Of a stretch of 64,000 nt of DNA, positions 1-64,000 are shown piece after piece. A program made the position numbers and the translations under genes. Every line of letters begins with the position of its first letter. Positions within the stretch are counted from its first letter, which is position 1. The notes under the pieces were generated by a model. The model did no database searches. It was not told the DNA's origin and saw only the letters and a program-made list of their open reading frames with translations. This DNA is from Actinoallomurus bryophytorum. GTDB lineage: Bacteria > Actinomycetota > Actinomycetes > Streptosporangiales > Streptosporangiaceae. The DNA is taken from the NCBI RefSeq assembly GCF_006716425.1, contig NZ_VFOZ01000001.1, forward strand, positions 2,356,001-2,420,000. Reading direction: 5' to 3'.

Positions 1-1185
1 GCGGTCTTCGCACAAGGCGGTCTGAACGGCGTCGTGCATGGTCAGGTACGCCTGCTCGGAGTCGACGCTCTGGTTGAGGACGAGTTGCACGCGCCGGCCG
101 CCGGGGGCGATCCCGCCGGCCGTGTCGTAGCCGGGCACGCTGCCTCCGTGGCCCCAGTACAGACCGCCGCACCTGAGCGGGGTGGAGATCAGTCCGAGGC
201 CGTACCTGGCGTCCTTCCATGTACGGTCCGGGTCGGCGGGCACCGTGGTGGTCATCTGTGCGAGCAGGGCTTTGGGCAACAGCCGGCCGCCGAGCAGCGC
301 GGCGAAGAACCGGTTCTCGTCGGCGAGACTGGACACCAGCGCACCGCCGACGCCCCCGTACGACATGTTGAAGTCGCTGACATCGACCCGTCCGGTGTCG
401 GCGGCCTGGTAGCCGCGCGGATGCGGTCCTCTGATGCGACGCGAGTCACCGGGCCAGTAGGTGTCCCGCAACCCCAGTGGCGAGATGATCCGCCGGGTGA
501 TCTCGGTGGTCGGGTCGTGGCCGGTGACCTTCTGGATGATCATTCCGGCGATGACGAAGTTGGTCGTCGAGTAGGTCCAGCTCTCCGTGGGATGCGGCTG
601 GGCGAGCGCCGTCGCGACCTCCTCGCGCGGCTCGAAGTGCTGGAAGCGCCACTGCTGGACGTGATCCCAGTCGAGTGCGGCGACGTGATCGGGAAGGCCG
701 CTGGTGTGCTGGAGGAGCTCCCGTACGGTGATCTTTCTGCCGTCGTAGCCGTTCGAGCGGATCAGACCGGGCAGGTAGTGCTCCACCGAGGCGTCCAGCG
801 CGACACGTCGTTCGGCGGCGAGCTGCAGCACCACCGTCGCGGTGAAGGACTTGGTCGTGCTGCCGATCCGGATCCGTTCGCCGCCGCGCATCGGCCGGCC
901 GGTCCGCACGTCGGCCAGTCCACTGGTGCCGGTCCACCGCCCGCAGGCCGGGTCGTCCACCTGCGCGGCCGCTCCCGCCATGCCGTACTGGCCGGTCAGT
1001 GCGTCCAGTTCCCGCTGGAGACCTGCGTGTCCGCCGCATCCATCCGGCCTCGCCGGCATGTCGCCGGCGCCGGCGGGAGCGGCACCGGCCAGCGCCATGG
1101 CCAGCCCGGCGCCGGCCACCGCGAGCCCCCGGCGCCTTCCTTTCCGGACGGCGGGGTTCTTCCCAAGAAACGACCGATTTCCCAT
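1..1185 (-). CDS. Secreted serine hydrolase (beta-lactamase / DD-carboxypeptidase fold), 3' end cut by window
   Basis: Exported serine hydrolase of the class C beta-lactamase / DD-peptidase superfamily, probably acting on cell-wall peptides or a small ester or amide outside the cell. The ATG at 1185 opens a classic signal peptide: a basic stretch (RKGRRRG), then a hydrophobic core ending in small residues near residue 40. The nucleophile motif S-T-T-K lies at residues 109-112. A Y-S-T-T-N block stands where the YxN motif is expected, and an HGG box replaces KTG, as in the R61-type DD-peptidases. The frame stays open to base 1, so only the last residues are missing. The gene is divergent from the kinase at 1273. 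The longer minus-strand frame from 1360 is a shadow without these motifs. The true substrate cannot be told from sequence. Confidence 0.85.
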   Translation of the reverse strand, partial: MGNRSFLGKNPAVRKGRRRGLAVAGAGLAMALAGAAPAGAGDMPARPDGCGGHAGLQRELDALTGQYGMAGAAAQVDDPACGRWTGTSGLADVRTGRPMRGGERIRIGSTTKSFTATVVLQLAAERRVALDASVEHYLPGLIRSNGYDGRKITVRELLQHTSGLPDHVAALDWDHVQQWRFQHFEPREEVATALAQPHPTESWTYSTTNFVIAGMIIQKVTGHDPTTEITRRIISPLGLRDTYWPGDSRRIRGPHPRGYQAADTGRVDVSDFNMSYGGVGGALVSSLADENRFFAALLGGRLLPKALLAQMTTTVPADPDRTWKDARYGLGLISTPLRCGGLYWGHGGSVPGYDTAGGIAPGGRRVQLVLNQSVDSEQAYLTMHDAVQTALCEDR

Positions 1186-1241
1186 GACGCCAGGGGACCG
1201 CGAAAGGGAGGGCGCGGTCACTGGCGCGGGCTCCAGTCCCA

Positions 1242-1263
1242 GGACTAGTGCAGGGACTAGTGC
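1242..1263. promoter_or_regulatory. Direct repeat between divergent genes (possible operator)
   Basis: Two copies of GGACTAGTGC, at 1242-1251 and 1254-1263, repeat with a 12-bp period just upstream of the histidine kinase start and in the promoter region of the divergent serine hydrolase. The spacing is close to one helical turn, so a dimeric regulator could bind. The adjacent NarL-type response regulator is a natural candidate. This is inference only. Confidence 0.3.
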
Positions 1264-1272
1264 CGGTGGCCG

Positions 1273-2619
1273 GTGGCCACGGTAGCTTCGGGTGCTGTGG
1301 CATCCGTCGCGCGCACTTCGTGGCAGGCCATGGCGGGCGGCCCGGTCCGTTTCCTGTCATCGAGCCGGCCGTGGCGGTCCTTCGCCTATCTGCTCAGTGG
1401 CGCGGTCGTCGGACTGGCGTGCATGGTCACGCTGGTCCTGCTGACCTTGAGCGGGGCCGTGCTCGCGCTGGTCCTGGTCGGGCTGTTGCTGCTGCCGGGC
1501 GTGGTCCTGCTCGGCGTTCCGGTCGCCGAGGTCGAACGCCTCCGGCTGCGGCTGGTCGATCCGCTTCCCGTGACCGGAGGGCATCGCGCCCCGGCGGCAC
1601 CCGGCCCCTCCGCCTGGGTACGCACCAGAATGGGCGAGGGGGCGACCTGGCGGGAGTTCGCCTACACGGTGCTGCTGGCGATCGGTCTGGGGCCCGTCGA
1701 CCTTCTCGTGGCCTGCGGCATCCCGCTGCTGACCGGCGCCCTGCTGTTCGCCGCGATCGGCTCGCTGGTCTACCCCCACACCACCGTCGCCCTGGTGGTG
1801 TTCTCGCTGTCCGGCCCGGGTGCGACGGTGGCCGGCGTGCTCCTCGCGGCACTGGTCGCCGTCATGGGGGCGTATCTGATGACGTTCGTCGCGGCGGGGC
1901 ACGCCACGCTCGCCCGCCTGCTGCTCGGCTGCCGCGAGGAACAGCTGGCCGCGCAGGTCGCCCAGATCTCACTCTCGCGCCGTCGGCTGGTGGACGCCTT
2001 CGAGGCGGAACGACGCCGGATCGAGCGCGACCTGCACGACGGCGCCCAGCAACGCCTGGTCTCCCTCACCATGAAGCTCGGCATCGCCCGCATCGAGCTC
2101 GGCACCACCGGCGAGGCCGCGACCCTGGTGGCCGCCGCGCACGAGGACGCCAGGCAGGCACTCGCCGAGCTACGCGAAATCGTGCAGGGCGTCCATCCCC
2201 AGCTCCTGACCGACCGGGGCCTGCCGCCCGCGCTCACCGAGCTGGCCCGCCGGTCGGCGGCCCCCGCTCACGTCGACGTATGCCTCCCGGGGCGACTGCC
2301 GCCGGCGGTGGAGGCGACGGCGTACTTCGTCGTCAGCGAGGCCCTCACCAATGTCGTCAAACACGCCTGCGCCGACCGCGTGACGGTCCGTGGCCGCCTC
2401 GCCGCGGACCTGCTCACCGTCGAGATCGAGGACGACGGTGTCGGCGGCGCGAGCGTCCGCACCGGCGGCGGGCTGGAGGGCCTTGACGACCGCGCCGCCG
2501 TCGTGGACGGCACGCTGACCCTGGTCAGCCCTTGCGGCGGACCGACCGTGCTCCGGCTCACCGTCCCGTGTGGTCCCGGCGCTACGGCGAGTCGCGAAGA
2601 TAGGCCAGAATCGCCATGA
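1273..2619 (+). CDS. Sensor histidine kinase, NarL/DesK type (HisKA_3)
   Basis: Membrane histidine kinase of a two-component system. The N-terminal half has several hydrophobic segments (about residues 38-80 and 130-208). It is followed by a HisKA_3 dimerisation box with the phospho-acceptor H255 in ERDLHDGAQQR, and a HATPase domain with the N box EALTNVVKHA and G-rich boxes near the C-terminus. The chosen GTG at 1273 gives 448 aa. The in-frame ATG at 1330 is an alternative, and neither has a strong ribosome-binding site. Its partner is the response regulator that ends within its own tail: the two genes converge and overlap by 38 bp. The signal sensed is unknown. Confidence 0.88.
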   Translation: MATVASGAVASVARTSWQAMAGGPVRFLSSSRPWRSFAYLLSGAVVGLACMVTLVLLTLSGAVLALVLVGLLLLPGVVLLGVPVAEVERLRLRLVDPLPVTGGHRAPAAPGPSAWVRTRMGEGATWREFAYTVLLAIGLGPVDLLVACGIPLLTGALLFAAIGSLVYPHTTVALVVFSLSGPGATVAGVLLAALVAVMGAYLMTFVAAGHATLARLLLGCREEQLAAQVAQISLSRRRLVDAFEAERRRIERDLHDGAQQRLVSLTMKLGIARIELGTTGEAATLVAAAHEDARQALAELREIVQGVHPQLLTDRGLPPALTELARRSAAPAHVDVCLPGRLPPAVEATAYFVVSEALTNVVKHACADRVTVRGRLAADLLTVEIEDDGVGGASVRTGGGLEGLDDRAAVVDGTLTLVSPCGGPTVLRLTVPCGPGATASREDRPESP

Positions 2620-3247
2620 CACGGCGATGGTGATCCTGCGTCGGCGGCAGGTCCAGCTTGGCCAGGATGTTGGCGATGTGCTTGCTGACCGCGGCCTCCG
2701 TGATCACAAGGTTCCGGCCGATCGCGGTGTTCGACTGCCCCTCCGCCATGAGCCCGAGTACCTCACGCTCCCGCGCCGTCAACCGCCGGATCGGGTCCGT
2801 CCGATCACGCAGCAGCTGATGAACCACCTCGGGATCGATGACCGTGTCCCCGTCGAGGACGCGCCGCAGTGCGTCCAGGAACTCCGCCACGTCGCCGATC
2901 CGGTCCTTGAGGAGATAGCCGACGCCGGCGGCGCCCTCCGGATCGAGCAGCTCACCGGCGTAGGTCCGCTCCACGTACTGGCTCAACGCCACCACGGCCA
3001 GGTCGGGATGGCGGGACCGCAGCGTCACGGCCGCCCGCAGCCCCTCGTCGCTGAAGGTCGGCGGCATCCGGATATCGGTGATGACGAGGTCCGGCCCGTG
3101 CTCCTCGACGGCCGCCATCAGGGCGTCGACGTCCCCCACGGACGCCATGACCTGGTAGCCGAAGCGTTCGAGGAGCCCGCTGAGGCCCTCGCGCAGCAGC
3201 ACTCCGTCCTCGGCGAGCACGACTTTCGCAGAGCGCTCCGAACGCAC
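2582..3247 (-). CDS. Response regulator, NarL/FixJ family
   Basis: DNA-binding response regulator of 221 aa. The receiver domain (about residues 7-125) has the acidic pair E13/D14, the phospho-acceptor D58 in VITDIRMP and the conserved lysine in YLLKDR. The C-terminal LuxR-type helix-turn-helix (about 153-215) has the typical LTAREREVLGLMAEG start. It faces the histidine kinase at 1273-2619 and their coding ends overlap by 38 bp, a layout that is unusual for a cognate pair. The kinase is the likely phosphate donor. Targets are unknown, but the promoter between the kinase and the serine hydrolase is a reasonable guess. Confidence 0.9.
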   Translation of the reverse strand: MRSERSAKVVLAEDGVLLREGLSGLLERFGYQVMASVGDVDALMAAVEEHGPDLVITDIRMPPTFSDEGLRAAVTLRSRHPDLAVVALSQYVERTYAGELLDPEGAAGVGYLLKDRIGDVAEFLDALRRVLDGDTVIDPEVVHQLLRDRTDPIRRLTAREREVLGLMAEGQSNTAIGRNLVITEAAVSKHIANILAKLDLPPTQDHHRRVMAILAYLRDSP

Positions 3248-3383
3248 CCGGCCTCCTGCTCAGTGTCATGGCGTCGCCACATTGTGCCGGAACACGCGCA
3301 GCCCTGTCCGTGGGTGCCACGGGCCGGTCACCGGCGGGTTTATTCGATTGCCCGCGGGGAGTGGCGCTGGGACCATCCCGTCC

Positions 3384-4223
3384 GTGCCTACTCTCTCCGC
3401 GTACGACGGAACACGGCTCGCCTACCGCGTGTCCGGAGACGGCACCCCGGTGGTGTGCCTACCAGGCGGCCCGATGCAGGACTCGGCCTACCTGGGCGAC
3501 CTCGGCGGCCTGTCCGGGCGGCTGCGGCTGATCCTGCCGGACCATCGGGGCACCGGGCGGTCCGAGACACCCGCGGAGACCTCCTCCTACCGGTGCGACC
3601 GCCTCGTCGACGACGTCGAGGCGCTGCGCGAGCACCTCGGCCTCGACCGGATGAACCTGCTCGCGCACTCCGCCGGCGCGAACCTCGCCGTGCTCTACGC
3701 GGCCCGGCACCCCGAGCGGATCGGCAGGCTCGCCCTGATCGCGCCGAGCACCTACGCCGTCGGCATCACCGTCACCGGCGATGACCGGCGCGAGCCGATC
3801 CGGCTGCGCGCGGGCGAGCCGTGGTTCGGGCCGGCGTCGGCGGCCTTCGAGACGATCGCGGCGGGGCAGGCCACGGACGGCGACTGGGCGGCCATCGCAC
3901 CCTTCACCTATGGCCGGTGGGACGACGCGGCGCGTGACCATTACGCGGCCGGTGAGCGGCAGCGCAACGAGGAGGCCGCCACCGTCTTCGGCTCCGAGGG
4001 CGCCTACGACCCCGAGGCTACCCGCGCGGCCCTGGCCGCCTTCGGCGCGCCGGTCCTGCTCCTCGCCGGGGAGTTCGACATCGCGGCCCCTCCACGCGTC
4101 ATGACCGGCTTCGCCGGCCTGTTCCCGTACGCCACGCTCGTCGTCCAGCCGGGGGCCGGCCACTTTCCCTGGCTCGACGACCCCACCCGATTCACCACGA
4201 CCACCGCCGCGTTCCTGAAATGA
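3384..4223 (+). CDS. Alpha/beta hydrolase
   Basis: Cytoplasmic alpha/beta-hydrolase of 279 aa. It shows the oxyanion strand-loop GGPMQDSAYL, the DHRGTGRS turn, a nucleophile elbow AHSAGA (serine flanked by Ala and Gly rather than G-x-S-x-G), an acid in LLAGEFDIAAP and the catalytic histidine in GAGHFPWLD. This is the proline-iminopeptidase / haloperoxidase-like group, and the substrate cannot be assigned. The GTG at 3384 was chosen because it begins directly at the conserved first strand; the longer frame from 3282 adds a non-conserved tail. It is a stand-alone gene after the two-component pair. Confidence 0.82.
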   Translation: MPTLSAYDGTRLAYRVSGDGTPVVCLPGGPMQDSAYLGDLGGLSGRLRLILPDHRGTGRSETPAETSSYRCDRLVDDVEALREHLGLDRMNLLAHSAGANLAVLYAARHPERIGRLALIAPSTYAVGITVTGDDRREPIRLRAGEPWFGPASAAFETIAAGQATDGDWAAIAPFTYGRWDDAARDHYAAGERQRNEEAATVFGSEGAYDPEATRAALAAFGAPVLLLAGEFDIAAPPRVMTGFAGLFPYATLVVQPGAGHFPWLDDPTRFTTTTAAFLK

Positions 4224-4355
4224 CCGCGGCGTCACACCGCCCGTGCCTTCCCGGCTTCACCCCCGGGGAATAGCCGCGTTCATCACGGAGTTGGCGGCGG
4301 GACAGGACGCGGATCCGGCCGCGATCGGTGGTCGGCGGGACGAGGGGAAGATCCA

Positions 4356-5258
4356 ATGAAAGCCGTGCGGTACGCCACGTATGGAGGCCCTGACGTACTC
4401 GAGCTCGTCGACGTGGAGCCACCACACCCGGGCCCAGGTCAGATCCGGATCGCCGTACGGGCGGCCGGTGTGAACGGGATCGACTGGAAGATCCGTGCCG
4501 GGTACATGCGCGACCAGCGGCCGATACCGCTGCCCGCCGGCACCGGCGTCGACGCGGCCGGCGTCGTGGACGAGGTCGGTGAGGGCGTCGAGGGTACGGC
4601 CGTGGGCGACGCGGTCTTCGGCAACGGCACCGCCACGACCGCCGAGTACGCCGTGCTGTCGCACTGGGCGGCCAAACCCGCCGCCCTCTCCTTCGAGGAG
4701 GCCGCGGGCTACCCGGTCCCGGTGGAGACCGCGATCCGGATCATCGACCAGGTCGGCGTCCAGCCGGGTCAGACCCTGCTGGTCAGCGGCGCGGCGGGCG
4801 GCGTCGGCTCCGCCACCGTACAGATCGCCCGGCAGCGCGGCATCACGGTCATCGGCACCGCAAGCGCCCGTAACCAGGACTATCTGCGCGAGCTGGGCGC
4901 GACCGCCACGACGTACGGTGACGGCCTCGCCGACCGCGTCCGCGCCCTGGCGCCGGACGGTGTCGACGCCGCACTCGACATCGCCGGGTCGGGTGTCATC
5001 CCGGAGCTCGTCGAAATCACCGGCGACCCGGCCAAGGTCGTGTCCATCGCCGACTTCACCGCCCCCGAACACGGCGCGCAGGTCTCCTTCGCCTCCGCGA
5101 ACCAGGCGGCGGCGTTCACCGAGGCCGCCCGCCTGTACGAGGAGGGCGTTTTCCGCATCCCGGTCGCGAAGACCTATCCGCTCGGCGAGACGGCCGACGC
5201 CCAGGAGGCGAGCGCCGCCGGCCACGTCGCCGGACGGCTCGTCATCACCGTCGCCTGA
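4356..5258 (+). CDS. NADPH:quinone oxidoreductase-like zinc-free alcohol dehydrogenase family protein
   Basis: Medium-chain dehydrogenase/reductase of 300 aa. It has an N-terminal GroES-like domain with the GVNGIDWKIRAGY block, followed by a Rossmann domain with the NADP(H)-binding loop SGAAGGVGSATVQIA (about residues 143-157). The zinc ligands of true alcohol dehydrogenases are absent, as expected for quinone-oxidoreductase-type enzymes, which reduce quinones or other enones with NADPH. A GAGGGGA-like ribosome-binding site precedes the ATG. It converges on the CHAP protein with only 32 bp between stop codons. The physiological substrate is unknown. Confidence 0.87.
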   Translation: MKAVRYATYGGPDVLELVDVEPPHPGPGQIRIAVRAAGVNGIDWKIRAGYMRDQRPIPLPAGTGVDAAGVVDEVGEGVEGTAVGDAVFGNGTATTAEYAVLSHWAAKPAALSFEEAAGYPVPVETAIRIIDQVGVQPGQTLLVSGAAGGVGSATVQIARQRGITVIGTASARNQDYLRELGATATTYGDGLADRVRALAPDGVDAALDIAGSGVIPELVEITGDPAKVVSIADFTAPEHGAQVSFASANQAAAFTEAARLYEEGVFRIPVAKTYPLGETADAQEASAAGHVAGRLVITVA

Positions 5259-5290
5259 CATCCCGGCCCCGGCCGCGCTCGAGAGACCGG

Positions 5291-6013
5291 TCAGAAGTGG
5301 AGGTAGTTTCCGACGCTGCTCGCGGTGACCGTACGGGTGTCGTAGTTGTGCGCGCTGAGGTAGTTGTACTCCTCAAGGAGGATGGTGCCGTCGCCGTTCA
5401 CCCGTGCGACATAGGCGACGTGACCGTACGTTCCAGTGTTGTACTGGGCGATCGCGCCGACCTTCGCCGTGTGGTCGACCTTGACTCCCGCGGAGAGCGC
5501 GGCGTTGTCCCAGTTGATGGCGTTGCCCCAGTGCACGCCGCGGTAGGCGTTGGTGAGGTCGACGCCCAGCCGCTGGCGGACCCGCCAGGCCGCGAACGAG
5601 ACACATTCCCGTTTGTAGAAGTTCCACGGGTCCGCCTGGCTCGACGAGTCGGCCTTGTACGGATAGTCATCGGTGAGCGTCTGGACGCACGGCGGCGCGA
5701 CGGTGCCGTCCGAACCGGTGTAGACGTAGGAGTCCGACACGTAACCGGCCGGACTTGTGATCTTGTCCCAGACGCTGCTGGTGCCGTACGTGCCGGTGAT
5801 CGTCGTACCACGCGTCTGGCAGCTGATCGTGACGCCGCCTCCGTCCGCGACGCTCCCGACCGAGCCGTACCCCGTGCCCGCACCGGAGCGTACGGCCAGG
5901 GCCGTTCCGCTGGTGTTGACCGTGCCGGTCGCCGCGCTCGCCGCTGAGGCGCCGAGCATGATCGCGCCCGCACTCGCGGCGATCACCAGCCCGCTTCGTC
6001 CGATCCAGGCCAC
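5291..6013 (-). CDS. Secreted SH3-CHAP peptidoglycan amidase
   Basis: Exported cell-wall hydrolase of 240 aa. A signal peptide ends at about residue 28 (ASAASAA). A bacterial SH3-like domain follows (about 30-105, containing AVRSGAGTGYGSVG), then a CHAP domain (about 120-240) with catalytic C137 in the RECVSFAAW motif and H198 in TYGHVAYV. CHAP domains cleave peptide cross-bridges or the amide bond of peptidoglycan, and the SH3 domain usually targets the wall. The GTG start at 6013 has an AGAGAGGGG ribosome-binding site. The roughly 100-bp leader upstream is AT-richer than its surroundings. I looked for a ydaO-type riboswitch there and saw none. Confidence 0.87.
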   Translation of the reverse strand: MAWIGRSGLVIAASAGAIMLGASAASAATGTVNTSGTALAVRSGAGTGYGSVGSVADGGGVTISCQTRGTTITGTYGTSSVWDKITSPAGYVSDSYVYTGSDGTVAPPCVQTLTDDYPYKADSSSQADPWNFYKRECVSFAAWRVRQRLGVDLTNAYRGVHWGNAINWDNAALSAGVKVDHTAKVGAIAQYNTGTYGHVAYVARVNGDGTILLEEYNYLSAHNYDTRTVTASSVGNYLHF

Positions 6014-6120
6014 GTTGAACCCCTCTCTGGCTTTTGCTCCCCTCTGACGCTAAGTCAATAATTAACCGACTTAAAGACTTGACTGTGACAAGTTCACAAG
6101 AACCCCCGGGGTCGGGCCGG

Positions 6121-6834
6121 TCACCAGGGCATGGCGGTTCCGTCCCAGGAGAAGAACTCGCCGGTCGGACCGTCATCCGCCAGCAGTGCCAGCCGGACGG
6201 CACCCTCCGCGGACTCGGCCGGATCCCCGTCGCTGGCGGCGGCGCGCGCGTTGAGGTCGGTGGCCCGCAGACCAGGCGCGAGCGCGTTCACCTTGAAGTT
6301 CTCGCCGGCGAGCGCCTGCGCGTAGAAGAGCGTCAGCGCGTTGAGTGCCGTCTTCGAGGACCGGTAGGCGGCGGACGAGCCCTCCGGCGGGAAACGCGGC
6401 TCAGGGCCCGTACTCCAGGACAGTGATCCGGTCCCGCTGGAGATGTTCACGATCCGGGGGCTCGCGGACCGGCGCAGTGCCGGCAGGAACGCGTTGGTGA
6501 CCGCGAGGACCCCGAACAGGTTCGTCTCATAGGTACGGCGGAAGCTGTCGACGTCCGCCTCGGTGGCCGGCCGGCCGTCGACGGAGATGCCGGCGTTGTT
6601 GACCAGGATGTCCAGGTGCGGGACCTGCCGCGCGGCGTCGGCGATGCTCGTGTCATCGGTGACGTCGAGAACCAGCGGCCGGGTGTCGCCGTCGATCTCG
6701 TCGGCGGCCCGTCGCCCCCGTCCGGCGTCGCGCGAACCCATATGGACGGTGAGCCCGGCGGCCGCGAGCTGCCGTGCGATCTCCTTACCGATGCCCTTGT
6801 TGGCGCCGGTGACGAGTGCCGTGGAATTGTTCAT
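6121..6834 (-). CDS. Short-chain dehydrogenase/reductase (SDR)
   Basis: NAD(P)-dependent oxidoreductase of 237 aa with the classical SDR signatures: cofactor loop TGANKGIG near the N-terminus, NNAG in the central strand, a catalytic Ser in VNISSGTG and the YRSSK (YxxxK) active site. The carbonyl-reductase-like N-terminus (TALVTGANKGIGKEIARQL) is typical of a common actinobacterial group. The start was placed at 6834 because this ATG sits directly before the Rossmann fold. The gene is divergent, with a 72-bp gap, from the XRE regulator, an arrangement repeatedly seen for SDR/XRE pairs and suggesting local control. Substrate unknown. Confidence 0.88.
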   Translation of the reverse strand: MNNSTALVTGANKGIGKEIARQLAAAGLTVHMGSRDAGRGRRAADEIDGDTRPLVLDVTDDTSIADAARQVPHLDILVNNAGISVDGRPATEADVDSFRRTYETNLFGVLAVTNAFLPALRRSASPRIVNISSGTGSLSWSTGPEPRFPPEGSSAAYRSSKTALNALTLFYAQALAGENFKVNALAPGLRATDLNARAAASDGDPAESAEGAVRLALLADDGPTGEFFSWDGTAMPW

Positions 6835-6906
6835 GGTGTCGACGATGACGTCGGCAGAGTGGCCGATCCAGGTACAACCGATACCTGGGACTCGAGGAGG
6901 TGGCGG

Positions 6907-7710
6907 ATGGCGAGACAGGAGCTGGCCCGTTTCCTGCGCGACCGGCGGGAGGATCTGCGCCCCGCCGACGTCGGCCTGCCCACCGGCCCACGCCGGCGAA
7001 CGCCCGGCCTGCGCCGTGAGGAGGTCGCCGACCTGGCCAACATGTCCGTGGACTACTACGTACGGCTCGAGCAGGCGAGGGGCCCGCACCCGTCACCGCG
7101 GATCCTCGACTCGATCACCCGCGCGCTCCGGCTCGACCCGGCCGAGCGGACGCACCTCTTCCGGCTGGCCGGCGCGAACCCGACGCCGCCCGCCGGCCCG
7201 TCTCGTCAGGTCCGCCCGTACATCGCCGGACTGCTGCGCCGGATGCCCGAGGCTGGAGCCGTCGTCACCGACGCCACGTACGACGTGATCGCCTGGAACC
7301 CGCTGGCGGAGGCCCTGCTGGGCGACCTGAGGGAGGTGCCCAACCTGGCCCGCCGGCGGTTTCTGCGCCTCAGCCCCTATGAGATCTCGGGCGCCGAGGA
7401 GTTCGCCCGCATCGCGGTGGCCCGGCTGCGGAGCGCCGCCGACCGCTATCCCCGCGACGAGCGACTCGCCGGCCTGCTGGCGGAGCTGCATGCCGGCAGT
7501 GAGGAGTTCACCGAGGTCTGGAACACCGACCCGGTGCACACACCCGGCCACCGGGTGAAGACGGCGGCCCACCCGGAGCTCGGCCGGCTGCGTCTCAACT
7601 GCGACGTCCTCGCCGTCCCGGACGACGACCAGCAGGTCGTCTTCATCACCGCCGACCCGGGCACCGCCTCCGCCCGTGCCCTGCGCCATGTGCTCCGGCG
7701 TACCGCCTGA
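6907..7710 (+). CDS. XRE/MmyB-type helix-turn-helix transcriptional regulator
   Basis: Regulator of 267 aa. It has an N-terminal helix-turn-helix (about residues 10-75, with RRTPGLRREEVADLANMSVDYY) and a C-terminal MmyB-like ligand-binding domain (about 105-260), recognisable by TDATYDVIAWNPLAEALLGD and the final HPELGRLRLNC segment. In this family the C-terminal PAS-like domain is thought to bind a small hydrophobic ligand. A strong GAGGAGGTGG ribosome-binding site supports the ATG at 6907. It shares a 72-bp divergent promoter region with the SDR gene, its probable target. Confidence 0.9.
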   Translation: MARQELARFLRDRREDLRPADVGLPTGPRRRTPGLRREEVADLANMSVDYYVRLEQARGPHPSPRILDSITRALRLDPAERTHLFRLAGANPTPPAGPSRQVRPYIAGLLRRMPEAGAVVTDATYDVIAWNPLAEALLGDLREVPNLARRRFLRLSPYEISGAEEFARIAVARLRSAADRYPRDERLAGLLAELHAGSEEFTEVWNTDPVHTPGHRVKTAAHPELGRLRLNCDVLAVPDDDQQVVFITADPGTASARALRHVLRRTA

Positions 7711-7717
7711 ACGCCCT

Positions 7718-8878
7718 TCAGCCGGTCTGCTGCTCTCGCGCCAGCAGGGTGAGCAGGTGGGAGACGTCCTCGGCGGAGTTCACCGTGGCGCCGAACCTCG
7801 GGTACGCCCGGACGCCGGACCGTCCGTGGTGTGAGCGATACCACGACGCCCACCTGGTCCCGCCGGTCCGGCAGGAGAAGGCGATCCGGGGCTTGGTGGA
7901 CGTGGCGGAGTCGGAGCATCGCGAGATGACGGCTCCCGTGGGTGCCCTGAAGTCCACGGTCGTGACGACCTGGATCGGCCCCCGGCCGCCCCTGGCATCC
8001 GGCTCGACCCTGCCTTCGGCCGTACAGCCCGACATGCGGCAAGTGCCGAAGTGGGTCCTCCCCGCCGTCCGCGGAAAGCTCACGTCGGGGTCGTAGGCGC
8101 CCTCGAGGTCTCCGGCCTCCTTCCGCAGCGTCGAGAAGAAGATGTCCGTGGCCGAGGAGGGCAGCGGTGTGACGTCGAAGGAGAACCCGTCGCCCTGGAC
8201 GCGCAGGACGCGCGGCGATTCGCTCCTCGACAGGAAGTACGTCGACCCGGCGGTGGTCAGCCTGATCGCCTTGACGCCGTTCAGCGTGGTCCGCCGCACG
8301 GGCAGGTCGTCTGCCGCCTCCCGCAGGTTCTGTCCGAGCCGGCTCGGGGACAGGTCCCCGAGGCTCAGCTCCACGGCGTCGTACGGCGCCGTGGTCCAGG
8401 CGCCATCGGCACGGGCGGCCACGGCGGAGGACCGGCCGCTCGCCTTCCAGAAGCGCGAATCGGCCTTGAGGTAGGTCCTGCCACCGACGTCGATCCGGGC
8501 CACCTGTCCGGCACCGGCCGTATACGAGCCCCGTGCGGTGCCGGCCCTGGTGACGGTGAACATCGCATGGCCTCCGGCGTAGGTGCCGTTGAGGGCCAGG
8601 GCCGCCGTCTTGGTGAGGTTCCGGCCGGCCTCGTGCGCCGTCTTGACGGAAGGTGGATCGTCTCCCGTGACGCCGGCCACGGCGATCACCACCGCGACGA
8701 GGGCGGCGAGGGCCAGGACGAGGGCGACGGCCCGCCTCTTCGATGACGGAGCACCGATGTCGTACGACGGCGCGGGCGGCGGCCCCTCCAGCACGGCGGG
8801 ACCGGCAAGATCTCTGGGTCCCCCACCATCGCCGGACCCGGGCCGTGGTTCTTGGTCGTCAGCCGGTCCACCGCCCAC
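7718..8878 (-). CDS. Membrane-anchored protein with extracellular LppX/LprAFG-like domain (unknown function)
   Basis: Protein of about 386 aa with a Pro/Gly/Asp-rich cytoplasmic tail, one membrane segment (AVALVLALAALVAVVIAVAGV) and a large extracellular part. The region after the anchor (ALNGTYAGGHAMFTVTRAGTARGSY, then GGRTYLKADSRFWKA and a later LRVQGDGFSFDV) resembles actinobacterial LppX/LprAFG-like lipid- or glycolipid-binding domains; that link is a judgement from pattern, not a search. The GTG at 8878 was preferred because AGGGGGG lies just upstream and the longer frame to 9079 overlaps the next gene. The far C-terminus holds four cysteines in a separate short domain. Confidence 0.6.
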   Translation of the reverse strand: MGGGPADDQEPRPGSGDGGGPRDLAGPAVLEGPPPAPSYDIGAPSSKRRAVALVLALAALVAVVIAVAGVTGDDPPSVKTAHEAGRNLTKTAALALNGTYAGGHAMFTVTRAGTARGSYTAGAGQVARIDVGGRTYLKADSRFWKASGRSSAVAARADGAWTTAPYDAVELSLGDLSPSRLGQNLREAADDLPVRRTTLNGVKAIRLTTAGSTYFLSRSESPRVLRVQGDGFSFDVTPLPSSATDIFFSTLRKEAGDLEGAYDPDVSFPRTAGRTHFGTCRMSGCTAEGRVEPDARGGRGPIQVVTTVDFRAPTGAVISRCSDSATSTKPRIAFSCRTGGTRWASWYRSHHGRSGVRAYPRFGATVNSAEDVSHLLTLLAREQQTG

Positions 8879-9002
8879 GGGCCCCCCTCGACTCGGTGAT
8901 GTCGAGGCACGATACTTCGCCGGAATTGCCCGATATGCGACAGAGGCCCATCCGTTATCGGCTTTCGCCGGACACGGCGATGGTCCGTGACCGGGACCGC
9001 CG

Positions 9003-10172
9003 TCAACGCAGCGGCCGGACCTTGGCTGCGACGGCGGCGCGCTGCCTGACCCCGTACTTGGCGAGAATCCGCGAGACATGGGTCTTCACCGTCGTCGCGG
9101 CGATGCTCAGCCGGGCCGCGATCTCCTCATTGTCGAGGCCGTCCGCGATCAGGTAGGCGATCTGCCTCTCCCGTGGCGTCAGCTTCTCGTAGAGCTCGTC
9201 GCCCTCGACGACGGGACGGCTGAGGATGTCCATGAGCTCCGTCTGGAGCCGCTCGCAGGCATCCTTCACGACATCGCCCTGGGACCGGACCTCGCCCGGC
9301 GGGATCTTCTCCACCAGGGCATCGATCGTCAGCTGAAGAGAGCTGAGCCTGGTCGAGATGTCGGAGACGATCTCGGCGATCGACGTCGGCTTGGCATCGC
9401 GCGGATCGGCGCCCACGCCCAGGGCCCGGCGGTTGAGCTCGTCCTCCTGCTCGCGTGCCAGGGTCGTCGCCACCGATCGGGCGGTCCACTCGAACGCCCG
9501 TACGTGCTCGTCGGTGTAGGAGTCCGTTTCATACGACTGGATCGAGGCCAGGCCGATCGGGGAGTCCTCGCCCAGGATCGGCACCACCACCGCGTCGGCG
9601 GAGTCCAGCGTCTCCTCCCCGAACGACATCCCCTGGCGGAGGAGCCGGCCCTCGTCCTCGGCGATCGTGTACGGGCGCCTGTTCGCGAGGATCCAGGCGG
9701 CCATTCCATCATCGCCGTAGGTGTGAACCTCCGGATAGACGTATTTGTTGTCGTCATAGTTGTACGGGTAGACGATGGTGCGATCGCTCCGATAGAAGCC
9801 GACGTAAAAGGCGTCCACGCGGCAGATCTTGCCCATCGTGACCCGCCAGTAGTCGTACAGTGCATGACGGCCTCTGCCGCTGCGTGCTCTCAGCTTTCGG
9901 TCCGCGTCGCGGAGTATCACCGCGATGTCCGGCGTGAACGGATGTCCTTTGCTGGGCATGATCGAGAAAGCCTCCCGAAAGCGCGGCGAACCAAAATCAT
10001 CGCGGCCCTTCCCGGACGGCGACAACCGCTTAAGTACATCTAAGTTGTACGCGTTGTCGCGGTAAAGATCGACCGCCTGGAGGACGCGGGCACGCGTTTC
10101 CTCGCCTAGCGTTTTCGCATGTCGTCCGGGCGCCGGACGGACGATCGGCGCCGTACGGGGAAGACGGCACAC
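9003..10172 (-). CDS. GAF-domain LuxR family transcriptional regulator
   Basis: Regulator of 389 aa. A central GAF-like sensor domain (about residues 95-230, with VDAFYVGFYRSDRTIVYPYNYD and ADAVVVPILGEDSPIGLASIQS) is followed by a linker helix and a C-terminal LuxR helix-turn-helix (about 328-389, LTPRERQIAYLIADGLDNEEIAARL). GAF domains bind small ligands such as cyclic nucleotides or sense redox state; the ligand here is unknown. The GTG at 10172 is the only reasonable start upstream of the conserved region, but its ribosome-binding site is weak. It is divergent from the exporter gene at 10367 and could control it. Confidence 0.85.
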   Translation of the reverse strand: MCRLPRTAPIVRPAPGRHAKTLGEETRARVLQAVDLYRDNAYNLDVLKRLSPSGKGRDDFGSPRFREAFSIMPSKGHPFTPDIAVILRDADRKLRARSGRGRHALYDYWRVTMGKICRVDAFYVGFYRSDRTIVYPYNYDDNKYVYPEVHTYGDDGMAAWILANRRPYTIAEDEGRLLRQGMSFGEETLDSADAVVVPILGEDSPIGLASIQSYETDSYTDEHVRAFEWTARSVATTLAREQEDELNRRALGVGADPRDAKPTSIAEIVSDISTRLSSLQLTIDALVEKIPPGEVRSQGDVVKDACERLQTELMDILSRPVVEGDELYEKLTPRERQIAYLIADGLDNEEIAARLSIAATTVKTHVSRILAKYGVRQRAAVAAKVRPLR

Positions 10173-10328
10173 GGACCGCGGGCGTCTGGCGCGGGGGCGG
10201 AGACGTCAGGTCCGGCGGACCCGGCTGCCGGGTGGGGAGGCCGGCCCCGTGCCGACCGTGTCCGCGGTCGGCACGGGGACCGCGGCGGCCATCCGCGTGT
10301 GGCCCTCGCCGTACCCGGCGGTCCCAAA

Positions 10329-10343
10329 GTTTGATTTTCAAAC
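10329..10343. promoter_or_regulatory. Palindromic operator upstream of MFS exporter
   Basis: GTTTGATTTTCAAAC is a perfect inverted repeat (6-bp arms, 3-bp spacer) 24 bp before the exporter ATG. A second, one-mismatch copy GGTTGGATATTCAAACC lies at 10378-10394, just inside the coding sequence. Two spaced copies of one TTTGA-N3-TCAAA site suggest a repressor clamping the promoter. No MarR or TetR gene is adjacent, so the regulator is unidentified. Confidence 0.6.
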
Positions 10344-10366
10344 CGTCTTGCGGTTACGGTCCACCC

Positions 10367-11794
10367 ATGACCCCTTCGGTTGGATATTCAAACCGATCAC
10401 GCATGGCCGCCTTCGTCGTGGTCCTGGCCGTGTTCATGACCAACCTCGACCTGTGGATCGTCAACGTGGCGCTGCCCGCGATGGGATCGGGCTTCGCCCA
10501 CGGCGACCGTCCCGCGTCGTTGAGCGACCTGTCGTGGGTGCTCAACGCCTACGCCATCACCCTGGCCGCGCTGCTCGTCGTGATCGGGCGGGTCGGCGAC
10601 CGCATCGGGCAGCGGCCGGTGTTCATCGCCGGGGTCGTGGTGTTCACCATCGCGTCGGCGGCCTGCGCGCTGGCGCCCAGCCTGTGGGTACTGGTCCTGG
10701 CCCGCGTGGTCCAGGCGGCCGGTGCCGCCGCCCAGCTGCCGACGTCGCTGGCGTTGCTGCTCGCCGCCGTACCGGCCGACCGGCGCACCGGGGCCACCCG
10801 TTCCTGGGCCGCGGTCGGCGGCCTGGCCGCCGCCGCGGGCCCCGTACTGGGCGGCCTGCTGGTGCAGATCGACTGGCGGTGGGTCTTCGTCGTGAACCTG
10901 CCGATCGGCGTACTCACCGTCATCGCGGGCCTGGCCGCCCTGCCCGCGCCCGCCGCGCGGGAGACCGGCCCGCTGCCCGACGTCTGGGGTGCCGTGCTCG
11001 TCACCGCGGCGGTCGGCGCGCTGACCGGTGCCCTCGTCGAGGCGCCCGGCTGGGGATGGACCTCCGGCCGTACGCTCGGCCTGCTCGCGGCGGCCCTCGC
11101 GGTCGGCGCGTGGTTCGGGCTGCGGTCCGCGCGCCACCCGAGTCCCCTGCTGGAGCTGCACCTTCTGCGCCTGCCCCGCTTCGGCATGGCCGGCCTCGGC
11201 ACGTTCGTCTTCGGTGTCGCTTTCGCGATCATGCTGCTGTCGAACGTGCTGTGGTGCCAGGAGGTCTGGCACTGGAGCGCGCTGCGCACCGGCGTGGCCC
11301 TGGTGCCCGGTCCCGCCCTGGTGCCGATCGTGACCGCGCTGACCTCCCGTGCCGTACGCCGCTTCGGCCACGGCCCGCTGATCCTGGTGGGCGGCCTCCT
11401 GTTCGCCGCGGGCATGCTCTGGCGCACCGTTCTGGTCTCCAGCACGCCGGACTACGCACGCGACCTGCTTCCCAGCATGATCCTCACCGGGGCGGGAGTC
11501 GGCCTGACCATCGGCACGCTGATCGCCGCCGGGGTCCAGTCGCTGCCCGCCGACCGCGCCGCGACCGGATCCGCGCTGGTCAACTCGTTCCGCCAGATCT
11601 CCGCCACCGTCGGCGTCGCGGTGCTGGTCACCATCCTCGGCACCCGGGTCGGCGCCGGATCGGTCGACGACTTCCGCCTGGCCTGGGCCCTGGGTGCCGC
11701 GCTGGGCGTCGGGACCTCGGTCGTCGGCGCCCTGCTCCTGCGCACGCGTACGGCGGCGCCCGCCCTGGAGCCCGAGTACGCGGCGAAGGCCTGA
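10367..11794 (+). CDS. MFS drug exporter, DHA2 (14-TMS) family
   Basis: Proton-driven export protein of 475 aa with about 14 hydrophobic segments. It shows motif A after TM2 (GRVGDRIGQR) and the TM5 antiporter region (LAAAAGPVLGGLL). This is the EmrB/QacA-like group that pumps drugs or endogenous metabolites out of the cell. The ATG at 10367 begins the natural N-terminus; the frame to 10232 merely extends into the promoter. It is flanked by two copies of a TTTGA-N3-TCAAA palindrome, so it is probably repressed until a ligand is present. It is convergent, with 25 bp between stops, to the giant STAND protein. Confidence 0.9.
   Translation: MTPSVGYSNRSRMAAFVVVLAVFMTNLDLWIVNVALPAMGSGFAHGDRPASLSDLSWVLNAYAITLAALLVVIGRVGDRIGQRPVFIAGVVVFTIASAACALAPSLWVLVLARVVQAAGAAAQLPTSLALLLAAVPADRRTGATRSWAAVGGLAAAAGPVLGGLLVQIDWRWVFVVNLPIGVLTVIAGLAALPAPAARETGPLPDVWGAVLVTAAVGALTGALVEAPGWGWTSGRTLGLLAAALAVGAWFGLRSARHPSPLLELHLLRLPRFGMAGLGTFVFGVAFAIMLLSNVLWCQEVWHWSALRTGVALVPGPALVPIVTALTSRAVRRFGHGPLILVGGLLFAAGMLWRTVLVSSTPDYARDLLPSMILTGAGVGLTIGTLIAAGVQSLPADRAATGSALVNSFRQISATVGVAVLVTILGTRVGAGSVDDFRLAWALGAALGVGTSVVGALLLRTRTAAPALEPEYAAKA
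10378..10394. promoter_or_regulatory. Second, imperfect copy of the exporter operator
   Basis: GGTTGGATATTCAAACC repeats the upstream palindrome with one mismatch in the left arm and overlaps codons 4-10 of the exporter. The two centres are 50 bp apart. Confidence 0.45.
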
Positions 11795-11819
11795 GCCGAA
11801 CAGGGGGCCCGCCTCAGCC

Positions 11820-14800
11820 CTACGGGCAGGGGGGTTCGTACGCGCGGCCGGGGACGTAACGGTGCCATTCCTGCCGGGTGATGGGCTGTCCGGTGGTGGC
11901 GCAGACGCGCGCGGCGGCTGTTTCGGGGGCGGTCTCCCACAGGCGTACGGTGCGGTCGTGGCCGCCTGCGGCGAGTGTGTGCCCGTCCGGGCTGAAGGCC
12001 ACGGCCAGCACGCCCTTCGCCGGGCCGGTCAGCGTCGCCAGAGGGGCGGGGTCGCGCGGTCGCGTCAGGTCCCACAGCCAGACGGTGTCATCCGTGCTCC
12101 CGGCAGCCAGCACGTTCTGCTGCGGGGAGAAGGCGACGGAGTAGACATAGCCGACAGGCCCGAGGAGCGGCGGACCGAGGCTGTCCGGATGCCGGGGATC
12201 GGCGATGTCCCAGAGCCGGACCGTGCCGTCCGCGCCGCTCACGGCCAGGATGCGCCCATCATGGCTGAGCGCCACCGAGTACGCCTCGGTGGCGAAGCCT
12301 CCCACCACCGAGAGCGGTTTCGGGGCGGCCGGGCGCCGGATGTCCCACAGGTACGCCCGATGGCTGCCACTGGCCGCGCCGATGAGGGTGCCGTCATGGC
12401 TGAAGGCCGCCTGGTACACCGTGCCGGGATCCGGTGGCCGGAGTTCTCCCAGCGCGACGGGCCGGTCCGGCCGCGTGATGTCGATCAGATGGACCGCGCC
12501 GTCGTCGGAGGAGGCGGCGAGGAGGTGCCCGTCGTCGCTGATGGTCACCGACTCGATCAGCTCGCTCGCCGCACGGATCGGCGCGCCGATCCGGCCCGGA
12601 CGGCCGGGGTCGTGGATGTTCCAGAGCTGGACGCTCCCGTCCACGTCGCCGACCGCGAACGTACGCCCGTCGGGGGTCAGCGCGCCGGATCCGGAGAACG
12701 TCCCGGCGTGGGGTGAGTTGACCAGAGGGCGGCCGATCCGCACCGGGTGCTGGAGATCGGCGGGATTCCACACGGTGAGGGTGTTGTCCCCGGCTCCGGG
12801 GCCGACGGCGAGCTTGTGCCCGTCGCCGTCGAAGTCCAGGGCGAACACCGAGTCCCGCGCCCCGGTGATGATCGGGCCGGGCAGGCTCCAGCCGCGGATC
12901 GTCCCGTCGTCGCCGAGCGTCACCAGCGAACCGGCCGAGGGGTACGAGGCGCCCATGACCGGGTTCGGATGCGGCAGTTGCTCCGTCGAACGCCGCGTGC
13001 GCAGGTCGTACACCCACAGCAGGTTGTCCGAGCTCCCCGCCGCCAGAGTCGTGCCGTCCGGGCCGAACGTCACCGTGTTGATCCAGCTGGCCGGGCCGGT
13101 AAGCGCCGGGCCGTCCGCCGAGGGGTGTGCCGGGTCGCCGATGTTCCACAGGTACACGCGGTGCTCGGCACCCGTGCCGGCCGCCAGGCGGCGGCCGTCG
13201 GGGCTGATGGCGATGGAGAAGACCTGACTGGCAGGGCCGCGGAGCGTACCCGCGGGGGTCGCGCGGCCGGACCCGGAGATCCTCCAGAGACGCACCGTCG
13301 CGTCGTTGCTCCCGGCGGCGAGCGTACGGCCGCCGGGCGTGAACGCCACGGCCCTGACCGCCTGCCGCGGCCCGGACAGCTCGGCCGTGGACGTCGTCCG
13401 GGCACGCGCGTCGAGATCCCAGAGGTAGACCGTCCTCCCGGCCGCCGCGGCCAGGTCGCGTCCCGAGGCGCTGATCGTGAGCGAGGCGACCGGCTGGTCG
13501 GGGCCGGACAGCGTGCCGGTACGGACGGGGTGGTACGGGTCGGCGGTGCTCCACAGGCGTACCCGGTCGCCGTCGGTGGCGGCGAGGGTCCGTCCGTCGT
13601 AACTGAGCGCCACGGAGGAGTCCGGCTCCGCCGGCAGCATGCCGGCCAGGACCGCACGGCCGTCCCCGCCGATCCTCCACAGCCATACCGCTCCCGGGTC
13701 CGTACGGCCCGCCAGCAGCCGGCCGTCTCCGCTCACCGCCATCGACCGGACCGGCCCCGAGGGCGCGCCCAGGCGCCAGGCGGCCGGGACGGCGGTGGAG
13801 TTGAGCAGGCTCGAACGCGCTTCGGGGGTCGGGGAGATCCGGTACGCGGCGAGCGCCAGCTGCGCGGCCAGCGGGACGTCCTTGCCGAGCAGCCGGTCCG
13901 CCTCGTCCGCGACCGTGCGGGACAGCGCCAGCGCCCGGTCCCGCTGCCCGGAGGCCCGCAACTGCCGCGCGTAGACGGTCACGCCCACCGCGAGCAGCGC
14001 CAGCACGGTGAGCAGCGCGGAGAGCTGGTGGCGGCGCTGGAGCCGGCGCCGTACGGCCCGTGTCTCGGCGGTGTCCCGCGCGACCGAGGCGTCGAGGAAG
14101 TCGCGCTCCAGAAGGCTGAGCCGCCCCCGGTGGGCACGGCTCTCGGCGTTCTCCCGTACCACCTGGAGCATGCCGCCCCGGTACAGGCCGTCCGGGTCGT
14201 AGCCGGACCGCTGCCAGTTGTGCGCCGCGACCGTGAGCCCGTGGTGCAGGCGGCGCCACGTACGGTCGGCGTCGAGCCAGCCGGTCAGCCGTGGCCAGGT
14301 CGTGAGCAGTGCCTCGTGCGTGATCTCGATGCTGTCGCCGTCCACCGTGATCAGACGCGAGTTGACGAACCGGTCCAGCACCTCCAGGACGGCGGCGGGC
14401 TCGGCGTCGCAGGCCGCCAGGAGCTCGGCACGCGAGACCCGGCGCCGGGTGTCCGCGGCGTCGTGGCCGGTGCGCACCAGACTCAGGAACAGCCGGCGGG
14501 CGATGTCCTTCTGCCCGGCGACCGACAGCTCGGCAAAGGCGTTCTCGGCGGTCCTGGTCACCGCGTCGCGGATGCCGCCCGTCGCCCGGTAGTGATCGAG
14601 GGTCAGGGTGCGCCCGGTGGCCTGGTCCCACGTCGCCAGCAGCGCGTGGGACAGCAGTGGGAGCGCCCCGGCCTCACTCATCGCGCCCGTGTAGGACGGC
14701 GAAAGGTCGTGCAGCAGCACCTCGACCAGAGCCGGCTCGACCGTGATCCTGTAGCGCCGGGCCGGCTCGGTGATCGCCTGGCGGAGCTCGGTCTCCGACA

Positions 14801-15740
14801 TGGCCCCCACCACGAGCTGGGAGTCCTGAAGGATCGGCACCAGCCGCGGAACGCGCAGCGCCTGAAGGTAGAAGTCGGCGCGCATCCCGAACGCCACGAC
14901 CGCGGGCGGTGCGGCGGCCGCGGAGCAGAGCGCCTCGATGAACGCCGCTCGCTCACCGTCGTCCTTGCACGAGGTGAACAGCTCCTCGAACTGGTCGGCC
15001 ACGATCAGGACGCCGTCGCCGTCCCACGCGCCCGACCGGATCAGGTCTCCGCACCAGGCCGGATGCTCCATGAGCTCTTGGTCCAGCGCATCGGGTGCCC
15101 GGCCGAGGAGGTCGGCGAGCCGGCGCGCGAGCTCTCGTACGGGTCTCTCGCCCGGCGTGAGACTGACGTGTGCCCACGTGCCGTACAGCGGGGAGTCCGG
15201 GCGGCCCAGAGCGGGGATCAACCCGGCTCGCAGCAGGGAGGACTTCCCCGACCCGGAAGGGCCGACGACGATCATCGGACGGCCGAGCCGCCTGCTCCGC
15301 CCGGCCAGCTCGAGTAACTCGCCGGTCAGGGCCTCGCGTCCGCAGAAGGACTCGGCGTCCTCGGGCTCGTACGCGGCCAGGCCGCGAAACGGTGACGGGC
15401 TGCTCCTGGGACGCCGGCCCGGCATCGACCGCACCCGGTCGAGCGCGGCCCGCCATTGCCGCGTCTCCTCCGGGCTCGTGACGCCGCACAGGGCGAGCAG
15501 CTCGAACAGGACCGGATCCAGCTTCGGCGTCGGCAGGTGACGCCCGCCGAACCAGCCGCCCAGTGTCGCGACCGACACCTGCCCTGCCGGCCGCTGCCGC
15601 AGGTCACGGGCCACGTCCCTGATCGACAGGCCCGCCCGCCTGCGTAACCGGACCAGTGCGTGGGAGAAGTCCTTCGACGTGGCGATGAGCTCGGGATCCG
15701 GGCCGGGCTCGCCGACGTGGTCGTGATCGGATACAGGCAT
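11820..15740 (-). CDS. HTH-STAND NTPase-WD40 repeat protein
   Basis: Protein of 1306 aa built as a signal-processing switch. Residues 20-90 form a Cro/XRE-like helix-turn-helix. Residues 118-145 carry the 'PFRGLAAYEPEDAESFCGRE' entry motif of nSTAND1 ATPases. Walker A is GPSGSGKS (160-167) and Walker B is VLIVADQFEELF (244-255). A hydrophobic segment (LSALLTVLALLAVGVTVYA) follows, then about 600 residues of WD40 repeats recognisable by repeated 'TVRLW'/'VYLWD' endings. Proteins of this architecture are common in multicellular actinomycetes; roles in signalling or conflict are proposed but mostly untested. A presumed single membrane pass separates the ATPase from the propeller. The plus-strand frame of 856 aa across this gene is a codon-bias shadow. 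Confidence 0.9.
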   Translation of the reverse strand: MPVSDHDHVGEPGPDPELIATSKDFSHALVRLRRRAGLSIRDVARDLRQRPAGQVSVATLGGWFGGRHLPTPKLDPVLFELLALCGVTSPEETRQWRAALDRVRSMPGRRPRSSPSPFRGLAAYEPEDAESFCGREALTGELLELAGRSRRLGRPMIVVGPSGSGKSSLLRAGLIPALGRPDSPLYGTWAHVSLTPGERPVRELARRLADLLGRAPDALDQELMEHPAWCGDLIRSGAWDGDGVLIVADQFEELFTSCKDDGERAAFIEALCSAAAAPPAVVAFGMRADFYLQALRVPRLVPILQDSQLVVGAMSETELRQAITEPARRYRITVEPALVEVLLHDLSPSYTGAMSEAGALPLLSHALLATWDQATGRTLTLDHYRATGGIRDAVTRTAENAFAELSVAGQKDIARRLFLSLVRTGHDAADTRRRVSRAELLAACDAEPAAVLEVLDRFVNSRLITVDGDSIEITHEALLTTWPRLTGWLDADRTWRRLHHGLTVAAHNWQRSGYDPDGLYRGGMLQVVRENAESRAHRGRLSLLERDFLDASVARDTAETRAVRRRLQRRHQLSALLTVLALLAVGVTVYARQLRASGQRDRALALSRTVADEADRLLGKDVPLAAQLALAAYRISPTPEARSSLLNSTAVPAAWRLGAPSGPVRSMAVSGDGRLLAGRTDPGAVWLWRIGGDGRAVLAGMLPAEPDSSVALSYDGRTLAATDGDRVRLWSTADPYHPVRTGTLSGPDQPVASLTISASGRDLAAAAGRTVYLWDLDARARTTSTAELSGPRQAVRAVAFTPGGRTLAAGSNDATVRLWRISGSGRATPAGTLRGPASQVFSIAISPDGRRLAAGTGAEHRVYLWNIGDPAHPSADGPALTGPASWINTVTFGPDGTTLAAGSSDNLLWVYDLRTRRSTEQLPHPNPVMGASYPSAGSLVTLGDDGTIRGWSLPGPIITGARDSVFALDFDGDGHKLAVGPGAGDNTLTVWNPADLQHPVRIGRPLVNSPHAGTFSGSGALTPDGRTFAVGDVDGSVQLWNIHDPGRPGRIGAPIRAASELIESVTISDDGHLLAASSDDGAVHLIDITRPDRPVALGELRPPDPGTVYQAAFSHDGTLIGAASGSHRAYLWDIRRPAAPKPLSVVGGFATEAYSVALSHDGRILAVSGADGTVRLWDIADPRHPDSLGPPLLGPVGYVYSVAFSPQQNVLAAGSTDDTVWLWDLTRPRDPAPLATLTGPAKGVLAVAFSPDGHTLAAGGHDRTVRLWETAPETAAARVCATTGQPITRQEWHRYVPGRAYEPPCP

Positions 15741-15821
15741 TCCCCAGACCCCTTCCCGGCGCCCATATCGGGCATATCCAGTTCAGCAGACACCGGGGAA
15801 TGCGGTAGGGCAGGGCAATGT

Positions 15822-15977
15822 TCACTCCGCCCAAAAGTCGATCAACTGCTCTTCGGTAAGGCATACGGGTGACCCGCCGGGCATGGACCGGCCGGTGCCG
15901 AGCGCCCAGACGGTCATCAGAGTCAGGGCGAGCTGGTCGTCGTTGGTGGAGAACATCTGGCACGTGAGCTCATTCAT
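15822..15977 (-). CDS. Small conserved-looking acidic protein (51 aa)
   Basis: Short open frame from ATG 15977 to TGA 15822. It reads MNELTCQMFSTNDDQLALTL at its start and ends LTEEQLIDFWAE. The composition is protein-like (acidic, with conserved-looking hydrophobics in DDQLALTLMTVWALGTG) and third-position GC is high. It sits in the leader of the STAND-WD40 gene's upstream region and reads in the same direction, ending 82 bp upstream of it. I do not recognise a family and assign no function. A GGAAAAG sequence upstream is only a moderate ribosome-binding site. Confidence 0.55.
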   Translation of the reverse strand: MNELTCQMFSTNDDQLALTLMTVWALGTGRSMPGGSPVCLTEEQLIDFWAE

Positions 15978-16325
15978 AACTTTTCCGCGTTAACCGAAAG
16001 GGATCTCTGACGCGGGGTTCAGGCCGGCCCCGACCCGATATGCCCGGGTCGATCCGTGGCGCCCCAACGCCTCGGACCGACCCGGACCACACCGCCTCCC
16101 TCCGGACAGCCCCGGTAGGTCCGGTAAAGGAGCCGGTACGCTCGGTGAACACGACATGGCAGGCGAGAAGTCTCCTTCCTGCCTTTATGAGGTGTTCACA
16201 GCCAAGCGCGAATACACACGTCAGGCCATCCCCGGATTCCGGGATATCGGCGATGGATCCCCCGGACTTAAACTCGGCGAACATCGGAACCACCGGGCTA
16301 CCCGATCGAGACGAATGAGACGGCC
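15978..16325. other. Intergenic region, no gene seen
   Basis: About 350 bp between the divergent small protein and the FHA-like gene. It is slightly AT-richer near 16180-16250. The frame on the minus strand (to 16359) has no protein-like features. Promoters for both flanking genes are expected here, but I could not place them with confidence. Confidence 0.4.
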
Positions 16326-17165
16326 ATGACATCGGACGGCGCGACTCCCGCCATGACACGCGTCACGGCACCTTCCGGGGACGTCATGGAGATCCCCGAA
16401 CACGAGCAGCTGGTGTTCGGCCGGGGACCCGACGCCGACCTGGTGATCTCGACCGACCGTGGACTCTCCCGCCGCGCCGGGATGATCGGCACGGTACGCG
16501 GCGGTGCCTGGGTGGCCAACCTCAGTCAGACGCACGCGCTGTACGCCGAGAGCGACGGTTACCAGATCCGGCTGCCACCGATGGAGGCGCCGGGCGACCC
16601 GGCCGGCGGCTGGTTCATGCGGACGGGGACCACGCTGGTGGGCTCGCGGGCCATGCTCGACGAGGGTCACGCGATGCGCGTGACGGTGCTGGGCGCCACG
16701 GGCGTCCTGCCCGGGGGCCGGGGCGACCCGACGGTGGGCCGGCCGGACGAGGACTCGACGCTGCTTCCGATGTACCTGGATCCCAACACCAAGCTCTTCC
16801 TCGTCGCGCTTCTGTGGTGCCGGCCGTGGCTGGTCGACTCGAGCCGTACGACGCCGCTGCCACGGACCCCGGAGATCGCCCGTGCCGCGCTGGAGGTGAC
16901 CGACGCCCACCACCAGCTGGAGCAGTTCGACAACGACCCGGTCTTCCGCGACCGGCTCGCGGCACGCGTCGGCGAACACGTGAAGGTCCTGCGACGCAAG
17001 ATCAACTGCCGTGAGCTCGTCAAGAGCGGCACCCGGCTCTCCGACGAGGTGGTCGTCGGGGTGCTGATCGAGCACGCGATCATCACGTTCACCGACCTGA
17101 GCCGGCTCAGCGATCCCTCATGGTGCTCCCGCCAGGAGGACCTCTGGTGGGACCGTTCGCGCTGA
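16326..17165 (+). CDS. FHA-like domain protein
   Basis: Protein of 279 aa. The first ~110 residues look like a forkhead-associated domain: a strand LVFGRGPDADLVISTDRGLSRRAG, with the GR turn and the SR dipeptide expected for phosphothreonine binding, although the usual S-x-x-H is changed to S-R-R-A. The rest is helical, with a winged-helix-like segment (ELVKSGTRLSDEVVVGVLIEHAIIT). FHA proteins typically bind targets of Ser/Thr kinases, and a kinase gene lies immediately downstream on the other strand, 12 bp from stop to stop, so a functional link is plausible. Exact function unknown. Confidence 0.72.
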   Translation: MTSDGATPAMTRVTAPSGDVMEIPEHEQLVFGRGPDADLVISTDRGLSRRAGMIGTVRGGAWVANLSQTHALYAESDGYQIRLPPMEAPGDPAGGWFMRTGTTLVGSRAMLDEGHAMRVTVLGATGVLPGGRGDPTVGRPDEDSTLLPMYLDPNTKLFLVALLWCRPWLVDSSRTTPLPRTPEIARAALEVTDAHHQLEQFDNDPVFRDRLAARVGEHVKVLRRKINCRELVKSGTRLSDEVVVGVLIEHAIITFTDLSRLSDPSWCSRQEDLWWDRSR

Positions 17166-17176
17166 CCGCGGACGGC

Positions 17177-18751
<1,575 letters not shown>

Positions 18752-19057
18752 CCCTTCTCCTCCGCTCGGCAAGGACGAATGGCTCCATCTTCCCGGTTCT
18801 TTAGACAAAGCCAGACCCGTTCCCGCAACTTCCTGTCAGAGCCTGGTAAATCGGCCGGAGCGGGGTCGGCTTCCAGTGCTTTGATGCCTGTCACGGCCGC
18901 CTTGTTCGGGTGCGCGGTGCAGAGGCTGATCCCGATCGTCCACGCGAGGCCACCGGCCGGGCTCCGATGAGGACGCATATGTAGATCTACGCAAAACGCC
19001 GGTGCTCCTCCGGATACCCTTCCTCTCCACGGTGATTTTTTAGGAGGTGGCGGTACG
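18752..19057. other. Divergent intergenic region, no gene seen
   Basis: About 305 bp between the kinase and the methyltransferase. It holds the ribosome-binding site TTAGGAGGTGG just before 19058 and presumably promoters for both genes. No RNA or repeat was recognised. Confidence 0.4.
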
Positions 19058-19876
19058 GTGGCGGATACCCGCGCCTCTGACGCCTTCCATCCCCAGATGC
19101 CGAACGAAGCACGCATCGTCGACTACCTGCTGGGTGGCAAGGACAACTTCGCCGCCGACCGTGAGGCCGCCGAGCAGGCCATCGCGGTGGCCCCGGACCT
19201 GCCCGTGATGGCCCAGGAGAGCCGCAAGTTCCTGGGCCGGGCCGTGCGTTTCCTCGCCGAGGAGGGCATCCGGCAGTTCATCGACATCGGCTGCGGCCTG
19301 CCGACCCAGAACAACGCCCACGAGGTCGCCCAGGCGGTGGCGCCCGACTCACACGTGATGTACGTCGACATCGACCCGGTCGTCGTCAGCCACGCCCGCG
19401 CCATCCTCGCCGGCGACATGCATACCGGCGTCATCCAGGCCGACATGCGCGAGCCCGGCAAGATCCTCGCCCACCCCGACCTGCGCCGCCTCATCGACCT
19501 CGACCGGCCCGTCGCGATCCTGCTGCTCTCGGCGCTCCAAGCCATTCCCGAGGACGAGACGGCGCAGTACATCGTCGACCACCTGCGCGACGCCATCGTC
19601 CCGGGCAGCTGGATGGTGATCTCCCACCCCGTCTCCGACGACCGCGCCGAAGCCACCGGAGCGCTCGCCGCTCTCTTCCAGGACCGGGAGATCATCAAGG
19701 GGTCGCGCCGCCGCGCCAACGTCCGCACCCGTGCCGAGGTCGAGCCCTACTTCGAGGGTCTGAAGGTCGCGGCTCCGGGCATCACCCCAGTACCCGAGTG
19801 GCGCTCCGCCCCCGGCGAGTCCGGCGTCGACGCGGCGACGGGCTGGAGCATCGTCGGCGTCGGCCAGAAACCCTGA
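19058..19876 (+). CDS. SAM-dependent methyltransferase, DUF574 family
   Basis: Protein of 272 aa from the large actinobacterial family often annotated as SAM-dependent methyltransferase (DUF574). The hallmark start is PNEARIVDYLLGGKDNFAADR, followed by a glycine-rich SAM site (FIDIGCGLPTQNNAH), an acidic strand end (VMYVDIDPVV) and the HPDLRRLIDLDRPVAILLL segment. The family is expanded in actinomycetes, often beside regulators, and its substrates are largely unknown. The GTG start has an excellent TTAGGAGGTGG ribosome-binding site. It stands alone between the kinase and the LLM protein. Confidence 0.92.
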   Translation: MADTRASDAFHPQMPNEARIVDYLLGGKDNFAADREAAEQAIAVAPDLPVMAQESRKFLGRAVRFLAEEGIRQFIDIGCGLPTQNNAHEVAQAVAPDSHVMYVDIDPVVVSHARAILAGDMHTGVIQADMREPGKILAHPDLRRLIDLDRPVAILLLSALQAIPEDETAQYIVDHLRDAIVPGSWMVISHPVSDDRAEATGALAALFQDREIIKGSRRRANVRTRAEVEPYFEGLKVAAPGITPVPEWRSAPGESGVDAATGWSIVGVGQKP

Positions 19877-20062
19877 GCGTCCACTCACGGGCATGTCCGC
19901 GGAAAACCCGGTTCACCCCCGGTGGCCGGCCGGGGTACGGTTACCGCCATCCGAGATCGGCTCCCCGGAATGACGTCGCATGACGGGAGCACGCCGCGAT
20001 GAGCGCGGTGCAGGAGGGGCGGCAGCCATTGCCCGCATGCCCTTCCGGAGGTCCGATCCCCC

Positions 20063-20698
20063 ATGAACGTAGGTCTCGGTCTGCCCGTCGCCGACCCCTT
20101 TTCGCTCCTGTCCTGGGCCCGGCGCGCCGACGCCGGTCCCTTCACCACTCTCGGCCTGCTCGACCGCCTCGTCTACACCAACCCCGAGCCGCTGGTCACG
20201 CTGGCGGCCCTCGCCGGTGCCACCTCGCGGATCCGGGTGCAGACCGAGGTTCTGCTCGGGCCGCTGCGCGAGTCCGCCCTGCTCGCCAAGCAGACCGCGA
20301 CCCTGGACGTGATGTCCGGCGGTCGCTTCACCCTCGGCATCGGAGTCGGCGGACGCGAGGACGACCATCGCGCCGCGGGCACGGACTTCCGTACCCGCGG
20401 TCACCGGTTCGACGAGCAACTCGCGACCATGCGGCGCGTCTGGTCCGGTGCGCCCTTCGGCGCCGGCCCGATCGGTCCTGCGCCCGTCCGTGACGGTGGC
20501 CCGGAGGTGCTGATCGGAGCCTTCAGGCCGGCGGCCCTCGAACGCGTCGCCCGCTGGGGTGACGGTTTCCTGTGCGCGGCCCCGCCCGCCATGGCCGACG
20601 GGCTGTTCCGCGCCGGCCTCGGCGCCGATGAGGTGATGCTCTACTGCTGGGCACGTGACCCCGACCAGGTCGACCGCCTCGCCGACGTGGTCGCCTGA
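20063..20698 (+). CDS. LLM class flavin oxidoreductase with internal in-frame deletion
   Basis: Luciferase-like monooxygenase family protein of only 211 aa, against about 285 for its paralogue at 48857. The N-terminal barrel is intact (VGLGLPVADPF, ATSRIRVQTEVLLGPLR, MSGGRFTLGIGVGGREDD). After PPAMADGLFRAG the sequence jumps directly to GADEVMLYCWARDPDQVDRLADVV. The paralogue has about 75 extra residues at this point, covering the segment with AYFGTDD and YYAF. The frame is maintained, so this is an in-frame loss of several barrel elements, and the product is probably inactive. A GGAGG lies 12 nt before the ATG. Confidence 0.72.
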   Translation: MNVGLGLPVADPFSLLSWARRADAGPFTTLGLLDRLVYTNPEPLVTLAALAGATSRIRVQTEVLLGPLRESALLAKQTATLDVMSGGRFTLGIGVGGREDDHRAAGTDFRTRGHRFDEQLATMRRVWSGAPFGAGPIGPAPVRDGGPEVLIGAFRPAALERVARWGDGFLCAAPPAMADGLFRAGLGADEVMLYCWARDPDQVDRLADVVA

Positions 20699-20741
20699 CG
20701 ATCGGTACGATTTTCGCCACACAGGCATTTGGGAGAGGGCG

Positions 20742-21626
20742 ATGAGGCCGCGTATCGGAATCTCCAGCTGCTTAATGGCCGACGAGGCCCGGTTCGACGG
20801 CGGCCACCCGCATAACCGGTTTCTCGCCGAGGAGCTGGGCGCGTACGTCGACTGGGTGCCTTACACCGCAGAGCTGGAGACAGGGATGGGCGCCCTGTGG
20901 GAGACCTGGCGCCTGACCGGCCAGAGCCGGCTGGTCGAATTCCTGTCCGCCGGGGCCACGCCGCCCACGCCTGCCGGCCTCGACGGCTACGTCACAAGGG
21001 CGGATCGGCCCGGCGTCGGGGGCATCCCGTCCTACGACGACGGCCACCGCGTCTTCTCCCGGCGGCTGACCACGGCGTTCCCCTTCCTTCCCGTCAGCGA
21101 CGACCGCGTTCTCGGTGTCGCGGCGTCGCGTGAGCGCTTCGCCGAGCGGGTCTTCGCGGGCGCCCGGCTCCGCGAGCTGTTCTCGCGACCCTGGCGCCCC
21201 CGCGACCTCGTCGCCTTCCACACCCGGCACAAGCTGCAGATCCTCGCCCACGATCCGGCGCGCTACCGGCAGGCCGGCCGCCTCGTGGCCGAGGCGGGCA
21301 GCCGGCCGTGCCGCGAGACCGAGGCGGAGTACCGTCAGATCTTCGGCCGCGCGCTGGCGAGCAACGCCACGCGCGGCCGGAACGCCAACGCGATGCACCG
21401 GGCGTTCCGGCATGTCGGCAGGCGCCTCGACGATTCGCTGAGACAGGACGTTCTCGGCCAGATCCGTGCCTACGAACGCGGCGAGCTGCCCTTCAGCGCT
21501 CCGATCGTGACGCTGACCCGCCACGCGGCGGGTGAGGGACTGCACTGGGCGGCCGAGCAGACCTATCTGAACCCCGTCCCCGCCGATCTGCTCCGCCGAC
21601 TTTGGAATGCCGATATGGCGCGCTAA
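20742..21626 (+). CDS. DUF523/DUF1722 (YbgA-like) protein with lost cysteine motifs
   Basis: Protein of 294 aa: a DUF523-like N-terminal part (ISSCLMADEARFDGGHPHN) joined to a DUF1722/YbgA C-terminal part (LVAFHTRHKLQILAHDPARYRQAGRLVA). In intact DUF523 proteins a second cysteine in a CPE motif and a third in SPSCG are conserved. Here those places read VPYTAELETG and DRPGVGG, so only the first cysteine remains and metal binding is doubtful. The role of the family is poorly known; links to photolyase genes and thiouracil metabolism exist elsewhere. A GGGAGAGGG ribosome-binding site supports the ATG at 20742. Confidence 0.78.
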   Translation: MRPRIGISSCLMADEARFDGGHPHNRFLAEELGAYVDWVPYTAELETGMGALWETWRLTGQSRLVEFLSAGATPPTPAGLDGYVTRADRPGVGGIPSYDDGHRVFSRRLTTAFPFLPVSDDRVLGVAASRERFAERVFAGARLRELFSRPWRPRDLVAFHTRHKLQILAHDPARYRQAGRLVAEAGSRPCRETEAEYRQIFGRALASNATRGRNANAMHRAFRHVGRRLDDSLRQDVLGQIRAYERGELPFSAPIVTLTRHAAGEGLHWAAEQTYLNPVPADLLRRLWNADMAR

Positions 21627-21738
21627 GCACCGATTCGCCGACCGCCCGACGTCAAAGCCTGCGCCAAACCCCGGTTCACCAGGGGTCGTACCGGTGTTGG
21701 CTGGACTGGTTCACATGCCAGGCCGGACGAGGGGGAGC

Positions 21739-22422
21739 ATGCCGGGCCAGCGCAAACCCGAGCTGAACATCACACAACTCATCGCCGGCGCCGGTGCCAC
21801 GGTGACGGCGACGGTCGCGGCCTCCTACTTCGGGGTCGGCGGCACCCTCATCGGTGCCGGCGCGGTGAGCGTGCTGTCCACCGTCGGAGCCACGATCTAC
21901 CAGCATTTCCTGGATCGCGGCAAGCAACGGATCGTCGCGAAGATCCCGGCACGTGTCGGCGCCGGGCGAGGCGGCGAGGTGGCGGACCCCGTCCCCACGG
22001 GCACGGGCGGCCGGCCATGGCCGAAGTGGTACGTCCTGTGCGGTGCCGCGGCCGGGATCTTCCTCGCGGTGATGGGACTCGTGACCGCCTTCGAGCTGTT
22101 CACCGGCAAGCCGCTTTCCAATACCGTGCAGGGCAGGAAGGGCCATGGCACGTCGGTCCATCCCGAGATCGGCCGCGTACGCCCGGCCCCCGGCCCGCAG
22201 GTCTCCGGCGAGGCCACCCCGGACGTTCGTGCGACGCCCTCGGCGAGCGCGACACCCGTACGGACACCGCGGTCCACGCCGACGCCCGCTCTCAGCGGCG
22301 CTCCGGATCTCGTCCCCGGGCCGCGGCCCACCCCCACCGCGCCGACCGCGCTCCCCACCCGATCGGCCCTCCCCCAGCAGCCCCTGCCGCCAGAGGACGC
22401 GGAGACCCCGTACGAGAGGTGA
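21739..22422 (+). CDS. Predicted membrane protein with proline-rich C-terminus (unknown)
   Basis: Protein of 227 aa that I do not recognise. A hydrophobic region near residues 18-50 (LIAGAGATVTATVAASYFGVGGTLIGAGAVSVLSTVG contains two short passes) is followed by a basic stretch (DRGKQRIVAKIPARVG), a clear transmembrane segment (VLCGAAAGIFLAVMGLVTAFELF) and a Pro/Thr/Ala-rich tail of about 90 residues that is likely extracytoplasmic. This layout is frequent among actinobacterial membrane proteins of unknown function. A GAGGGGGAG ribosome-binding site supports the ATG at 21739. Its stop codon lies inside a strong hairpin terminator. Confidence 0.7.
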   Translation: MPGQRKPELNITQLIAGAGATVTATVAASYFGVGGTLIGAGAVSVLSTVGATIYQHFLDRGKQRIVAKIPARVGAGRGGEVADPVPTGTGGRPWPKWYVLCGAAAGIFLAVMGLVTAFELFTGKPLSNTVQGRKGHGTSVHPEIGRVRPAPGPQVSGEATPDVRATPSASATPVRTPRSTPTPALSGAPDLVPGPRPTPTAPTALPTRSALPQQPLPPEDAETPYER

Positions 22423-22452
22423 GAACGGCCTGTGCCGCCAGGCCGTTCTCAC
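22419..22452. terminator. Bidirectional hairpin terminator
   Basis: Perfect 14-bp arms (GTGAGAACGGCCTG and its complement) around a 6-nt loop lie between two convergent genes, 22422 on the plus strand and 22462 on the minus strand. There is no T run, as is common in high-GC genomes. Confidence 0.8.
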
Positions 22453-22461
22453 GGTCAGGTG

Positions 22462-23895
22462 TCAGCCGCGCGGGCGCGGGATCGAGCCGGTCTCCTGCTT
22501 GGGCGGCGTCTGGGTCCTGCCGGGGAACGTCGGCTTGGGCAGCGTCTCGACCTCTTTCTCGGCCTCCGCGAGCTGGCTCTTGGTGTCCGGCAGCTGCGGC
22601 GGGCTCGCGGCCGACGCGACTCCGAGGGCGGAGGTCAGGTCGCCGAAGGTCGAACGCCGCCAGGCACTGAGGTTGGGGATCGCCACACCGGTCAGCAGCT
22701 CGAGCAGGCGCAGCGTGGAGGTGTGGTCGAATTTGTCTCTCGCCACCCAGCCGCCCATGGTCCACGGCGAGACGAGGATGCAGGGCACGCGGAACCCGCC
22801 GCCGATCGGCAGGCTGTTCACGAACTCACCCGCGGTGCCCGCCTTGGGCACCGGCGGTGGCACGTGGTCGAACAGGCCGTCGTTCTCGTCGTAGTTGAGG
22901 ATGAAGAGCGTCTTCTTCCACACGTCGGGGTTGGACGCGATGGCGTCGATCTTGCTGGCCACGTAGTCGGCGCCGGCCGCCGGCATGTAGTCCGGGTGCT
23001 CGGACTGCGTGCTGGTGGGGATGATCCAGGAGACCGTGGGCAGCTGGTCGTGGGCGGCGTCGTACTCGAACTGGCCCGCCGAGGAGACCTTCATGCCGCT
23101 CTTGTAGAGCGTCGAGGTCGTCGAGGCCTTCTGGAAGGCCCCGAAGTACTCCAGGACGTTGCAGCCGTAGTCGTCGGTCTCCTGGTAGACCTTCCACGGG
23201 ACACCGGCGGTGGTCAGTGCCTCCGGATAGGTCTTCCAGCCGTACGGCGTCGGGTCGGCGTTGCTGATCACCGGGCCGCCCTTGGTGCCACCCGGGTCGA
23301 TGCTCGCGCTCATGAGGTACAGACGGTTCGGCCAGGTGGGGCCCATGACCGAGCAGAAGTAGTTGTCGCAGATGGTGAACGACTCGGCCAGCGCGAACTG
23401 GAAGGGGATGTCGGCCCGCGTGTGGTAGCCCATCACGTACGGGCCGTTGGCGCCGTCGGCGGAGCGGTGCGCGGGCAGCCACTTGTCCATCTTCCCGTTG
23501 TTCCACGCCTGGTGCTGGACGCTCCAGCCGTGGTTCGTCGACGGGATCGCCTGGGCGCTGGTCTTGTGCGTGTCCAGGTGGAACGGGAGCAGGTACCCGG
23601 CCGCGTTGACGGTGTCGGGCTGGTAGAACACCGACTTTCCGGTGCTCAGCTTGATGGCGTTCGGGTCGGAGAAGCCGCGAACTCCGGGCAGCGTGCCGAA
23701 GTAATGGTCGAATGAACGGTTCTCCTGCATCAAGATGACGACGTGCTTGATGTCATTGAGCGAGGGGGCAGCCAGCCGTTCCGGCGTTTCGGCGAGTGCA
23801 CGGCGGACATTGGAGGGGAGGAATTCGGCGGCGAACGTGGCGGCGGCCACGGCGCCGGCCGCGCCGAAAAGGCGTCGGCGGGTCAGGTCGGGCAT
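22462..23895 (-). CDS. Tat-exported phosphoesterase / phospholipase C family (alkaline phosphatase superfamily)
   Basis: Secreted enzyme of 477 aa. The N-terminus carries a twin-arginine signal (LTRRRLFGAAGAVAAATFAAE). The mature part shows phosphoesterase-family marks: HVVILMQENRSFDHYFGTLPG, an NHGWSVQHQAW block, YTICDNYF-like segment, ENDGLFDHVPPP near the metal site and HTSTLRLLE. It belongs with the phospholipase C / acid phosphatase group that cleaves phosphate esters of lipids outside the cell. A C-terminal Pro/Lys/Glu-rich tail follows. The start at 23895 places the Tat motif six residues in. It could be phosphate-regulated, but no clear PHO box was found upstream. Confidence 0.87.
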   Translation of the reverse strand: MPDLTRRRLFGAAGAVAAATFAAEFLPSNVRRALAETPERLAAPSLNDIKHVVILMQENRSFDHYFGTLPGVRGFSDPNAIKLSTGKSVFYQPDTVNAAGYLLPFHLDTHKTSAQAIPSTNHGWSVQHQAWNNGKMDKWLPAHRSADGANGPYVMGYHTRADIPFQFALAESFTICDNYFCSVMGPTWPNRLYLMSASIDPGGTKGGPVISNADPTPYGWKTYPEALTTAGVPWKVYQETDDYGCNVLEYFGAFQKASTTSTLYKSGMKVSSAGQFEYDAAHDQLPTVSWIIPTSTQSEHPDYMPAAGADYVASKIDAIASNPDVWKKTLFILNYDENDGLFDHVPPPVPKAGTAGEFVNSLPIGGGFRVPCILVSPWTMGGWVARDKFDHTSTLRLLELLTGVAIPNLSAWRRSTFGDLTSALGVASAASPPQLPDTKSQLAEAEKEVETLPKPTFPGRTQTPPKQETGSIPRPRG

Positions 23896-24343
23896 CTGGC
23901 GCTCCCGTCTGGCAGGGGGATGCGAAGCACGATGGACACTGACTCGCGGGAAGGGCGGGCGCGGTTCGGCCAGATGAACGGCAGAGGACAAAAAGGTCAA
24001 TACACGCGATATGTCTCCGCTACGGGGCAAGCCGTTGCCCCTGTCGCGCCGAATCGGGCCACTTAACCTGTTGTTAGGGATTTCGTCAGATGCCGGGGCT
24101 GAACGACACCCCATCGGCGCGCGTAAACTCCGCTGGGGCCCGGTCGCTCAACGCTCTCGGGGTGCGGCGATCCCCCGCCCGCCGTCGCCCGCCAACGACG
24201 CGGCACCCGAACCGGGCAGAAGCCGGCCGCCTGGAGCTCGCCGGACCCGACGGGTCACCACGGCCGATATCCGCACCTGACGGGATAGTCTCCGAGCACC
24301 GGATGGCGGCGAATTATGCGGGAACGACGTCGGAGGGGGAGGC
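23896..24343. other. Divergent intergenic region
   Basis: About 450 bp between the phosphoesterase and the GAF-ANTAR gene. It holds one short hairpin at 24024-24041 (GGGGCAA / TTGCCCC, 4-nt loop) of unknown role and the ribosome-binding site GGAGGGGGAGG before 24344. No further gene is seen. Confidence 0.4.
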
Positions 24344-25075
24344 ATGCCAGGACAGGACTTCGAAGAACTGGCGGTCGCACTGGCGGAGATGGCCCGGGAC
24401 CTGCTGGCGCAGGAGACGTTGCAGTCCACTCTGGACCGGATCTCCGAGCATGCGGTCGAGCTCGTCGACGGATGCGAGGCGGCGGGCATCTTGACGGTAC
24501 GGCGCCGGGCGTCGGGCCGTGGCGGCTACCGTCACACCGTGCGGACCCTGGCCTGCACCGACGACCTCGTCGAAGCCTCGGACCAGTTGCAGGAAGAGGT
24601 CGGCGAAGGCCCCTGCTTCGACGCCACCCGCGACCGCCGGGAGGTGCTGCGGATCGCCGACATGAGTGACCAGGCCGAGCGCTGGCCGCTTTTCACCCCT
24701 CGCGCGCGCGAGCTGGGTATCGGCAGCATGATCGGGTTCATGCTGTTCACCAGCGAGCAGAACCTCGGGTCGCTGAACATGTACTCGCGGAGTCCAGGTG
24801 CCCTCACCGAGCGGTCCGAGCAGGTCGGATGGCTGCTGGCCTCGCACGCCGCGGTCGCCTTCGCGAGCGCGCGCTCCGGTGAGGATCTGCACGCCTCGAT
24901 CGCCTCGCGCACCGACATCGGCCAGGCCACCGGCATCGTCATGGAACGCCACAAGGTCGCCGAGGACCAGGCGTTCGCGATGCTGTCAAAGGCATCCCAG
25001 GACAACAACATCAAACTGCGCGAGCTGGCGCGCCATGTCATCGACACCGGTGAGATCTCCGCCCTGCGCGTCTGA
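24344..25075 (+). CDS. GAF and ANTAR domain protein (RNA-binding antiterminator)
   Basis: Protein of 243 aa. The GAF sensor domain (about residues 20-165) contains EVGEGPCFDATRDRREVLRIADM, and the C-terminal ANTAR domain (about 178-237) contains RTDIGQATGIVMERHKVAEDQAF and a later ASQDNNIKLRELA. ANTAR domains bind paired stem-loops in nascent RNA and prevent termination. In actinobacteria the GAF-ANTAR pairing is very common and the ligand is usually unknown. A strong GGAGGGGGAGG site precedes the ATG. It converges on the sigma-factor gene, and both fit a stress-regulatory locus. Confidence 0.93.
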   Translation: MPGQDFEELAVALAEMARDLLAQETLQSTLDRISEHAVELVDGCEAAGILTVRRRASGRGGYRHTVRTLACTDDLVEASDQLQEEVGEGPCFDATRDRREVLRIADMSDQAERWPLFTPRARELGIGSMIGFMLFTSEQNLGSLNMYSRSPGALTERSEQVGWLLASHAAVAFASARSGEDLHASIASRTDIGQATGIVMERHKVAEDQAFAMLSKASQDNNIKLRELARHVIDTGEISALRV

Positions 25076-25154
25076 GAACACGCGGCCGCGTTGCGTCAAT
25101 GCGCATTCGGGTTCCCCCGCGCGAGATTTCACCGAACGAATCGTTGACGGGGAC

Positions 25155-25928
25155 TCACGCGTCTTTGAGGAGTTCGGCCTGAAGAGCGGCGAGGCTGCGA
25201 CTGATGAGCCGGGAGACGTGCATCTGGGACAGGTTCATGAGTTCGGCTATCTCGGTCTGCGTCTTGTTGCCATAGAAGCGGTGCAGCAGAATCATGCGCT
25301 GCCGTTCCGGCAGCTTGTCCAGCAGCGGACGAAGGGCGATATGGTCGGCGGCCTCCTCGATCGCCGTGTCGTACTCGCCGAGGAGTTCACCGAAGGTCTC
25401 GGCGTCCTCACCGTCACCGACCGGCGTGTCGAGTGATATCGGGCGGTAGGCGTCGAACGTACCGACCACCTCGATGGCCTCCTCCTGGCTGATGTGGAGG
25501 ATCTCGGCCAGCTCCGGCACGGTGGGTACCCGGTCGTGCTCGTGGAAGAAGTCCTGCCGGGCCTCGCGCATCTCCAGCCGGAGCTCCTGCAGGCGGCGGG
25601 GCATGCGGAGCAGCCAGGTACGGTCGCGGAAGTGCCGTTTCACCTCGCCGGTCATGGTCGGCGCGGCGTACGCGAGAAACCTCTCGCCGCGGGACACGTC
25701 GAAGCGGTTGATGGCCTTGACCAGGCCCAGCATGGCGGCCTGCTGCACGTCTTCGATGGGCTCGCCGTACTGCGCGTAACGGCGCGCGATGCCGCGGGCT
25801 ATCGGCAGGTGCATTCGCACGAGTTCGGTACGGATCCGCTCACGCCGCGGGTCTTTGTCCTGCAGTGAGCCGAGCTCGTCCAGCAGGGCCTCGGCGTGGC
25901 CGTCGTCGTAATCAGTGCGGGTAGACAA
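25155..25928 (-). CDS. RNA polymerase sigma factor, SigB/SigF/SigG family
   Basis: Alternative sigma factor of about 257 aa. Region 2 is clear (RYAQYGEPIEDVQQAAMLGLVKAINRFDVSRGERFLAYA), followed by the VKRHFRDRTWLLRMPRRLQEL segment typical of SigB/SigF, region 3 (PTVPELAEILHISQEEAIEV) and region 4 (LPERQRMILLHRFYGNKTQTEIAELMNLSQMHVSRLI). Such factors direct general or osmotic stress responses and are held by anti-sigma factors; none is adjacent here. I prefer the TTG at 25928 with GGGAG upstream. The frame extends to 26024 with no added homology. Confidence 0.9.
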   Translation of the reverse strand: MSTRTDYDDGHAEALLDELGSLQDKDPRRERIRTELVRMHLPIARGIARRYAQYGEPIEDVQQAAMLGLVKAINRFDVSRGERFLAYAAPTMTGEVKRHFRDRTWLLRMPRRLQELRLEMREARQDFFHEHDRVPTVPELAEILHISQEEAIEVVGTFDAYRPISLDTPVGDGEDAETFGELLGEYDTAIEEAADHIALRPLLDKLPERQRMILLHRFYGNKTQTEIAELMNLSQMHVSRLISRSLAALQAELLKDA

Positions 25929-26170
25929 AGCGCGGGCTCCCGACCGGTCGACCGTGAGGGCCGCGCTGCAGGACCCGCCCACCCGGCGGTTAACCCGAGC
26001 GGTACTCTTCCCACCCTCTACCACGGACCGCCGGATGACAAACGCCGATTAGGCCTTAGGTCCTGTCTCAAAGTCCTCGGTCTGGGCCCCGCCCGGTCTG
26101 GGCCCCGCCCGGTCTGGGCCCCGCCCGGTCTGGGCCCCGCCCGGTCTGGAGCCCGCCCGGTCTGGGTCCC

Positions 26171-26640
26171 ACCCACCTGGAGCCCACCCACCTGGAGCCC
26201 ACCCACCTGGAGCCCACCCACCTGGAGCCCACCCACCTGGAGCCCACCCACCTGGAGCCCACCCACCTGGAGCCCACCCACCTGGAGCCCACCCACCTGG
26301 AGCCCACCCACCTGGAGCCCACCCACCTGGAGCCCACCCACCTGGAGCCCACCCACCTGGAGCCCACCCACCTGGAGCCCACCCGCCTGGAGCCCACCCG
26401 CCTGGAGCCCACCCGCCTGGAGCCCACCCGCCTGGAGCCCACCCGCCTGGAGCCCACCCGCCTGGAGCCCACCCGCCTGGAGCCCACCCGCCTGGAGCCC
26501 ACCCGCCTGGAGCCCACCCGCCTGGAGCCCACCCGCCTGGAGCCCACCCGCCTGGAGCCCACCCGCCTGGAGCCCACCCGCCTGGAGCCCACCCGCCTGG
26601 AGCCCACCCGCCTGGAGCCCACCCGCCTGGAGCCCACCCG
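26171..26640. repeat. 15-bp minisatellite, about 31 copies, G-quadruplex prone
   Basis: Tandem copies of CCTGGAGCCCACCCA. The first ~14 units end CCCACCCA; from about 26384 the remaining ~17 read CCCACCCG, a clean switch between two sequence blocks. The unit length is a multiple of three, so all frames stay open on both strands and give long false ORFs with PTWSP or GGLQV repeats. On the minus strand every unit offers GG-GGG-GGG runs, which favours G-quadruplex formation. Confidence 0.95.
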
Positions 26641-26707
26641 CCCGGGGGTGCCATCCCACTCTCATTGTCCAGCCGGAACAGCGACGGGCGAAAGTAGAGC
26701 GGGGTTC

Positions 26708-26716
26708 TGTGGATAA
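26708..26716 (-). promoter_or_regulatory. Perfect DnaA-box sequence within the repeat element
   Basis: TGTGGATAA (TTATCCACA on the minus strand) sits in the loop and right arm of a small hairpin, GGGGTTCTGTGGATAACCCC, at 26701-26720. The same hairpin and box occur in the second element at 35506-35525. Whether DnaA binds is unknown. Confidence 0.5.
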
Positions 26717-26777
26717 CCCCGCCCAGGCACCCGCCCAAGCGGCGCCACACGGCAACAGGATGACTACGAGACAGGAC

Positions 26778-27641
26778 CTAGTCGACCTCGGCGCTGCCGC
26801 TGACGCGAAGCTTGCGGCGGGCCCGTTCGTAGAACGTGGTGCCGCCGAGGCGTACGACCTGGGCGGCGGCGCGTAGTGCGGTGACGGCCAGCCGGTCGCC
26901 GGGTGACAGGTGCGCGACGACCTCACCGTCCACCTCCACGGCGAGCTCGCCGGAGACCGGCAGCACGTCCAGCTCGACCCCCTCATCGGCGGAGAGCATG
27001 ATCGCGCGGTTGAACGCCGAGTGCGCCGCCGCGGGGATCACGAGGAAACCCTCGACCGTGGGCGAGACGATCGGGCCGCCCGCGGAGAAGCTGTACGCGG
27101 TCGACCCGGTGGAGGTCGCCACGATGACGGCGTCCGCGGAGTAGCGGACGAAGCGCTGGTTCTCCACCGAGACCTCCAGCGCCGCCATGCCATCGCCCGG
27201 GATCCTGACCAGGGCGATGTCGTTGAAGGCGGTCGCGAGGTTTCCGTCGGGCAGCTCGGCGCACACCGCCATACGCGGCTCGACCGTGAACCGGTGTCCG
27301 TCGATCGCGGTCAGCGCGCGTGCCAGATCATCGACGTTGATCTCGGCGAGAAACCCCAGCCGGCCGAGGTTCACGCCCAGCACCGGCGTGGACGGCCCGG
27401 CCGCGAGCCGCATGGTGCGCAGCATCGTGCCGTCTCCGCCCAGGCTCACGAGCAGGTCGGCGCGCTCGATCAGCTCCTCCGGCGGCACCGGCACGGCGCT
27501 GCAGTCGATCCGGCCGATCTCGTCCGGCAGGCCGAGGACCGTCCCGGCCCTGCCCCCGGCCCACTCGATGATCGCGTCGATCGCGACCTTCGAATCGCGC
27601 TGCGGATGCAGCACGAGCCCGAGAGTGTTCACCATGCCCAT
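26778..27641 (-). CDS. nadK: NAD kinase
   Basis: ATP/polyphosphate-dependent NAD+ kinase of 287 aa that makes NADP+. The family signature GGDGTMLRTMR (GGDGT at residues 68-72), the NDIALVR loop and the STGSTAYSFSAGGPIVSP motif are all present. The length is normal and the C-terminus (YERARRKLRVSGSAEVD) looks near complete. Oddly, its TAG stop is formed by the inverted repeat of the adjacent element, so the last residues may have been changed by insertion. Many actinomycetes carry a longer second nadK elsewhere; whether this is the only copy cannot be seen here. Confidence 0.92.
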   Translation of the reverse strand: MGMVNTLGLVLHPQRDSKVAIDAIIEWAGGRAGTVLGLPDEIGRIDCSAVPVPPEELIERADLLVSLGGDGTMLRTMRLAAGPSTPVLGVNLGRLGFLAEINVDDLARALTAIDGHRFTVEPRMAVCAELPDGNLATAFNDIALVRIPGDGMAALEVSVENQRFVRYSADAVIVATSTGSTAYSFSAGGPIVSPTVEGFLVIPAAAHSAFNRAIMLSADEGVELDVLPVSGELAVEVDGEVVAHLSPGDRLAVTALRAAAQVVRLGGTTFYERARRKLRVSGSAEVD

Positions 27642-27685
27642 GCGAGAACTCTACGGGGGCGGCGCGCCACCCGCCGAACCTCCGA

Positions 27686-28180
27686 TCAGAGCGGGATGGC
27701 CCGTTCGGCGGGGCCGACCCAGATGCGTGTGATCCGTGAGACGTACCGGCCGCCCGCCAGGTCCCCGGGAACGGCCAGGTGCGGCCCGTCGGTCTCCAGC
27801 GACCTGCCGTCCATCGACGCGGCGATCACCACGTCGTTGTGTCCGTAGTGAGCGTCGATCTCGCCCCACGAGAACACCGTCGTGTGCCCGTCCGCCCCGG
27901 TCACCGCGAGCAGGAAGCGCAGCCGGTCCTTCGTGATCAGCGGGTCGAACCGCGGGCCCGCCGCCAGGGCCAGATCGGCCAGCAGCGGCCCGGTGAAGGT
28001 GTGACGGCGCGGTCCCTCGCGTGCGCAGACGTACTCCGCCTCGATCGTGTACTGCGGCAGGTCGCGCAGTGCGGTGACCGGAAACGATCGAGGGCGTTCC
28101 ACGTCGCCCGCCAGCCGGACGTACGCGGGGGGCGATCGGGGTGCCGGGACGGGATTACGTTCGGAGATGGCGTCGGTCAT
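27686..28180 (-). CDS. Small molybdopterin-dependent oxidoreductase domain protein
   Basis: Protein of 164 aa covering just the sulfite-oxidase-type molybdopterin-binding fold. It shows a Cys in YVCAREGPRRHTFTGPLLADLA (the conserved cofactor-binding segment) and a later DGHTTVFSWGEIDAHYGHNDVVIAAS and PGDLAGGRYVSRITRIWVG. It lacks a dimerisation domain and a Tat signal, so it is a minimal cytoplasmic version, and catalytic competence is uncertain. A GGGAGG ribosome-binding site precedes the ATG. It lies 44 bp upstream of nadK in the same direction and may be co-transcribed. Confidence 0.8.
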   Translation of the reverse strand: MTDAISERNPVPAPRSPPAYVRLAGDVERPRSFPVTALRDLPQYTIEAEYVCAREGPRRHTFTGPLLADLALAAGPRFDPLITKDRLRFLLAVTGADGHTTVFSWGEIDAHYGHNDVVIAASMDGRSLETDGPHLAVPGDLAGGRYVSRITRIWVGPAERAIPL

Positions 28181-28397
28181 GGAGCCTCCCGACGGGCGGC
28201 GATCCCGTCGCGGAACCTTTTCGCACCGGCCGTCCGTGTAAGCGATTCCGCATCCTCCACCCGGTTCAAACCTGCCGTACGGCCTCGTCCGGATTTTTCG
28301 TATCCGGCCCTTGCATTCCGGCCGCGCCCGGTCGTCTCATTGGGACTACCGAGACGTCCGGCTCGATGCCGGACGGACGCATGGGAGATGGACGCAG

Positions 28398-29888
28398 ATG
28401 TCGATCACAACGGCGGACGAGAGGGTCAGCGGCTTCGTATCGAGCCCACGGCAGATGTTCATCGGCGGGCAGTGGACGGAGGCGGCGTCGGGCAAGACGT
28501 TCGCCACACCGGACCCCGCCACCGGCGAGACGCTCGCCAACGTCGCCGAGGGTGACGCGGAGGACATCGACCGGGCGATACGCGCGGCGCGCGCGGCGTT
28601 CGACGACGGCCCCTGGTCACGGATGACCCCCTCGGATCGCGGCCGGCTGATCTGGAGGATCGGTGACCTGATCCTCGAGCACGCGGACGAGCTGGCGCAG
28701 CTCGAGTCGATGGACAACGGCAAGCCGTACACGGTCGCGCGAGCCGCCGACATCCCGCTGGCCGCCGACCTGTTCCACTACATGGCCGGCTGGGCGACGA
28801 AGATCGAGGGCAACACGATCAACATCTCGGTGCCCATCGCACCGGGCGCGAACTTCCACTCGTACACGCTGCGGGAGCCGGTGGGAGTGGTCGGCCAGAT
28901 CATCCCGTGGAACTTCCCGCTGCTGATGGCGGCCTGGAAGATCGGCCCCGCGCTCACCACCGGAAACACCCTGATCCTGAAGCCGGCGGAGCAGACTCCG
29001 CTGACCGCCCTGCGGCTCGCCGAGCTGATCCAGGAGGCCGGCGTACCGGACGGCGTGGTCAACGTCGTCCCCGGGTACGGCGAGACCGCGGGCGCGCGGC
29101 TGGCCGCCCACCCGGACGTCGACAAGGTGGCCTTCACCGGCTCCACCGAGGTCGGCCGGCTGATCGTGCAGGCCGCCGCAGGCAACCTGAAGAAGGTCTC
29201 GCTGGAGCTCGGCGGCAAGAGTCCCAACATCGTCTTCGACGACGCCGACTCCTCGGCGGTGGAGGGCGCCGCGAACGCGATCTTCTTCAACCACGGCCAG
29301 TGCTGCGTGGCCGGATCACGGCTCTTCGTGCACCAGAGCCGGTTCGACGAGGTCATCGAGGGCGTCGCCGACATCGCCAAGTCCATCAAGCTCGGGCCGG
29401 GCATGGACTCGGCCACCCAGATGGGCCCGCTGGTCTCCGAGGAGCAGCTGAGCCGGGTCACCGGCTACCTCGACGCCGGACGCGACGAAGGCGCGACGAC
29501 CGTCGTCGGCGGCGGCCGGTACGGCGACCGCGGCTACTTCGTCGAGCCGACCGTGCTCACCGGCACTCGCAGCGACATGAAGGTCGTCCGCGAGGAGATC
29601 TTCGGGCCGGTCGTCGTCGCCCAGCCTTTCAGCGACCTGGACGAGATCGCCGCCCAGGCCAACGACACCGACTACGGGCTCGGCGCCGGCATCTGGACCA
29701 AGGACATCTCCAAGGCGCACGCCCTGGCCAAGAAGATCCGGGCGGGCACCGTCTGGATCAACTGCTACAACGTCTTCGACTCGGCGCTGCCGTTCGGCGG
29801 CTACAAGCAGTCCGGGTGGGGTCGGGAGATGGGTCACGAGGTCCTCAACAACTACACCGAGGTCAAGGCGGTGACGGCCCAGTTGTAG
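28398..29888 (+). CDS. Aldehyde dehydrogenase (NAD-dependent)
   Basis: Full-length ALDH of 496 aa that oxidises aldehydes to acids with NAD(P)+. Visible marks are the substrate-channel block IIPWNFPLLMAAWKIGPAL, the cofactor loop FTGSTEVGR, the general base E270 in LELGGKSPN, catalytic C303 in NHGQCCVAGSR and the C-terminal PFGGYKQSGWGREMG. It is closest in feel to betaine/phenylacetaldehyde-type enzymes of the ALDH1/2 group. The ATG at 28398 was chosen; upstream at 28289-28307 an inverted repeat CCGGAT-N7-ATCCGG could be an operator. It converges on the PadR-like regulator. Confidence 0.93.
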   Translation: MSITTADERVSGFVSSPRQMFIGGQWTEAASGKTFATPDPATGETLANVAEGDAEDIDRAIRAARAAFDDGPWSRMTPSDRGRLIWRIGDLILEHADELAQLESMDNGKPYTVARAADIPLAADLFHYMAGWATKIEGNTINISVPIAPGANFHSYTLREPVGVVGQIIPWNFPLLMAAWKIGPALTTGNTLILKPAEQTPLTALRLAELIQEAGVPDGVVNVVPGYGETAGARLAAHPDVDKVAFTGSTEVGRLIVQAAAGNLKKVSLELGGKSPNIVFDDADSSAVEGAANAIFFNHGQCCVAGSRLFVHQSRFDEVIEGVADIAKSIKLGPGMDSATQMGPLVSEEQLSRVTGYLDAGRDEGATTVVGGGRYGDRGYFVEPTVLTGTRSDMKVVREEIFGPVVVAQPFSDLDEIAAQANDTDYGLGAGIWTKDISKAHALAKKIRAGTVWINCYNVFDSALPFGGYKQSGWGREMGHEVLNNYTEVKAVTAQL

Positions 29889-29895
29889 CCACGGC

Positions 29896-29919
29896 GGGGC
29901 GGCGTCACGGCGCCGCCCC
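29896..29919. terminator. Bidirectional hairpin terminator
   Basis: GGGGCGGCG pairs perfectly with CGCCGCCCC across a 6-nt loop, between the stops of the aldehyde dehydrogenase (29888) and the convergent PadR-like gene (29924). Confidence 0.7.
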
Positions 29920-29923
29920 CCGC

Positions 29924-30460
29924 TCACCGGGCCATCGCGAGCACCTCGTCGAGGAAGGCCAGCGTGGCGACCGCCGTCTCGTAGCGCCATCCGGCCAGGG
30001 TGCGGTCGAACCCGACCGCCCGGTCGCGGTCGGCCCGCAGCGCACGGGCGATCGGCTCGATGACGGAACGTTGCGCGTTCAGCAGCGCCGAGGCGTCCGC
30101 GCCGGCCCGGTCGAGCATGGCCAGCTTGACCATGAGGTCCGATCGCACGTCGCGTACGTGACCGACCGGCTGCGACAACCACCAGCGCACCGCGGCCGTA
30201 CCGTCCGGCGTCACCCGCATCACCGTACGTGCCGGGCCGTGCGTGGTGGACTCGACGCCCGCCTCCGCCACCAGCCCGAGTTCGCGGAGGCGTTGCAGCC
30301 CGCGGTACACGACCGCGCGGCGCAGCCACCACACGCGCCCGAGCTCACCCTCCGGACCGGCCAGCGTCGCGATCGCGAATCCGTGCGTCGGCCCCTCGCC
30401 GACCAGGCACAGCACCAGCCACTCGGCGAGCGACAACGCCGGAACCCCAGACCTGCCCAC
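29924..30460 (-). CDS. PadR-like winged-helix regulator
   Basis: Protein of 178 aa. The N-terminal winged helix (SLAEWLVLCLVGEGPTHGFAIATL, then WWLRRAVVYRGLQRLRELGLV) has the typical PadR order, and the helical C-terminal half (about residues 95-178) should serve dimerisation and ligand response. The start was set at the GTG at 30460 because the PadR fold begins within ten residues of it; the longer frame to 30673 is shadow. Target and ligand are unknown, and the aldehyde dehydrogenase next door is a guess. Confidence 0.82.
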   Translation of the reverse strand: MGRSGVPALSLAEWLVLCLVGEGPTHGFAIATLAGPEGELGRVWWLRRAVVYRGLQRLRELGLVAEAGVESTTHGPARTVMRVTPDGTAAVRWWLSQPVGHVRDVRSDLMVKLAMLDRAGADASALLNAQRSVIEPIARALRADRDRAVGFDRTLAGWRYETAVATLAFLDEVLAMAR

Positions 30461-30548
30461 GGCGTCAACCCTAGGGCGTGTCCGAGGAAGGGGACATGAA
30501 CCGACGAGATCGTCGTGCGTACGCTGTGGCGGCGACATTGCAAGGGGG

Positions 30549-30707
30549 ATGAGCGCGGAGGACGTCGTGACCGCGTCGCTGGCGGGCCTCGAACGCGGTG
30601 AGGTCGTCTGCGTGCCGGGGCTGACCGAACCGGAGGCGGTGACGCGTCTGGCAGAGGTGCGTACGGCCGGCACCCCGGAGCCCGCCGCCCGTTACGCGGC
30701 CCGGTAG
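30549..30707 (+). pseudogene. C-terminal remnant of an SDR dehydrogenase
   Basis: A 52-codon frame with a GGGGG ribosome-binding-like run before ATG 30549. Its sequence (SAEDVVTASLAGLERGEVVCVPGLTEPEAVTRLAE is the core) matches the last ~45 residues common to a group of SDR oxidoreductases, in which 'ALERGEVVCVPGL' follows the substrate-binding helix. Nothing resembling the Rossmann part lies upstream. It is best read as the tail of a deleted gene, although a small expressed product cannot be excluded. Family match is from memory of the pattern. Confidence 0.55.
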
Positions 30708-30743
30708 CCGATACACCGTCGAGTAACATGCCTGCTTGAGTAA

Positions 30744-30762
30744 GTAGTCCCAATGTGACTAC
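30744..30762. promoter_or_regulatory. Inverted repeat upstream of LysR gene
   Basis: GTAGTC and GACTAC (6-bp perfect arms, 7-bp spacer) are centred 30 bp before the TTG start of the LysR gene. The position suits autoregulation by the LysR or the co-transcribed GntR protein. Confidence 0.45.
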
Positions 30763-30782
30763 CGAGGGATGGGAGCGTCCGG

Positions 30783-31691
30783 TTGCTGGACGTACGGCGT
30801 CTGCAGATCTTCTCGGCCGTGGCCGAGCATGGCTCGTTCGCGGCCGCCGCCAAGACGTTGTTCATGACGCCGTCGGCGGTGTCGCAGCAGCTGGCCCTGC
30901 TCGAACGCCAGCTGGGGCTGGCCCTGATGGTCCGCGGCCCGCGGGGAGTACGGCCCACCGAGGCCGGGCGGGTCCTGGCCGAACGCAGCGTCGCCCTGCT
31001 GGCGAACGTCGCCGACCTCGAACACGAGATGCGTGACCTGGACGCCGCCTCGACGCGTGTGCGGCTGGCCGCGTTCCCGACGGCGGGCGCCGACCTGATC
31101 CCGCGCGTGATGCGTGCCTGCCAGGAGCGCTTTCCCGGCGTACGGGTCGAGCTGCGGTCGGTGCATGCCGCCGACATGGCGGCGCGCCTGCGGGAGGGCG
31201 GCGTCCATCTCGGCCTGGTGTGGGACTACGACTTCGCCCCGCGGGCGTTCGCGACCGACATCGAGCGGATCCCCCTCGCCGACGACCCGCTGTACGTCCT
31301 GTTCTCCGCCGATCATCCGCTGGCCGGAGAGCGACGGGTCAGGCTGTCCGACCTGGCCGGGGAGAGCTGGGTCGTGCGCTCCCACCGCCCGCCGTACGAC
31401 GAGGCGTTCTCGACCATGTGCCGGCTTTCGGGGTTCGAGCCCGACATCGGCTTCGTCACCGACGACTACCAGGGCGCGCAGGGACTGGTCGCCGCGGGCA
31501 TCGGGATCAGCGTGGTACCCCGCATGTCGCTGGTCTCCCGCCATCCCGGCGTGGTGCCGGTGCCGCTGGCCGCACCGGCGCCCCATCGGCGCATCGCCGC
31601 GCTCCGGTCGCCCCATGCCGGTCACCCGAAGGCCGCCGGGCAGCTGCTCGACGTGCTGCGGGACGGCATCACCGTGGGAGGACCGGGGTGA
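30783..31691 (+). CDS. LysR family transcriptional regulator
   Basis: Regulator of 302 aa with a winged helix-turn-helix (residues 1-62: LQIFSAVAEHGSFAAAAKTL, then SAVSQQLALLERQLG) and a periplasmic-binding-protein-like ligand domain (about 88-295, RVRLAAFPTAGADLIPRVM onwards). It starts at a TTG with GGGATGGGAG upstream. Its stop overlaps the GTG of the following GntR gene, so the two are translationally coupled. An inverted repeat lies in its promoter. No metabolic gene adjoins, so the effector is unknown. Confidence 0.9.
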   Translation: MLDVRRLQIFSAVAEHGSFAAAAKTLFMTPSAVSQQLALLERQLGLALMVRGPRGVRPTEAGRVLAERSVALLANVADLEHEMRDLDAASTRVRLAAFPTAGADLIPRVMRACQERFPGVRVELRSVHAADMAARLREGGVHLGLVWDYDFAPRAFATDIERIPLADDPLYVLFSADHPLAGERRVRLSDLAGESWVVRSHRPPYDEAFSTMCRLSGFEPDIGFVTDDYQGAQGLVAAGIGISVVPRMSLVSRHPGVVPVPLAAPAPHRRIAALRSPHAGHPKAAGQLLDVLRDGITVGGPG

Positions 31692-32386
31692 TCGTCCTCG
31701 ACGACGGACCCGGATCGGGCATGCTCGCCGGGTTGCTACGCGACGGTCAGCCGAACACCTCTCTGGTCGATCACATGGTCGAGGACATCGCTCAGCAGAT
31801 CATCCTCGGCGGCCTGCGGCCGGGCGCCGACCTCAACTCCGTGGAGCTCGCCCGCCACTACGGCAGCAGCCGCACTCCGGTACGCGAGGCACTGCTGACG
31901 CTCCAGCGTGAGGGCCTGGTGGAGATCCCGGCCCGCCGCCGGCCCCGCGTCGCGCTGATGACCCTCGACCAGGTACGCGACGTGTACCAGGTGCGAGCCG
32001 CCCTGCGCGGCCTGGTCAGCGAACTGATCGTACGAAGCTGCGACGAGGACGGCCTGACCACGCTGGGCGACTGGCTGGCCCGGCTGCGCGCGGACGCCGA
32101 GTGCGGTGACGTCGACGCGTACTTCTGGCACAACGTCGGCTACCACCAGGCCGAGGCGGACCTGGCCGGCAACCGCCAGCTGGCCCGGCTGCTGGGCTCG
32201 CTGAGCCTGCGCATCCTCCAGCTGCACCACCTGAGCCTGTCCGCTCCGGGCCGCCTCACCCGCTCCCTGAACGACCACGAACGCCTGCTGAACGCCTATG
32301 CCGACCGCGACGCGCCACTGGCCGTCGCCATCACGCGATCCATCGTGAGCTCCGGCTATCAGGCCGTCGAAAGCTCGCTCAGTTAG
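31688..32386 (+). CDS. GntR family (FadR/FCD) transcriptional regulator
   Basis: Regulator of 232 aa. The N-terminal winged helix contains DIAQQIILGGLRPGADLNSVELARHYGSSRTPVREALLTLQREGLVE, of which SRTPVREAL is the family hallmark. The C-terminal FCD domain is all-helical, with the metal-site histidines plausible in YFWHNVGYHQ and LNDHERLL. It is coupled to the upstream LysR gene through a GTGA overlap. Two regulators of different families in one operon is uncommon, and together they may integrate two signals at one promoter. Confidence 0.9.
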   Translation: MIVLDDGPGSGMLAGLLRDGQPNTSLVDHMVEDIAQQIILGGLRPGADLNSVELARHYGSSRTPVREALLTLQREGLVEIPARRRPRVALMTLDQVRDVYQVRAALRGLVSELIVRSCDEDGLTTLGDWLARLRADAECGDVDAYFWHNVGYHQAEADLAGNRQLARLLGSLSLRILQLHHLSLSAPGRLTRSLNDHERLLNAYADRDAPLAVAITRSIVSSGYQAVESSLS

Positions 32387-32419
32387 CCCCACGAGGGGCC
32401 CTTTCGGCATTGTGGACTT

Positions 32420-32809
32420 ATTGGCACGATAGAGCGCCGAGCGCGTCATTTCGCAAGTCTGCTTCTCGCCACCACAGGGGCTCTGGCCACCGGCTCACCG
32501 GCGTTCGCCCAGGTCCCCGCGTGGGGCGGTGGTGGCTGTTGTGGCTTCCACAGTTCGTCCCACAACTTCTCACGGCACCAGAGCCGCGACTGGAACGGGA
32601 GTGAGAACTCCAGCCTTAAAAGGGTCCGGCTCCACATCAACAACCGGAACAACAACATCGCCGTCGCCCGTCCCGGCGGGGGCGGTCTCGGGCTGGGGCT
32701 CCTCGAACTCGAGTCCGGCGCCCCCGAAATCGGCATCCCCGATCTGGCCGGGGACGGCGATGACGGAGGAGCCGGAGATGACGGCGGTGGAAGCGGCGGG
32801 AACAACTGA
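32420..32809 (+). CDS. Small secreted Gly/Asn/Asp-rich protein lacking a canonical start codon
   Basis: A frame of about 129 codons fills the gap between the GntR stop and the P450 end. It begins with an unmistakable signal peptide (RRARHFASLLLATTGALATG, then SPAFAQ as cleavage site). The mature part has a GGGGCCGFHSSSH cysteine pair, an NNRNNN run and an acidic Gly-rich tail ending GGGSGGNN-stop. There is no ATG, GTG or TTG in frame upstream of the signal peptide; the first usable codon is ATT at 32420. Either translation begins at a rare ATT, or the start was lost by mutation or a sequencing error. I do not recognise a family. Confidence 0.5.
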   Translation: MGTIERRARHFASLLLATTGALATGSPAFAQVPAWGGGGCCGFHSSSHNFSRHQSRDWNGSENSSLKRVRLHINNRNNNIAVARPGGGGLGLGLLELESGAPEIGIPDLAGDGDDGGAGDDGGGSGGNN

Positions 32810-32824
32810 CGGCGCGACCGCCGC

Positions 32825-34009
32825 TCACCGGTCTGCATGGAGGGTCACGGGTAGTGACTCCAGGCGCCAGGTGCCCGGATCTAGCGCACGCCGCGGTGCG
32901 GCGGCCGGCGTCAGGCCGGGAAAGCGGCGCAGGAGAGCGGTGAGCGCGAGCTCGGTCTGCACGCGTGCGGGTGCGGCGCCCAGGCAGAAGTGCGGGCCGT
33001 GGGCGAAGCCGAGGTGGGCGGCGGGGACGCGCCGGAGGTCGAGCCGGTCGGGATCGGTGAAGACACGTGGGTCGCGATTGGCTCCGGCGAGTGCGGCGGT
33101 GACGGGGTCGCCCTCGCGGATCAGCGTGCCGTACAGCTCGACGTCCTCGCGGGCGTACCGGGGTATGGACAGCAGTTGCGGGCCGCACCATCGCGTCAGT
33201 TCCTCGACAGCGCCCGGCATCAGCTCCGGCTCGGCGCGGAGCGCGGCGAGCTGGCCGGGATGGGCGAACAGGGCCGCCACGGCGTTGGCGATGAGGTTCG
33301 CCGGTGTCTGCCCGGCCAGGACGAGGTGCCAGACCAGGGTGACCAGCTCGGTGTCGCTGAGCCGGTCGCCGCCTTCGACGCGTACGAGGTCGGAAATCAG
33401 GTCGTCGCCGGGCTCGGCCCTGCGGCGCGCGACCGCCTCCTTGGCGCCTTCCATGATTTCCGGGATGGCAGCGGCGAACGCCTCACCGGAGCCCGCCGCG
33501 ATCGCGGCGCCGTACTTCCGCCAGCGCGGCCGGTCCTGCTCGGGGATGCCGACCAGCTCACAGATCACCTCGATCGTCAGCGGCCGGGCGAAGTCACGGA
33601 CCAGATCGACCTCGCCGCCGGGCAGGGCGTCCAGCAGCTTCTCGACGATCGGCTCGATCCGGGGCCGGAACTCCCCGGCGCGGCGGGCGGTGAACGCCGG
33701 TGACACCAGCCCGCGAAGCCGTGCGTGCTCCGGCCCGTCCATCTCCTGCATCGTCCGCATGTACGGCACGCAGCCGGCCGGGACGTCGGGCCGCATGTAA
33801 CTGGCGGCGCTGAGCGCGAACCGCGGGTCGCCGAGCATCGCCCGCGCCCCTTCGTACCGAGTGAGCACCCACATCGTGCCGAGCCCGGGCACCGGCATCC
33901 GCGCCAGTGGCCCGCGCTCCCTGGCCTGTCCGTACGCGGTGACGGGATCGCGCACCACCTCGATGTCGGCGAGGTCGATCTCGGGCACGCTCTGCCTCGC
34001 AGCGGTCAT
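32825..34009 (-). CDS. Cytochrome P450
   Basis: Haem monooxygenase of 394 aa. The I-helix oxygen-activation motif reads AGQT, the K-helix ExxR is EELTR, and the haem loop is GFAHGPHFCLG with the thiolate ligand C342. The group is the soluble bacterial class (CYP105/107-like) that needs ferredoxin; none is encoded nearby. Substrate unknown. The start at 34009 was chosen from the conserved beginning; the ORF to 34255 crosses into the TetR gene. A 32-bp interrupted palindrome in the divergent promoter strongly suggests control by that TetR protein. Confidence 0.92.
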   Translation of the reverse strand: MTAARQSVPEIDLADIEVVRDPVTAYGQARERGPLARMPVPGLGTMWVLTRYEGARAMLGDPRFALSAASYMRPDVPAGCVPYMRTMQEMDGPEHARLRGLVSPAFTARRAGEFRPRIEPIVEKLLDALPGGEVDLVRDFARPLTIEVICELVGIPEQDRPRWRKYGAAIAAGSGEAFAAAIPEIMEGAKEAVARRRAEPGDDLISDLVRVEGGDRLSDTELVTLVWHLVLAGQTPANLIANAVAALFAHPGQLAALRAEPELMPGAVEELTRWCGPQLLSIPRYAREDVELYGTLIREGDPVTAALAGANRDPRVFTDPDRLDLRRVPAAHLGFAHGPHFCLGAAPARVQTELALTALLRRFPGLTPAAAPRRALDPGTWRLESLPVTLHADR

Positions 34010-34019
34010 GAGCAGTCTC

Positions 34020-34051
34020 CAGATGTTCGCATCATATGATCTCATCATCTG
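34020..34051. promoter_or_regulatory. TetR operator: 32-bp interrupted palindrome
   Basis: CAGATG-N5-ATCATATGAT-N5-CATCTG, with all three parts sharing one centre (34035/34036), lies between the divergent P450 and TetR genes. It is a strong candidate operator for the adjacent repressor, covering the P450 promoter. Confidence 0.65.
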
Positions 34052-34100
34052 AATGGTGAAGATATCTTGGCTCCGGCTGGGCGGCAACCGGGGAGGACGG

Positions 34101-35201
34101 ATGGGGCGACTCACGAGGACGGAGGCACAGGCGCGCAACCGCGCCAAGGTGCTGGCCGCGGCCAGGGAGGAGTTCATCGAGCGCGGCTTCCGCGAGGCGA
34201 AGATCGACGGCATCGCGGACCGCGCCGAGCTCACCCGCGGCGCGGTGTACTCCAACTTCCCCGGTAAGCGCGCCCTCTACTTCGCCGTGCTGGCCGAGGA
34301 CGCCGAACACCTTTCCGGGCCCGCGTACCCGGGCCGTTCCCCCCGTGAGGCTCTCGGGGCACTCGCCCGTGCGTGGCTGGCCCGGCTGCCCCTCGCCACC
34401 GCCGAGCGGCCTGACTCCGCCCGGCTCGGCATGGACCTGATGCCCGAGGTCGCCGCCGACGAGCGGACCCGGCAGGCGTTCGACCAGCTCATGAAGCTGG
34501 AGGCGACGCTGCTCGGGCTCGCCCTCGAACGACTGGACGCCACACGCGGGCGCATGGTGCGCGTCGCGGAGACCGTGCTCACGACGCTGCAGGGCGCGAG
34601 CGCCCTGGCCGCCGCCGCGCCCGGCTTCGTCGAACCGTTCAACGTCGTCAGCGCCTGCGGGCGGCTCGCGGATCTCGAGCTGGACGACGGATGGCCGCCG
34701 CCGCATCTCGCGTACGTCGCGCCGGCGCGGCAGGTGGACGAGCCGTGGTCCCCGGCGGACGCGGTGGACGCGGTACGCGGTGAGCCTGTGCGGCTCGACG
34801 GCGATGGAGTGGTGGCGGTCCTGGGGCCGCACCGGTTCGAGGCCGCGGAGGAGGCCGCACGGGGAGTGTCACCCGGCGAGACGGCCACGGTGGTGCTGGT
34901 CAGCGGCGACCCCGGCGAACTCGCGCCGCTCGCGCGACTGGCCGTCGCCGAGCTGTGCGGCTGCCTGCGCCAGGCGTTCCCGACGGAGGCATGGCCGCGC
35001 CTGCGGGTGGTACACGACGAGTCGGGCACCATCGCCGCGGCGTGCGGTGTGCCCGCGGTCCATGACGGAACCGAGACCGCCGTACGCGTCCACGCGGGCC
35101 GGATCGTCGCCCGCGCCGACGGCCGCGGCGCCCTTCACGCAGCCGGGTCGGCCGCATCGGCCGGGTCGGCCGGGTCGCCTGCACGGGAGCACCTCATCTA
35201 G
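34101..35201 (+). CDS. TetR family regulator with extra C-terminal redoxin-like domain
   Basis: Protein of 366 aa, much longer than the usual ~200. Residues 5-55 form the TetR helix-turn-helix (KVLAAAREEFIERGFREAKI, then LTRGAVYSNFPGKRAL), and helices to about 190 make a ligand domain. The extra ~150 residues look alpha/beta: DGDGVVAVLGPHRFEAAEEA, TATVVLVSGD, WPRLRVVHDESGTIAAACGVPA and AVRVHAGRIVARADG. The order resembles a thioredoxin/peroxiredoxin fold without active-site cysteines, a fold guess only. The TAG stop lies exactly at the left end of the second repeat element, so the native C-terminus may have been altered. Confidence 0.82.
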   Translation: MGRLTRTEAQARNRAKVLAAAREEFIERGFREAKIDGIADRAELTRGAVYSNFPGKRALYFAVLAEDAEHLSGPAYPGRSPREALGALARAWLARLPLATAERPDSARLGMDLMPEVAADERTRQAFDQLMKLEATLLGLALERLDATRGRMVRVAETVLTTLQGASALAAAAPGFVEPFNVVSACGRLADLELDDGWPPPHLAYVAPARQVDEPWSPADAVDAVRGEPVRLDGDGVVAVLGPHRFEAAEEAARGVSPGETATVVLVSGDPGELAPLARLAVAELCGCLRQAFPTEAWPRLRVVHDESGTIAAACGVPAVHDGTETAVRVHAGRIVARADGRGALHAAGSAASAGSAGSPAREHLI

Positions 35202-35612
35202 GGCCTCATCCGAAGTCTCCGTCCGTTAGCGAGCGGCGTCCAAGCGGCGCGTCGCAAGGCGGAGGAGGGAGTCGACCTGGTGTGGGGCGGCGACCGACGA
35301 CAACGCGGCGAGGCGCCGTTTGGCCCCCGCGCCGTTTGGGCCCCCGCGCCGTTTGGGCCCCCGCGCCGTTTGGGCCCCGCGCCGTTTGGGCCCCCCGCCG
35401 TCTGGAGCCCACCCACCTGGAGCCCACCCACCTGGAGCCCACCCGCCCGGGGGTGCCATCCCACTCTCATTGTCCAGCGGGAACAGCGACGGGCGAAAGT
35501 AGAGCGGGGTTCTGTGGATAACCCCGGGGTGTCACCGCCCAGTCGCCGCCTGGGCGGCGCCACACGGCAGCAGCATGACTTTGAGACAGGCCCTGGGCCC
35601 GTCTCAAAGTCC
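35199..35612. mobile_element. Second, rearranged copy of the MITE-like repeat element
   Basis: Bases 35440-35593 match the right part of the element at 26636-26780 (shared stretch with TGCCATCCCACTCTCATTG, the DnaA-box hairpin and the GGCGCCACACGGCA...GAGACAGG end). The left part differs: five ~17-bp CCGTTTGGGCCCCCGCG-type repeats and only two full 15-bp CCTGGAGCCCACCCA units. The right end runs directly into another left-end-like piece (GTCTCAAAGTCC at 35601-35612). Together they make a near-perfect hairpin with GACTTTGAGAC arms, which suggests nested or abutting insertions. Confidence 0.6.
35513..35521 (-). promoter_or_regulatory. DnaA-box sequence in second element
   Basis: TGTGGATAA again lies within a GGGGTT...AACCCC hairpin (35506-35525), identical to the copy in the first element. 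Confidence 0.45.
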
Positions 35613-35703
35613 CTGCCGCGCGACGCTGAGAAAAGCCCTGGCAGACGCCGCCCGGCGCCGCGACACCTCGCCGGCGGAGCCGTGCGGGTGACGGCACGGA
35701 CCG

Positions 35704-36453
35704 TCAGTTGCCCGCCATCTTGCCGCCGTCGATCGTGATCGTCTGGCCCGTGATGTATCCCGACCGGCCGGAGCCGAGGAAGACGATGAGGTCGGCCGCC
35801 TCCTCAGGAGTGCCCGGCCGACCCTGCGGGATCGTGGCCGCGAACGCGGCCTTGTTCTCCTCACTCCCCATGACGCGGTCGTGCATCGCGGTCTCGATCG
35901 CGCCGAGGGTCACCGCGTTGACGCGTACGCCCGCACGTGCCGCCTCCAGCGCCGCCGACCTGGTCAGGCCGACGACCGCATGCTTGCTGGCCACGTAGAG
36001 CGGTCCGATCGGGGCGCCCATCAGACCGTAGATCGAGCTGACGTTGATGATGCTGCCGCTCCCCTGGGCCGCCATCGCCCGGAGCTGGTACTTGATGCCC
36101 ATCAGCGTTCCGAGGACGTTGGTCTCGAAGGCGAGATCGAAGTCCTCCTTCGTCACCTCCACGATCGGCTTGAGCTCCCCCTCGGTGCCGGCGTTGTTGA
36201 CGGCGACGTCAACGCGGCCGAAGCGCTCCACCGTACGGTCGACCAGGTTCTTCAGCTCCTCCTCGTAACGCACGTCGGCGCGGACGAACTCCGCCTCGGT
36301 GCCCAGTGACTTCAGCTCGGCCGCCAGGGACTCACCGGCCTCCTGGCGCCGTCCGGAGACCACGACCTTGGCCCCCTCCTTCGCGAAGGCGACGGCGGTC
36401 GCGCGGCCTACGCCGGTCAGGGCTCCGGTGATGAGAACAACGGGACTGGTCAT
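35704..36453 (-). CDS. Short-chain dehydrogenase/reductase (FabG-like)
   Basis: Classical SDR of 249 aa: cofactor loop TGALTGVG, NNAG in the fourth strand, catalytic Ser in INVSSIYG, YVASK active site, and the C-terminal GYITGQTITIDGG typical of FabG-like enzymes. It oxidises or reduces an alcohol/ketone pair with NAD(P)(H). It is divergent from a TetR gene across 89 bp that hold two copies of a TATGGGA palindrome, so it is almost certainly controlled by it. Substrate unknown. Confidence 0.92.
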   Translation of the reverse strand: MTSPVVLITGALTGVGRATAVAFAKEGAKVVVSGRRQEAGESLAAELKSLGTEAEFVRADVRYEEELKNLVDRTVERFGRVDVAVNNAGTEGELKPIVEVTKEDFDLAFETNVLGTLMGIKYQLRAMAAQGSGSIINVSSIYGLMGAPIGPLYVASKHAVVGLTRSAALEAARAGVRVNAVTLGAIETAMHDRVMGSEENKAAFAATIPQGRPGTPEEAADLIVFLGSGRSGYITGQTITIDGGKMAGN

Positions 36454-36466
36454 GACGGCTCCTCTT

Positions 36467-36522
36467 TATGGGATGTACGTCCCATAAGCTATGCAGGCGC
36501 ATTATGGGCTGTCAATCCCATT
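36467..36522. promoter_or_regulatory. Two tandem TetR operators (TATGGGA palindromes)
   Basis: TATGGGATGTACGTCCCATA (36467-36486) is a perfect inverted repeat with 7-bp arms. A second site of the same 20-bp size, TATGGG-N8-CCCATT, spans 36503-36522. They occupy the divergent promoter of the SDR and TetR genes, so a TetR dimer at each could repress both. Confidence 0.75.
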
Positions 36523-36542
36523 TTATGGAGTAAGGTGAGCCC

Positions 36543-37211
36543 ATGAGCGACGAGGTGCGCCTGACGCCGAAGGGCCGCGCGACAAGGCAGCGGATCATCG
36601 AGGCCGCCGCCGACCTGATCTTCGAGCGCGGCGTCGCGCGGACGAGCATCGAGGACGTACGCAAGGCCGCCGGGGTGAGCGGCTCCCAGATGACGCACTA
36701 CTTCACGGACAAGCGGAGCCTGATCCGGGCCGTGATCGCCTGGCAGGCGGACACCGTGGTGGAGCTGCACCGGCAGCCCGCGCTGGACGAGCTGGCCACC
36801 TTCGACGCGCTGTACCTGTGGGCCGAGATCAACGTCCAGAGACAGCTCGAGGCGCACTGCGCGGGCGGCTGCAGGTTCGGGTCGCTGGCAGGCGAGCTGG
36901 CCGAGCACGACGGCGACACCCGCACCGACCTGGCCAGGGGTTTCGAGCGCTGGGAGGAACTGTTCCGGCACGGACTCCACACGATGCGCGACCGCGGCGA
37001 CCTACGCGCGGACGCGGACCCGGACGAGCTCGCCCTCGGTCTGCTGACGGCGCTGCAGGGCGGCATGCTGATGACACAGACCAAGCGCGACGTCGCCCCA
37101 CTGGTGGCCGTACTCAACGGCATGCTCGCCCACGTCCGCTCGTTCGCGACGGACGAGGCGATACGCACCGCCGACACGCACATCACCGTCGCGTCGGCCC
37201 CGGCCGCCTGA
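36543..37211 (+). CDS. TetR family transcriptional regulator
   Basis: Repressor of 222 aa. The DNA-binding domain (residues 10-58) reads TRQRIIEAAADLIFERGVARTSIEDV with recognition part SGSQMTHYFTDKRSLI, and the TetR_C-type ligand domain has a Cys in AHCAGGCRFG. The start ATG 36543 follows GGAGTAAGGTG. Its own promoter and that of the divergent SDR share two palindromic sites, making autorepression likely. The inducer is probably the SDR substrate or product. Confidence 0.92.
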   Translation: MSDEVRLTPKGRATRQRIIEAAADLIFERGVARTSIEDVRKAAGVSGSQMTHYFTDKRSLIRAVIAWQADTVVELHRQPALDELATFDALYLWAEINVQRQLEAHCAGGCRFGSLAGELAEHDGDTRTDLARGFERWEELFRHGLHTMRDRGDLRADADPDELALGLLTALQGGMLMTQTKRDVAPLVAVLNGMLAHVRSFATDEAIRTADTHITVASAPAA

Positions 37212-37551
37212 CGGCCCGCACCACGAAGCCTCTCCGAGACCGCGCGGCGTCCAGGCCATGGCCGCACGCCGGGCGTAAGTCTCGCGTGCCCGCGCGAACG
37301 CAGGCCTGAGACCTGACGTCCGCGCGCTCCCAGCCGCGACCCACGCCGACAGACGCAGAACGCGAGCCGGCAGCGATCGCGGCACCCGTCTGGGGCGAAA
37401 TGCCGCCCCCGGTACGGCGACGTCGGCAGCCTCCCCCGAGGGCGCTGCCCATACCGGCCGCCGAGCCCTCCACCGAGCCAGGCACGCCGCAAGCCGCAGC
37501 CAGGCGACGCCGGTCTCGAACGAACCACCCGCTCAGGACCAAGCCCGACAT
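37212..37551. other. Intergenic region, no gene seen
   Basis: About 340 bp of very GC-rich sequence between the TetR gene and the zinc-transport promoter. Only shadow frames are present, and no repeat, RNA or hairpin stood out. Confidence 0.4.
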
Positions 37552-37594
37552 TGACAACCATTACCAGTAACAGTGATTATGGGAACGGTTTTCA
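37552..37594. promoter_or_regulatory. Probable tandem Zur boxes upstream of znuA
   Basis: TGGGAACGGTTTTCA at 37580-37594 (minus strand TGAAAACCGTTCCCA) agrees at 12 of 15 bases with the clear Zur box before rpmG. TGACAACCATTACCA at 37552-37566 agrees at 10 of 15. Both lie just before the zinc-uptake operon and in an AT-rich dip, as expected for zinc repression. Confidence 0.65.
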
Positions 37595-37623
37595 TTGTCC
37601 ATCAAGGTGATCGAGGAGATACG

Positions 37624-38562
37624 TTGCGCATCCGAACCGCGCGGCTGGCCGCCCCAGCGTTCGCCGGCCTGCTGGCGACCGTGACCGCCTGTGGCGATTC
37701 CAGCTCGGCGAGCGACACGAGCGGTGAACAGCTGAAGATCGTGGCGACCACCACGCAGGTCGCCGACTTCGCCCGCAATATCGGGGGCGACAGGGTCCAG
37801 GTCACCCAGATTCTCAAGCCGAACGTCGACCCGCACGACTACGAGCCCTCCCCCGCCGACGTCCAGGCCATCGCCCAGGCCGACGTGGTGGTGGAGAGCG
37901 GCGTTCACCTGGAGAAGTGGCTGGACCAGACGATCAGCTCCTCCGGCTTCCACGGCACCCTGGTCGACTCCAGCAAGGGCGTGGCCGTACGCCAGGGCAA
38001 CGGCACCGACGAGGAGGCCGCCGGCGACCCCCACATCTGGCACAACCCCAAGAACGCCGAGATCATGAGCCGCAACATCGCCGCCGCCCTCGATGCCAAG
38101 GACGCGACCGACAAGTCCACCTTCGACGCGAACCTCACCGCCTACACCGGCAAGCTCGACCAGCTCGACACCTGGATCACCCAGCGGATCGACACGCTGC
38201 CCGCCGCGCAGCGCAAGCTCGTCACCAACCACGACGCGTTCGGCTACTACGTCGACCGCTACCACCTGACGTTCGTCGGCTCGATCATCCCGAGCTTCGA
38301 CACCTCCGCCGAGCTGTCCGGCAAGCAGCTGTCCACTCTCGTCGCGAAGATCAAGGAGACCGGCGTCAAGGCGATCTTCTCCGAGTCCTCGCTGCCGCCC
38401 AAGACCGCCGAGGCGATCGGCAAGGAGGCCGGCGTCAAGGTCGAGGCCGGAGAGAACTCCCTGTACGGCGACACGCTCGGCCCCGCGGGCTCGGCCGGCG
38501 CGACCTACCTCGACATGGAGCGTCACAACACGACCACCATCGTCGACGCACTGAAGGACTGA
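37624..38562 (+). CDS. znuA: Zinc ABC transporter substrate-binding lipoprotein
   Basis: Solute-binding lipoprotein of 312 aa (cluster A-I). It starts at TTG 37624 with a GAGGAG site. The signal ends in a lipobox-like VTAC followed by GDSSSASDTSG. Metal-ligand blocks are DPHDYEPSPAD, DPHIWHNPKN, NHDAFGYY and a final acidic ligand in YGDTLG. It captures Zn2+ (Mn2+ cannot be fully excluded, but the Zur boxes and the neighbouring Zur-type L33 argue for zinc). It is first of an operon with an ATPase and two permeases, with 2 bp to the next gene. Confidence 0.93.
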   Translation: MRIRTARLAAPAFAGLLATVTACGDSSSASDTSGEQLKIVATTTQVADFARNIGGDRVQVTQILKPNVDPHDYEPSPADVQAIAQADVVVESGVHLEKWLDQTISSSGFHGTLVDSSKGVAVRQGNGTDEEAAGDPHIWHNPKNAEIMSRNIAAALDAKDATDKSTFDANLTAYTGKLDQLDTWITQRIDTLPAAQRKLVTNHDAFGYYVDRYHLTFVGSIIPSFDTSAELSGKQLSTLVAKIKETGVKAIFSESSLPPKTAEAIGKEAGVKVEAGENSLYGDTLGPAGSAGATYLDMERHNTTTIVDALKD

Positions 38563-38564
38563 AC

Positions 38565-39323
38565 GTGGAGAACGAGCCCGCGCTCGACCTGGACGAGGTC
38601 GGCGTCGCGTACGGCCCGGCGCTCGCGCTGGAGAACATCAACGGCATGGTCGCCCCCGGCGAGGCCGTCGCCCTGATCGGCCCTAACGGTGCCGGCAAGT
38701 CCACCCTCATCAAGGCGATCCTCGGTCTGCTACCCCTCGCCGAGGGCCGGATCACCGTGCTCGGGCACACCCCCGCGGCGGCCCGGCGCGAGGTCGCGTA
38801 CGTACCGCAGGCCGACACGCTCGACCCGGAGTTCCCGATCTCGGTCGGCCAGGTGGTGCTGATGGGCCGGTACCGGCGGATCGGCTGGCTGCGCCGCCCG
38901 CGTGCCGCCGACCGCGCGGCGGCGGCGCGAGCGCTGGAGCAGGTCGGCCTCGGGGACCGGGCGAAGCACCGGTTCGGCACGCTGTCCGGCGGGCAGCGCC
39001 AGCGGGTGCTGCTGGCCCGCGCCATCGCGGCCGAGCCACGGCTCCTGCTGCTGGACGAGCCGTTCAACGGAGTCGACGCCGTCAGCGAGCAGGCTCTGCT
39101 GGCCGCGATCGCGGCGCTCAAGAAGGAGGGCGCTGCGGTCGTGGTCGCCACGCACGACCTCGCCCTGGCCCACCTCGCCTGCGAGGAGGTGTGCCTGCTC
39201 AACCGCCGGCAGTACGGCTTCGGGCCCGCCGGGACCACGCTCACGCCGGAGCGGCTACGCGCCACCTACGGCGGGCACGCCCTCGAGCTGCGGGGCGACC
39301 GCGTCATCGTCGCCCACTCCTAA
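38565..39323 (+). CDS. znuC: Zinc ABC transporter ATP-binding protein
   Basis: ABC ATPase of 252 aa: Walker A GPNGAGKST, Q-loop in YVPQADTLDP, signature LSGGQRQRVLLARAI, Walker B LLLLDEPFNGVD and H-loop in ATHDLALAH. The region after Walker A is typical of the metal-uptake subfamily. It starts at GTG 38565, directly after znuA's stop, and powers uptake through the downstream permeases. Confidence 0.94.
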   Translation: MENEPALDLDEVGVAYGPALALENINGMVAPGEAVALIGPNGAGKSTLIKAILGLLPLAEGRITVLGHTPAAARREVAYVPQADTLDPEFPISVGQVVLMGRYRRIGWLRRPRAADRAAAARALEQVGLGDRAKHRFGTLSGGQRQRVLLARAIAAEPRLLLLDEPFNGVDAVSEQALLAAIAALKKEGAAVVVATHDLALAHLACEEVCLLNRRQYGFGPAGTTLTPERLRATYGGHALELRGDRVIVAHS

Positions 39324-39341
39324 GGCTGCGTACCAGAGCCC

Positions 39342-40208
39342 ATGTACCAGATCTTCGTCGAACCGTTCACCTTCCCGTTCATGGCCCGCGCGCTGGTCGA
39401 ACTGCTCGTGCTCGGCGCGCTGGCCGGGACGGTCGGGGTGCTGATCCTGCTGCGCCGGCTGGCGTTCATGACCGACGCTCTGACCCACACGGTCTTCCCC
39501 GGGGTCGTCGTCGGGTACCTGCTGACCGGCGAGGGCGGCATCTTCTGGGGTGCGCTCGCGGCCGGGATACTGACCGCCGTACTCCTGACCCTGCTCACCC
39601 GGCATCGCTCGGTCACCGAGGACACCGCGCTCGCGGTGCTGCTCACGACGTTCTTCGCGATCGGCGTCGTCCTCGTCTCGCGCGAGTCCGGCTACACCAC
39701 CGACCTGACGGCCTTCCTGTTCGGCCGGATCCTGACCGTCACCGGGACGCAGCTGACGCAGACATTCGCGGTGACCGTCCTGGTCATCGCCGCGCTGGTG
39801 CTCCTGCGGCGGCCACTGATGTCGCGCACCTTCGACCCGCGGGGCGCCGAGGCGGCCGGCTACCGGATCGGCCTGCTGGACCTGGCCACGAACGCCATCG
39901 TCGCCCTGGTCGTGGTCGCCTCGGTACGGGCCGTGGGCACCGTACTGGTGATCGCGCTGCTCATCGTGCCGGCCGCGGCGGCGCGTGCGGTCTCCGACCG
40001 GCTCGTCGTGATCGTGCCGGTGGCCGCCGCTCTCGGTGCGCTGGGAGGCTGGGCAGGCCTGGCGATCAGCTACGACGCCTCGCTCCATCACGGACTGCGG
40101 CTGGCCTCCGGCGGCACGGTCGTCCTCGTCCTCATCGCCCTCTACCTGGCCGCTCTCGCCGCCGCCGCGACCGTACGCCGGCTGCGTACCGTACGGAGGG
40201 CGACGTGA
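39342..40208 (+). CDS. znuB: Zinc ABC transporter permease
   Basis: Integral membrane permease of 288 aa with about 8-9 hydrophobic segments (ABC-3 family). Marks are RRLAFMTDALTHTVFPGVVVGYLL near the N-terminus and the later FDPRGAEAAGYR loop followed by LLIVPAAAARAVSDRL. It contacts ZnuC through the loop near SDRL. It is the first of three related permease reading frames in the operon; its TGA overlaps the GTG of the second. Confidence 0.92.
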   Translation: MYQIFVEPFTFPFMARALVELLVLGALAGTVGVLILLRRLAFMTDALTHTVFPGVVVGYLLTGEGGIFWGALAAGILTAVLLTLLTRHRSVTEDTALAVLLTTFFAIGVVLVSRESGYTTDLTAFLFGRILTVTGTQLTQTFAVTVLVIAALVLLRRPLMSRTFDPRGAEAAGYRIGLLDLATNAIVALVVVASVRAVGTVLVIALLIVPAAAARAVSDRLVVIVPVAAALGALGGWAGLAISYDASLHHGLRLASGGTVVLVLIALYLAALAAAATVRRLRTVRRAT

Positions 40209-41005
40209 CCGTCATCGAGCGTGCCCTCACCGAGGCCGTTCTGCTCGGCGCGGTCGGCGGGCTGGTCAGCGTGCAGATCGTGCTGCGGCGGCTGCCGTTC
40301 TTCACGCTCGCCATGACCCACGCGACGTTCCCCGGCGTGGTCCTGGCGGCCGTCGCCGGGGTCGACCTGTACGCCGGCGGCGGCCTGTTCGGCGTGCTCG
40401 TCGTGGCCGGCGTCCTGGCTCTGTCGCGGCGGCGGGAGGACACGACGACCGCGATCGGCATCGTGCTCTCGGCCGGGTTCGCGCTCGGCGTCGTACTGCT
40501 GTCCGCGCAGGAGGGGTTCTCCAAGGACCTCACCGCGTACACCGTCGGCCAGATCCTGACCGTCGGCGACGGCGACCTGGTCGCGGTGGCGCTGGCCGGT
40601 CTCGTCGTCGTCGCCCTGCTCGGTGTCGCGGGGCGGCAGCTGACCTTCCGGGCCTTCGACCCCGGCGGGTACGCCGCCGCGGGGTACCGGCCGGTTGCCG
40701 TGGACGCCGCGCTCCTTCTCACCGTGGAGGCCGTCATCGTGGTCGCCGTACCGGCCGTCGGCGCCATCCTCGCCGTCGCGATCCTCGTGGCACCCGCCGC
40801 CGTCGCCCGGCTGTGGACCCAGCGCATCCCGCTCATGACCGGCATCGCCGTGCTCACCGGGGCGGGCAGCGGCCTGGCCGGCGTCCTGGTCTCCAATGAC
40901 TACAACGTCGCCGCGGGCGGTGCCATCACGGTGGCGATCGGCGTGGTGTTCGCGCTCTCCCTCGCCGCCACGACGACGTGGCGCACGCTGCGCCGGGCCG
41001 CCTGA
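40205..41005 (+). CDS. znuB: Second zinc ABC transporter permease (ZnuB paralogue)
   Basis: Permease of 266 aa from the same ABC-3 family: RRLPFFTLAMTHATFPGVVLAAVAG, FDPGGYAAAGYRPVAVDA and ILVAPAAVARLWTQRI align with the first permease. GTG 40205 overlaps the previous stop (GTGA), so the two are made in equal amounts and may form a heterodimer instead of a ZnuB homodimer. Its stop overlaps the ATG of the broken third copy. Confidence 0.9.
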   Translation: MTVIERALTEAVLLGAVGGLVSVQIVLRRLPFFTLAMTHATFPGVVLAAVAGVDLYAGGGLFGVLVVAGVLALSRRREDTTTAIGIVLSAGFALGVVLLSAQEGFSKDLTAYTVGQILTVGDGDLVAVALAGLVVVALLGVAGRQLTFRAFDPGGYAAAGYRPVAVDAALLLTVEAVIVVAVPAVGAILAVAILVAPAAVARLWTQRIPLMTGIAVLTGAGSGLAGVLVSNDYNVAAGGAITVAIGVVFALSLAATTTWRTLRRAA

Positions 41006-41546
41006 TGGGCGGGTTCGGCGGGCGGGCCGCGATGGAGCTGATCCTGGTCGGTACGGCGTGCGGCGCCCTCGGCGTTCAGGTCGTCCTGCGGCGTCTGGCG
41101 TTCTTCACCGAGACGCTCGGCCACGTGGTGTTCCTCGGCATCGTGGCCGCCACGGTCACAAGGAACTGCTCCTCGCCGCGTTCGATCCGGTGGGGGTGCG
41201 GGCGCTCGGCTATCCGGCCTGGCTGGTCTACCTTGGCCTGCCGGCGATGCTGGCGATCACGGTCGTCACGGCCGCCCCGGCGGTCGGCGCGACGTTGCCA
41301 CTGGCTCTGCTCGTCGGCCCGGCCGCCACCGCCCTGCTGTGGACGCGCCGGGCCGTACCGGCCACGGTCCTCGGCGGCCTGCTCGGCGCGTTCGCGGCCG
41401 TCACCGGTCTGGAGCTGTCACTGCACTTTCGTCTCGCGGCCTCCGCGACCGTCGCGGTCGTGTGCGGAGGCCTCTTCCTCGTCACGGTCGCCGCCGCCCG
41501 TACTCGCGGCGGCGACCGGCCGGTCAGCGTTCCTCGCGGAACGTGA
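41005..41546 (+). pseudogene. Third zinc permease, broken by deletion and frameshift
   Basis: ATG 41005 overlaps the stop of the second permease. The frame begins like a permease (GVQVVLRRLAFFTETLGHVVFLGIVAA) but fails after 41155. From about 41161 another frame continues with the family's C-terminal half (ELLLAAFDPVGVRALGYPAW, LPLALLVGPAATALLWTRRA, to stop 41546). About 100 residues containing several membrane segments are missing between the two parts. The relic overlaps the convergent rpmG by 23 bp. Confidence 0.82.
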
Positions 41547-41688
41547 CGTGCCGCCGGGCCACCGGGTCGTACTTGCGCAGTTCAAGGCGGTTGGGGTCGT
41601 TTCGGCGGCTCTTCCGTGTCACGTACGTGTAGCCGGTGCTCGCGGTGGAGCGGAGCTTGACGATCGGGCGAAGTGTGCTGCGGGCCAT
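41524..41688 (-). CDS. rpmG: 50S ribosomal protein L33, zinc-independent (C-) form
   Basis: L33 of 54 aa: [20 protein letters not shown] at the start, then [20 protein letters not shown] and [12 protein letters not shown] at the end. It has no cysteine, so it cannot bind zinc. Such C- paralogues replace the zinc-binding L33 when zinc is scarce and release it for reuse. The ATG follows GGGAGGCGAG, and a near-perfect Zur box ends 16 bp upstream. Too short for most gene finders, but unmistakable. Confidence 0.95.
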
Positions 41689-41703
41689 GATCTCGCCTCC
41701 CGG

Positions 41704-41718
41704 TGAGAATGATTTTCA
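41704..41718 (-). promoter_or_regulatory. Zur box controlling rpmG
   Basis: TGAGAATGATTTTCA (minus strand TGAAAATCATTCTCA) is a near-perfect match to the actinobacterial Zur consensus and lies directly over the likely promoter of rpmG, 16 bp before its ATG. It predicts repression when zinc is plentiful. Confidence 0.85.
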
Positions 41719-41727
41719 CCCCCATAA

Positions 41728-42594
41728 CTACACCCCCGGGGGGTGTATTCCCCGAGCGGCCGCCTCGACGGTCTGGTCCAGCAGGACCGCGATGGTCATG
41801 GGCCCCACGCCGCCGGGGACGGGGGTGATGAGGCTCGCGCGCGTACGGGCGGCCTCGAAGTCGACGTCACCGATGTTGCCGGGGTTGTAGCCGGCGTCGA
41901 CCACGACCGCCCCGGGCTTGACGTCCTCACCGCGAATGAACCTCGGCCGCCCGACGGCGGCGACCACGACGTCCGCCTGCCGCACGACGGCCGTCACGTC
42001 CCGCGTACGCGAGTGGCAGTATGTGACCGTCGCGTCCCGGCCGAGCAGCAGCATGCCGACTGGCCTGCCGAGGATCGCGCTACGGCCCACCACGACGGCG
42101 TGCCTGCCGGCCAGGTCGACGTCGTAGTGGTCCAGCAGCCGCATGATCCCGCCCGGCGTGCAGGACACGAAGCCGGGCAGCCCGAAGCTCATCGCGGCGA
42201 AGGAGGCCGTCGTGACCCCGTCGACGTCCTTTTCGGGCGCGATGGCCTCGAACGCGGCGCGCTCGTCGATGTGGGGCCCGACCGGGTGCTGAAGGAGGAT
42301 GCCGTGCACCTGCGGGTCCTGGGACAGGGCGTCGACGGCCGCGACCAGCTCCGCCGTCGTGGTCGCGGCCGGCAGCGCGATGTGGCGCGAGCGGATGCCG
42401 GCCTTCTCGCACCGGGCTCGCTTCATGCGGACGTAGGTGACCGAGGCGGGGTCGTCCCCGACGAGAACGGTGGCGAGGCACGGCTGCGTGCCGGTCCGCC
42501 GGGTGAGGGCCGCGGCACGCTCGGCGGTGCGTTCGACGATCCGGCGGGCGAGGCCGGCGCCGTCCATCAGACGGGCGGTGGGTGCTGGGGACAC
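41728..42594 (-). CDS. folD: Methylenetetrahydrofolate dehydrogenase / cyclohydrolase
   Basis: Bifunctional one-carbon enzyme of 288 aa that converts 5,10-methylene-THF to 10-formyl-THF. It keeps the active-site lysine in YVRMKRARCEKAGI, the loop PEKDVDGV, the VVGRSAILGRPVG cofactor segment, CHSRT, and the C-terminal PVPGGVGPMTIAVLL. The GTG start has a CCCAGGAG ribosome-binding site, part of which can be sequestered by the ZTP riboswitch upstream. Formyl-THF is consumed in purine synthesis, which explains ZTP control. Its 3' end is 10 bp from the rpmG Zur box. Confidence 0.95.
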   Translation of the reverse strand: MSPAPTARLMDGAGLARRIVERTAERAAALTRRTGTQPCLATVLVGDDPASVTYVRMKRARCEKAGIRSRHIALPAATTTAELVAAVDALSQDPQVHGILLQHPVGPHIDERAAFEAIAPEKDVDGVTTASFAAMSFGLPGFVSCTPGGIMRLLDHYDVDLAGRHAVVVGRSAILGRPVGMLLLGRDATVTYCHSRTRDVTAVVRQADVVVAAVGRPRFIRGEDVKPGAVVVDAGYNPGNIGDVDFEAARTRASLITPVPGGVGPMTIAVLLDQTVEAAARGIHPPGV

Positions 42595-42621
42595 GGGCTG
42601 CTCCTGGGCGTTCGCTGCGGA

Positions 42622-42708
42622 TCGGCCCAGGCGCGCGGCACGTACGGAGTCGCGGAACCGCTTCCCGGTGGTGCTCCACCTCAGCGCCAGTCACGGCCCG
42701 GTGAGAAC
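42622..42708 (-). promoter_or_regulatory. ZTP (pfl) riboswitch upstream of folD
   Basis: On the minus strand the leader reads CGGGCCGTGACTGGCG, then GGTGGAG, then CCACCGGGAAGCGG, then GCCGCGCGCCTGGGC. These are the conserved blocks, in order and spacing, of the pfl/ZTP aptamer, which senses ZTP/ZMP when 10-formyl-THF runs low. The 3' strand CCTGGGC (42625-42631) is complementary to GCCCAGG at the folD Shine-Dalgarno (42603-42609), so the switch probably works on translation. Confidence 0.88.
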
Positions 42709-42725
42709 ACTAGCCGCGTGACGCG

Positions 42726-42760
42726 GACGGGCCCGCCACAGGGAGCGTGGCGGGCCCGTC
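42726..42760 (-). terminator. Hairpin terminator after S53 protease
   Basis: GACGGGCCCGCCAC and its exact complement form 14-bp arms around a 7-nt loop, 13 bp beyond the protease stop codon. It also separates the protease from the folD riboswitch. Confidence 0.8.
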
Positions 42761-42772
42761 GTGCGATCCGGA

Positions 42773-43969
42773 TCAGAAGGCTCCGACGCCGTTCGGCGTG
42801 CCGAGGCCGGTCGGGCCGTCCCAGCCGGTGCCGGCCTTGCACCACTTCGCAGTGGTGCAGGTGCCGTTGCTGCCCGACGTGACGTCGAACAGCGAGCCGG
42901 TGTGGGCGTACGGGTAGTTGTTGGTGACGCTCGCGGCGTTGGCGGCCAGACCGTACACACCGGCGACCACCGGGGCGGAGACGCTGGTGCCGCCGAAGAC
43001 CAGCCAGCCGCTCTGGCCCTGGTACGACGTGCTGTCGTAGACGGCGACGCCGGTGGCCGGGTCGGCCACGGCGGAGACGTCGGCGACGGCGCGCCGGGAG
43101 CAGCCGGTGAGGCCGGACTGCCCGGACAGGGCCGTGTTGTACTGCGAGCAGCCGCTGCCCGCGCCGCTCCACGCGGTCTCCGTCCAGCCTCGGGTGCTGG
43201 TCGAGCTGCGGAGCGACGTGCCGCCGACTGCGGTCACGTAGCGGGAGGACGCCGGGTACTCCACGCCGTAGCCGGCGTCACCGGTGCTGACCGTGATGGC
43301 CTTGCCGGGGTGGTTGTAGAAGGCGCCGTAGGTCGAGTCGGAGGCGTCCGAGCCGCCGTAGCTGTTGCTGATGACGTTGGCCAGGCCCGCGGCGGTGTTC
43401 ACCGCGGCGCCCAGGTCGCTGAAGTTGTTGGTCTTGGCCTCGACGAGCACGATCTTGCAGTTGGGGCACACCGCGGAGACCATGTCGACGTCGAGGGAGA
43501 TCTCCTGGGCCCAGCCCGCGTCGGTCTTGGGGTAGGACGTGCCGCCGTTCTGGTCGACCTTCTTGAAGCAGCCGTTGGCGGTCGTGCAGGCGCTGAGTCC
43601 GTACTGGCTGCGGAACACGCCGAGGTCGGCCTCGGCGTTCGGGGCGTTGTAGGCGTCGACGATCGCGACGGTCTGCCCCGATCCCGCGGTGGAGGACGGC
43701 AGCTTGTAGGCACTCTGCAGGTTGGCGGGCGAGAGGCCGGACGGGGCGTTCGCCTCGGCACGCAGGGTGTGCGCGCTGTCGGCGATGTCATTGCGTACGA
43801 GCGCGGTGCAGCTCGCCCGGCCGGCCTTCGAGGTGGCGCAAGAATGGTGGAACGGGTGGGAGGCGGCGGCCGGAGCCGCCTGGGGCGCGGCCGTGGCCGC
43901 GGTGGACAGGAAGGGGACCAGGGCGAGTATCAGTCCGCCCAATATGGTCCCGGTTACGCGTCGTCGCAT
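42773..43969 (-). CDS. Secreted S53 (sedolisin) family peptidase
   Basis: Exported acid-type serine peptidase of 398 aa. A signal peptide runs to about residue 28. The sedolisin triad is visible: E156 and D160 in AQEISLDVD, and nucleophile S329 in VFGGTSVSAP; the oxyanion aspartate is D231 in VSTGDAGY. The usual long activation prodomain is missing, and only about 60 residues precede the catalytic domain, as in several actinobacterial relatives. A GG-AGAG site precedes the ATG at 43969. It degrades extracellular protein; specificity is unknown. Confidence 0.9.
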   Translation of the reverse strand: MRRRVTGTILGGLILALVPFLSTAATAAPQAAPAAASHPFHHSCATSKAGRASCTALVRNDIADSAHTLRAEANAPSGLSPANLQSAYKLPSSTAGSGQTVAIVDAYNAPNAEADLGVFRSQYGLSACTTANGCFKKVDQNGGTSYPKTDAGWAQEISLDVDMVSAVCPNCKIVLVEAKTNNFSDLGAAVNTAAGLANVISNSYGGSDASDSTYGAFYNHPGKAITVSTGDAGYGVEYPASSRYVTAVGGTSLRSSTSTRGWTETAWSGAGSGCSQYNTALSGQSGLTGCSRRAVADVSAVADPATGVAVYDSTSYQGQSGWLVFGGTSVSAPVVAGVYGLAANAASVTNNYPYAHTGSLFDVTSGSNGTCTTAKWCKAGTGWDGPTGLGTPNGVGAF

Positions 43970-44268
43970 GGTGCTCTCCTAGGAGCGGCGGGGGTACGAC
44001 GAAGCGAATCCTCACATATAACCCACTCTGGCTGAAGTACTAAATTCCACTAATGTTTCATCATGATCTACCATTTCTGTCAGACCGTAGTGGAGCGGGA
44101 CACTCTGCACCGGGACGGCAGAAGACCCGGCCGCCAGGACATCAAGCCTGGTGACCGGGCCGTCATCGCCGAAATGTGACTCAGGGTCACTCGGCCGCGG
44201 ACTAATGATCTTGACCTGGCGTGTCAGGGCGGCCACCGGTCTCAGGGTGGGCCCATTGCCGGCGATCC
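43970..44268. other. Intergenic region, no gene seen
   Basis: About 300 bp upstream of the protease and beyond the LLM stop, with an AT-rich stretch (about 44015-44095) that probably holds the protease promoter. No RNA or repeat recognised. Confidence 0.4.
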
Positions 44269-45234
44269 TCACAGAGAACGCAGTGCCGGGAGGAGCTCGC
44301 GCTCGGCCCAGGCGATGAAGTCGTCCTGCTGCTCGCCGCCGATCTGGACCAGCGCGATCTCATCGAATCCGGCGTCGAAGAACGGCTTGATCTTCCGCAC
44401 GTGCTCATCGACGTCCGGGCCGCAGGGAAGCTGCTCGGCGACCTGGTCGGGCGTCACGAACCGCGTCGCGGACTCGAACGCGGGCGGACCGGTCAGGTCG
44501 GCGTTCACCTTCCAGCCCAGGCCGAACCACCGGAACTGCTCGTGGGCCCGCTTCACCGCGGCGTCCCTGTCGGTGTCGTAGGCGATCGCGATCTGCCCGA
44601 CCCGCGGCTTGCCCTTGCCGCCCGCGGCGTCGAACATCTCCCCCAGCTCCCGCTTCGGCTCGGTGGCGATCATCAGATCCGCCTTCTCCCCGGCGACGCC
44701 GCACGACTTCTTGCCGGACACCGCGAGACCGATCGGCACACGCGTCTCCGGCAGGTCCCACAGTCTCGCCTGCTCGACGTCGAAGTGCTCACCCCGGTAC
44801 GTGACGTTGCCGCCGTCGAAGAGCGCGGAGATCACGTCGACCGCCTCCGACAGCATCGCGTGGCGCACGCCGGCCATGGGCCACCGCTCGCCGACGACGT
44901 GCTCGTTGAGGTTCTCCCCCGCGCCCAGCCCGAGCCGGAAACGCCCACCGGACAGGATCTGGACCGTCGCCGCCTTCTGCGCCACCACGGCCGGGTGATA
45001 GCGCATGATCGGGCAGGTCACGAACGTCATCAGCGGTATCCGCTCGGTGGCCTGGGCGGCGGCGCCAAGGATCGACCACGCGTATCCGGAGTGCCCCTGC
45101 GACGTCAGCCAGGGCGCGTAGTGGTCGCTGATGACGGAGAAGTCGAACCCGGCCCGCTCGGCGGCCCGCACATCGCGTACGAGCTGGTCGGGCGGCGCCT
45201 GCTCACACATCATCGTGTATCCGATGGCCGTCAT
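44269..45234 (-). CDS. LLM class F420-dependent oxidoreductase (Fgd-like)
   Basis: Protein of 321 aa in the luciferase-like family, closest to the F420-dependent glucose-6-phosphate-dehydrogenase-like branch: IGYTMMCEQAPPDQLVRDV at the start, ISDHYAPWLTSQGHSGYAWS, MTFVTCPIMRYHPAVVAQKAAT and LGLGAGENLNEH. The cofactor is very likely F420; the substrate is not predictable. The ATG at 45234 has a GGAGG ribosome-binding site. It lies downstream of, and in the same direction as, the whiB gene, 38 bp away. Confidence 0.9.
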   Translation of the reverse strand: MTAIGYTMMCEQAPPDQLVRDVRAAERAGFDFSVISDHYAPWLTSQGHSGYAWSILGAAAQATERIPLMTFVTCPIMRYHPAVVAQKAATVQILSGGRFRLGLGAGENLNEHVVGERWPMAGVRHAMLSEAVDVISALFDGGNVTYRGEHFDVEQARLWDLPETRVPIGLAVSGKKSCGVAGEKADLMIATEPKRELGEMFDAAGGKGKPRVGQIAIAYDTDRDAAVKRAHEQFRWFGLGWKVNADLTGPPAFESATRFVTPDQVAEQLPCGPDVDEHVRKIKPFFDAGFDEIALVQIGGEQQDDFIAWAERELLPALRSL

Positions 45235-45272
45235 CCGGTCGCCTCCTTCGTACGGACGTTGCTCACGCGGCG

Positions 45273-45587
45273 CTACCCGCGCCCGCTCGACGCATTCGCG
45301 GAGCGGCCGGCGGCCGGCTTGAGGCGGCGCCGCCGGGATCGGATCAGGGACTGGCGCTGCTGTTCGGTGAGCCCTCCCCAGATGCCGTGCTTGATGCGGT
45401 GGTTCAGCGCGTACAGCAGGCAGTCCGACTCGACGCGGCAGCGGTCGCAGACCGACCTCGCCTGCCTGATCTGGTCGCCACCGGCGTCGCTCTCGCTGAT
45501 CGGGAAGAACAGGTCGGGATCTTCGTCATGGCACGCGCCCTCGGTCATCCAGGTCTCGTGTGCCGTGTCGGCAAGGCTGGTGGTCAT
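45273..45587 (-). CDS. WhiB family Fe-S transcription factor
   Basis: Protein of 104 aa with the four cluster-binding cysteines C19, C47, C50 and C56 (GAC, CDRC, SDC), the GIWGGLTEQQR turn and a basic C-terminal tail (SRRRRLKPAAGR) that contacts DNA. WhiB-like proteins carry an oxygen- and NO-sensitive 4Fe-4S cluster and act with the principal sigma factor. Which paralogue this is (WhiB1, 2, 3 or 7 type) is not certain; it lacks the AT-hook typical of WhiB7. Confidence 0.93.
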   Translation of the reverse strand: MTTSLADTAHETWMTEGACHDEDPDLFFPISESDAGGDQIRQARSVCDRCRVESDCLLYALNHRIKHGIWGGLTEQQRQSLIRSRRRRLKPAAGRSANASSGRG

Positions 45588-45736
45588 GACTCCATCTCAA
45601 AGGGAAGATCGCGGGCGTACCCGCGTGTGAGTGATGGGCCGGGCCCAGGCGTAGGTCGGAACCGCGGTGCGAACCTCGCGGGCGTGCGCGCCTGAGCCCG
45701 GTACGGCGCCTCAGTGCGGCGCGGTCAGGCGGGAAG

Positions 45737-45758
45737 GCCGTCCCCCTCGGGGGACGGC
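45737..45758 (-). terminator. Hairpin terminator after SRPBCC gene
   Basis: GCCGTCCCC and GGGGACGGC form 9-bp arms with a CTCG tetraloop, 10 bp beyond the stop of the SRPBCC gene. Confidence 0.75.
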
Positions 45759-45768
45759 ATCGCCGAGA

Positions 45769-46230
45769 TCACGGATTCGGCCGGTCGACGTTCCCCCGCC
45801 ATTCGCCCGTCTCACGACCACGTCGCTCGATGAACTCCTTGAACCGCTTGAGGTTCGTCTTGGCCTGGCGCTTGAGCAGGCCCGACTTGTCGGCGACGTT
45901 CTCGACGAACCCCTCGGGGTCGACGTCCATCTGCGTGGTGACCCGCGTGGTGTCCTCACCCGTACGGTGGAACGTGACCACGCCGGCGTGATCGGGCCCC
46001 TCGGTCGAGTGCCAGGCGACGCGTTCGTCGGGGATCTGCTCGGTGATCCGCGCGTCGAACTCACGCGTCACACCGGCCACTTTCACCCGCCAGTGCGTCA
46101 TGGTCTCAGTGACCTGGCTGACCTCTTCGACGCCCTCCATGAACTCCGGAAACTCCGCGAACTGAGTCCACTGGTTGTAGGCGGTATGGATCGGTACGTT
46201 GACGTCCACGCTCTCGGTAACGCTACTCAT
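45769..46230 (-). CDS. SRPBCC family protein
   Basis: Protein of 153 aa with a START/Bet v1-like fold of the polyketide cyclase type: SVTESVDVNVPIHTAYNQWT at the start (helix after first strand), EFPEFMEGVEEVSQV, then alternating strands, and a long C-terminal helix (NLKRFKEFIERRGRETG). The group binds hydrophobic ligands, and many actinobacterial copies are of unknown function. A GAGTGGAGG ribosome-binding site supports the ATG at 46230; the longer frame to 46302 is not conserved. Confidence 0.87.
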   Translation of the reverse strand: MSSVTESVDVNVPIHTAYNQWTQFAEFPEFMEGVEEVSQVTETMTHWRVKVAGVTREFDARITEQIPDERVAWHSTEGPDHAGVVTFHRTGEDTTRVTTQMDVDPEGFVENVADKSGLLKRQAKTNLKRFKEFIERRGRETGEWRGNVDRPNP

Positions 46231-46453
46231 CGCGTACCTCCACTCATCGTGTTCGGGTACATAGGTCGCGCTACCCGGGCTCAGTGGCGACAAACAAAGC
46301 ACCCGTATCCGGAACAGACCAGGTCAACGGCGGCCGTACGCGAAGCCGAAGCGCACGGCGGCTCTCGCCGAGACGGCCCGTCGGTGAATCTCCTGTTAAC
46401 CGTGAATAGGGCCCGAAGGCGGGGGTAGCGCCGATTGCGGACCTCGCCGGTCG

Positions 46454-46741
46454 GTGTCCACCGACGGCGTACGTGGCCAAGGGGTGGTAGCGATCGCAAT
46501 CCGCAGTCAGAGCAACGAGACCGTCGATGCCGTACGCGAGCGGCTGTGCGCACTCTTCCCGGACGACGCCGCGGAGGTGACCCGCCAGATCACCCTCGCG
46601 GTCGCCTGCGCCGAGCATCTCAACATCAAGGTGACGCCGGAGCTCCTGGAGAACCTCGTCACCGAACACCTGCGCGCCAAGGTCGCCGCGAAGCCGCCGC
46701 GGTTCCGCATGCCTCCCGCCATCCCGCTGGGGCGTGTCTGA
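46454..46741 (+). CDS. Small hypothetical helical protein
   Basis: Protein of about 95 aa (85 if GTG 46484 is used). The core (ETVDAVRERLCALFPDDAAE, then VTRQITLAVACAEHLNIKVT) is predicted all-helical, with one Cys in each half. I do not recognise a family. The gene is followed at once by a strong hairpin terminator, which supports it being real. Both candidate starts have weak ribosome-binding sites. Confidence 0.55.
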   Translation: MSTDGVRGQGVVAIAIRSQSNETVDAVRERLCALFPDDAAEVTRQITLAVACAEHLNIKVTPELLENLVTEHLRAKVAAKPPRFRMPPAIPLGRV

Positions 46742-46774
46742 CGGATCGCGGCCCTGGCGCGCGACGTCCGCCAC

Positions 46775-46804
46775 GTTCTCGCCGGTCCGCGGACCGGCGA
46801 GAAC
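46775..46804 (+). terminator. Hairpin terminator
   Basis: GTTCTCGCCGGTCC and its exact complement form 14-bp arms separated by only GC, 34 bp beyond the stop at 46741. Confidence 0.75.
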
Positions 46805-46871
46805 GATGTCTCCAGGCCGGGTAGCACCCCGGCGTCGTGGGGAGGGAAGCGAAGGACGGCGGGGAGGCCGG

Positions 46872-47351
46872 ATGAAGAACAGGATCATCGCCGGACTGCT
46901 GGCGGGCGGGGCCGGCACGACGGCGTTGAACGCCGTCACCTACGCCGACATGGCGTTGCGCGGTCGGCCCGCGAGCGAGATGCCCGAGCACCTGGTCGAG
47001 GCGATCACCGAGCGGGCCGGGATCGAGCCGGGCGACGAGGGGACCACACCAGGCCGCCGCCAGGGACTCGCCGGTCTCCTCGGCATCGCGACCGGCCTGG
47101 GCGTCGGCGTCGCGTACGGCCTGGCCGGCGGCGCGCACACACCGCGCAGGGCCGCGGCCGGGACCATCGCGCTGACCGTCGCCGCGTCGCTCGCCAGCGA
47201 CGCCCCGGCGACCGTCGCCGGTCTCACCGACCCGCGCACGTGGACGGCCGGGGACCTGCTCGCCGACCTCGTGCCGCATCTGGCCTACGGTGCCGTCACC
47301 GCGATCACCTACGACCGGTTGACCCGCCGGCACCGCCGGGGCCTTCGTTGA
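46872..47351 (+). CDS. Small predicted membrane protein (unknown)
   Basis: Protein of 159 aa with weakly hydrophobic, Ala/Gly-rich segments (IIAGLLAGGAGTTALNAVTY, LLGIATGLGVGVAYGLAGG and AAGTIALTVAASLASDAP). It resembles a recurring actinobacterial membrane protein (with 'ALNAVTYADMALRGRPAS') whose function is unknown. The ATG 46872 follows GGGGAGGCCGG. The longer frame from 46734 overlaps the upstream terminator and is unlikely. Confidence 0.75.
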   Translation: MKNRIIAGLLAGGAGTTALNAVTYADMALRGRPASEMPEHLVEAITERAGIEPGDEGTTPGRRQGLAGLLGIATGLGVGVAYGLAGGAHTPRRAAAGTIALTVAASLASDAPATVAGLTDPRTWTAGDLLADLVPHLAYGAVTAITYDRLTRRHRRGLR

Positions 47352-47610
47352 CGGTCTCCTCGCGGGCCGGCGAACCCGGCCGCCGCTCCTGGCCGACCTG
47401 CCACCGTCCAGTGTCTCCGGTGCCGGCTGGAGGATGCCCGGCGGCCGTCGGAGTAGTGCGCGGGAACGAGCCGGCCCGTGAGTGCGCGACGGTCGCGTCC
47501 CCGTGAGTCGTTCGTAGCTTTGACGACGTTCCGCTTGCGACCGACTTCATTGCGTAGCAGTATCTGAGTTCCCCAGACCTCCGAGATCGGCCCGGTCGAA
47601 AGAGGCGCGT

Positions 47611-48852
47611 GTGAAGACACCGGCGATACTGCAGGCTTTCAAGAACGACCTTCTCCCCGCGGACGCGCAGTTGCTGCAGGCGGACGACCCCGTCGAGATC
47701 GGTGGCCATCGGCTCACCGGCAGACTCAGATCCAGTGGCACGGGTGACGTCTACCTCGCACGCGGCCGTGGCGCCGGCCTTGTGGCGATCAAGACCACAC
47801 ACGCGGGGACCACCGAGCCGGGGCCCGTACGCGCCCGCCTGCGCGCGGAGGCCGCATGTTCGCGGCGGCTGCCCTCCTCCTGTACGACCCGGCTGCTCCA
47901 TGACGGCACGGCCGAGACGCCGCCCTTTCTCGTCAGCGAACACCTGGAGGGGCCATCGCTCGAGCGGGTCATCGACGTCAAGGGACCACTCCCCGGTGCG
48001 ATGGTGACGGCGCTGGCGACCGACCTCGCCCAGGCGCTCGAGACCATCCACGACGAGAAGATCGTGCATGGCAACCTCACGCCGGCCAACGTCCTCCTCA
48101 CCAAGGACGGCCTGCGTGTGATCGACTTCGGTGTCGCGCAGGAGATCTCCACCTCTGACGAGCCCGCCGAGATCGGGGCGGTCGCCGACAACCCCGGCTG
48201 GCTGGCGCCCGAGTTGCTCACCGGCGGACCCCCGGAGACCTCCTGCGACATCTTCGGCTGGGGCTGCCTCGTCACCTACGCCGCCACCGGGCACACCCCG
48301 TTCGGCGGGACCGGCTCCGGCTGTACGGCCCTCGATACCGGCGCCTTAGCCGGGCACCTACGCCGCATGGTCGACGCGGCGGTGGGAGAGGACCCCGCGG
48401 GCCGCCCCAGCGCGACCGAGCTCGCGAGCCGGCTCGCCGAGCCGCCCCCGGTGGATGACACCGAGGAGCCGCATGCCGTTCCCCCCGTACGCCGCCGCAG
48501 GATCAGGACGCGCGCCGCCGTGCCGGTGCTCGCGGCGCTCGTCGGGGCTCTGATCGCGGTCCCCACCGCCACCGAGCACTCCCCCGCGCCGCCGCCCACG
48601 GCACATGCCCCGAGCTCCCCGCCCAAGAAACCGGCGCCCAAGTCCAACACGGCCGCGATGTCGCTCCAGGGCGCGCCTCCCGCCCCTCCGCCCGCGCCGA
48701 AGACCACGTCCCGGCCGCAGAGCCAGCAGCGCTCGCGCCGCGGCACCATCTGGATGAGCTGCGGCGGCTGGTGCGCGATGCCCGACCCCAAGCCCCCGGC
48801 CAAGCGCCCGCGTCCGCCCGGCTGGCGGATCACCTGGGAGCCGGGCGGCTGA
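47611..48852 (+). CDS. Membrane protein kinase homologue, predicted pseudokinase
   Basis: Protein of 413 aa with a PknB-like kinase fold (about residues 33-275), a membrane segment (VPVLAALVGALIAVPTA) and a Pro-rich tail ending in MSCGGWCAMPDPKPP. The ATP lysine K61 (VAIK) and DFG (D172) remain, and APE is present as LAPELL. The catalytic loop reads HGNLTPAN instead of HRDLKPxN: the catalytic aspartate is N155 and the following lysine is a threonine. Phosphotransfer is therefore unlikely, and it may bind ATP and act as a scaffold or sensor. GTG 47611 has GAAAGAGG upstream. Confidence 0.85.
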   Translation: MKTPAILQAFKNDLLPADAQLLQADDPVEIGGHRLTGRLRSSGTGDVYLARGRGAGLVAIKTTHAGTTEPGPVRARLRAEAACSRRLPSSCTTRLLHDGTAETPPFLVSEHLEGPSLERVIDVKGPLPGAMVTALATDLAQALETIHDEKIVHGNLTPANVLLTKDGLRVIDFGVAQEISTSDEPAEIGAVADNPGWLAPELLTGGPPETSCDIFGWGCLVTYAATGHTPFGGTGSGCTALDTGALAGHLRRMVDAAVGEDPAGRPSATELASRLAEPPPVDDTEEPHAVPPVRRRRIRTRAAVPVLAALVGALIAVPTATEHSPAPPPTAHAPSSPPKKPAPKSNTAAMSLQGAPPAPPPAPKTTSRPQSQQRSRRGTIWMSCGGWCAMPDPKPPAKRPRPPGWRITWEPGG

Positions 48853-48856
48853 CCGC

Positions 48857-49720
48857 TCAGAGGACGATGTCGGCCAGGCGGTCGACCTCGTCGAGCCGCG
48901 CCAGGGTCGGGGTGAAGACGAGCTCGTTCATCCCGATGCCGGCGAACTCCCGGACGATGCCGCGGATCCGCTGCGGTGTACGCACGGCGCCGTCCGCGAT
49001 CGTCGCGGCGTGGTCGCCGGCGAAGGCGTAGTAGCTCCGCAGGTACTCATCGGACTCGGCGGCGAGCCGGTCGTCCGTGCCGAAGTACGCCAGTCCGGCC
49101 AGCCGCGGCTCTCCGGCCCGGCCCGCCTCCTGCCACGCCTTGGCGATCCTGCCCACCATGGGCTCGGCCCGAGCGGGCCCGCCGCCTGCTCCGGTCCAGC
49201 CGGCCGCCCAGCGCACGCTCCGGCGTACGGCGCGCTCGCTGTGGCCGCCGATCAGCAGGGGGATGTCCTCACCCGGCGGGCCGACCGGCCGTCGTTCGCC
49301 GTCGAAGTCGCCGACCGGCTCACCGCGGCAGGCGCGGTGCAGATACTCCAGCTGCCGGTCGAACGCCGCGCCTCGCCCCTTGAAGTCACGCTCGGCGGCG
49401 GCGTAGTCCGACTCACGGGCGCCGACGCCCAGGCCGAGGGTCAGCCGGCCGCCGGACAGTTGCGCGACGGTCATCGCGGTCTTCGCCAGGACCGCGTCGG
49501 CGTACGTCGGCCCGAGCACGGCGTTGGTCATCAGCCCGATCCGCGTGGTCGCGCCGGCGACGGCGGCCAGGGCGGTCAGCGAGTCATAGGAGGGGTAGCC
49601 GATCCGGCCGATCGTGGAGACGAACGCGAAGCCGCGTTGCTCGGCCCGCCGCGCCCACTCCAGAACCAGCGGGCCGTTCGTCCCCGGCACGGTGTTCGGG
49701 ACACCGATCCCGATCCGCAT
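48857..49720 (-). CDS. LLM class flavin/F420-dependent oxidoreductase
   Basis: Intact luciferase-like protein of 287 aa: MRIGIGVPNTVPGTNGPLVL start, ATTRIGLMTNAVLGPTYADA, QLSGGRLTLGLGVGARESDY and the C-terminal GMNELVFTPTLARLDEVDRLADI. It is a paralogue of the shortened gene at 20063 and shows what that copy has lost. Start ATG 49720 has GAAGGGAGAG. It ends 4 bp from the stop of the pseudokinase gene. Substrate unknown. Confidence 0.9.
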   Translation of the reverse strand: MRIGIGVPNTVPGTNGPLVLEWARRAEQRGFAFVSTIGRIGYPSYDSLTALAAVAGATTRIGLMTNAVLGPTYADAVLAKTAMTVAQLSGGRLTLGLGVGARESDYAAAERDFKGRGAAFDRQLEYLHRACRGEPVGDFDGERRPVGPPGEDIPLLIGGHSERAVRRSVRWAAGWTGAGGGPARAEPMVGRIAKAWQEAGRAGEPRLAGLAYFGTDDRLAAESDEYLRSYYAFAGDHAATIADGAVRTPQRIRGIVREFAGIGMNELVFTPTLARLDEVDRLADIVL

Positions 49721-50015
49721 GTTCTCTCCCTTCGGAGTTCGCGCCCTCGACGCTACCCCCGAGCTCACGTTCCATCCCTCGGCATCGCCGCGACGGGTGC
49801 ATCCGCCGCGTGGCGTACATTCCTTTTATTGCCATTCGTTTCCCCTTTATGGTCGGTCGGCGCGCATTAAGGGCGACCGATATTCGAGTAACTTTTCTCC
49901 GTCTACGGCGGACCATCGACTACGGGTTTGACGATCTTGTCTTACGCGTAGATAAACGTACAAACTTGCCATATGCGCAGCGCCGCGCTCAAACCGTGCT
50001 TGGGGGCTGATCGGC
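49721..50015. other. Promoter region of the fxsB operon
   Basis: About 295 bp with an AT-rich section from 49810 to 49975, unusual for this genome, directly before fxsB. TTGACG at 49928-49933 with AT-rich GATAAA at 49951-49956 is a possible promoter, though the -10 match is weak. No gene is seen. Confidence 0.4.
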
Positions 50016-51236
50016 GTGGCAGGCTGGACGAACGAGCGCGAATGGCCGATGGATCTCGACGTCGAAGGACTGCTCGAGGAAGGGTGGCGGCCGACACCGT
50101 TCCGGCAGTTCATCCTGAAGATCCACAGTCGCTGCAACCTGGCCTGCGACTACTGCTACATGTACGAAATGGCCGATCAGGGATGGCGTCTCCAACCGCG
50201 GTACATGGCGCCGGAGACCATCGACCGGATCGCGCGGCGCATCGCCGAACACGCCCATACTCACGGCCTGGCGGAGATCGATCTGATCCTGCACGGCGGC
50301 GAGCCGCTGCTCGCCGGCCCGGACCTCATCCGCCACGCGGTGACCGCGGTTCGCTCCGCGGCCGGCGCCGGGGTGACGGTGAACACCCACGTCCAGACCA
50401 ACGGGGTGCTCCTCGACCCGGAGTTCCTCCGGCTGTTCGACGAGCTGGACATACGAGTCGGCGTCAGCCTGGACGGGGACGAGCGCGGACACGACCTGCA
50501 CCGGCGCCATGCCGACGGGCGGGGCAGCCACACGGAGGTGCGAGCGGGCCTGCGCCGATTGACCGCGTACCGGCGCCTGTTCGGCGGGTTGCTGAGCACG
50601 ATCGACCTGCGCAACGACCCGGTCGCGACCTACGAGGCGCTGCTGGACTTCGAGCCGCCGGCGATCGACTTCCTGCTGCCGCACGGCAACTGGGACGAAC
50701 CGCCGCCCGGTCTGCTCCCCCACGATCCGGCGACCCCGTACGGGGACTGGCTCGTCGCCGTGTTCGACCGCTGGTACGGCGTCCCGGTGCGGGAGACCCG
50801 CGTACGGCTGTTCGGCGAGATCATCCGGCTGCTGCTGGGCGCGGACTCCCGTACCGAGTCGGTCGGCCTGTCCCCGGTCGCGATGGCCGTCGTGGAGACC
50901 GACGGAAGCATCGAGCAGGTCGACACGCTCAAGTCCGCCTACGAGGGTGCCGCCGCCACCGGACTGCACGTCACCCGTGACGCGTTCGACGCGGTGCTGC
51001 TGCTGCCGTCGACGGCCGCGCGGCAGATCGGCGGGCGGGCGCTGTCGGCACGGTGCGGCTCCTGCGAGATACGACGGATCTGCGGTGGTGGTCTCTACGC
51101 CCATCGGTACAGGTCCGGCAGCGGCTTCGCGAACCCGTCGGTCTACTGCGACGACCTGATCCGCCTCATCACCCATATCCGCACCGTCGTCGCGCGCGAC
51201 CTGGGCGATCGGCTGAACGGGAGAGGAGCTCGATGA
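50016..51236 (+). CDS. fxsB: Radical SAM/SPASM peptide maturase FxsB
   Basis: Radical SAM enzyme of 406 aa. The SAM-binding 4Fe-4S cluster is held by C40, C44 and C47 (SRCNLACDYCYMYE). The barrel shows the GGEPLL motif and QTNGVLL. A SPASM-like C-terminal region holds C347, C350, C356 and C378 (CGSCEIRRICGGG then YCDD) for auxiliary clusters. The family (FxsB) is the maturase of FxSxx-COOH peptides and belongs to the cyclophane-forming rSAM enzymes, which join an aromatic ring to a beta-carbon two residues on. GTG 50016 has a GGGGG site; ATG 50049 is an alternative. Its stop overlaps the next gene's ATG. Confidence 0.93.
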   Translation: MAGWTNEREWPMDLDVEGLLEEGWRPTPFRQFILKIHSRCNLACDYCYMYEMADQGWRLQPRYMAPETIDRIARRIAEHAHTHGLAEIDLILHGGEPLLAGPDLIRHAVTAVRSAAGAGVTVNTHVQTNGVLLDPEFLRLFDELDIRVGVSLDGDERGHDLHRRHADGRGSHTEVRAGLRRLTAYRRLFGGLLSTIDLRNDPVATYEALLDFEPPAIDFLLPHGNWDEPPPGLLPHDPATPYGDWLVAVFDRWYGVPVRETRVRLFGEIIRLLLGADSRTESVGLSPVAMAVVETDGSIEQVDTLKSAYEGAAATGLHVTRDAFDAVLLLPSTAARQIGGRALSARCGSCEIRRICGGGLYAHRYRSGSGFANPSVYCDDLIRLITHIRTVVARDLGDRLNGRGAR

Positions 51237-52516
51237 GACGGCACTGGATACCCGGAAAGGTCTTTTCCGCCCTGGCCGCGGGAAGCGGCGGCGCGCACGC
51301 GATCGGCCACCTCCAGGCGGCCCAGTACAGCAAGCGTCTGCTCCTTCTGCGCGGCGTACGCGACGCGGCCAGGGAGGAGGGGCCGGTACGTGCCAGGAGG
51401 GCGCGGCAGGCGTTCGCGCTCCTGGCGGAGATCCAGAACGAGGCCCCGGACGCGGTCGAGGCCGTCCTGCGACACCCGGCGGTGGGCGCGTGGGCACAGG
51501 AGACCCTGCGGGGTTCCGGGGACACCGACGGGCTCACCTCACTCGCCGCCGCGGCGGTGGTGCGGGCCGGCTTCCCGCGCCCCGTGGAGGTCGCGGTACG
51601 CGGTGGCGGGGTCGTCCTGCCGTCCCTCGGCCGCGCCCTGGTCCCCGCGGCCGACGCGCCGGGCACCGCCACCGTACGGTCGGGGCCGGGCGGTGGCGAG
51701 GTGACCGCCTCCGGTGTGCGAGTGCGGATCCCCGCCGACCCGCATCGTGACGCACCCGACTGGGAGGGACTGCGGCGGCTGGAGGCCGAGTATCACGGCA
51801 TGGCACTGCGGGTGCTGCTGGACGACGTCGACCCGTACCGGCTGCCCGGCGCCGAGACCGCGGCCTCGCGCCCGCGTGAGGAGGAGCTCGAGGCGTGGCG
51901 GTCGATGCTGCGCCGCGCCTGGCGGCTTCTGGTCCGCTGGCACTGGACGACGGCCGAGGAGGTCGCGGCCGCCATCACGGTCCTGACGCCGCTGACCCCA
52001 CCGGAGCAGGGACTGAGAAGCGCCACCTCGACCGAGACGTTCGGCGCCATCGGCATGTCCACCCCACCGGACGAGCACGCGCTGGCGGTCAGCCTGGCGC
52101 ACGAGGCCCAGCACGCGAAGCTGGGCGCCCTGGCCGACGTCGTGTCACTGACGAGGCCGGACGACGGGAGCCTGTACTACGCGCCGTGGAGAGACGATCC
52201 CCGGCCGGTCACGGGCCTGCTCCATGGCGTCTACGCCCACCTCGGGGTGGCCGGCTACTGGCGTCGCCAGCGAGTCCACGAGCGAGGCGACGCCGCGCTG
52301 CGCGCACACACGGAGTTCGCCCGCTGGCGTGACGCGTCCGTGCTCGCGGCTCACACGCTGTCGGCGAGCGGCCGGCTCACCACCGAAGGCGAGCTGTTCG
52401 TCGCCGACATGACCCGTACGCTCCAGGGCTGGTGCCGCGAGCCGGTGCCCGCGTCCGCCCTGAACCAGGCCCGCACCACGGCCGAACGCCACCGGGAACG
52501 CTGGGCGCGGCGCTGA
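51233..52516 (+). CDS. HExxH motif peptide-modification protein (aKG-HExxH hydroxylase type)
   Basis: Protein of 427 aa coupled to fxsB by ATGA overlap with GGAGAGGAG upstream. The motif HEAQH lies at residues 290-294 within DEHALAVSLAHEAQHAKLGA, and a second histidine-rich helix follows in GLLHGVYAHLGVAGYW. The family is found beside radical SAM maturases and RiPP precursors. Relatives have been described as alpha-ketoglutarate-dependent peptide beta-hydroxylases rather than proteases, though that is family knowledge. It may hydroxylate FxsA before or after cyclophane formation. Confidence 0.88.
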   Translation: MRRHWIPGKVFSALAAGSGGAHAIGHLQAAQYSKRLLLLRGVRDAAREEGPVRARRARQAFALLAEIQNEAPDAVEAVLRHPAVGAWAQETLRGSGDTDGLTSLAAAAVVRAGFPRPVEVAVRGGGVVLPSLGRALVPAADAPGTATVRSGPGGGEVTASGVRVRIPADPHRDAPDWEGLRRLEAEYHGMALRVLLDDVDPYRLPGAETAASRPREEELEAWRSMLRRAWRLLVRWHWTTAEEVAAAITVLTPLTPPEQGLRSATSTETFGAIGMSTPPDEHALAVSLAHEAQHAKLGALADVVSLTRPDDGSLYYAPWRDDPRPVTGLLHGVYAHLGVAGYWRRQRVHERGDAALRAHTEFARWRDASVLAAHTLSASGRLTTEGELFVADMTRTLQGWCREPVPASALNQARTTAERHRERWARR

Positions 52517-52519
52517 AGC

Positions 52520-55099
52520 TCAGATCGGCGGCGGGTCGAAGTCGAAGTCGAGATGACGCCCGTCGAGGGCGACGACCGCGTCGGGGTGGTTGAGGCTCAG
52601 CACCCTGGCATAGGAGTCGAGGGTGCTCTCGAAGAGCCGCGTCCCCTCTTCCTCCTCACCATCCGCCCGCATGTCCGCGGACAGGTTGGCGGCACACGCC
52701 AGGGCCATCGGGTGCTCGTCGCCGAGCAGCTTGCGCAGCCGGCGGAGCGTGCCCTGCCCCAGACGCCGCGCGGACTCCAGGTCCCCGAGGGCGGCCAGGT
52801 CACTGGCCAGGTTGGTGGCCACGGTCAGGGAGTAGAGGTGGTCGCGGCCGAGTCTGGCCTCAAGTCCCGCGAGTGCGGTCTCGTTGAGGCCACGGGCACG
52901 GCTCGCCTCTCCGGTGACCCGCAGCAGGAGGGCGAGATTGCAGGCGCAGCCGTGGTAGTAAGGGTGGTCGCCCCCGTAGACCTTCTCGTAGAGGTCGAGC
53001 GCCTCTGCCGCCAGGTCGAGAGCTTTCCCGCCGTCTCCCATGCTGCGCCGGATGTTGGCCAGGCACATCGCGGACGCAAGCGAGTCGGGGTGCTCCAAGC
53101 CGAACATCCGGATGTAGCGTCCGTGGACGTCCTCGGCGATCTGCAGCGACTCCTCGTGTTTCCCGAAGCGGCGGAGGGCTATCGCCAGGTCCTTGGCCGT
53201 TCGCAGCGTCCAGGGATGCTCGGCTCCCAGCTCGTCCACTCCGAAGGAGTACGCGTCCTCTCCCACGTCGCATGACTCCCGATAGTCGCCGCACAGGCGG
53301 ACGGCTCGGGCCAGACCACTCCAGGAGCTCAGGATGTTCGCCTTACCGACACCACCGCCACCTGGCCACATGTTCCTGTAGCACTTCTCGTGCAGGTCAC
53401 GCGCGGCAACGTAGTCGCTGACCAGGCCGAGGTCGACGGCCAGGTTGTTCATCGCCCGTAGTGTGCGGGCGTCGTGTGCGCCGAACTCGTCCTCGTGCCG
53501 GCGGAAGGAATCCTCGTCGTGCTCGCGCGCCGCGACGAAATCACCGGTCGCCCGCAGGTCCGCACCGATGCTGTTGACGAGCTCGAGCAACTCGGCTCGA
53601 TAGGCGGGTTCGGGGCTCTCGACCTGCCGCATCTGGGCGAGCAATTCCTGGTTGAGCTTGTAGGCCTCCGCGTAGCGGCCGAGTTCGCGAATGATGATGC
53701 CGCGGTTACGGCGCGCCTCCAGGACGTCTGGATCAAGCTCCCCCGACTGAGCCTTCCACTGGTCCTCGAAGATCCCGATGAACCTCTCGGCCGAGCGGTA
53801 GTCACCGGATACGTACAGGTATCTCACGAAGCCGAGAGCAAGACGGCGTATGTCGCGATCTTGGCTCTTCGCCACCTCTGACGGCTCGATATGGGCAAGA
53901 AGCTCGGAGTATCTGGTCCAGTGCGTCGTGTCATCCGGCCCCTCGGGCGTGGCACCGAGGAGCAGAACATGGACGTCGTCGCGCATGCGCAGCTGCTCCT
54001 TCGAGGACAGGCCGTCCTTCAGCAGCGCCTGAATCAGCCGGTGCACCTGGATGGTGCGTCCCTGCGTATTGATCTTCGCGAGCGCGTAGCGCCCCAGCTC
54101 CCCGATGGTCCGGCTGAGCCTGATCGGATCACCGATCAGGCTCGTCATCTCCTCGCTCAGCCCCGGTGCGGGCTGGCCGAACACGGCACGAGGAATGGGC
54201 TCCGGACCAAAGAAGGCACAACAGTGAAGCAGCGCTATCGCCTCGGGGAACTTCTCACTCAGCTTGGTCACCGAGAGTCCCCATGCGGCCGTCATCGAAA
54301 CCGGATACTCGCTCGGCTTTCCCTGGGCCAGTAGTTGGCTGGTCTGCTCGCGCAGCAGCCGGAGATACTCCTCCACCGTCATACCGGTCTCGGCCTGCAG
54401 TGCGCCCGCCTGCTCGAGGGCAAGGGGAAGGTCTCCGAGCGCGTCGGCCAAATCGTCGGCGTCGGCGGGGCTCATGGTGCCCGGAACCCGCTTGTCCAAG
54501 AACTCAGTGCTCTCCTGGCGCGAGAACACATCGATCTGCACGGTGTCGACGACGCCGATCCAGCGGTTGTTGCGCGAGGTGATCAGGACATGCCCGGGGC
54601 CGTGCGGGATGAACTCACTGAGGTCCTCCGGCTGGTCGGCGTTGTCGAAAATGAGCAGCCACTTGTCGTAAGGATCGCCCAGCCGCAATTTGTTGATCAC
54701 CGCACTCGCCGCGTCCTCGATGCCCGTGGCCGTGGCCGGTGGCAGGCCAAGGTGCGGAGCCAGACTCGCCAGCGTCGAACGCACGAGAATCGTCTGGTCG
54801 GAGGGGATCCACCAGATCAGGTCGTAATCGCCCCGGTATCGATGGGCGTATTCCGCCGCGGCCTGTGTCTTACCCACGCCCCCCTGGCCCTGGAACGCAT
54901 GCGGTGCCTGCGACGTCTTCGACGCCTGAGGTTCTGGCGGTTTCGGCGGCACTACCGCTGTGACATCGCCGGCGATGCTCTGCCTGAGCTTGGCCAACAG
55001 GTCCTCACGGCCGGTGAAATTCATATTGCGTGGCGGGATTCTTCCCCAGACATCGGGCGTGCGACCCCCAGGACTTCCTCTGTACGCCGAAGTCGCCAC
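52520..55099 (-). CDS. FxSxx-COOH system NB-ARC/TPR protein (FxsT-like)
   Basis: Protein of 859 aa. It carries an NB-ARC-type STAND ATPase with a FTGREDLLAKL entry motif, Walker A GQGGVGKT (residues 71-78), Walker B LLIFDNAD and the LPLALEQAGAL motif. From about residue 430 to the end, repeated TPR-like helices alternate (for example LGAEHPWTLRTAKDLAIALR and LGRDHLYSLTVATNLASDLA). This is the TPR component regularly found with FxsA/FxsB. It converges on the HExxH gene with 3 bp between stops and diverges from fxsA. It probably senses or regulates rather than modifies the peptide. Confidence 0.9.
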   Translation of the reverse strand: MATSAYRGSPGGRTPDVWGRIPPRNMNFTGREDLLAKLRQSIAGDVTAVVPPKPPEPQASKTSQAPHAFQGQGGVGKTQAAAEYAHRYRGDYDLIWWIPSDQTILVRSTLASLAPHLGLPPATATGIEDAASAVINKLRLGDPYDKWLLIFDNADQPEDLSEFIPHGPGHVLITSRNNRWIGVVDTVQIDVFSRQESTEFLDKRVPGTMSPADADDLADALGDLPLALEQAGALQAETGMTVEEYLRLLREQTSQLLAQGKPSEYPVSMTAAWGLSVTKLSEKFPEAIALLHCCAFFGPEPIPRAVFGQPAPGLSEEMTSLIGDPIRLSRTIGELGRYALAKINTQGRTIQVHRLIQALLKDGLSSKEQLRMRDDVHVLLLGATPEGPDDTTHWTRYSELLAHIEPSEVAKSQDRDIRRLALGFVRYLYVSGDYRSAERFIGIFEDQWKAQSGELDPDVLEARRNRGIIIRELGRYAEAYKLNQELLAQMRQVESPEPAYRAELLELVNSIGADLRATGDFVAAREHDEDSFRRHEDEFGAHDARTLRAMNNLAVDLGLVSDYVAARDLHEKCYRNMWPGGGGVGKANILSSWSGLARAVRLCGDYRESCDVGEDAYSFGVDELGAEHPWTLRTAKDLAIALRRFGKHEESLQIAEDVHGRYIRMFGLEHPDSLASAMCLANIRRSMGDGGKALDLAAEALDLYEKVYGGDHPYYHGCACNLALLLRVTGEASRARGLNETALAGLEARLGRDHLYSLTVATNLASDLAALGDLESARRLGQGTLRRLRKLLGDEHPMALACAANLSADMRADGEEEEGTRLFESTLDSYARVLSLNHPDAVVALDGRHLDFDFDPPPI

Positions 55100-55126
55100 G
55101 GCCCCGCCTCCGCGTCCCTATCAACC

Positions 55127-55155
55127 GATCTATCGTGCCGACATACTATGCTCAA
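55127..55155 (-). promoter_or_regulatory. Candidate promoter of the NB-ARC/TPR gene
   Basis: On the minus strand TTGAGC (55155-55150) and TAGATC (55132-55127) are separated by 17 bp and lie 27 bp before the ATG at 55099. Reasonable sigma-70-like spacing; unverified. Confidence 0.4.
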
Positions 55156-55405
55156 TTTTTGGATCATGATGGATTCGGCCTACCAGAAGTCGACCTCCAG
55201 TAGGCCGTAATTAGTCCGTCATTGACGGAAACCAACTGTCCACGTTTCCAGGCTACGCAAGGCCTGATCAGCATGGTAAAACTTGTCCACGGACTATGTA
55301 CCGCACGACGGGCAGGTAGTTCGCACGGTTTGGTCAGCTTCGCGAGTGCCGGGAATGGGAATCCACTCATTCGCGAGCGCTCGACAGCCGGCACTAGGAG
55401 GGCGC

Positions 55406-55573
55406 ATGCACGGCGAGATCCACTTCGGCGGCGAACTGATCGAACTCAGCGGACTCTCGCTGCGGGAAGTGGGCGATCTCGACGATTCCCCACTGGCTCT
55501 GGAGTTGCGTGAACTGCTCATCGGAGCCGGGAGCGGCCACGGGCTCACCGCCGGATTCCAGTCTAAAATCTGA
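55406..55573 (+). CDS. fxsA: FxSxx-COOH RiPP precursor peptide FxsA
   Basis: Precursor peptide of 55 aa. The C-terminus FQSKI-COOH fits F-x-S-x-x-end (F51, S53). The leader has the family pattern LSGLSLREVGDLDDSPLALE followed by LRELL and a Gly/Ser-rich hinge (GAGSGHGLTAG). FxsB is expected to cross-link F51 to S53, giving a three-residue cyclophane at the end of the peptide. An excellent GGAGGG site lies 5-6 nt before ATG 55406, so the longer frame from 55283 is rejected. Small enough to be missed by most annotation. Confidence 0.9.
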   Translation: MHGEIHFGGELIELSGLSLREVGDLDDSPLALELRELLIGAGSGHGLTAGFQSKI

Positions 55574-55778
55574 GGCACCCGCGACTCGAAGTGCGTCACG
55601 GAAGGGACGGCATTGTGAGACCTCCGTCCTCTCTGCTGCGATTTCGGTCGACCGTCTACCTTTTCAATCACCAACCGAAATGGGCGACCGGACACCCGAC
55701 GAAAGCCGGACCCCCCTCCCGGATGAATAACCGGCCTCACCCGCCTTGCTCTAGTTTCCGGTCTTCGAAGGAAGCCTT

Positions 55779-57734
55779 ATGAGCACGGCCGAAATATCCG
55801 GACCCTATCCAGGCATTCGTCCTTTCACGGAGAACGACCAACGCCGGTTCTTCGGGCGGGACGACGCGGCCCGGGAAGTCGCGGGGCTCTGGCGCCGAAA
55901 TCGGATCACCGTGCTGTACGGCGACTCCGGAGTGGGCAAGACCTCCCTGATGCGCGCCGGCGTGGTGCCGGCAATAGCACCGGCCACGGCCAACGTCCTA
56001 CCGGTGGGTCGCGTGTCACGCGCGTCCGCCTTCCCTACGGCGGCGCTTCCCGAACAGAATCCCTACACGCTCGCTCTCCTGTCGTCCTGGTCACCGAGCG
56101 AGTCCCCGACACGAGTTTCCGGCATGGCGATCGGCACCTTTCTGCGACGTCAGGAGCGCCCCGACCGGTACGGCGCCCGGCTGCCCACGTTGGTCGCGAT
56201 CGACCAGGCCGAACGACTCTTCCGTGACACCGACCCGGACCCCTGTACGCAGTTCTTCGACGAACTGATCGAGGCCCTCGGACGGCGGCCGGACACCCAC
56301 CTGCTTCTCGCCCTCCGCGAGGATCACCTCGACGCGCTCCAGAGCGTCAAGGCGCTCAAGGACGAACCGTACGCCCAGTTCGCGTTGCCACCCCTCGATC
56401 AGCAAGGGGCACTCGAGGCCATCGAACGGCCTCTGGACGACACTGATCGCTCCTTCGCCCCAGGAGTCGCCGCCAAGATCATCGGCGACCTGCGTGGGGC
56501 CGTGGGCCCTGGCGGGGACGACGCCGCCGACACCATCGAACCCGTGCTCCTTCAGGTGATGTGCCGCCGGATGTGGGACGAACTCCCCGACGGTGTCCGG
56601 ACCATCTCCCACGGCATGGTCCCCGATGTCGGGGACACCCTCAGCGCCTTCTGTTCGGAGGTCCTCGCGACGGTGGCGGCCGATCACGACAGACGGCCGG
56701 GCGACCTCCTCTCCTGGCTGCGCGGCGCCTTCCTCACCACGCCCGCCCGAGCGGCGGCGGTGCGCGAGGGACCGGACGACACGAGAAGAATGGCCAACTC
56801 CGTGGTGCACGCCATGGAGGACCAGCATCTGATCAGGGCCCGGTGGCGGGACGGGTCCCGATGGTACGAGCTGCAGCGCCCACAGCTGAGCGGTCCCATC
56901 GCGCGGCTGGAGGGAGCACGCTGGCCCATCCGTACATCGGACGCCGCGTCACAACTACGCGCCGCGGAGACCGCGCTGGCCCAAGGCGACACGGCACTCG
57001 CCCGCCGGCACGCCAAGGAAGCGGTGGAGGCCTGCGGCCCCGGGGAAATACGAGTCCGGGCGGAGGCCGAGTCCGTACTGGGCAATATCGCGCACGAAGA
57101 ACGCGACCTGAAGGGCGCCACCGACCATTACCGCACGGCGACGAGCCTGTTCGAGGCGCTACAGGACACGGCGGCCGTCGGCCGCCTGCTCTCCGCCGTG
57201 GGGCGCCTGCAACTCGCTCAGGGGCAACGCGCCGAGGCGGTCGGGCAGTTGGAGGCCGCGGTGGGCCGGATGCCGAACGACCCGACGGTCCAGACTGGGC
57301 TGGGACAGGCGCTGTGGGACGCCGGGCAGCCGAAGGCCGCACTCGCGGTGCTCGACGGCGTACTGCGGCGTGACGGAGACACCCCCGAAGCGCTGAGCAC
57401 GCGCGGCGAGATTCTCGCTGACCTGGGTGACGCGGAGTCGGCCTTACGCGACCTGGACCGTATCGACCGCAGGAGCCGACCTTCGGCCCGCGCGGCACGA
57501 GCCCTGGCGCTGGCGACCCTGGCCCGTGTGGACGCGGCCAGACTCGAACTCGACGACACCGTGACCAAGGCCGCCCACAGTGGCCCAGTCCTCTTCCGCG
57601 TGGCCCAGGTTCAGCGGCTCATCGGCGACATCCACGCCGCCGCCGAGCTGGCGGCCCGCGCACTCGCCGCCGAGAACCCGCCTCTCCCGCCACACCAACG
57701 TGTCGAGGCCACCCGGATATCACGCCAAATGTGA
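55779..57734 (+). CDS. nSTAND1 ATPase with TPR domain, adjacent to fxsA
   Basis: Protein of 651 aa. The entry motif is GPYPGIRPFTENDQRRFFGR, Walker A is GDSGVGKT (residues 48-55) and Walker B is LVAIDQAERLF (138-148). From about residue 395 helical TPR repeats follow (ETALAQGDTALARRHAKEA, GLGQALWDAGQPKAALAVLD). It starts 205 bp after fxsA in the same direction and overlaps the next gene by 4 bp. It is not a standard named member of the Fxs set, and I infer that it acts with the Fxs peptide, as an ATP-driven sensor or switch. Confidence 0.87.
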   Translation: MSTAEISGPYPGIRPFTENDQRRFFGRDDAAREVAGLWRRNRITVLYGDSGVGKTSLMRAGVVPAIAPATANVLPVGRVSRASAFPTAALPEQNPYTLALLSSWSPSESPTRVSGMAIGTFLRRQERPDRYGARLPTLVAIDQAERLFRDTDPDPCTQFFDELIEALGRRPDTHLLLALREDHLDALQSVKALKDEPYAQFALPPLDQQGALEAIERPLDDTDRSFAPGVAAKIIGDLRGAVGPGGDDAADTIEPVLLQVMCRRMWDELPDGVRTISHGMVPDVGDTLSAFCSEVLATVAADHDRRPGDLLSWLRGAFLTTPARAAAVREGPDDTRRMANSVVHAMEDQHLIRARWRDGSRWYELQRPQLSGPIARLEGARWPIRTSDAASQLRAAETALAQGDTALARRHAKEAVEACGPGEIRVRAEAESVLGNIAHEERDLKGATDHYRTATSLFEALQDTAAVGRLLSAVGRLQLAQGQRAEAVGQLEAAVGRMPNDPTVQTGLGQALWDAGQPKAALAVLDGVLRRDGDTPEALSTRGEILADLGDAESALRDLDRIDRRSRPSARAARALALATLARVDAARLELDDTVTKAAHSGPVLFRVAQVQRLIGDIHAAAELAARALAAENPPLPPHQRVEATRISRQM

Positions 57735-58303
57735 CGTGCGACGCTATACCGACAGTCAATCTCCCGCATCATTACGTCATGCAGGACACCGCGCTGGTCG
57801 CGCTCTTCACCGGTGGCTCGACGGCGGTCGCCGCCGCGCTCGGCGCCGGCTGGCAGGTGCTCGGGGAGAGCCTCCGCTCGCGGCACGAGCGGCAACGGCA
57901 GAATGAAGCACGAGAGGCCGAACGCCAAGAGGCCCACGAAAGCCGGCTCCGGCGAGAGCTCGCACGTACCCGGTCCGCCGTGCTCCTGCTCGCGGTGACC
58001 GTACGCATCTGCATGGACATCCGGCGGGACCAGCACGCTCGTCTCAACGACCAGGACCTGGTGGAGATGCTGGGCCGCGCCCGGGACTGCTACTACGAGG
58101 CGAACGTGGAGATCGAGGCCCTCCGGGCACTCGCCAACGGCGGCGAGCAGGCTCTGACGGCGATCGAAGCGCTTATCTCCGTCGTCGCGGAGGCCTTTTC
58201 CCACGTACGGTCGGCGAGCAGTGAACAGGGCGACCCCGACCAGGTCGAGACGCTCATCCGCTCCGCGCTCCGCGAGGTGAGCGAGGCCGTCCGATCAGTG
58301 TGA
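57731..58303 (+). CDS. Small membrane-anchored coiled-coil protein downstream of the STAND ATPase
   Basis: Protein of 190 aa (174 from ATG 57779). One N-terminal membrane segment (ALVALFTGGSTAVAAALGAGW) is followed by a highly charged coiled coil (RHERQRQNEAREAERQEAH) and a helical domain ending in REVSEAVRSV. GTG 57731 overlaps the stop of the STAND gene, suggesting coupling. I do not recognise a family. An effector or anchor for the STAND protein is a possible role (inference). Its end overlaps the convergent MFS gene by 50 bp. Confidence 0.75.
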   Translation: MTCDAIPTVNLPHHYVMQDTALVALFTGGSTAVAAALGAGWQVLGESLRSRHERQRQNEAREAERQEAHESRLRRELARTRSAVLLLAVTVRICMDIRRDQHARLNDQDLVEMLGRARDCYYEANVEIEALRALANGGEQALTAIEALISVVAEAFSHVRSASSEQGDPDQVETLIRSALREVSEAVRSV

Positions 58304-59525
58304 AGGACGTGACGATCACGGCGAGCACGCCGATCAGACCGGCGATCGCGATCGCGGTCCGCCTGGCCCCGAACGCGGCGATCGCATAGCCGCCGCAGAA
58401 CGTGCCGAACGGGACGGCGCCGAGCGACAGGAAGCGGTTCGCGCCGGCGACGCGTCCGAGCAGCTCGTACGGGACCGCACGAGCCTGGTAGGTGTCCAGC
58501 GCGATGTTCATGCGCGCCCCCATGTAGCCGACGCCGCCCCAGCCGAAAAGCCAGATCAGCGGGTTCGAGGACACCGCGACGAGCCCGATCAGTAAGGCCC
58601 AGCTCCAGGCGCACCTGATGGTCACCGCCATCAGGCTCTTCTCTTTCAGTTCCGCCTGGGCGTACACAGTGCCGATCACGCCGCCGAGGCCTGGGGCCGC
58701 GAGCAGGGTGCCGATCAGGATCGTGGACAGTTGCTGCTGCCTTCCCAGCACGACCAGGAGCACGACGACGGCCTGGAAGAAGAAGTTCGTGACCGTACAG
58801 ACCGTGAGCGCCGTTCGGAGGAGCCGGTCCGTCCAGAGCCGGGCCAGGCCTTCCTTGAGCTCCCCGGCGAGTGCCGTGACTCCCCGGCGTCGGGTGTCCG
58901 GATCAGGCCGGAAGGGCTCGGCCCGCATGTGCTTGAGCGCTCCCACGGAGACGAAGCAGGAGACCGCGTCGACGGCGAAGGGCAGGAAGCGGCCGAAACT
59001 GTAGAGGAGGCCACCGAGCGGGCGTCCCAGCAGGAGGGCGACGTGGCTGCGGGCCTCGTTCTTGGCCACCGCGTCAGCCAGGTCCTCGGGGAGGACGATC
59101 TTCGGTATGGCACTGACCTCGGCCACGTTGTAGAACGTCATGCAGATGCCGCCGACCGCGGCGGCGATCGTCAGCAGCAGGATCGAAGGCGCGCCGGCGG
59201 CCACGGATATGGCCAGCACTATCCCGACCGTGCCGCGGAGGGACTGACTTACCAGCATGATTCGCCGTCGGTCCAGGCGATCGACCACGACCCCTGCCGG
59301 CAGCAGCAACAGCAGACCGGGCAGTGTCGCCGCGGCGGCCAACCGGCCGGCATCGATCGGCGATCCGGTCAAGGCGAGCGCGAGCAGGGGGCAGGCCACG
59401 GTGGCGCTCATGCTGCCGAGCAGCGAGACCGCCGAACCACCCCAGAGAAGCTTGAAGTCACGCTGCCAGAGGGTCTCGCGGTAAGGGGCCGGCTCAATGG
59501 CGGAGACCGTGGGGGAATGGGTCAT
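58254..59525 (-). CDS. MFS transporter (macrolide-efflux-like)
   Basis: Exporter of 423 aa with about 12 membrane segments, of the MFS_3 / enterobactin-exporter-like group: WQRDFKLLWGGSAVSLLGSM at the start, LPAGVVVDRLDRRRIMLVSQ (motif A) and a central loop. Its substrate is unknown. Being adjacent to the Fxs block it could export the mature peptide, but it reads from the opposite strand and its tail overlaps the small membrane protein, so the link is weak. Confidence 0.88.
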   Translation of the reverse strand: MTHSPTVSAIEPAPYRETLWQRDFKLLWGGSAVSLLGSMSATVACPLLALALTGSPIDAGRLAAAATLPGLLLLLPAGVVVDRLDRRRIMLVSQSLRGTVGIVLAISVAAGAPSILLLTIAAAVGGICMTFYNVAEVSAIPKIVLPEDLADAVAKNEARSHVALLLGRPLGGLLYSFGRFLPFAVDAVSCFVSVGALKHMRAEPFRPDPDTRRRGVTALAGELKEGLARLWTDRLLRTALTVCTVTNFFFQAVVVLLVVLGRQQQLSTILIGTLLAAPGLGGVIGTVYAQAELKEKSLMAVTIRCAWSWALLIGLVAVSSNPLIWLFGWGGVGYMGARMNIALDTYQARAVPYELLGRVAGANRFLSLGAVPFGTFCGGYAIAAFGARRTAIAIAGLIGVLAVIVTSFTLIGRPRSPRGARSG

Positions 59526-59939
59526 CGACCTCGCCTCCCCGTAACGACCACGAGACCTACATCCGTGTGAAATCGAGATTTATGACGGCCCGAATCGAAG
59601 CCGACTCGACGGAGCAGACAACGCATCGCGTACGGGGTGCCGACGACAACAGACGTGGAGAAGTTACCCCTGTGAAAGGACGCGACGCCAGGGGAACGTA
59701 GATACTGGTCATATTTTTGCGCACCCTGCATGCAGGTGGTGGCATTTCTAGGGCAATTCGTCGCGTGAGACGTCCTTCAACCACATATACGAGCGGCCGA
59801 ACCCTCGCCGTACACGGCCGTTCCGCCGTCTCAGGCCCCGCGACGCCTCGCGCCCGCGGCCTCCCATAAAGCGGCTTCACCAGGCATTCCTCTCTCCCTC
59901 TGCGCCCGATATGTTGCCTTGAAGGCCTAAAAAGGGGGG
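59526..59939. other. Divergent intergenic region
   Basis: About 415 bp between the MFS gene and the alditol oxidase, AT-richer around 59700-59760. It contains a perfect 12-bp palindrome CCTGCATGCAGG (59725-59736), a possible operator. No gene is seen. Confidence 0.4.
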
Positions 59940-61190
59940 ATGCCAATGACCGGCAGATTGACGAACTGGGCGGGGAGCGTCACGTTCCAGGCGGATGAGG
60001 TGCGGCGGCCGGCTTCGCTGGAGCAACTGCGACGCCTGGTCGCCGACAGCACCAAGGTGCGTGCGCTCGGCAGCGGACATTCGTTCAACGACATAGCGGA
60101 CACACCACACACACTGGTCTCGCTCGCGGAGATGCCGGAGCTCTTCGAGGTCGACACCGCCGCCGCCGCGGTCAAGGTCGGCGCCAGTCTGCGGTACGCC
60201 GAGGTGGGCCGGAGGCTCCATGAGCAAGGTCACGCCCTGCACAACCTGGCCTCGCTCCCGCACATCTCGGTGGCCGGTTCCGTCGCCACGGCGACGCACG
60301 GCTCGGGGGACGCCAACAAGAACCTCGCCACGGCGGTCAGGGCGCTGGAGATGGTCACCGCCGACGGCGACCTCGTCTCGCTGGACCGTGAGGACGTCGA
60401 CTTCGGCGGCGCCGTCGTCGGGCTCGGCGCGCTCGGCATCGTCGTCAACCTGACGCTCGACATCATGCCCGCCTACGACCTGCGGCAGTACGTCTACGAA
60501 GGGCTGCCCCTGGAGGCCCTCGACGATCACTTCGACGACGTCTTCGGCGGCGCGTACAGCGTCAGCCTGTTCACGAGCTGGAGCGGCCCGAAGATCGACC
60601 AGGTCTGGGTCAAGACCAAGGGCGACCGGTCGGCGGAGGACTGGTTCACGGCTCACCCGGCCGACGGCCCGCGGCACCCCGTACCCGGCATCGACGCCGC
60701 CCCGTGTACCCAGCAGCTCGGTGTGCCCGGCCCCTGGTTCGAACGGCTGCCGCACTTCCGGCCGGAGTTCACCCCCAGCAGCGGCGTCGAGCTCCAGTCC
60801 GAGTACTTCGTGCCCCGACGGCACGGGGTCGCCGCCCTGAACGCGGTGGACGCGATCCGTGACAAGGTCGCGCCGGTCCTGCAGATCTCCGAGATCCGCA
60901 CCATCGCGGCCGACGACCTGTGGATGAGCACCGCGTACGAGCAGGACAGCATGGCCCTGCACTTCACCTGGGTCAAGGACATGGACGGCGTCCTGCCGGT
61001 ACTCGGGCTCCTCGAAGAGAGCCTCGCGCCGTACGGAGCCAGGCCGCACTGGGGGAAGCTCTTCACCACCGTGCCCGAGGGACTGCGGGACCGCTACCCG
61101 CGGCTGGAGGACTTCCACGCGCTCGTGCGGCACTACGACCCGCGCGGGACGTTCACCAACGACTTCCTGGACCGGCGCCTCTTCGGTTGA
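59940..61190 (+). CDS. aldO: Alditol oxidase (FAD-dependent, VAO family)
   Basis: Flavoenzyme of 416 aa that oxidises the terminal CHOH of sugar alcohols such as xylitol or sorbitol with O2. It follows the Streptomyces AldO pattern along its length: NWAGSVTFQADEVRRP start, GSGHSFNDIAD (the histidine that binds FAD covalently), ASLPHISVAGSVATATHGSG, EIRTIAADDLW with the substrate-binding Glu/Arg, and RPHWGKLFT near the end. ATG 59940 is given; ATG 59946 may be better spaced to AAGGGGGG. No transporter or kinase for polyols is adjacent. Confidence 0.9.
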   Translation: MPMTGRLTNWAGSVTFQADEVRRPASLEQLRRLVADSTKVRALGSGHSFNDIADTPHTLVSLAEMPELFEVDTAAAAVKVGASLRYAEVGRRLHEQGHALHNLASLPHISVAGSVATATHGSGDANKNLATAVRALEMVTADGDLVSLDREDVDFGGAVVGLGALGIVVNLTLDIMPAYDLRQYVYEGLPLEALDDHFDDVFGGAYSVSLFTSWSGPKIDQVWVKTKGDRSAEDWFTAHPADGPRHPVPGIDAAPCTQQLGVPGPWFERLPHFRPEFTPSSGVELQSEYFVPRRHGVAALNAVDAIRDKVAPVLQISEIRTIAADDLWMSTAYEQDSMALHFTWVKDMDGVLPVLGLLEESLAPYGARPHWGKLFTTVPEGLRDRYPRLEDFHALVRHYDPRGTFTNDFLDRRLFG

Positions 61191-61198
61191 GACCCGGA

Positions 61199-61519
61199 CT
61201 AGACCGCCATCTCTCCCAGCTCTGACCAGTCGTCCTGCGGCAGCTTCATGTTCACGATCAGCGGTGTCGCGGCCAGGTGCGGCGGAAGCGTGCGCTGTGC
61301 CGTCCTGAAGTGCTCCGACTGTACGTGCGCGGCGCCCGCGTCGTCGTCGCGGAACGCCTCGACGAGTACGTACTCGGTCGGGTCGTCCAGGCCGCGGGAC
61401 CACTCGAACCACAGGCATCCCGGCTCCGCGCGGGTCGCCTCGGTGAAGTCACGGGCGATCTCCGGCCACCGGTCGGCGTCCTGCGGCCGGACTCGGAACT
61501 TGGCGGTGATGAAGATCAT
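61199..61519 (-). CDS. ABM-fold putative quinol monooxygenase
   Basis: Protein of 106 aa with the dimeric alpha+beta barrel (ABM) fold: MIFITAKFRVRPQDADRWPE, EPGCLWFEWSRGLDDPTEYV, then EAFRDDDAGAAHVQSEHFR. Such small cofactor-free oxygenases act on quinols or polyketide phenols, or serve in detoxification. It converges with the alditol oxidase, 9 bp between stops, and is divergent from the aldo/keto reductase. Confidence 0.88.
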   Translation of the reverse strand: MIFITAKFRVRPQDADRWPEIARDFTEATRAEPGCLWFEWSRGLDDPTEYVLVEAFRDDDAGAAHVQSEHFRTAQRTLPPHLAATPLIVNMKLPQDDWSELGEMAV

Positions 61520-61589
61520 GACGCTCTCCCTCGCTCGCGACGGCGACGGCTCACAGGGCCACCTACGGACCGCCGAAGTACCTGCTGTC

Positions 61590-61595
61590 TAGGAT
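61590..61595 (+). promoter_or_regulatory. -10 element of a leaderless aldo/keto reductase transcript
   Basis: TAGGAT ends 6 nt before the ATG at 61602 and there is no ribosome-binding site. The transcript probably starts at or next to the A of ATG. Confidence 0.55.
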
Positions 61596-61601
61596 CAAAG
61601 C

Positions 61602-62654
61602 ATGGAATATCGACAGCTGGGGCGGTCGGGACTGAGGGTGTCGGCGCTGACGATGGGCACCATGACCTTCGGCGGCCAAGGCGACTTCGCCAACGTGGGC
61701 AGCACCGAGACCGACGAGGCACGCCGGCAGGTCGACATGTGTCTCGACGCGGGCATCAACCTGATCGACACGGCCGACGTCTACTCGGCGGGCCGCTCGG
61801 AAGAGATCGTCGGAGCGGCCATCAAGGGCCGTCGGGACGACGTCCTGCTCGCCACCAAGGTCCGTATGCCGATGGGCCCGGGCCCCAACGACGCCGGCCT
61901 GTCCCGCCACCACATCATCTCCGGATGTGAGGCCAGTCTCCGCCGGCTCGGCACGGACCACGTCGACCTGTACCAGGTCCACGAGTGGGACGGCGTCACT
62001 CCGCTGGAAGAGACCCTGGAGGCGCTGGACTCCCTGGTCACCTCCGGCAAGGTCCGCTACGTCGGGGCGTCGAACTACGCCGGCTGGCAGCTGATGAAGG
62101 CGCTCGGCACGGCCGACCGGCTCGGTCTCCCCCGCTTCGTCAGCCAGCAGATCTACTACTCGCTGCAGGCGCGCGAGGCCGAGTACGAGCTCGTCCCGGC
62201 GGCGATCGACCAGGGGCTGGGCATCCTGGTCTGGAGCCCGCTCGCCGGCGGCCTGCTGTCGGGCAAGTACCGCCGCGGGGTGACGGCGCCGGAGGGGTCC
62301 CGGCAGCTCACCGACTGGGACGAGCCCCCGGTCTATGACGAGGACAAGCTGTACGACACCGTCGACGTCCTCGTGGAGATCGCCGACGCCCGTGGAGTCT
62401 CGGCCGCACGGGTGGCCCTGGCGTACCTGCTCACCAAGCCGGCCGTGACCTCGCTCGTCATCGGCGCGCGTACGAGCGAGCAGCTTGCCGACAACCTCGC
62501 CGCCGCCGACCTGACCCTGGACGAGGACGAACGCGCGCGGCTGGACAAGGTCAGCGCGGTGCCGCTGAACTACCCCTACTGGCACCAGGCCCGTACCGCG
62601 AGCGACCGCCTCTCGCCGGCCGACCTGTCCCTACTCGGCCCGCACATCGGCTGA
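61602..62654 (+). CDS. Aldo/keto reductase
   Basis: NADPH-dependent reductase of 350 aa with the AKR barrel: LGRSGLRVSALTMGTMTFGG, the tyrosine in DTADVYSAGRSE, the lysine in LATKVRM, the histidine in YQVHEWD, and the cofactor-binding end PAVTSLVIGARTSEQLADNL. It matches the large group of 'YdhF/AKR11-like' enzymes of broad specificity. The ATG follows a -10 box by six bases, with no ribosome-binding site, so it is likely translated from a leaderless mRNA. Confidence 0.92.
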   Translation: MEYRQLGRSGLRVSALTMGTMTFGGQGDFANVGSTETDEARRQVDMCLDAGINLIDTADVYSAGRSEEIVGAAIKGRRDDVLLATKVRMPMGPGPNDAGLSRHHIISGCEASLRRLGTDHVDLYQVHEWDGVTPLEETLEALDSLVTSGKVRYVGASNYAGWQLMKALGTADRLGLPRFVSQQIYYSLQAREAEYELVPAAIDQGLGILVWSPLAGGLLSGKYRRGVTAPEGSRQLTDWDEPPVYDEDKLYDTVDVLVEIADARGVSAARVALAYLLTKPAVTSLVIGARTSEQLADNLAAADLTLDEDERARLDKVSAVPLNYPYWHQARTASDRLSPADLSLLGPHIG

Positions 62655-62802
62655 CGACGGCCAAACCTTAGACCTCCCCGGCCATGCCCTCAGGCGGCGC
62701 CGGGGAGACCGCCCGCTGCGGCCGGCCGCGGCATCTTGGCAGCCGGAGTACCGGCCGGTCAGAGCTCGCCGACGATGCCGTCCCTGGGCTGGCCGACCGG
62801 CG

Positions 62803-62839
62803 AACGCCTCACCCGCCGGGGGCGGGCGGGTGAGGCGTT
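62803..62839 (-). terminator. Hairpin terminator after the Pit operon
   Basis: AACGCCTCACCCGCC and its exact complement form 15-bp arms with a 7-nt loop, 9 bp beyond the stop at 62849. Confidence 0.8.
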
Positions 62840-62848
62840 GAGCGTCCG

Positions 62849-63079
62849 TTAGTGGAACTGCGGGACGATCAGGTAGATCCCGTACGCCGCGATGAGCGCG
62901 CAGGCGAGGAAGCACAGGCCCGCTGCGGCGTTGCCGAGTGTTCCGCCTCGCGACGGGGCACCGTCGTCGCTGCCCTGTGCCGAGGCGAGGATGCCGACCG
63001 AGAAGATCACGACGATCGCCACGCCGACGGCGAAGCTGACCAGGGCCACCTCGCCGAGCGCGCTCCATTTGATGTCCAT
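62849..63079 (-). CDS. Small membrane protein accompanying the phosphate transporter
   Basis: Protein of 76 aa with two membrane segments (ALVSFAVGVAIVVIFSVGILA and AAAGLCFLACALIAAYGIYL). It starts 13 bp after the Pit gene stop with a GGGGG site. A small two-pass protein in this place is a recurrent neighbour of actinobacterial Pit transporters and may be an accessory subunit; function not shown. Confidence 0.82.
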   Translation of the reverse strand: MDIKWSALGEVALVSFAVGVAIVVIFSVGILASAQGSDDGAPSRGGTLGNAAAGLCFLACALIAAYGIYLIVPQFH

Positions 63080-63092
63080 CTTCGCTGCCCCC

Positions 63093-64000
63093 TTACGCCG
63101 CGGTCGCCGACATGGCGGGCGCCATCGGCTCGTCGTTGACGTTCTTGGAGTCGATCGGGTTGCGCCGCGAGATGACGTAGATACCGGCGGCGACCGCCAG
63201 GGCGGCCACACAGATGATGACGACTCCGGCCGTACCACGCTTGGCCACTGCCGCGGCCACGCCGCCCACCGCCGCCGCGGCGGGAAGGGTGAACAGCCAG
63301 GCCAGTGCCATCCGGCCGGCCACGCTCCAGCGCACCTCGGCGAGCCGACGGCCGATGCCCGCGCCGAGGATCCCGCCGGAGCACACCTGGGTCGTGGAGA
63401 GCGCGAAGCCCAGGTGGGACGAGGCGAGGATCACCGTGGTCGACGCGGTCTCGGCGGCGAAGCCCTGCGGTGACTGGATGTCGGTCAGGCCCTTGCCCAT
63501 GGTCCGGATGATCCGCCAGCCGCCGACGTAGGTTCCGAGCGCGATCGCCAGGCCCGCCATCAGAACGACCCACCAGGGCGGGCCCGAGCCGTGGGTCAGG
63601 ACGCCGGCCGAGATCAGCGTGAGCGTGATGACGCCCATCGTCTTCTGCGCGTCGTTGGTGCCGTGCGCCAGGGAGACCAGCGACGCGGAGGCCACCTGCC
63701 CGTACCGGAAGCCGCGTGAGACCTCACGCTCGCGGCCGCGCCGCGTGATCACGTACGCGAGGTAGGTCGCCACCATCGCGACCAGACCGGCGACCAGCGG
63801 GGAGGCGATGGCGGGAATGAGGATCTTCTCGGTGACCGTGTCGAAGTGGACGCCGTGCACACCGGCGCCCACCCAGACCGCCCCGATCAGCCCGCCGAAC
63901 AGGGCGTGGGACGAGCTGGACGGGAGTCCGAACAGCCAGGTCAGCAGGTTCCACACGATGGCACCCACCAGCCCGGCGAAGATCATCGCTGGGGTGACCA
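63093..64000 (-). CDS. Inorganic phosphate transporter (Pit family), 5' end cut by window
   Basis: Low-affinity phosphate permease, about 302 codons visible, N-terminus beyond base 64000. Family blocks are seen: LLTWLFGLPSSSSHALFGGL, SLVSLAHGTNDAQKTMGVIT (the second copy of the GANDxxN-like signature reads HGTNDAQK) and FALSTTQVCSGGILGAGIGR. About eight membrane segments remain. It takes up metal-phosphate or phosphate with protons or Na+. It is co-transcribed with the small membrane protein at 62849. Confidence 0.92.
   Translation of the reverse strand, partial: VTPAMIFAGLVGAIVWNLLTWLFGLPSSSSHALFGGLIGAVWVGAGVHGVHFDTVTEKILIPAIASPLVAGLVAMVATYLAYVITRRGREREVSRGFRYGQVASASLVSLAHGTNDAQKTMGVITLTLISAGVLTHGSGPPWWVVLMAGLAIALGTYVGGWRIIRTMGKGLTDIQSPQGFAAETASTTVILASSHLGFALSTTQVCSGGILGAGIGRRLAEVRWSVAGRMALAWLFTLPAAAAVGGVAAAVAKRGTAGVVIICVAALAVAAGIYVISRRNPIDSKNVNDEPMAPAMSATAA

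What the first reader, a model, noticed from the sequence alone, without database searches (positions are those of the whole stretch)
50016..58303. FxSxx-COOH RiPP locus with a STAND-TPR ATPase and membrane coiled-coil protein attached
Seen: FxsB-type radical SAM/SPASM protein, an HExxH protein coupled to it, an NB-ARC/TPR protein, a 55-aa peptide ending FQSKI, then a second STAND ATPase with TPRs and a small membrane protein in the fxsA direction. Known: FxsA/FxsB/TPR sets occur in actinomycetes. Not obvious from known sets: no TIR-like FxsC is present, and a separate nSTAND1-TPR plus membrane coiled-coil pair sits in its place. Two STAND ATPases around one modified peptide suggest that the peptide is a ligand or guarded signal rather than only a secreted product (inference).
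Basis: partly seen in the sequence, partly recalled or inferred. Interest (0 to 1): 0.9.

Follow-up and report, generated by a model that had tools for sequence, protein, structure and literature searches.

The report
RiPP locus coupled to STAND ATPases
A soil bacterium's gene cluster for a small, chemically altered peptide is linked, in many related bacteria, to two immune-type sensor ATPases and usually to a possible cell-damaging partner protein, which suggests the peptide may serve an internal alarm or signalling circuit and not only be a secreted product.

Summary
50016-55573 is an Fxs (FxSxx) RiPP locus: FxsB, HExxH hydroxylase, FxSxx_TPR (FxsT) and a precursor ending FQSKI. The added genes are not chance neighbours: in 200 genomes of the family 103 of 117 strong nSTAND1-TPR matches lie within 15 kb of FxsB and 10 more near FxsT; all 12 matches of the membrane protein (TMcc) adjoin nSTAND1-TPR. 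A convergent MFS gene belongs too. Conversely, 72 of 150 listed FxsB genes have no nSTAND1-TPR nearby.

New here: in 63 of 116 fetched loci a SIR2-like gene with NADase residues intact directly precedes nSTAND1-TPR; TMcc, related TMb, or VMAP mark other nSTAND1 clades and were never seen with SIR2. Best reading: a peptide-linked STAND conflict or cell-fate circuit with a clade-bound effector, TMcc here. Function is inferred.

That both STANDs bind the peptide is half supported: FxsA divergence tracks FxsT, and nSTAND1 only in part, in the window's clade. The FxSxx/AP-ATPase link is in print (PMC7159879); my searches found no print of the nSTAND1/SIR2/TMcc part. New variant of a known kind.

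The parts
50016..51236 (+). fxsB: radical SAM/SPASM cyclophane-forming peptide maturase
   Evidence: TIGR04269 469 bits, E 7.4e-141, over cut-off; CxxxCxxC motif CNLACDYC
51233..52516 (+). aKG-HExxH peptide beta-hydroxylase (ORF opens at 51053; likely start ATG 51233 overlapping the fxsB stop)
   Evidence: TIGR04267 170 bits; HEAQH motif; overlap
52520..55099 (-). fxsT: NB-ARC-like STAND ATPase with TPRs (FxSxx_TPR), divergent from fxsA
   Evidence: NF040586 984 bits, full length; NB-ARC 20.8 bits, under its Pfam cut-off 23.5; upstream and divergent in 113 of 116 nSTAND1 loci
55406..55573 (+). fxsA: 55-aa RiPP precursor, C-terminus AGFQSKI (F codon 55556-55558)
   Evidence: TIGR04268 E 3.3e-4, 20.8 bits, under cut-off 28; AGGAGGG site; homologues in the same place
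55779..57734 (+). nSTAND1-TPR ATPase: NTPase, a helix-strand segment that may be a winged helix, TPR superhelix
   Evidence: PF20703 8.2e-37 and TPR models; AlphaFold2 pLDDT 85, best Foldseek hit STAND-TPR 6mfv E 2.5e-10; G51, G53, K54, S56 of the Walker A loop invariant in 11 rows
57731..58303 (+). TMcc: protein with one predicted membrane segment and a helical bundle; GTG start overlaps the nSTAND1 stop by 4 nt (alternative ATG 57779)
   Evidence: 12 of 12 family-wide matches adjoin nSTAND1-TPR; one hydrophobic segment; AlphaFold2 pLDDT 85, helices 8-93, 97-124, 129-150, 159-178 of the 180-aa copy
58254..59525 (-). MFS_3-type transporter, convergent with TMcc; frequent member of the cassette
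   Evidence: PF05977 6.2e-26; MFS within 4 kb in 63 of 116 nSTAND1 loci and 11 of 12 TMcc loci, convergent in those 11

Best explanation
The locus is an Fxs triceptide cassette that feeds a two-ATPase STAND circuit with a clade-bound effector. Steps shown by sequence: FxsB and the HExxH protein are of the kinds that cross-link and hydroxylate a short core; FxsT and nSTAND1-TPR are a nearly constant pair, usually with an FxsA-like peptide between them; nSTAND1-TPR often has a dedicated partner, a SIR2-like protein in just over half of the relatives and a one-pass membrane helical protein (TMcc, related TMb) in the window's kind. Steps inferred: the modified FxsA core is read mainly by FxsT (NB-ARC-TPR); FxsT passes the state to, or restrains, nSTAND1-TPR; activated nSTAND1-TPR oligomerises and triggers its partner: NAD+ loss by SIR2 in relatives, membrane disturbance by TMcc here. 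The likely purpose is defence or controlled cell fate in mycelial actinomycetes; the MFS pump exports the peptide or relieves its level.
For: Coupling: of 117 nSTAND1-TPR matches at 400 bits or more in 200 genomes, 103 have FxsB and 10 more FxsT within 15 kb; two of the other four show FxsT once fetched (L027, L138), and the last two begin within 460 bases of a contig start. Second family: 21 of 24 matches have FxsB within 15 kb, 1 FxsT only, 2 neither (counted by eye). Effector: SIR2_2 (PF13289, 1.6e-28 to 6.8e-26) in the four proteins scanned, ThsA the best PADLOC model in each; GxG, TTNYD and HLHG residues invariant in 16 of 16 aligned; 52 of 63 SIR2 stops overlap an ATGA/GTGA in the nSTAND1 frame; from the SIR2 side 68 of 73 lie within 500 nt of nSTAND1-TPR. 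SIR2 was never with TMcc or TMb (0 of 116; 63 and 25 loci). SIR2 divergence tracks nSTAND1 (partial r 0.43, 0 of 200; FxsB 0.16, 2 of 200; FxsT 0.10, 26 of 200); FxsA divergence tracks FxsT. The nSTAND1 model resembles a STAND-TPR (6mfv) and the SIR2-STAND defence protein EfAvs5 (9jap, E 5.3e-6, rank 40). TMcc and TMb are remotely alike (hhalign 90%, E 1.5e-6). Eight loci carry VMAP, part of published conflict systems.
Against: No activity is shown. Partners are clade-bound (only 3 changes among SIR2, membrane and VMAP on the tree), so exclusivity is few independent events. Some loci lack a peptide or maturase: G184 has FxsT, nSTAND1 and TMcc and no FxsB match in its genome; G122 and G110 have FxsT, weak nSTAND1 matches and no FxsB; G001 has a 700-bit nSTAND1 match and neither FxsB nor FxsT. 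18 of 116 loci have none of the partners sought. Over 77 loci FxsA does not track nSTAND1; FxsA lies next to fxsT, so its tracking of FxsT may reflect linkage. The TMcc fold has no significant PDB match (best E 0.019, chemoreceptor ligand domain), so 'effector' is by position only. An MFS pump and tailoring enzymes also fit a secreted product. The 8 window ORFs scanned in PADLOC hit only viperin models, with FxsB.
Confidence: 0.45

Rival explanations
1. A secreted triceptide signal or antibiotic: FxsB and HExxH make the peptide, the MFS pump exports it, and the STAND-TPR proteins are regulators or self-protection; SIR2, TMcc and TMb are regulatory or immunity partners.
For: MFS near the set in 63 of 116 loci and 11 of 12 TMcc loci; two tailoring enzymes; STAND-TPR proteins in actinomycetes are often regulators (general knowledge, recalled).
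Against: MFS is missing in most TMb loci (1 of 13 has it); no Pfam DNA-binding domain hit in either STAND; no leader peptidase among the window proteins scanned; SIR2 with all NADase-type residues is an odd partner for a product cluster.
Confidence: 0.3
2. An accessory of the published VMAP-type conflict systems: the peptide is a toxin or amplifier, and nSTAND1-TPR is a spare AP-ATPase-like effector.
For: PMC7159879 (passages) links FxSxx peptides and AP-ATPase-TPR to VMAP systems; 8 of 116 loci carry VMAP, and these fall with the 12 TMcc rows and 5 others in one starred set of the tree.
Against: 108 of 116 loci, the window included, show no VMAP within 6 kb; nSTAND1-TPR has its own partner genes in most loci; the paper's main text holds no 'SIR2' and no 'MFS'.
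Confidence: 0.15
3. Chance neighbours.
For: None found; the profile was built from linked copies, which biases towards them.
Against: 113 of 117 strong and 17 of 18 weak matches are near FxsB or FxsT; TMcc 12 of 12 and SIR2 68 of 73 adjoin nSTAND1-TPR.
Confidence: 0.01

Closest known systems
FxSxx-COOH (Fxs) RiPP system, NCBIfam TIGR04269/TIGR04268/TIGR04267/NF040586
   Same: FxsB, HExxH hydroxylase, FxsA-like peptide and FxSxx_TPR all present
   Different: Carries a second STAND (nSTAND1-TPR), a membrane protein and an MFS gene; of 62 relatives' peptides that end F-x-?-x-x the third residue is S 35, A 15, N 8, Q 3, D 1, so FxSxx is not strict
FxSxx peptide-processing module with AP-ATPase-TPR in VMAP ternary conflict systems (Kaur et al. 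2020, PMC7159879, passages read)
   Same: Peptide, maturase, HExxH-type protein and AP-ATPase with TPRs as a conflict module; standalone versions noted there
   Different: nSTAND1-TPR and its SIR2 or membrane partners; no VMAP near the window's locus; the paper reads the zincin-like protein as a peptidase, NCBIfam names the HExxH domain a hydroxylase
Avs5 / AVAST type 5 (SIR2-STAND; PMC12931631, passages read; PDB 9jap)
   Same: STAND ATPase with repeats paired with SIR2 in relatives; structural hit E 5.3e-6
   Different: SIR2 is a separate, mostly overlapping gene, the window's genome has no SIR2 of this type, and a RiPP pathway is attached; nSTAND1-TPR gives no PADLOC hit
Thoeris ThsA SIR2
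   Same: Best PADLOC match of the four SIR2 partners scanned
   Different: Thoeris partner genes were not sought; the adjoining gene is a STAND-TPR

Membership tests
FxSxx-COOH RiPP system | FxsB-type radical SAM/SPASM maturase over curated cut-off | tested here: met
   469 bits against cut-off 370
FxSxx-COOH RiPP system | FxsA-type precursor with F-x-S-x-x at the C-terminus | tested here: met
   ends FQSKI; model TIGR04268 20.8 bits, under its cut-off 28, so the model test itself is inconclusive
FxSxx-COOH RiPP system | FxSxx_TPR protein | tested here: met
   NF040586 984 bits against 300
FxSxx-COOH RiPP system | cyclophane cross-link on the core | not testable with these tools
   needs mass spectrometry or NMR
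VMAP ternary conflict system | VMAP protein beside the set | tested here: not met
   a VMAP profile finds none in window 46001-64000, while 8 of the 116 loci have one within 6 kb
Avs5 (SIR2-STAND) | SIR2 fused to or paired with the STAND | tested here: not met
   no match to this SIR2 profile at 1e-40 in the window's genome; 63 of 116 loci have it as a separate gene
Avs5 (SIR2-STAND) | anti-phage activity with NAD+ loss | not testable with these tools
   needs phage challenge
nSTAND1 NTPase | nSTAND1 domain over gathering score with intact Walker A | tested here: met
   PF20703 128 bits against 27; G51, G53, K54 and S56 invariant in 11 rows

The most novel reading that the evidence does not exclude
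A bacterial NLR-like alarm set by a chemically modified self-peptide: the cross-linked FxsA core is a built-in ligand or decoy that keeps FxsT and nSTAND1-TPR quiet; disturbance of its synthesis or of the peptide by an invader releases nSTAND1-TPR, which fires a clade-specific effector, NAD+-consuming SIR2 in most of the relatives with a known partner and the membrane protein TMcc in the window's kind of locus.
Probability: 0.15. Interest if true: 0.9.

Novelty: new variant of a known kind. Interest (0 to 1): 0.68.

Why it matters
The biological role of the widespread Fxs peptides is, as far as my searches of an open library showed, unknown. A dedicated second STAND ATPase with a SIR2 gene locked to it in relatives gives a concrete, testable role: measure NAD+ and survival with and without peptide maturation. 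It would also be a case of a RiPP acting as an internal ligand of an immune-type ATPase, and would explain why a search for a secreted Fxs product may look in the wrong place.

Tried and rejected
A first scan of genome contigs with the membrane protein alone found nothing; the second, with the nSTAND1 alignment, gave named loci. TMcc to PDB by Foldseek: no significant match. The idea that partner genes swap fast was tested on a tree and rejected: labels are clade-bound, 13 changes against 49.8 in shuffles. The idea that FxsA co-varies with nSTAND1 was tested: not supported over all 77 loci or in the 38 SIR2 loci; in the 22 membrane-type loci the nSTAND1 NTPase part does follow FxsA (0.31, 0 of 200), its TPRs do not (one search used only the first 420 residues of nSTAND1). 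Plasmids: one record only, of Nonomuraea gerenzanensis and 11.85 Mb long, so no sign of carriage by ordinary plasmids. Chance neighbourhood rejected. Rows dropped: L017 (third fxs locus of the genome) has no nSTAND1 and is not among the 116; of the 135 matches not all were fetched, and the classification covers 116 distinct nSTAND1 genes; the mirror-tree tests used 77 and 46 loci in which all needed genes were found. A residue count of the peptide cores used a rule that sometimes picked a wrong F or H; I give the stricter counts instead. The count of SIR2 stops reading ATGA or GTGA (55 of 63) did not check the nSTAND1 frame; one search did (52 of 63).
Full report
What is there. The window lies at C1:2356001-2420000 of a 9.47-Mb genome. 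Its nearest relative in the sample, G176, is labelled 'same genus', and the contig has the same length as one of Actinoallomurus sp. RYN_221 (44174 bases), so the window is very likely Actinoallomurus. Searches confirm FxsB, HExxH hydroxylase, FxSxx_TPR (FxsT), the 55-aa peptide ending FQSKI, nSTAND1-TPR and a small membrane protein (TMcc). An MFS_3 transporter follows, convergent. FxsB to HExxH (ATG 51233) and nSTAND1 to TMcc (GTG 57731) are joined by stop/start overlaps.

Are the added genes part of the locus? TMcc alone was found in 11 of 200 genomes of the family, the window's own counted, and in 12 with a profile. The 20-kb surroundings show FxsT divergent, nSTAND1-TPR and TMcc in the same order in each; L022 lacks FxsB, peptide and MFS, and L027 is cut at a contig end. 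The nSTAND1-TPR profile has 135 matches (E up to 1e-30) in 88 of 200 genomes. With FxsB and FxsT places, 103 of 117 matches of 400 bits or more have FxsB within 15 kb and 10 more have FxsT; of the 18 weaker ones, 7 and 10. Of the four strong ones left, L027 shows a cut FxsT, L138 shows FxsT, and the other two start within 460 bases of a contig start. The profile was built from linked copies, which biases it, but the weak tail is linked as well. In 394 genomes of the class, matches at 1e-60 occur only in two families; in the second, 21 of 24 have FxsB within 15 kb, one FxsT only and two neither, counted by eye. FxsB itself is in 122 of 200 genomes; of the 150 FxsB places listed (the list was cut) 72 had no nSTAND1-TPR within 16 kb, so nSTAND1-TPR belongs to a large subset of Fxs loci, not to all.

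The surprise. Among 116 distinct nSTAND1-TPR genes a SIR2-like gene lies directly upstream in 63; in 52 of these 63 the SIR2 stop overlaps an ATGA or GTGA in the nSTAND1 frame. Four were scanned in Pfam and PADLOC: SIR2_2 at 6.8e-26 or better, ThsA the best defence model. In 16 aligned copies the GxG, TTNYD and HLHG residues do not vary; that these are the NAD+-site and catalytic positions is recalled. From the other side, 68 of 73 matches to this SIR2 profile lie within 500 nt of nSTAND1-TPR. Four of 24 loci of the second family were fetched and all four have SIR2 there. The other loci carry TMcc (12), a related membrane protein TMb (13; TMcc-TMb hhalign 90%, E 1.5e-6), another membrane protein TM2 alone (2), VMAP (8) or none of these (18); 10 SIR2 loci also have TM2. 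SIR2 was not seen with TMcc, TMb or VMAP. The window's genome has a second fxs locus with nSTAND1-TPR and TMb (L016), and a third without nSTAND1 (L017). On a tree of the 116 NTPase parts the labels are clade-bound (13 changes, shuffled mean 49.8; 3 changes among SIR2, membrane, VMAP): partners are long kept, not quickly swapped. A window-type set with TMcc and MFS is also in Nonomuraea thailandensis (L206).

Which gene reads the peptide? Distances of FxsA follow those of FxsT given FxsB and nSTAND1 (partial r 0.44, 0 of 500; 0.43, 0 of 200; 0.51 in 38 SIR2 loci and 0.40 in 22 membrane-type loci, each 0 of 200), not FxsB (0.05, 30 of 200) and not the nSTAND1 TPRs (-0.10, 189 of 200). Against a clean split: in the 22 membrane-type loci FxsA also follows the nSTAND1 NTPase part (0.31, 0 of 200). 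SIR2 follows nSTAND1 (0.43, 0 of 200), and more weakly FxsB (0.16, 2 of 200). fxsA adjoins fxsT, and SIR2 adjoins nSTAND1, so linkage can explain part of this. I read two sub-modules: FxsA with FxsT, and nSTAND1-TPR with its partner.

Peptide core. Of 90 peptides found by profile, 35 end F-x-S-x-x; 62 end F-x-?-x-x, with third residue S 35, A 15, N 8, Q 3, D 1. The window's nearest relative ends FQAYI. The name FxSxx is therefore looser than it sounds.

Structure. nSTAND1-TPR: pLDDT 85, best PDB match a STAND-TPR (6mfv, 2.5e-10), EfAvs5 SIR2-STAND at rank 40 (5.3e-6). TMcc: one 86-residue helix that begins with the hydrophobic segment, then three helices; no significant match.

What is known. 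Kaur et al. 2020 (PMC7159879, passages) describe FxSxx peptides with a zincin-like protein, radical SAM enzyme and AP-ATPase-TPR, linked to VMAP systems and also standalone, and suggest a toxin or amplifying signal; the main text holds no 'SIR2' and no 'MFS'. PMC8195603 (passages) names nSTAND1 in conflict systems. [quoted passage not shown] PMC12931631 (passages) describes NAD+ hydrolysis by Avs5. Searches for a description of nSTAND1 or SIR2 in Fxs loci (listings seen, capped) found none in this open library; subscription papers and supplements were not searched.

Against the reading. G184 (listed 100% complete) keeps FxsT, nSTAND1 and TMcc with no FxsB match; G122 and G110 have FxsT and weak nSTAND1 matches but no FxsB; G001 has nSTAND1 and neither. 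FxsA was not found in 16 of 116 loci. No experiment supports toxicity of any partner.

Noticed in passing
L016 (C1:4928000-4947500) and L017 (C1:4872000-4891500) of the same genome: Two further fxs loci: one with nSTAND1-TPR and a TMb membrane protein, one with FxsB and FxSxx_TPR but no HExxH or nSTAND1 found and a second FxSxx_TPR-like gene.
   Followed up: partly
L022 (G184:C25): FxsT, nSTAND1-TPR and TMcc remain although the genome gives no FxsB match: a cassette without its maturase.
   Followed up: partly
L110:7697-8554, L115:1173-1994, L127:13381-14247: TM2, an unnamed membrane protein family with a conserved soluble part, beside 12 of 116 nSTAND1 loci, 10 of them with SIR2; no Pfam or PADLOC hit in the two copies scanned, no NCBIfam hit in one.
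   Followed up: no
L115, L120, L160, L097: Two nSTAND1-TPR genes at one locus.
   Followed up: no
L092:11865-13337 and 13123-18537: EAD2-VMAP protein and a very large FxSxx_TPR-like protein follow the MFS gene, as in VMAP conflict systems.
   Followed up: partly
window 11820-15740 minus: 1306-aa protein with a helix-turn-helix-like start by eye; no NCBIfam match.
   Followed up: no
window 47611-48852: Serine/threonine kinase-like gene upstream of fxsB (best NCBIfam match AfsK, far under its cut-off); not seen as part of the conserved set.
   Followed up: no
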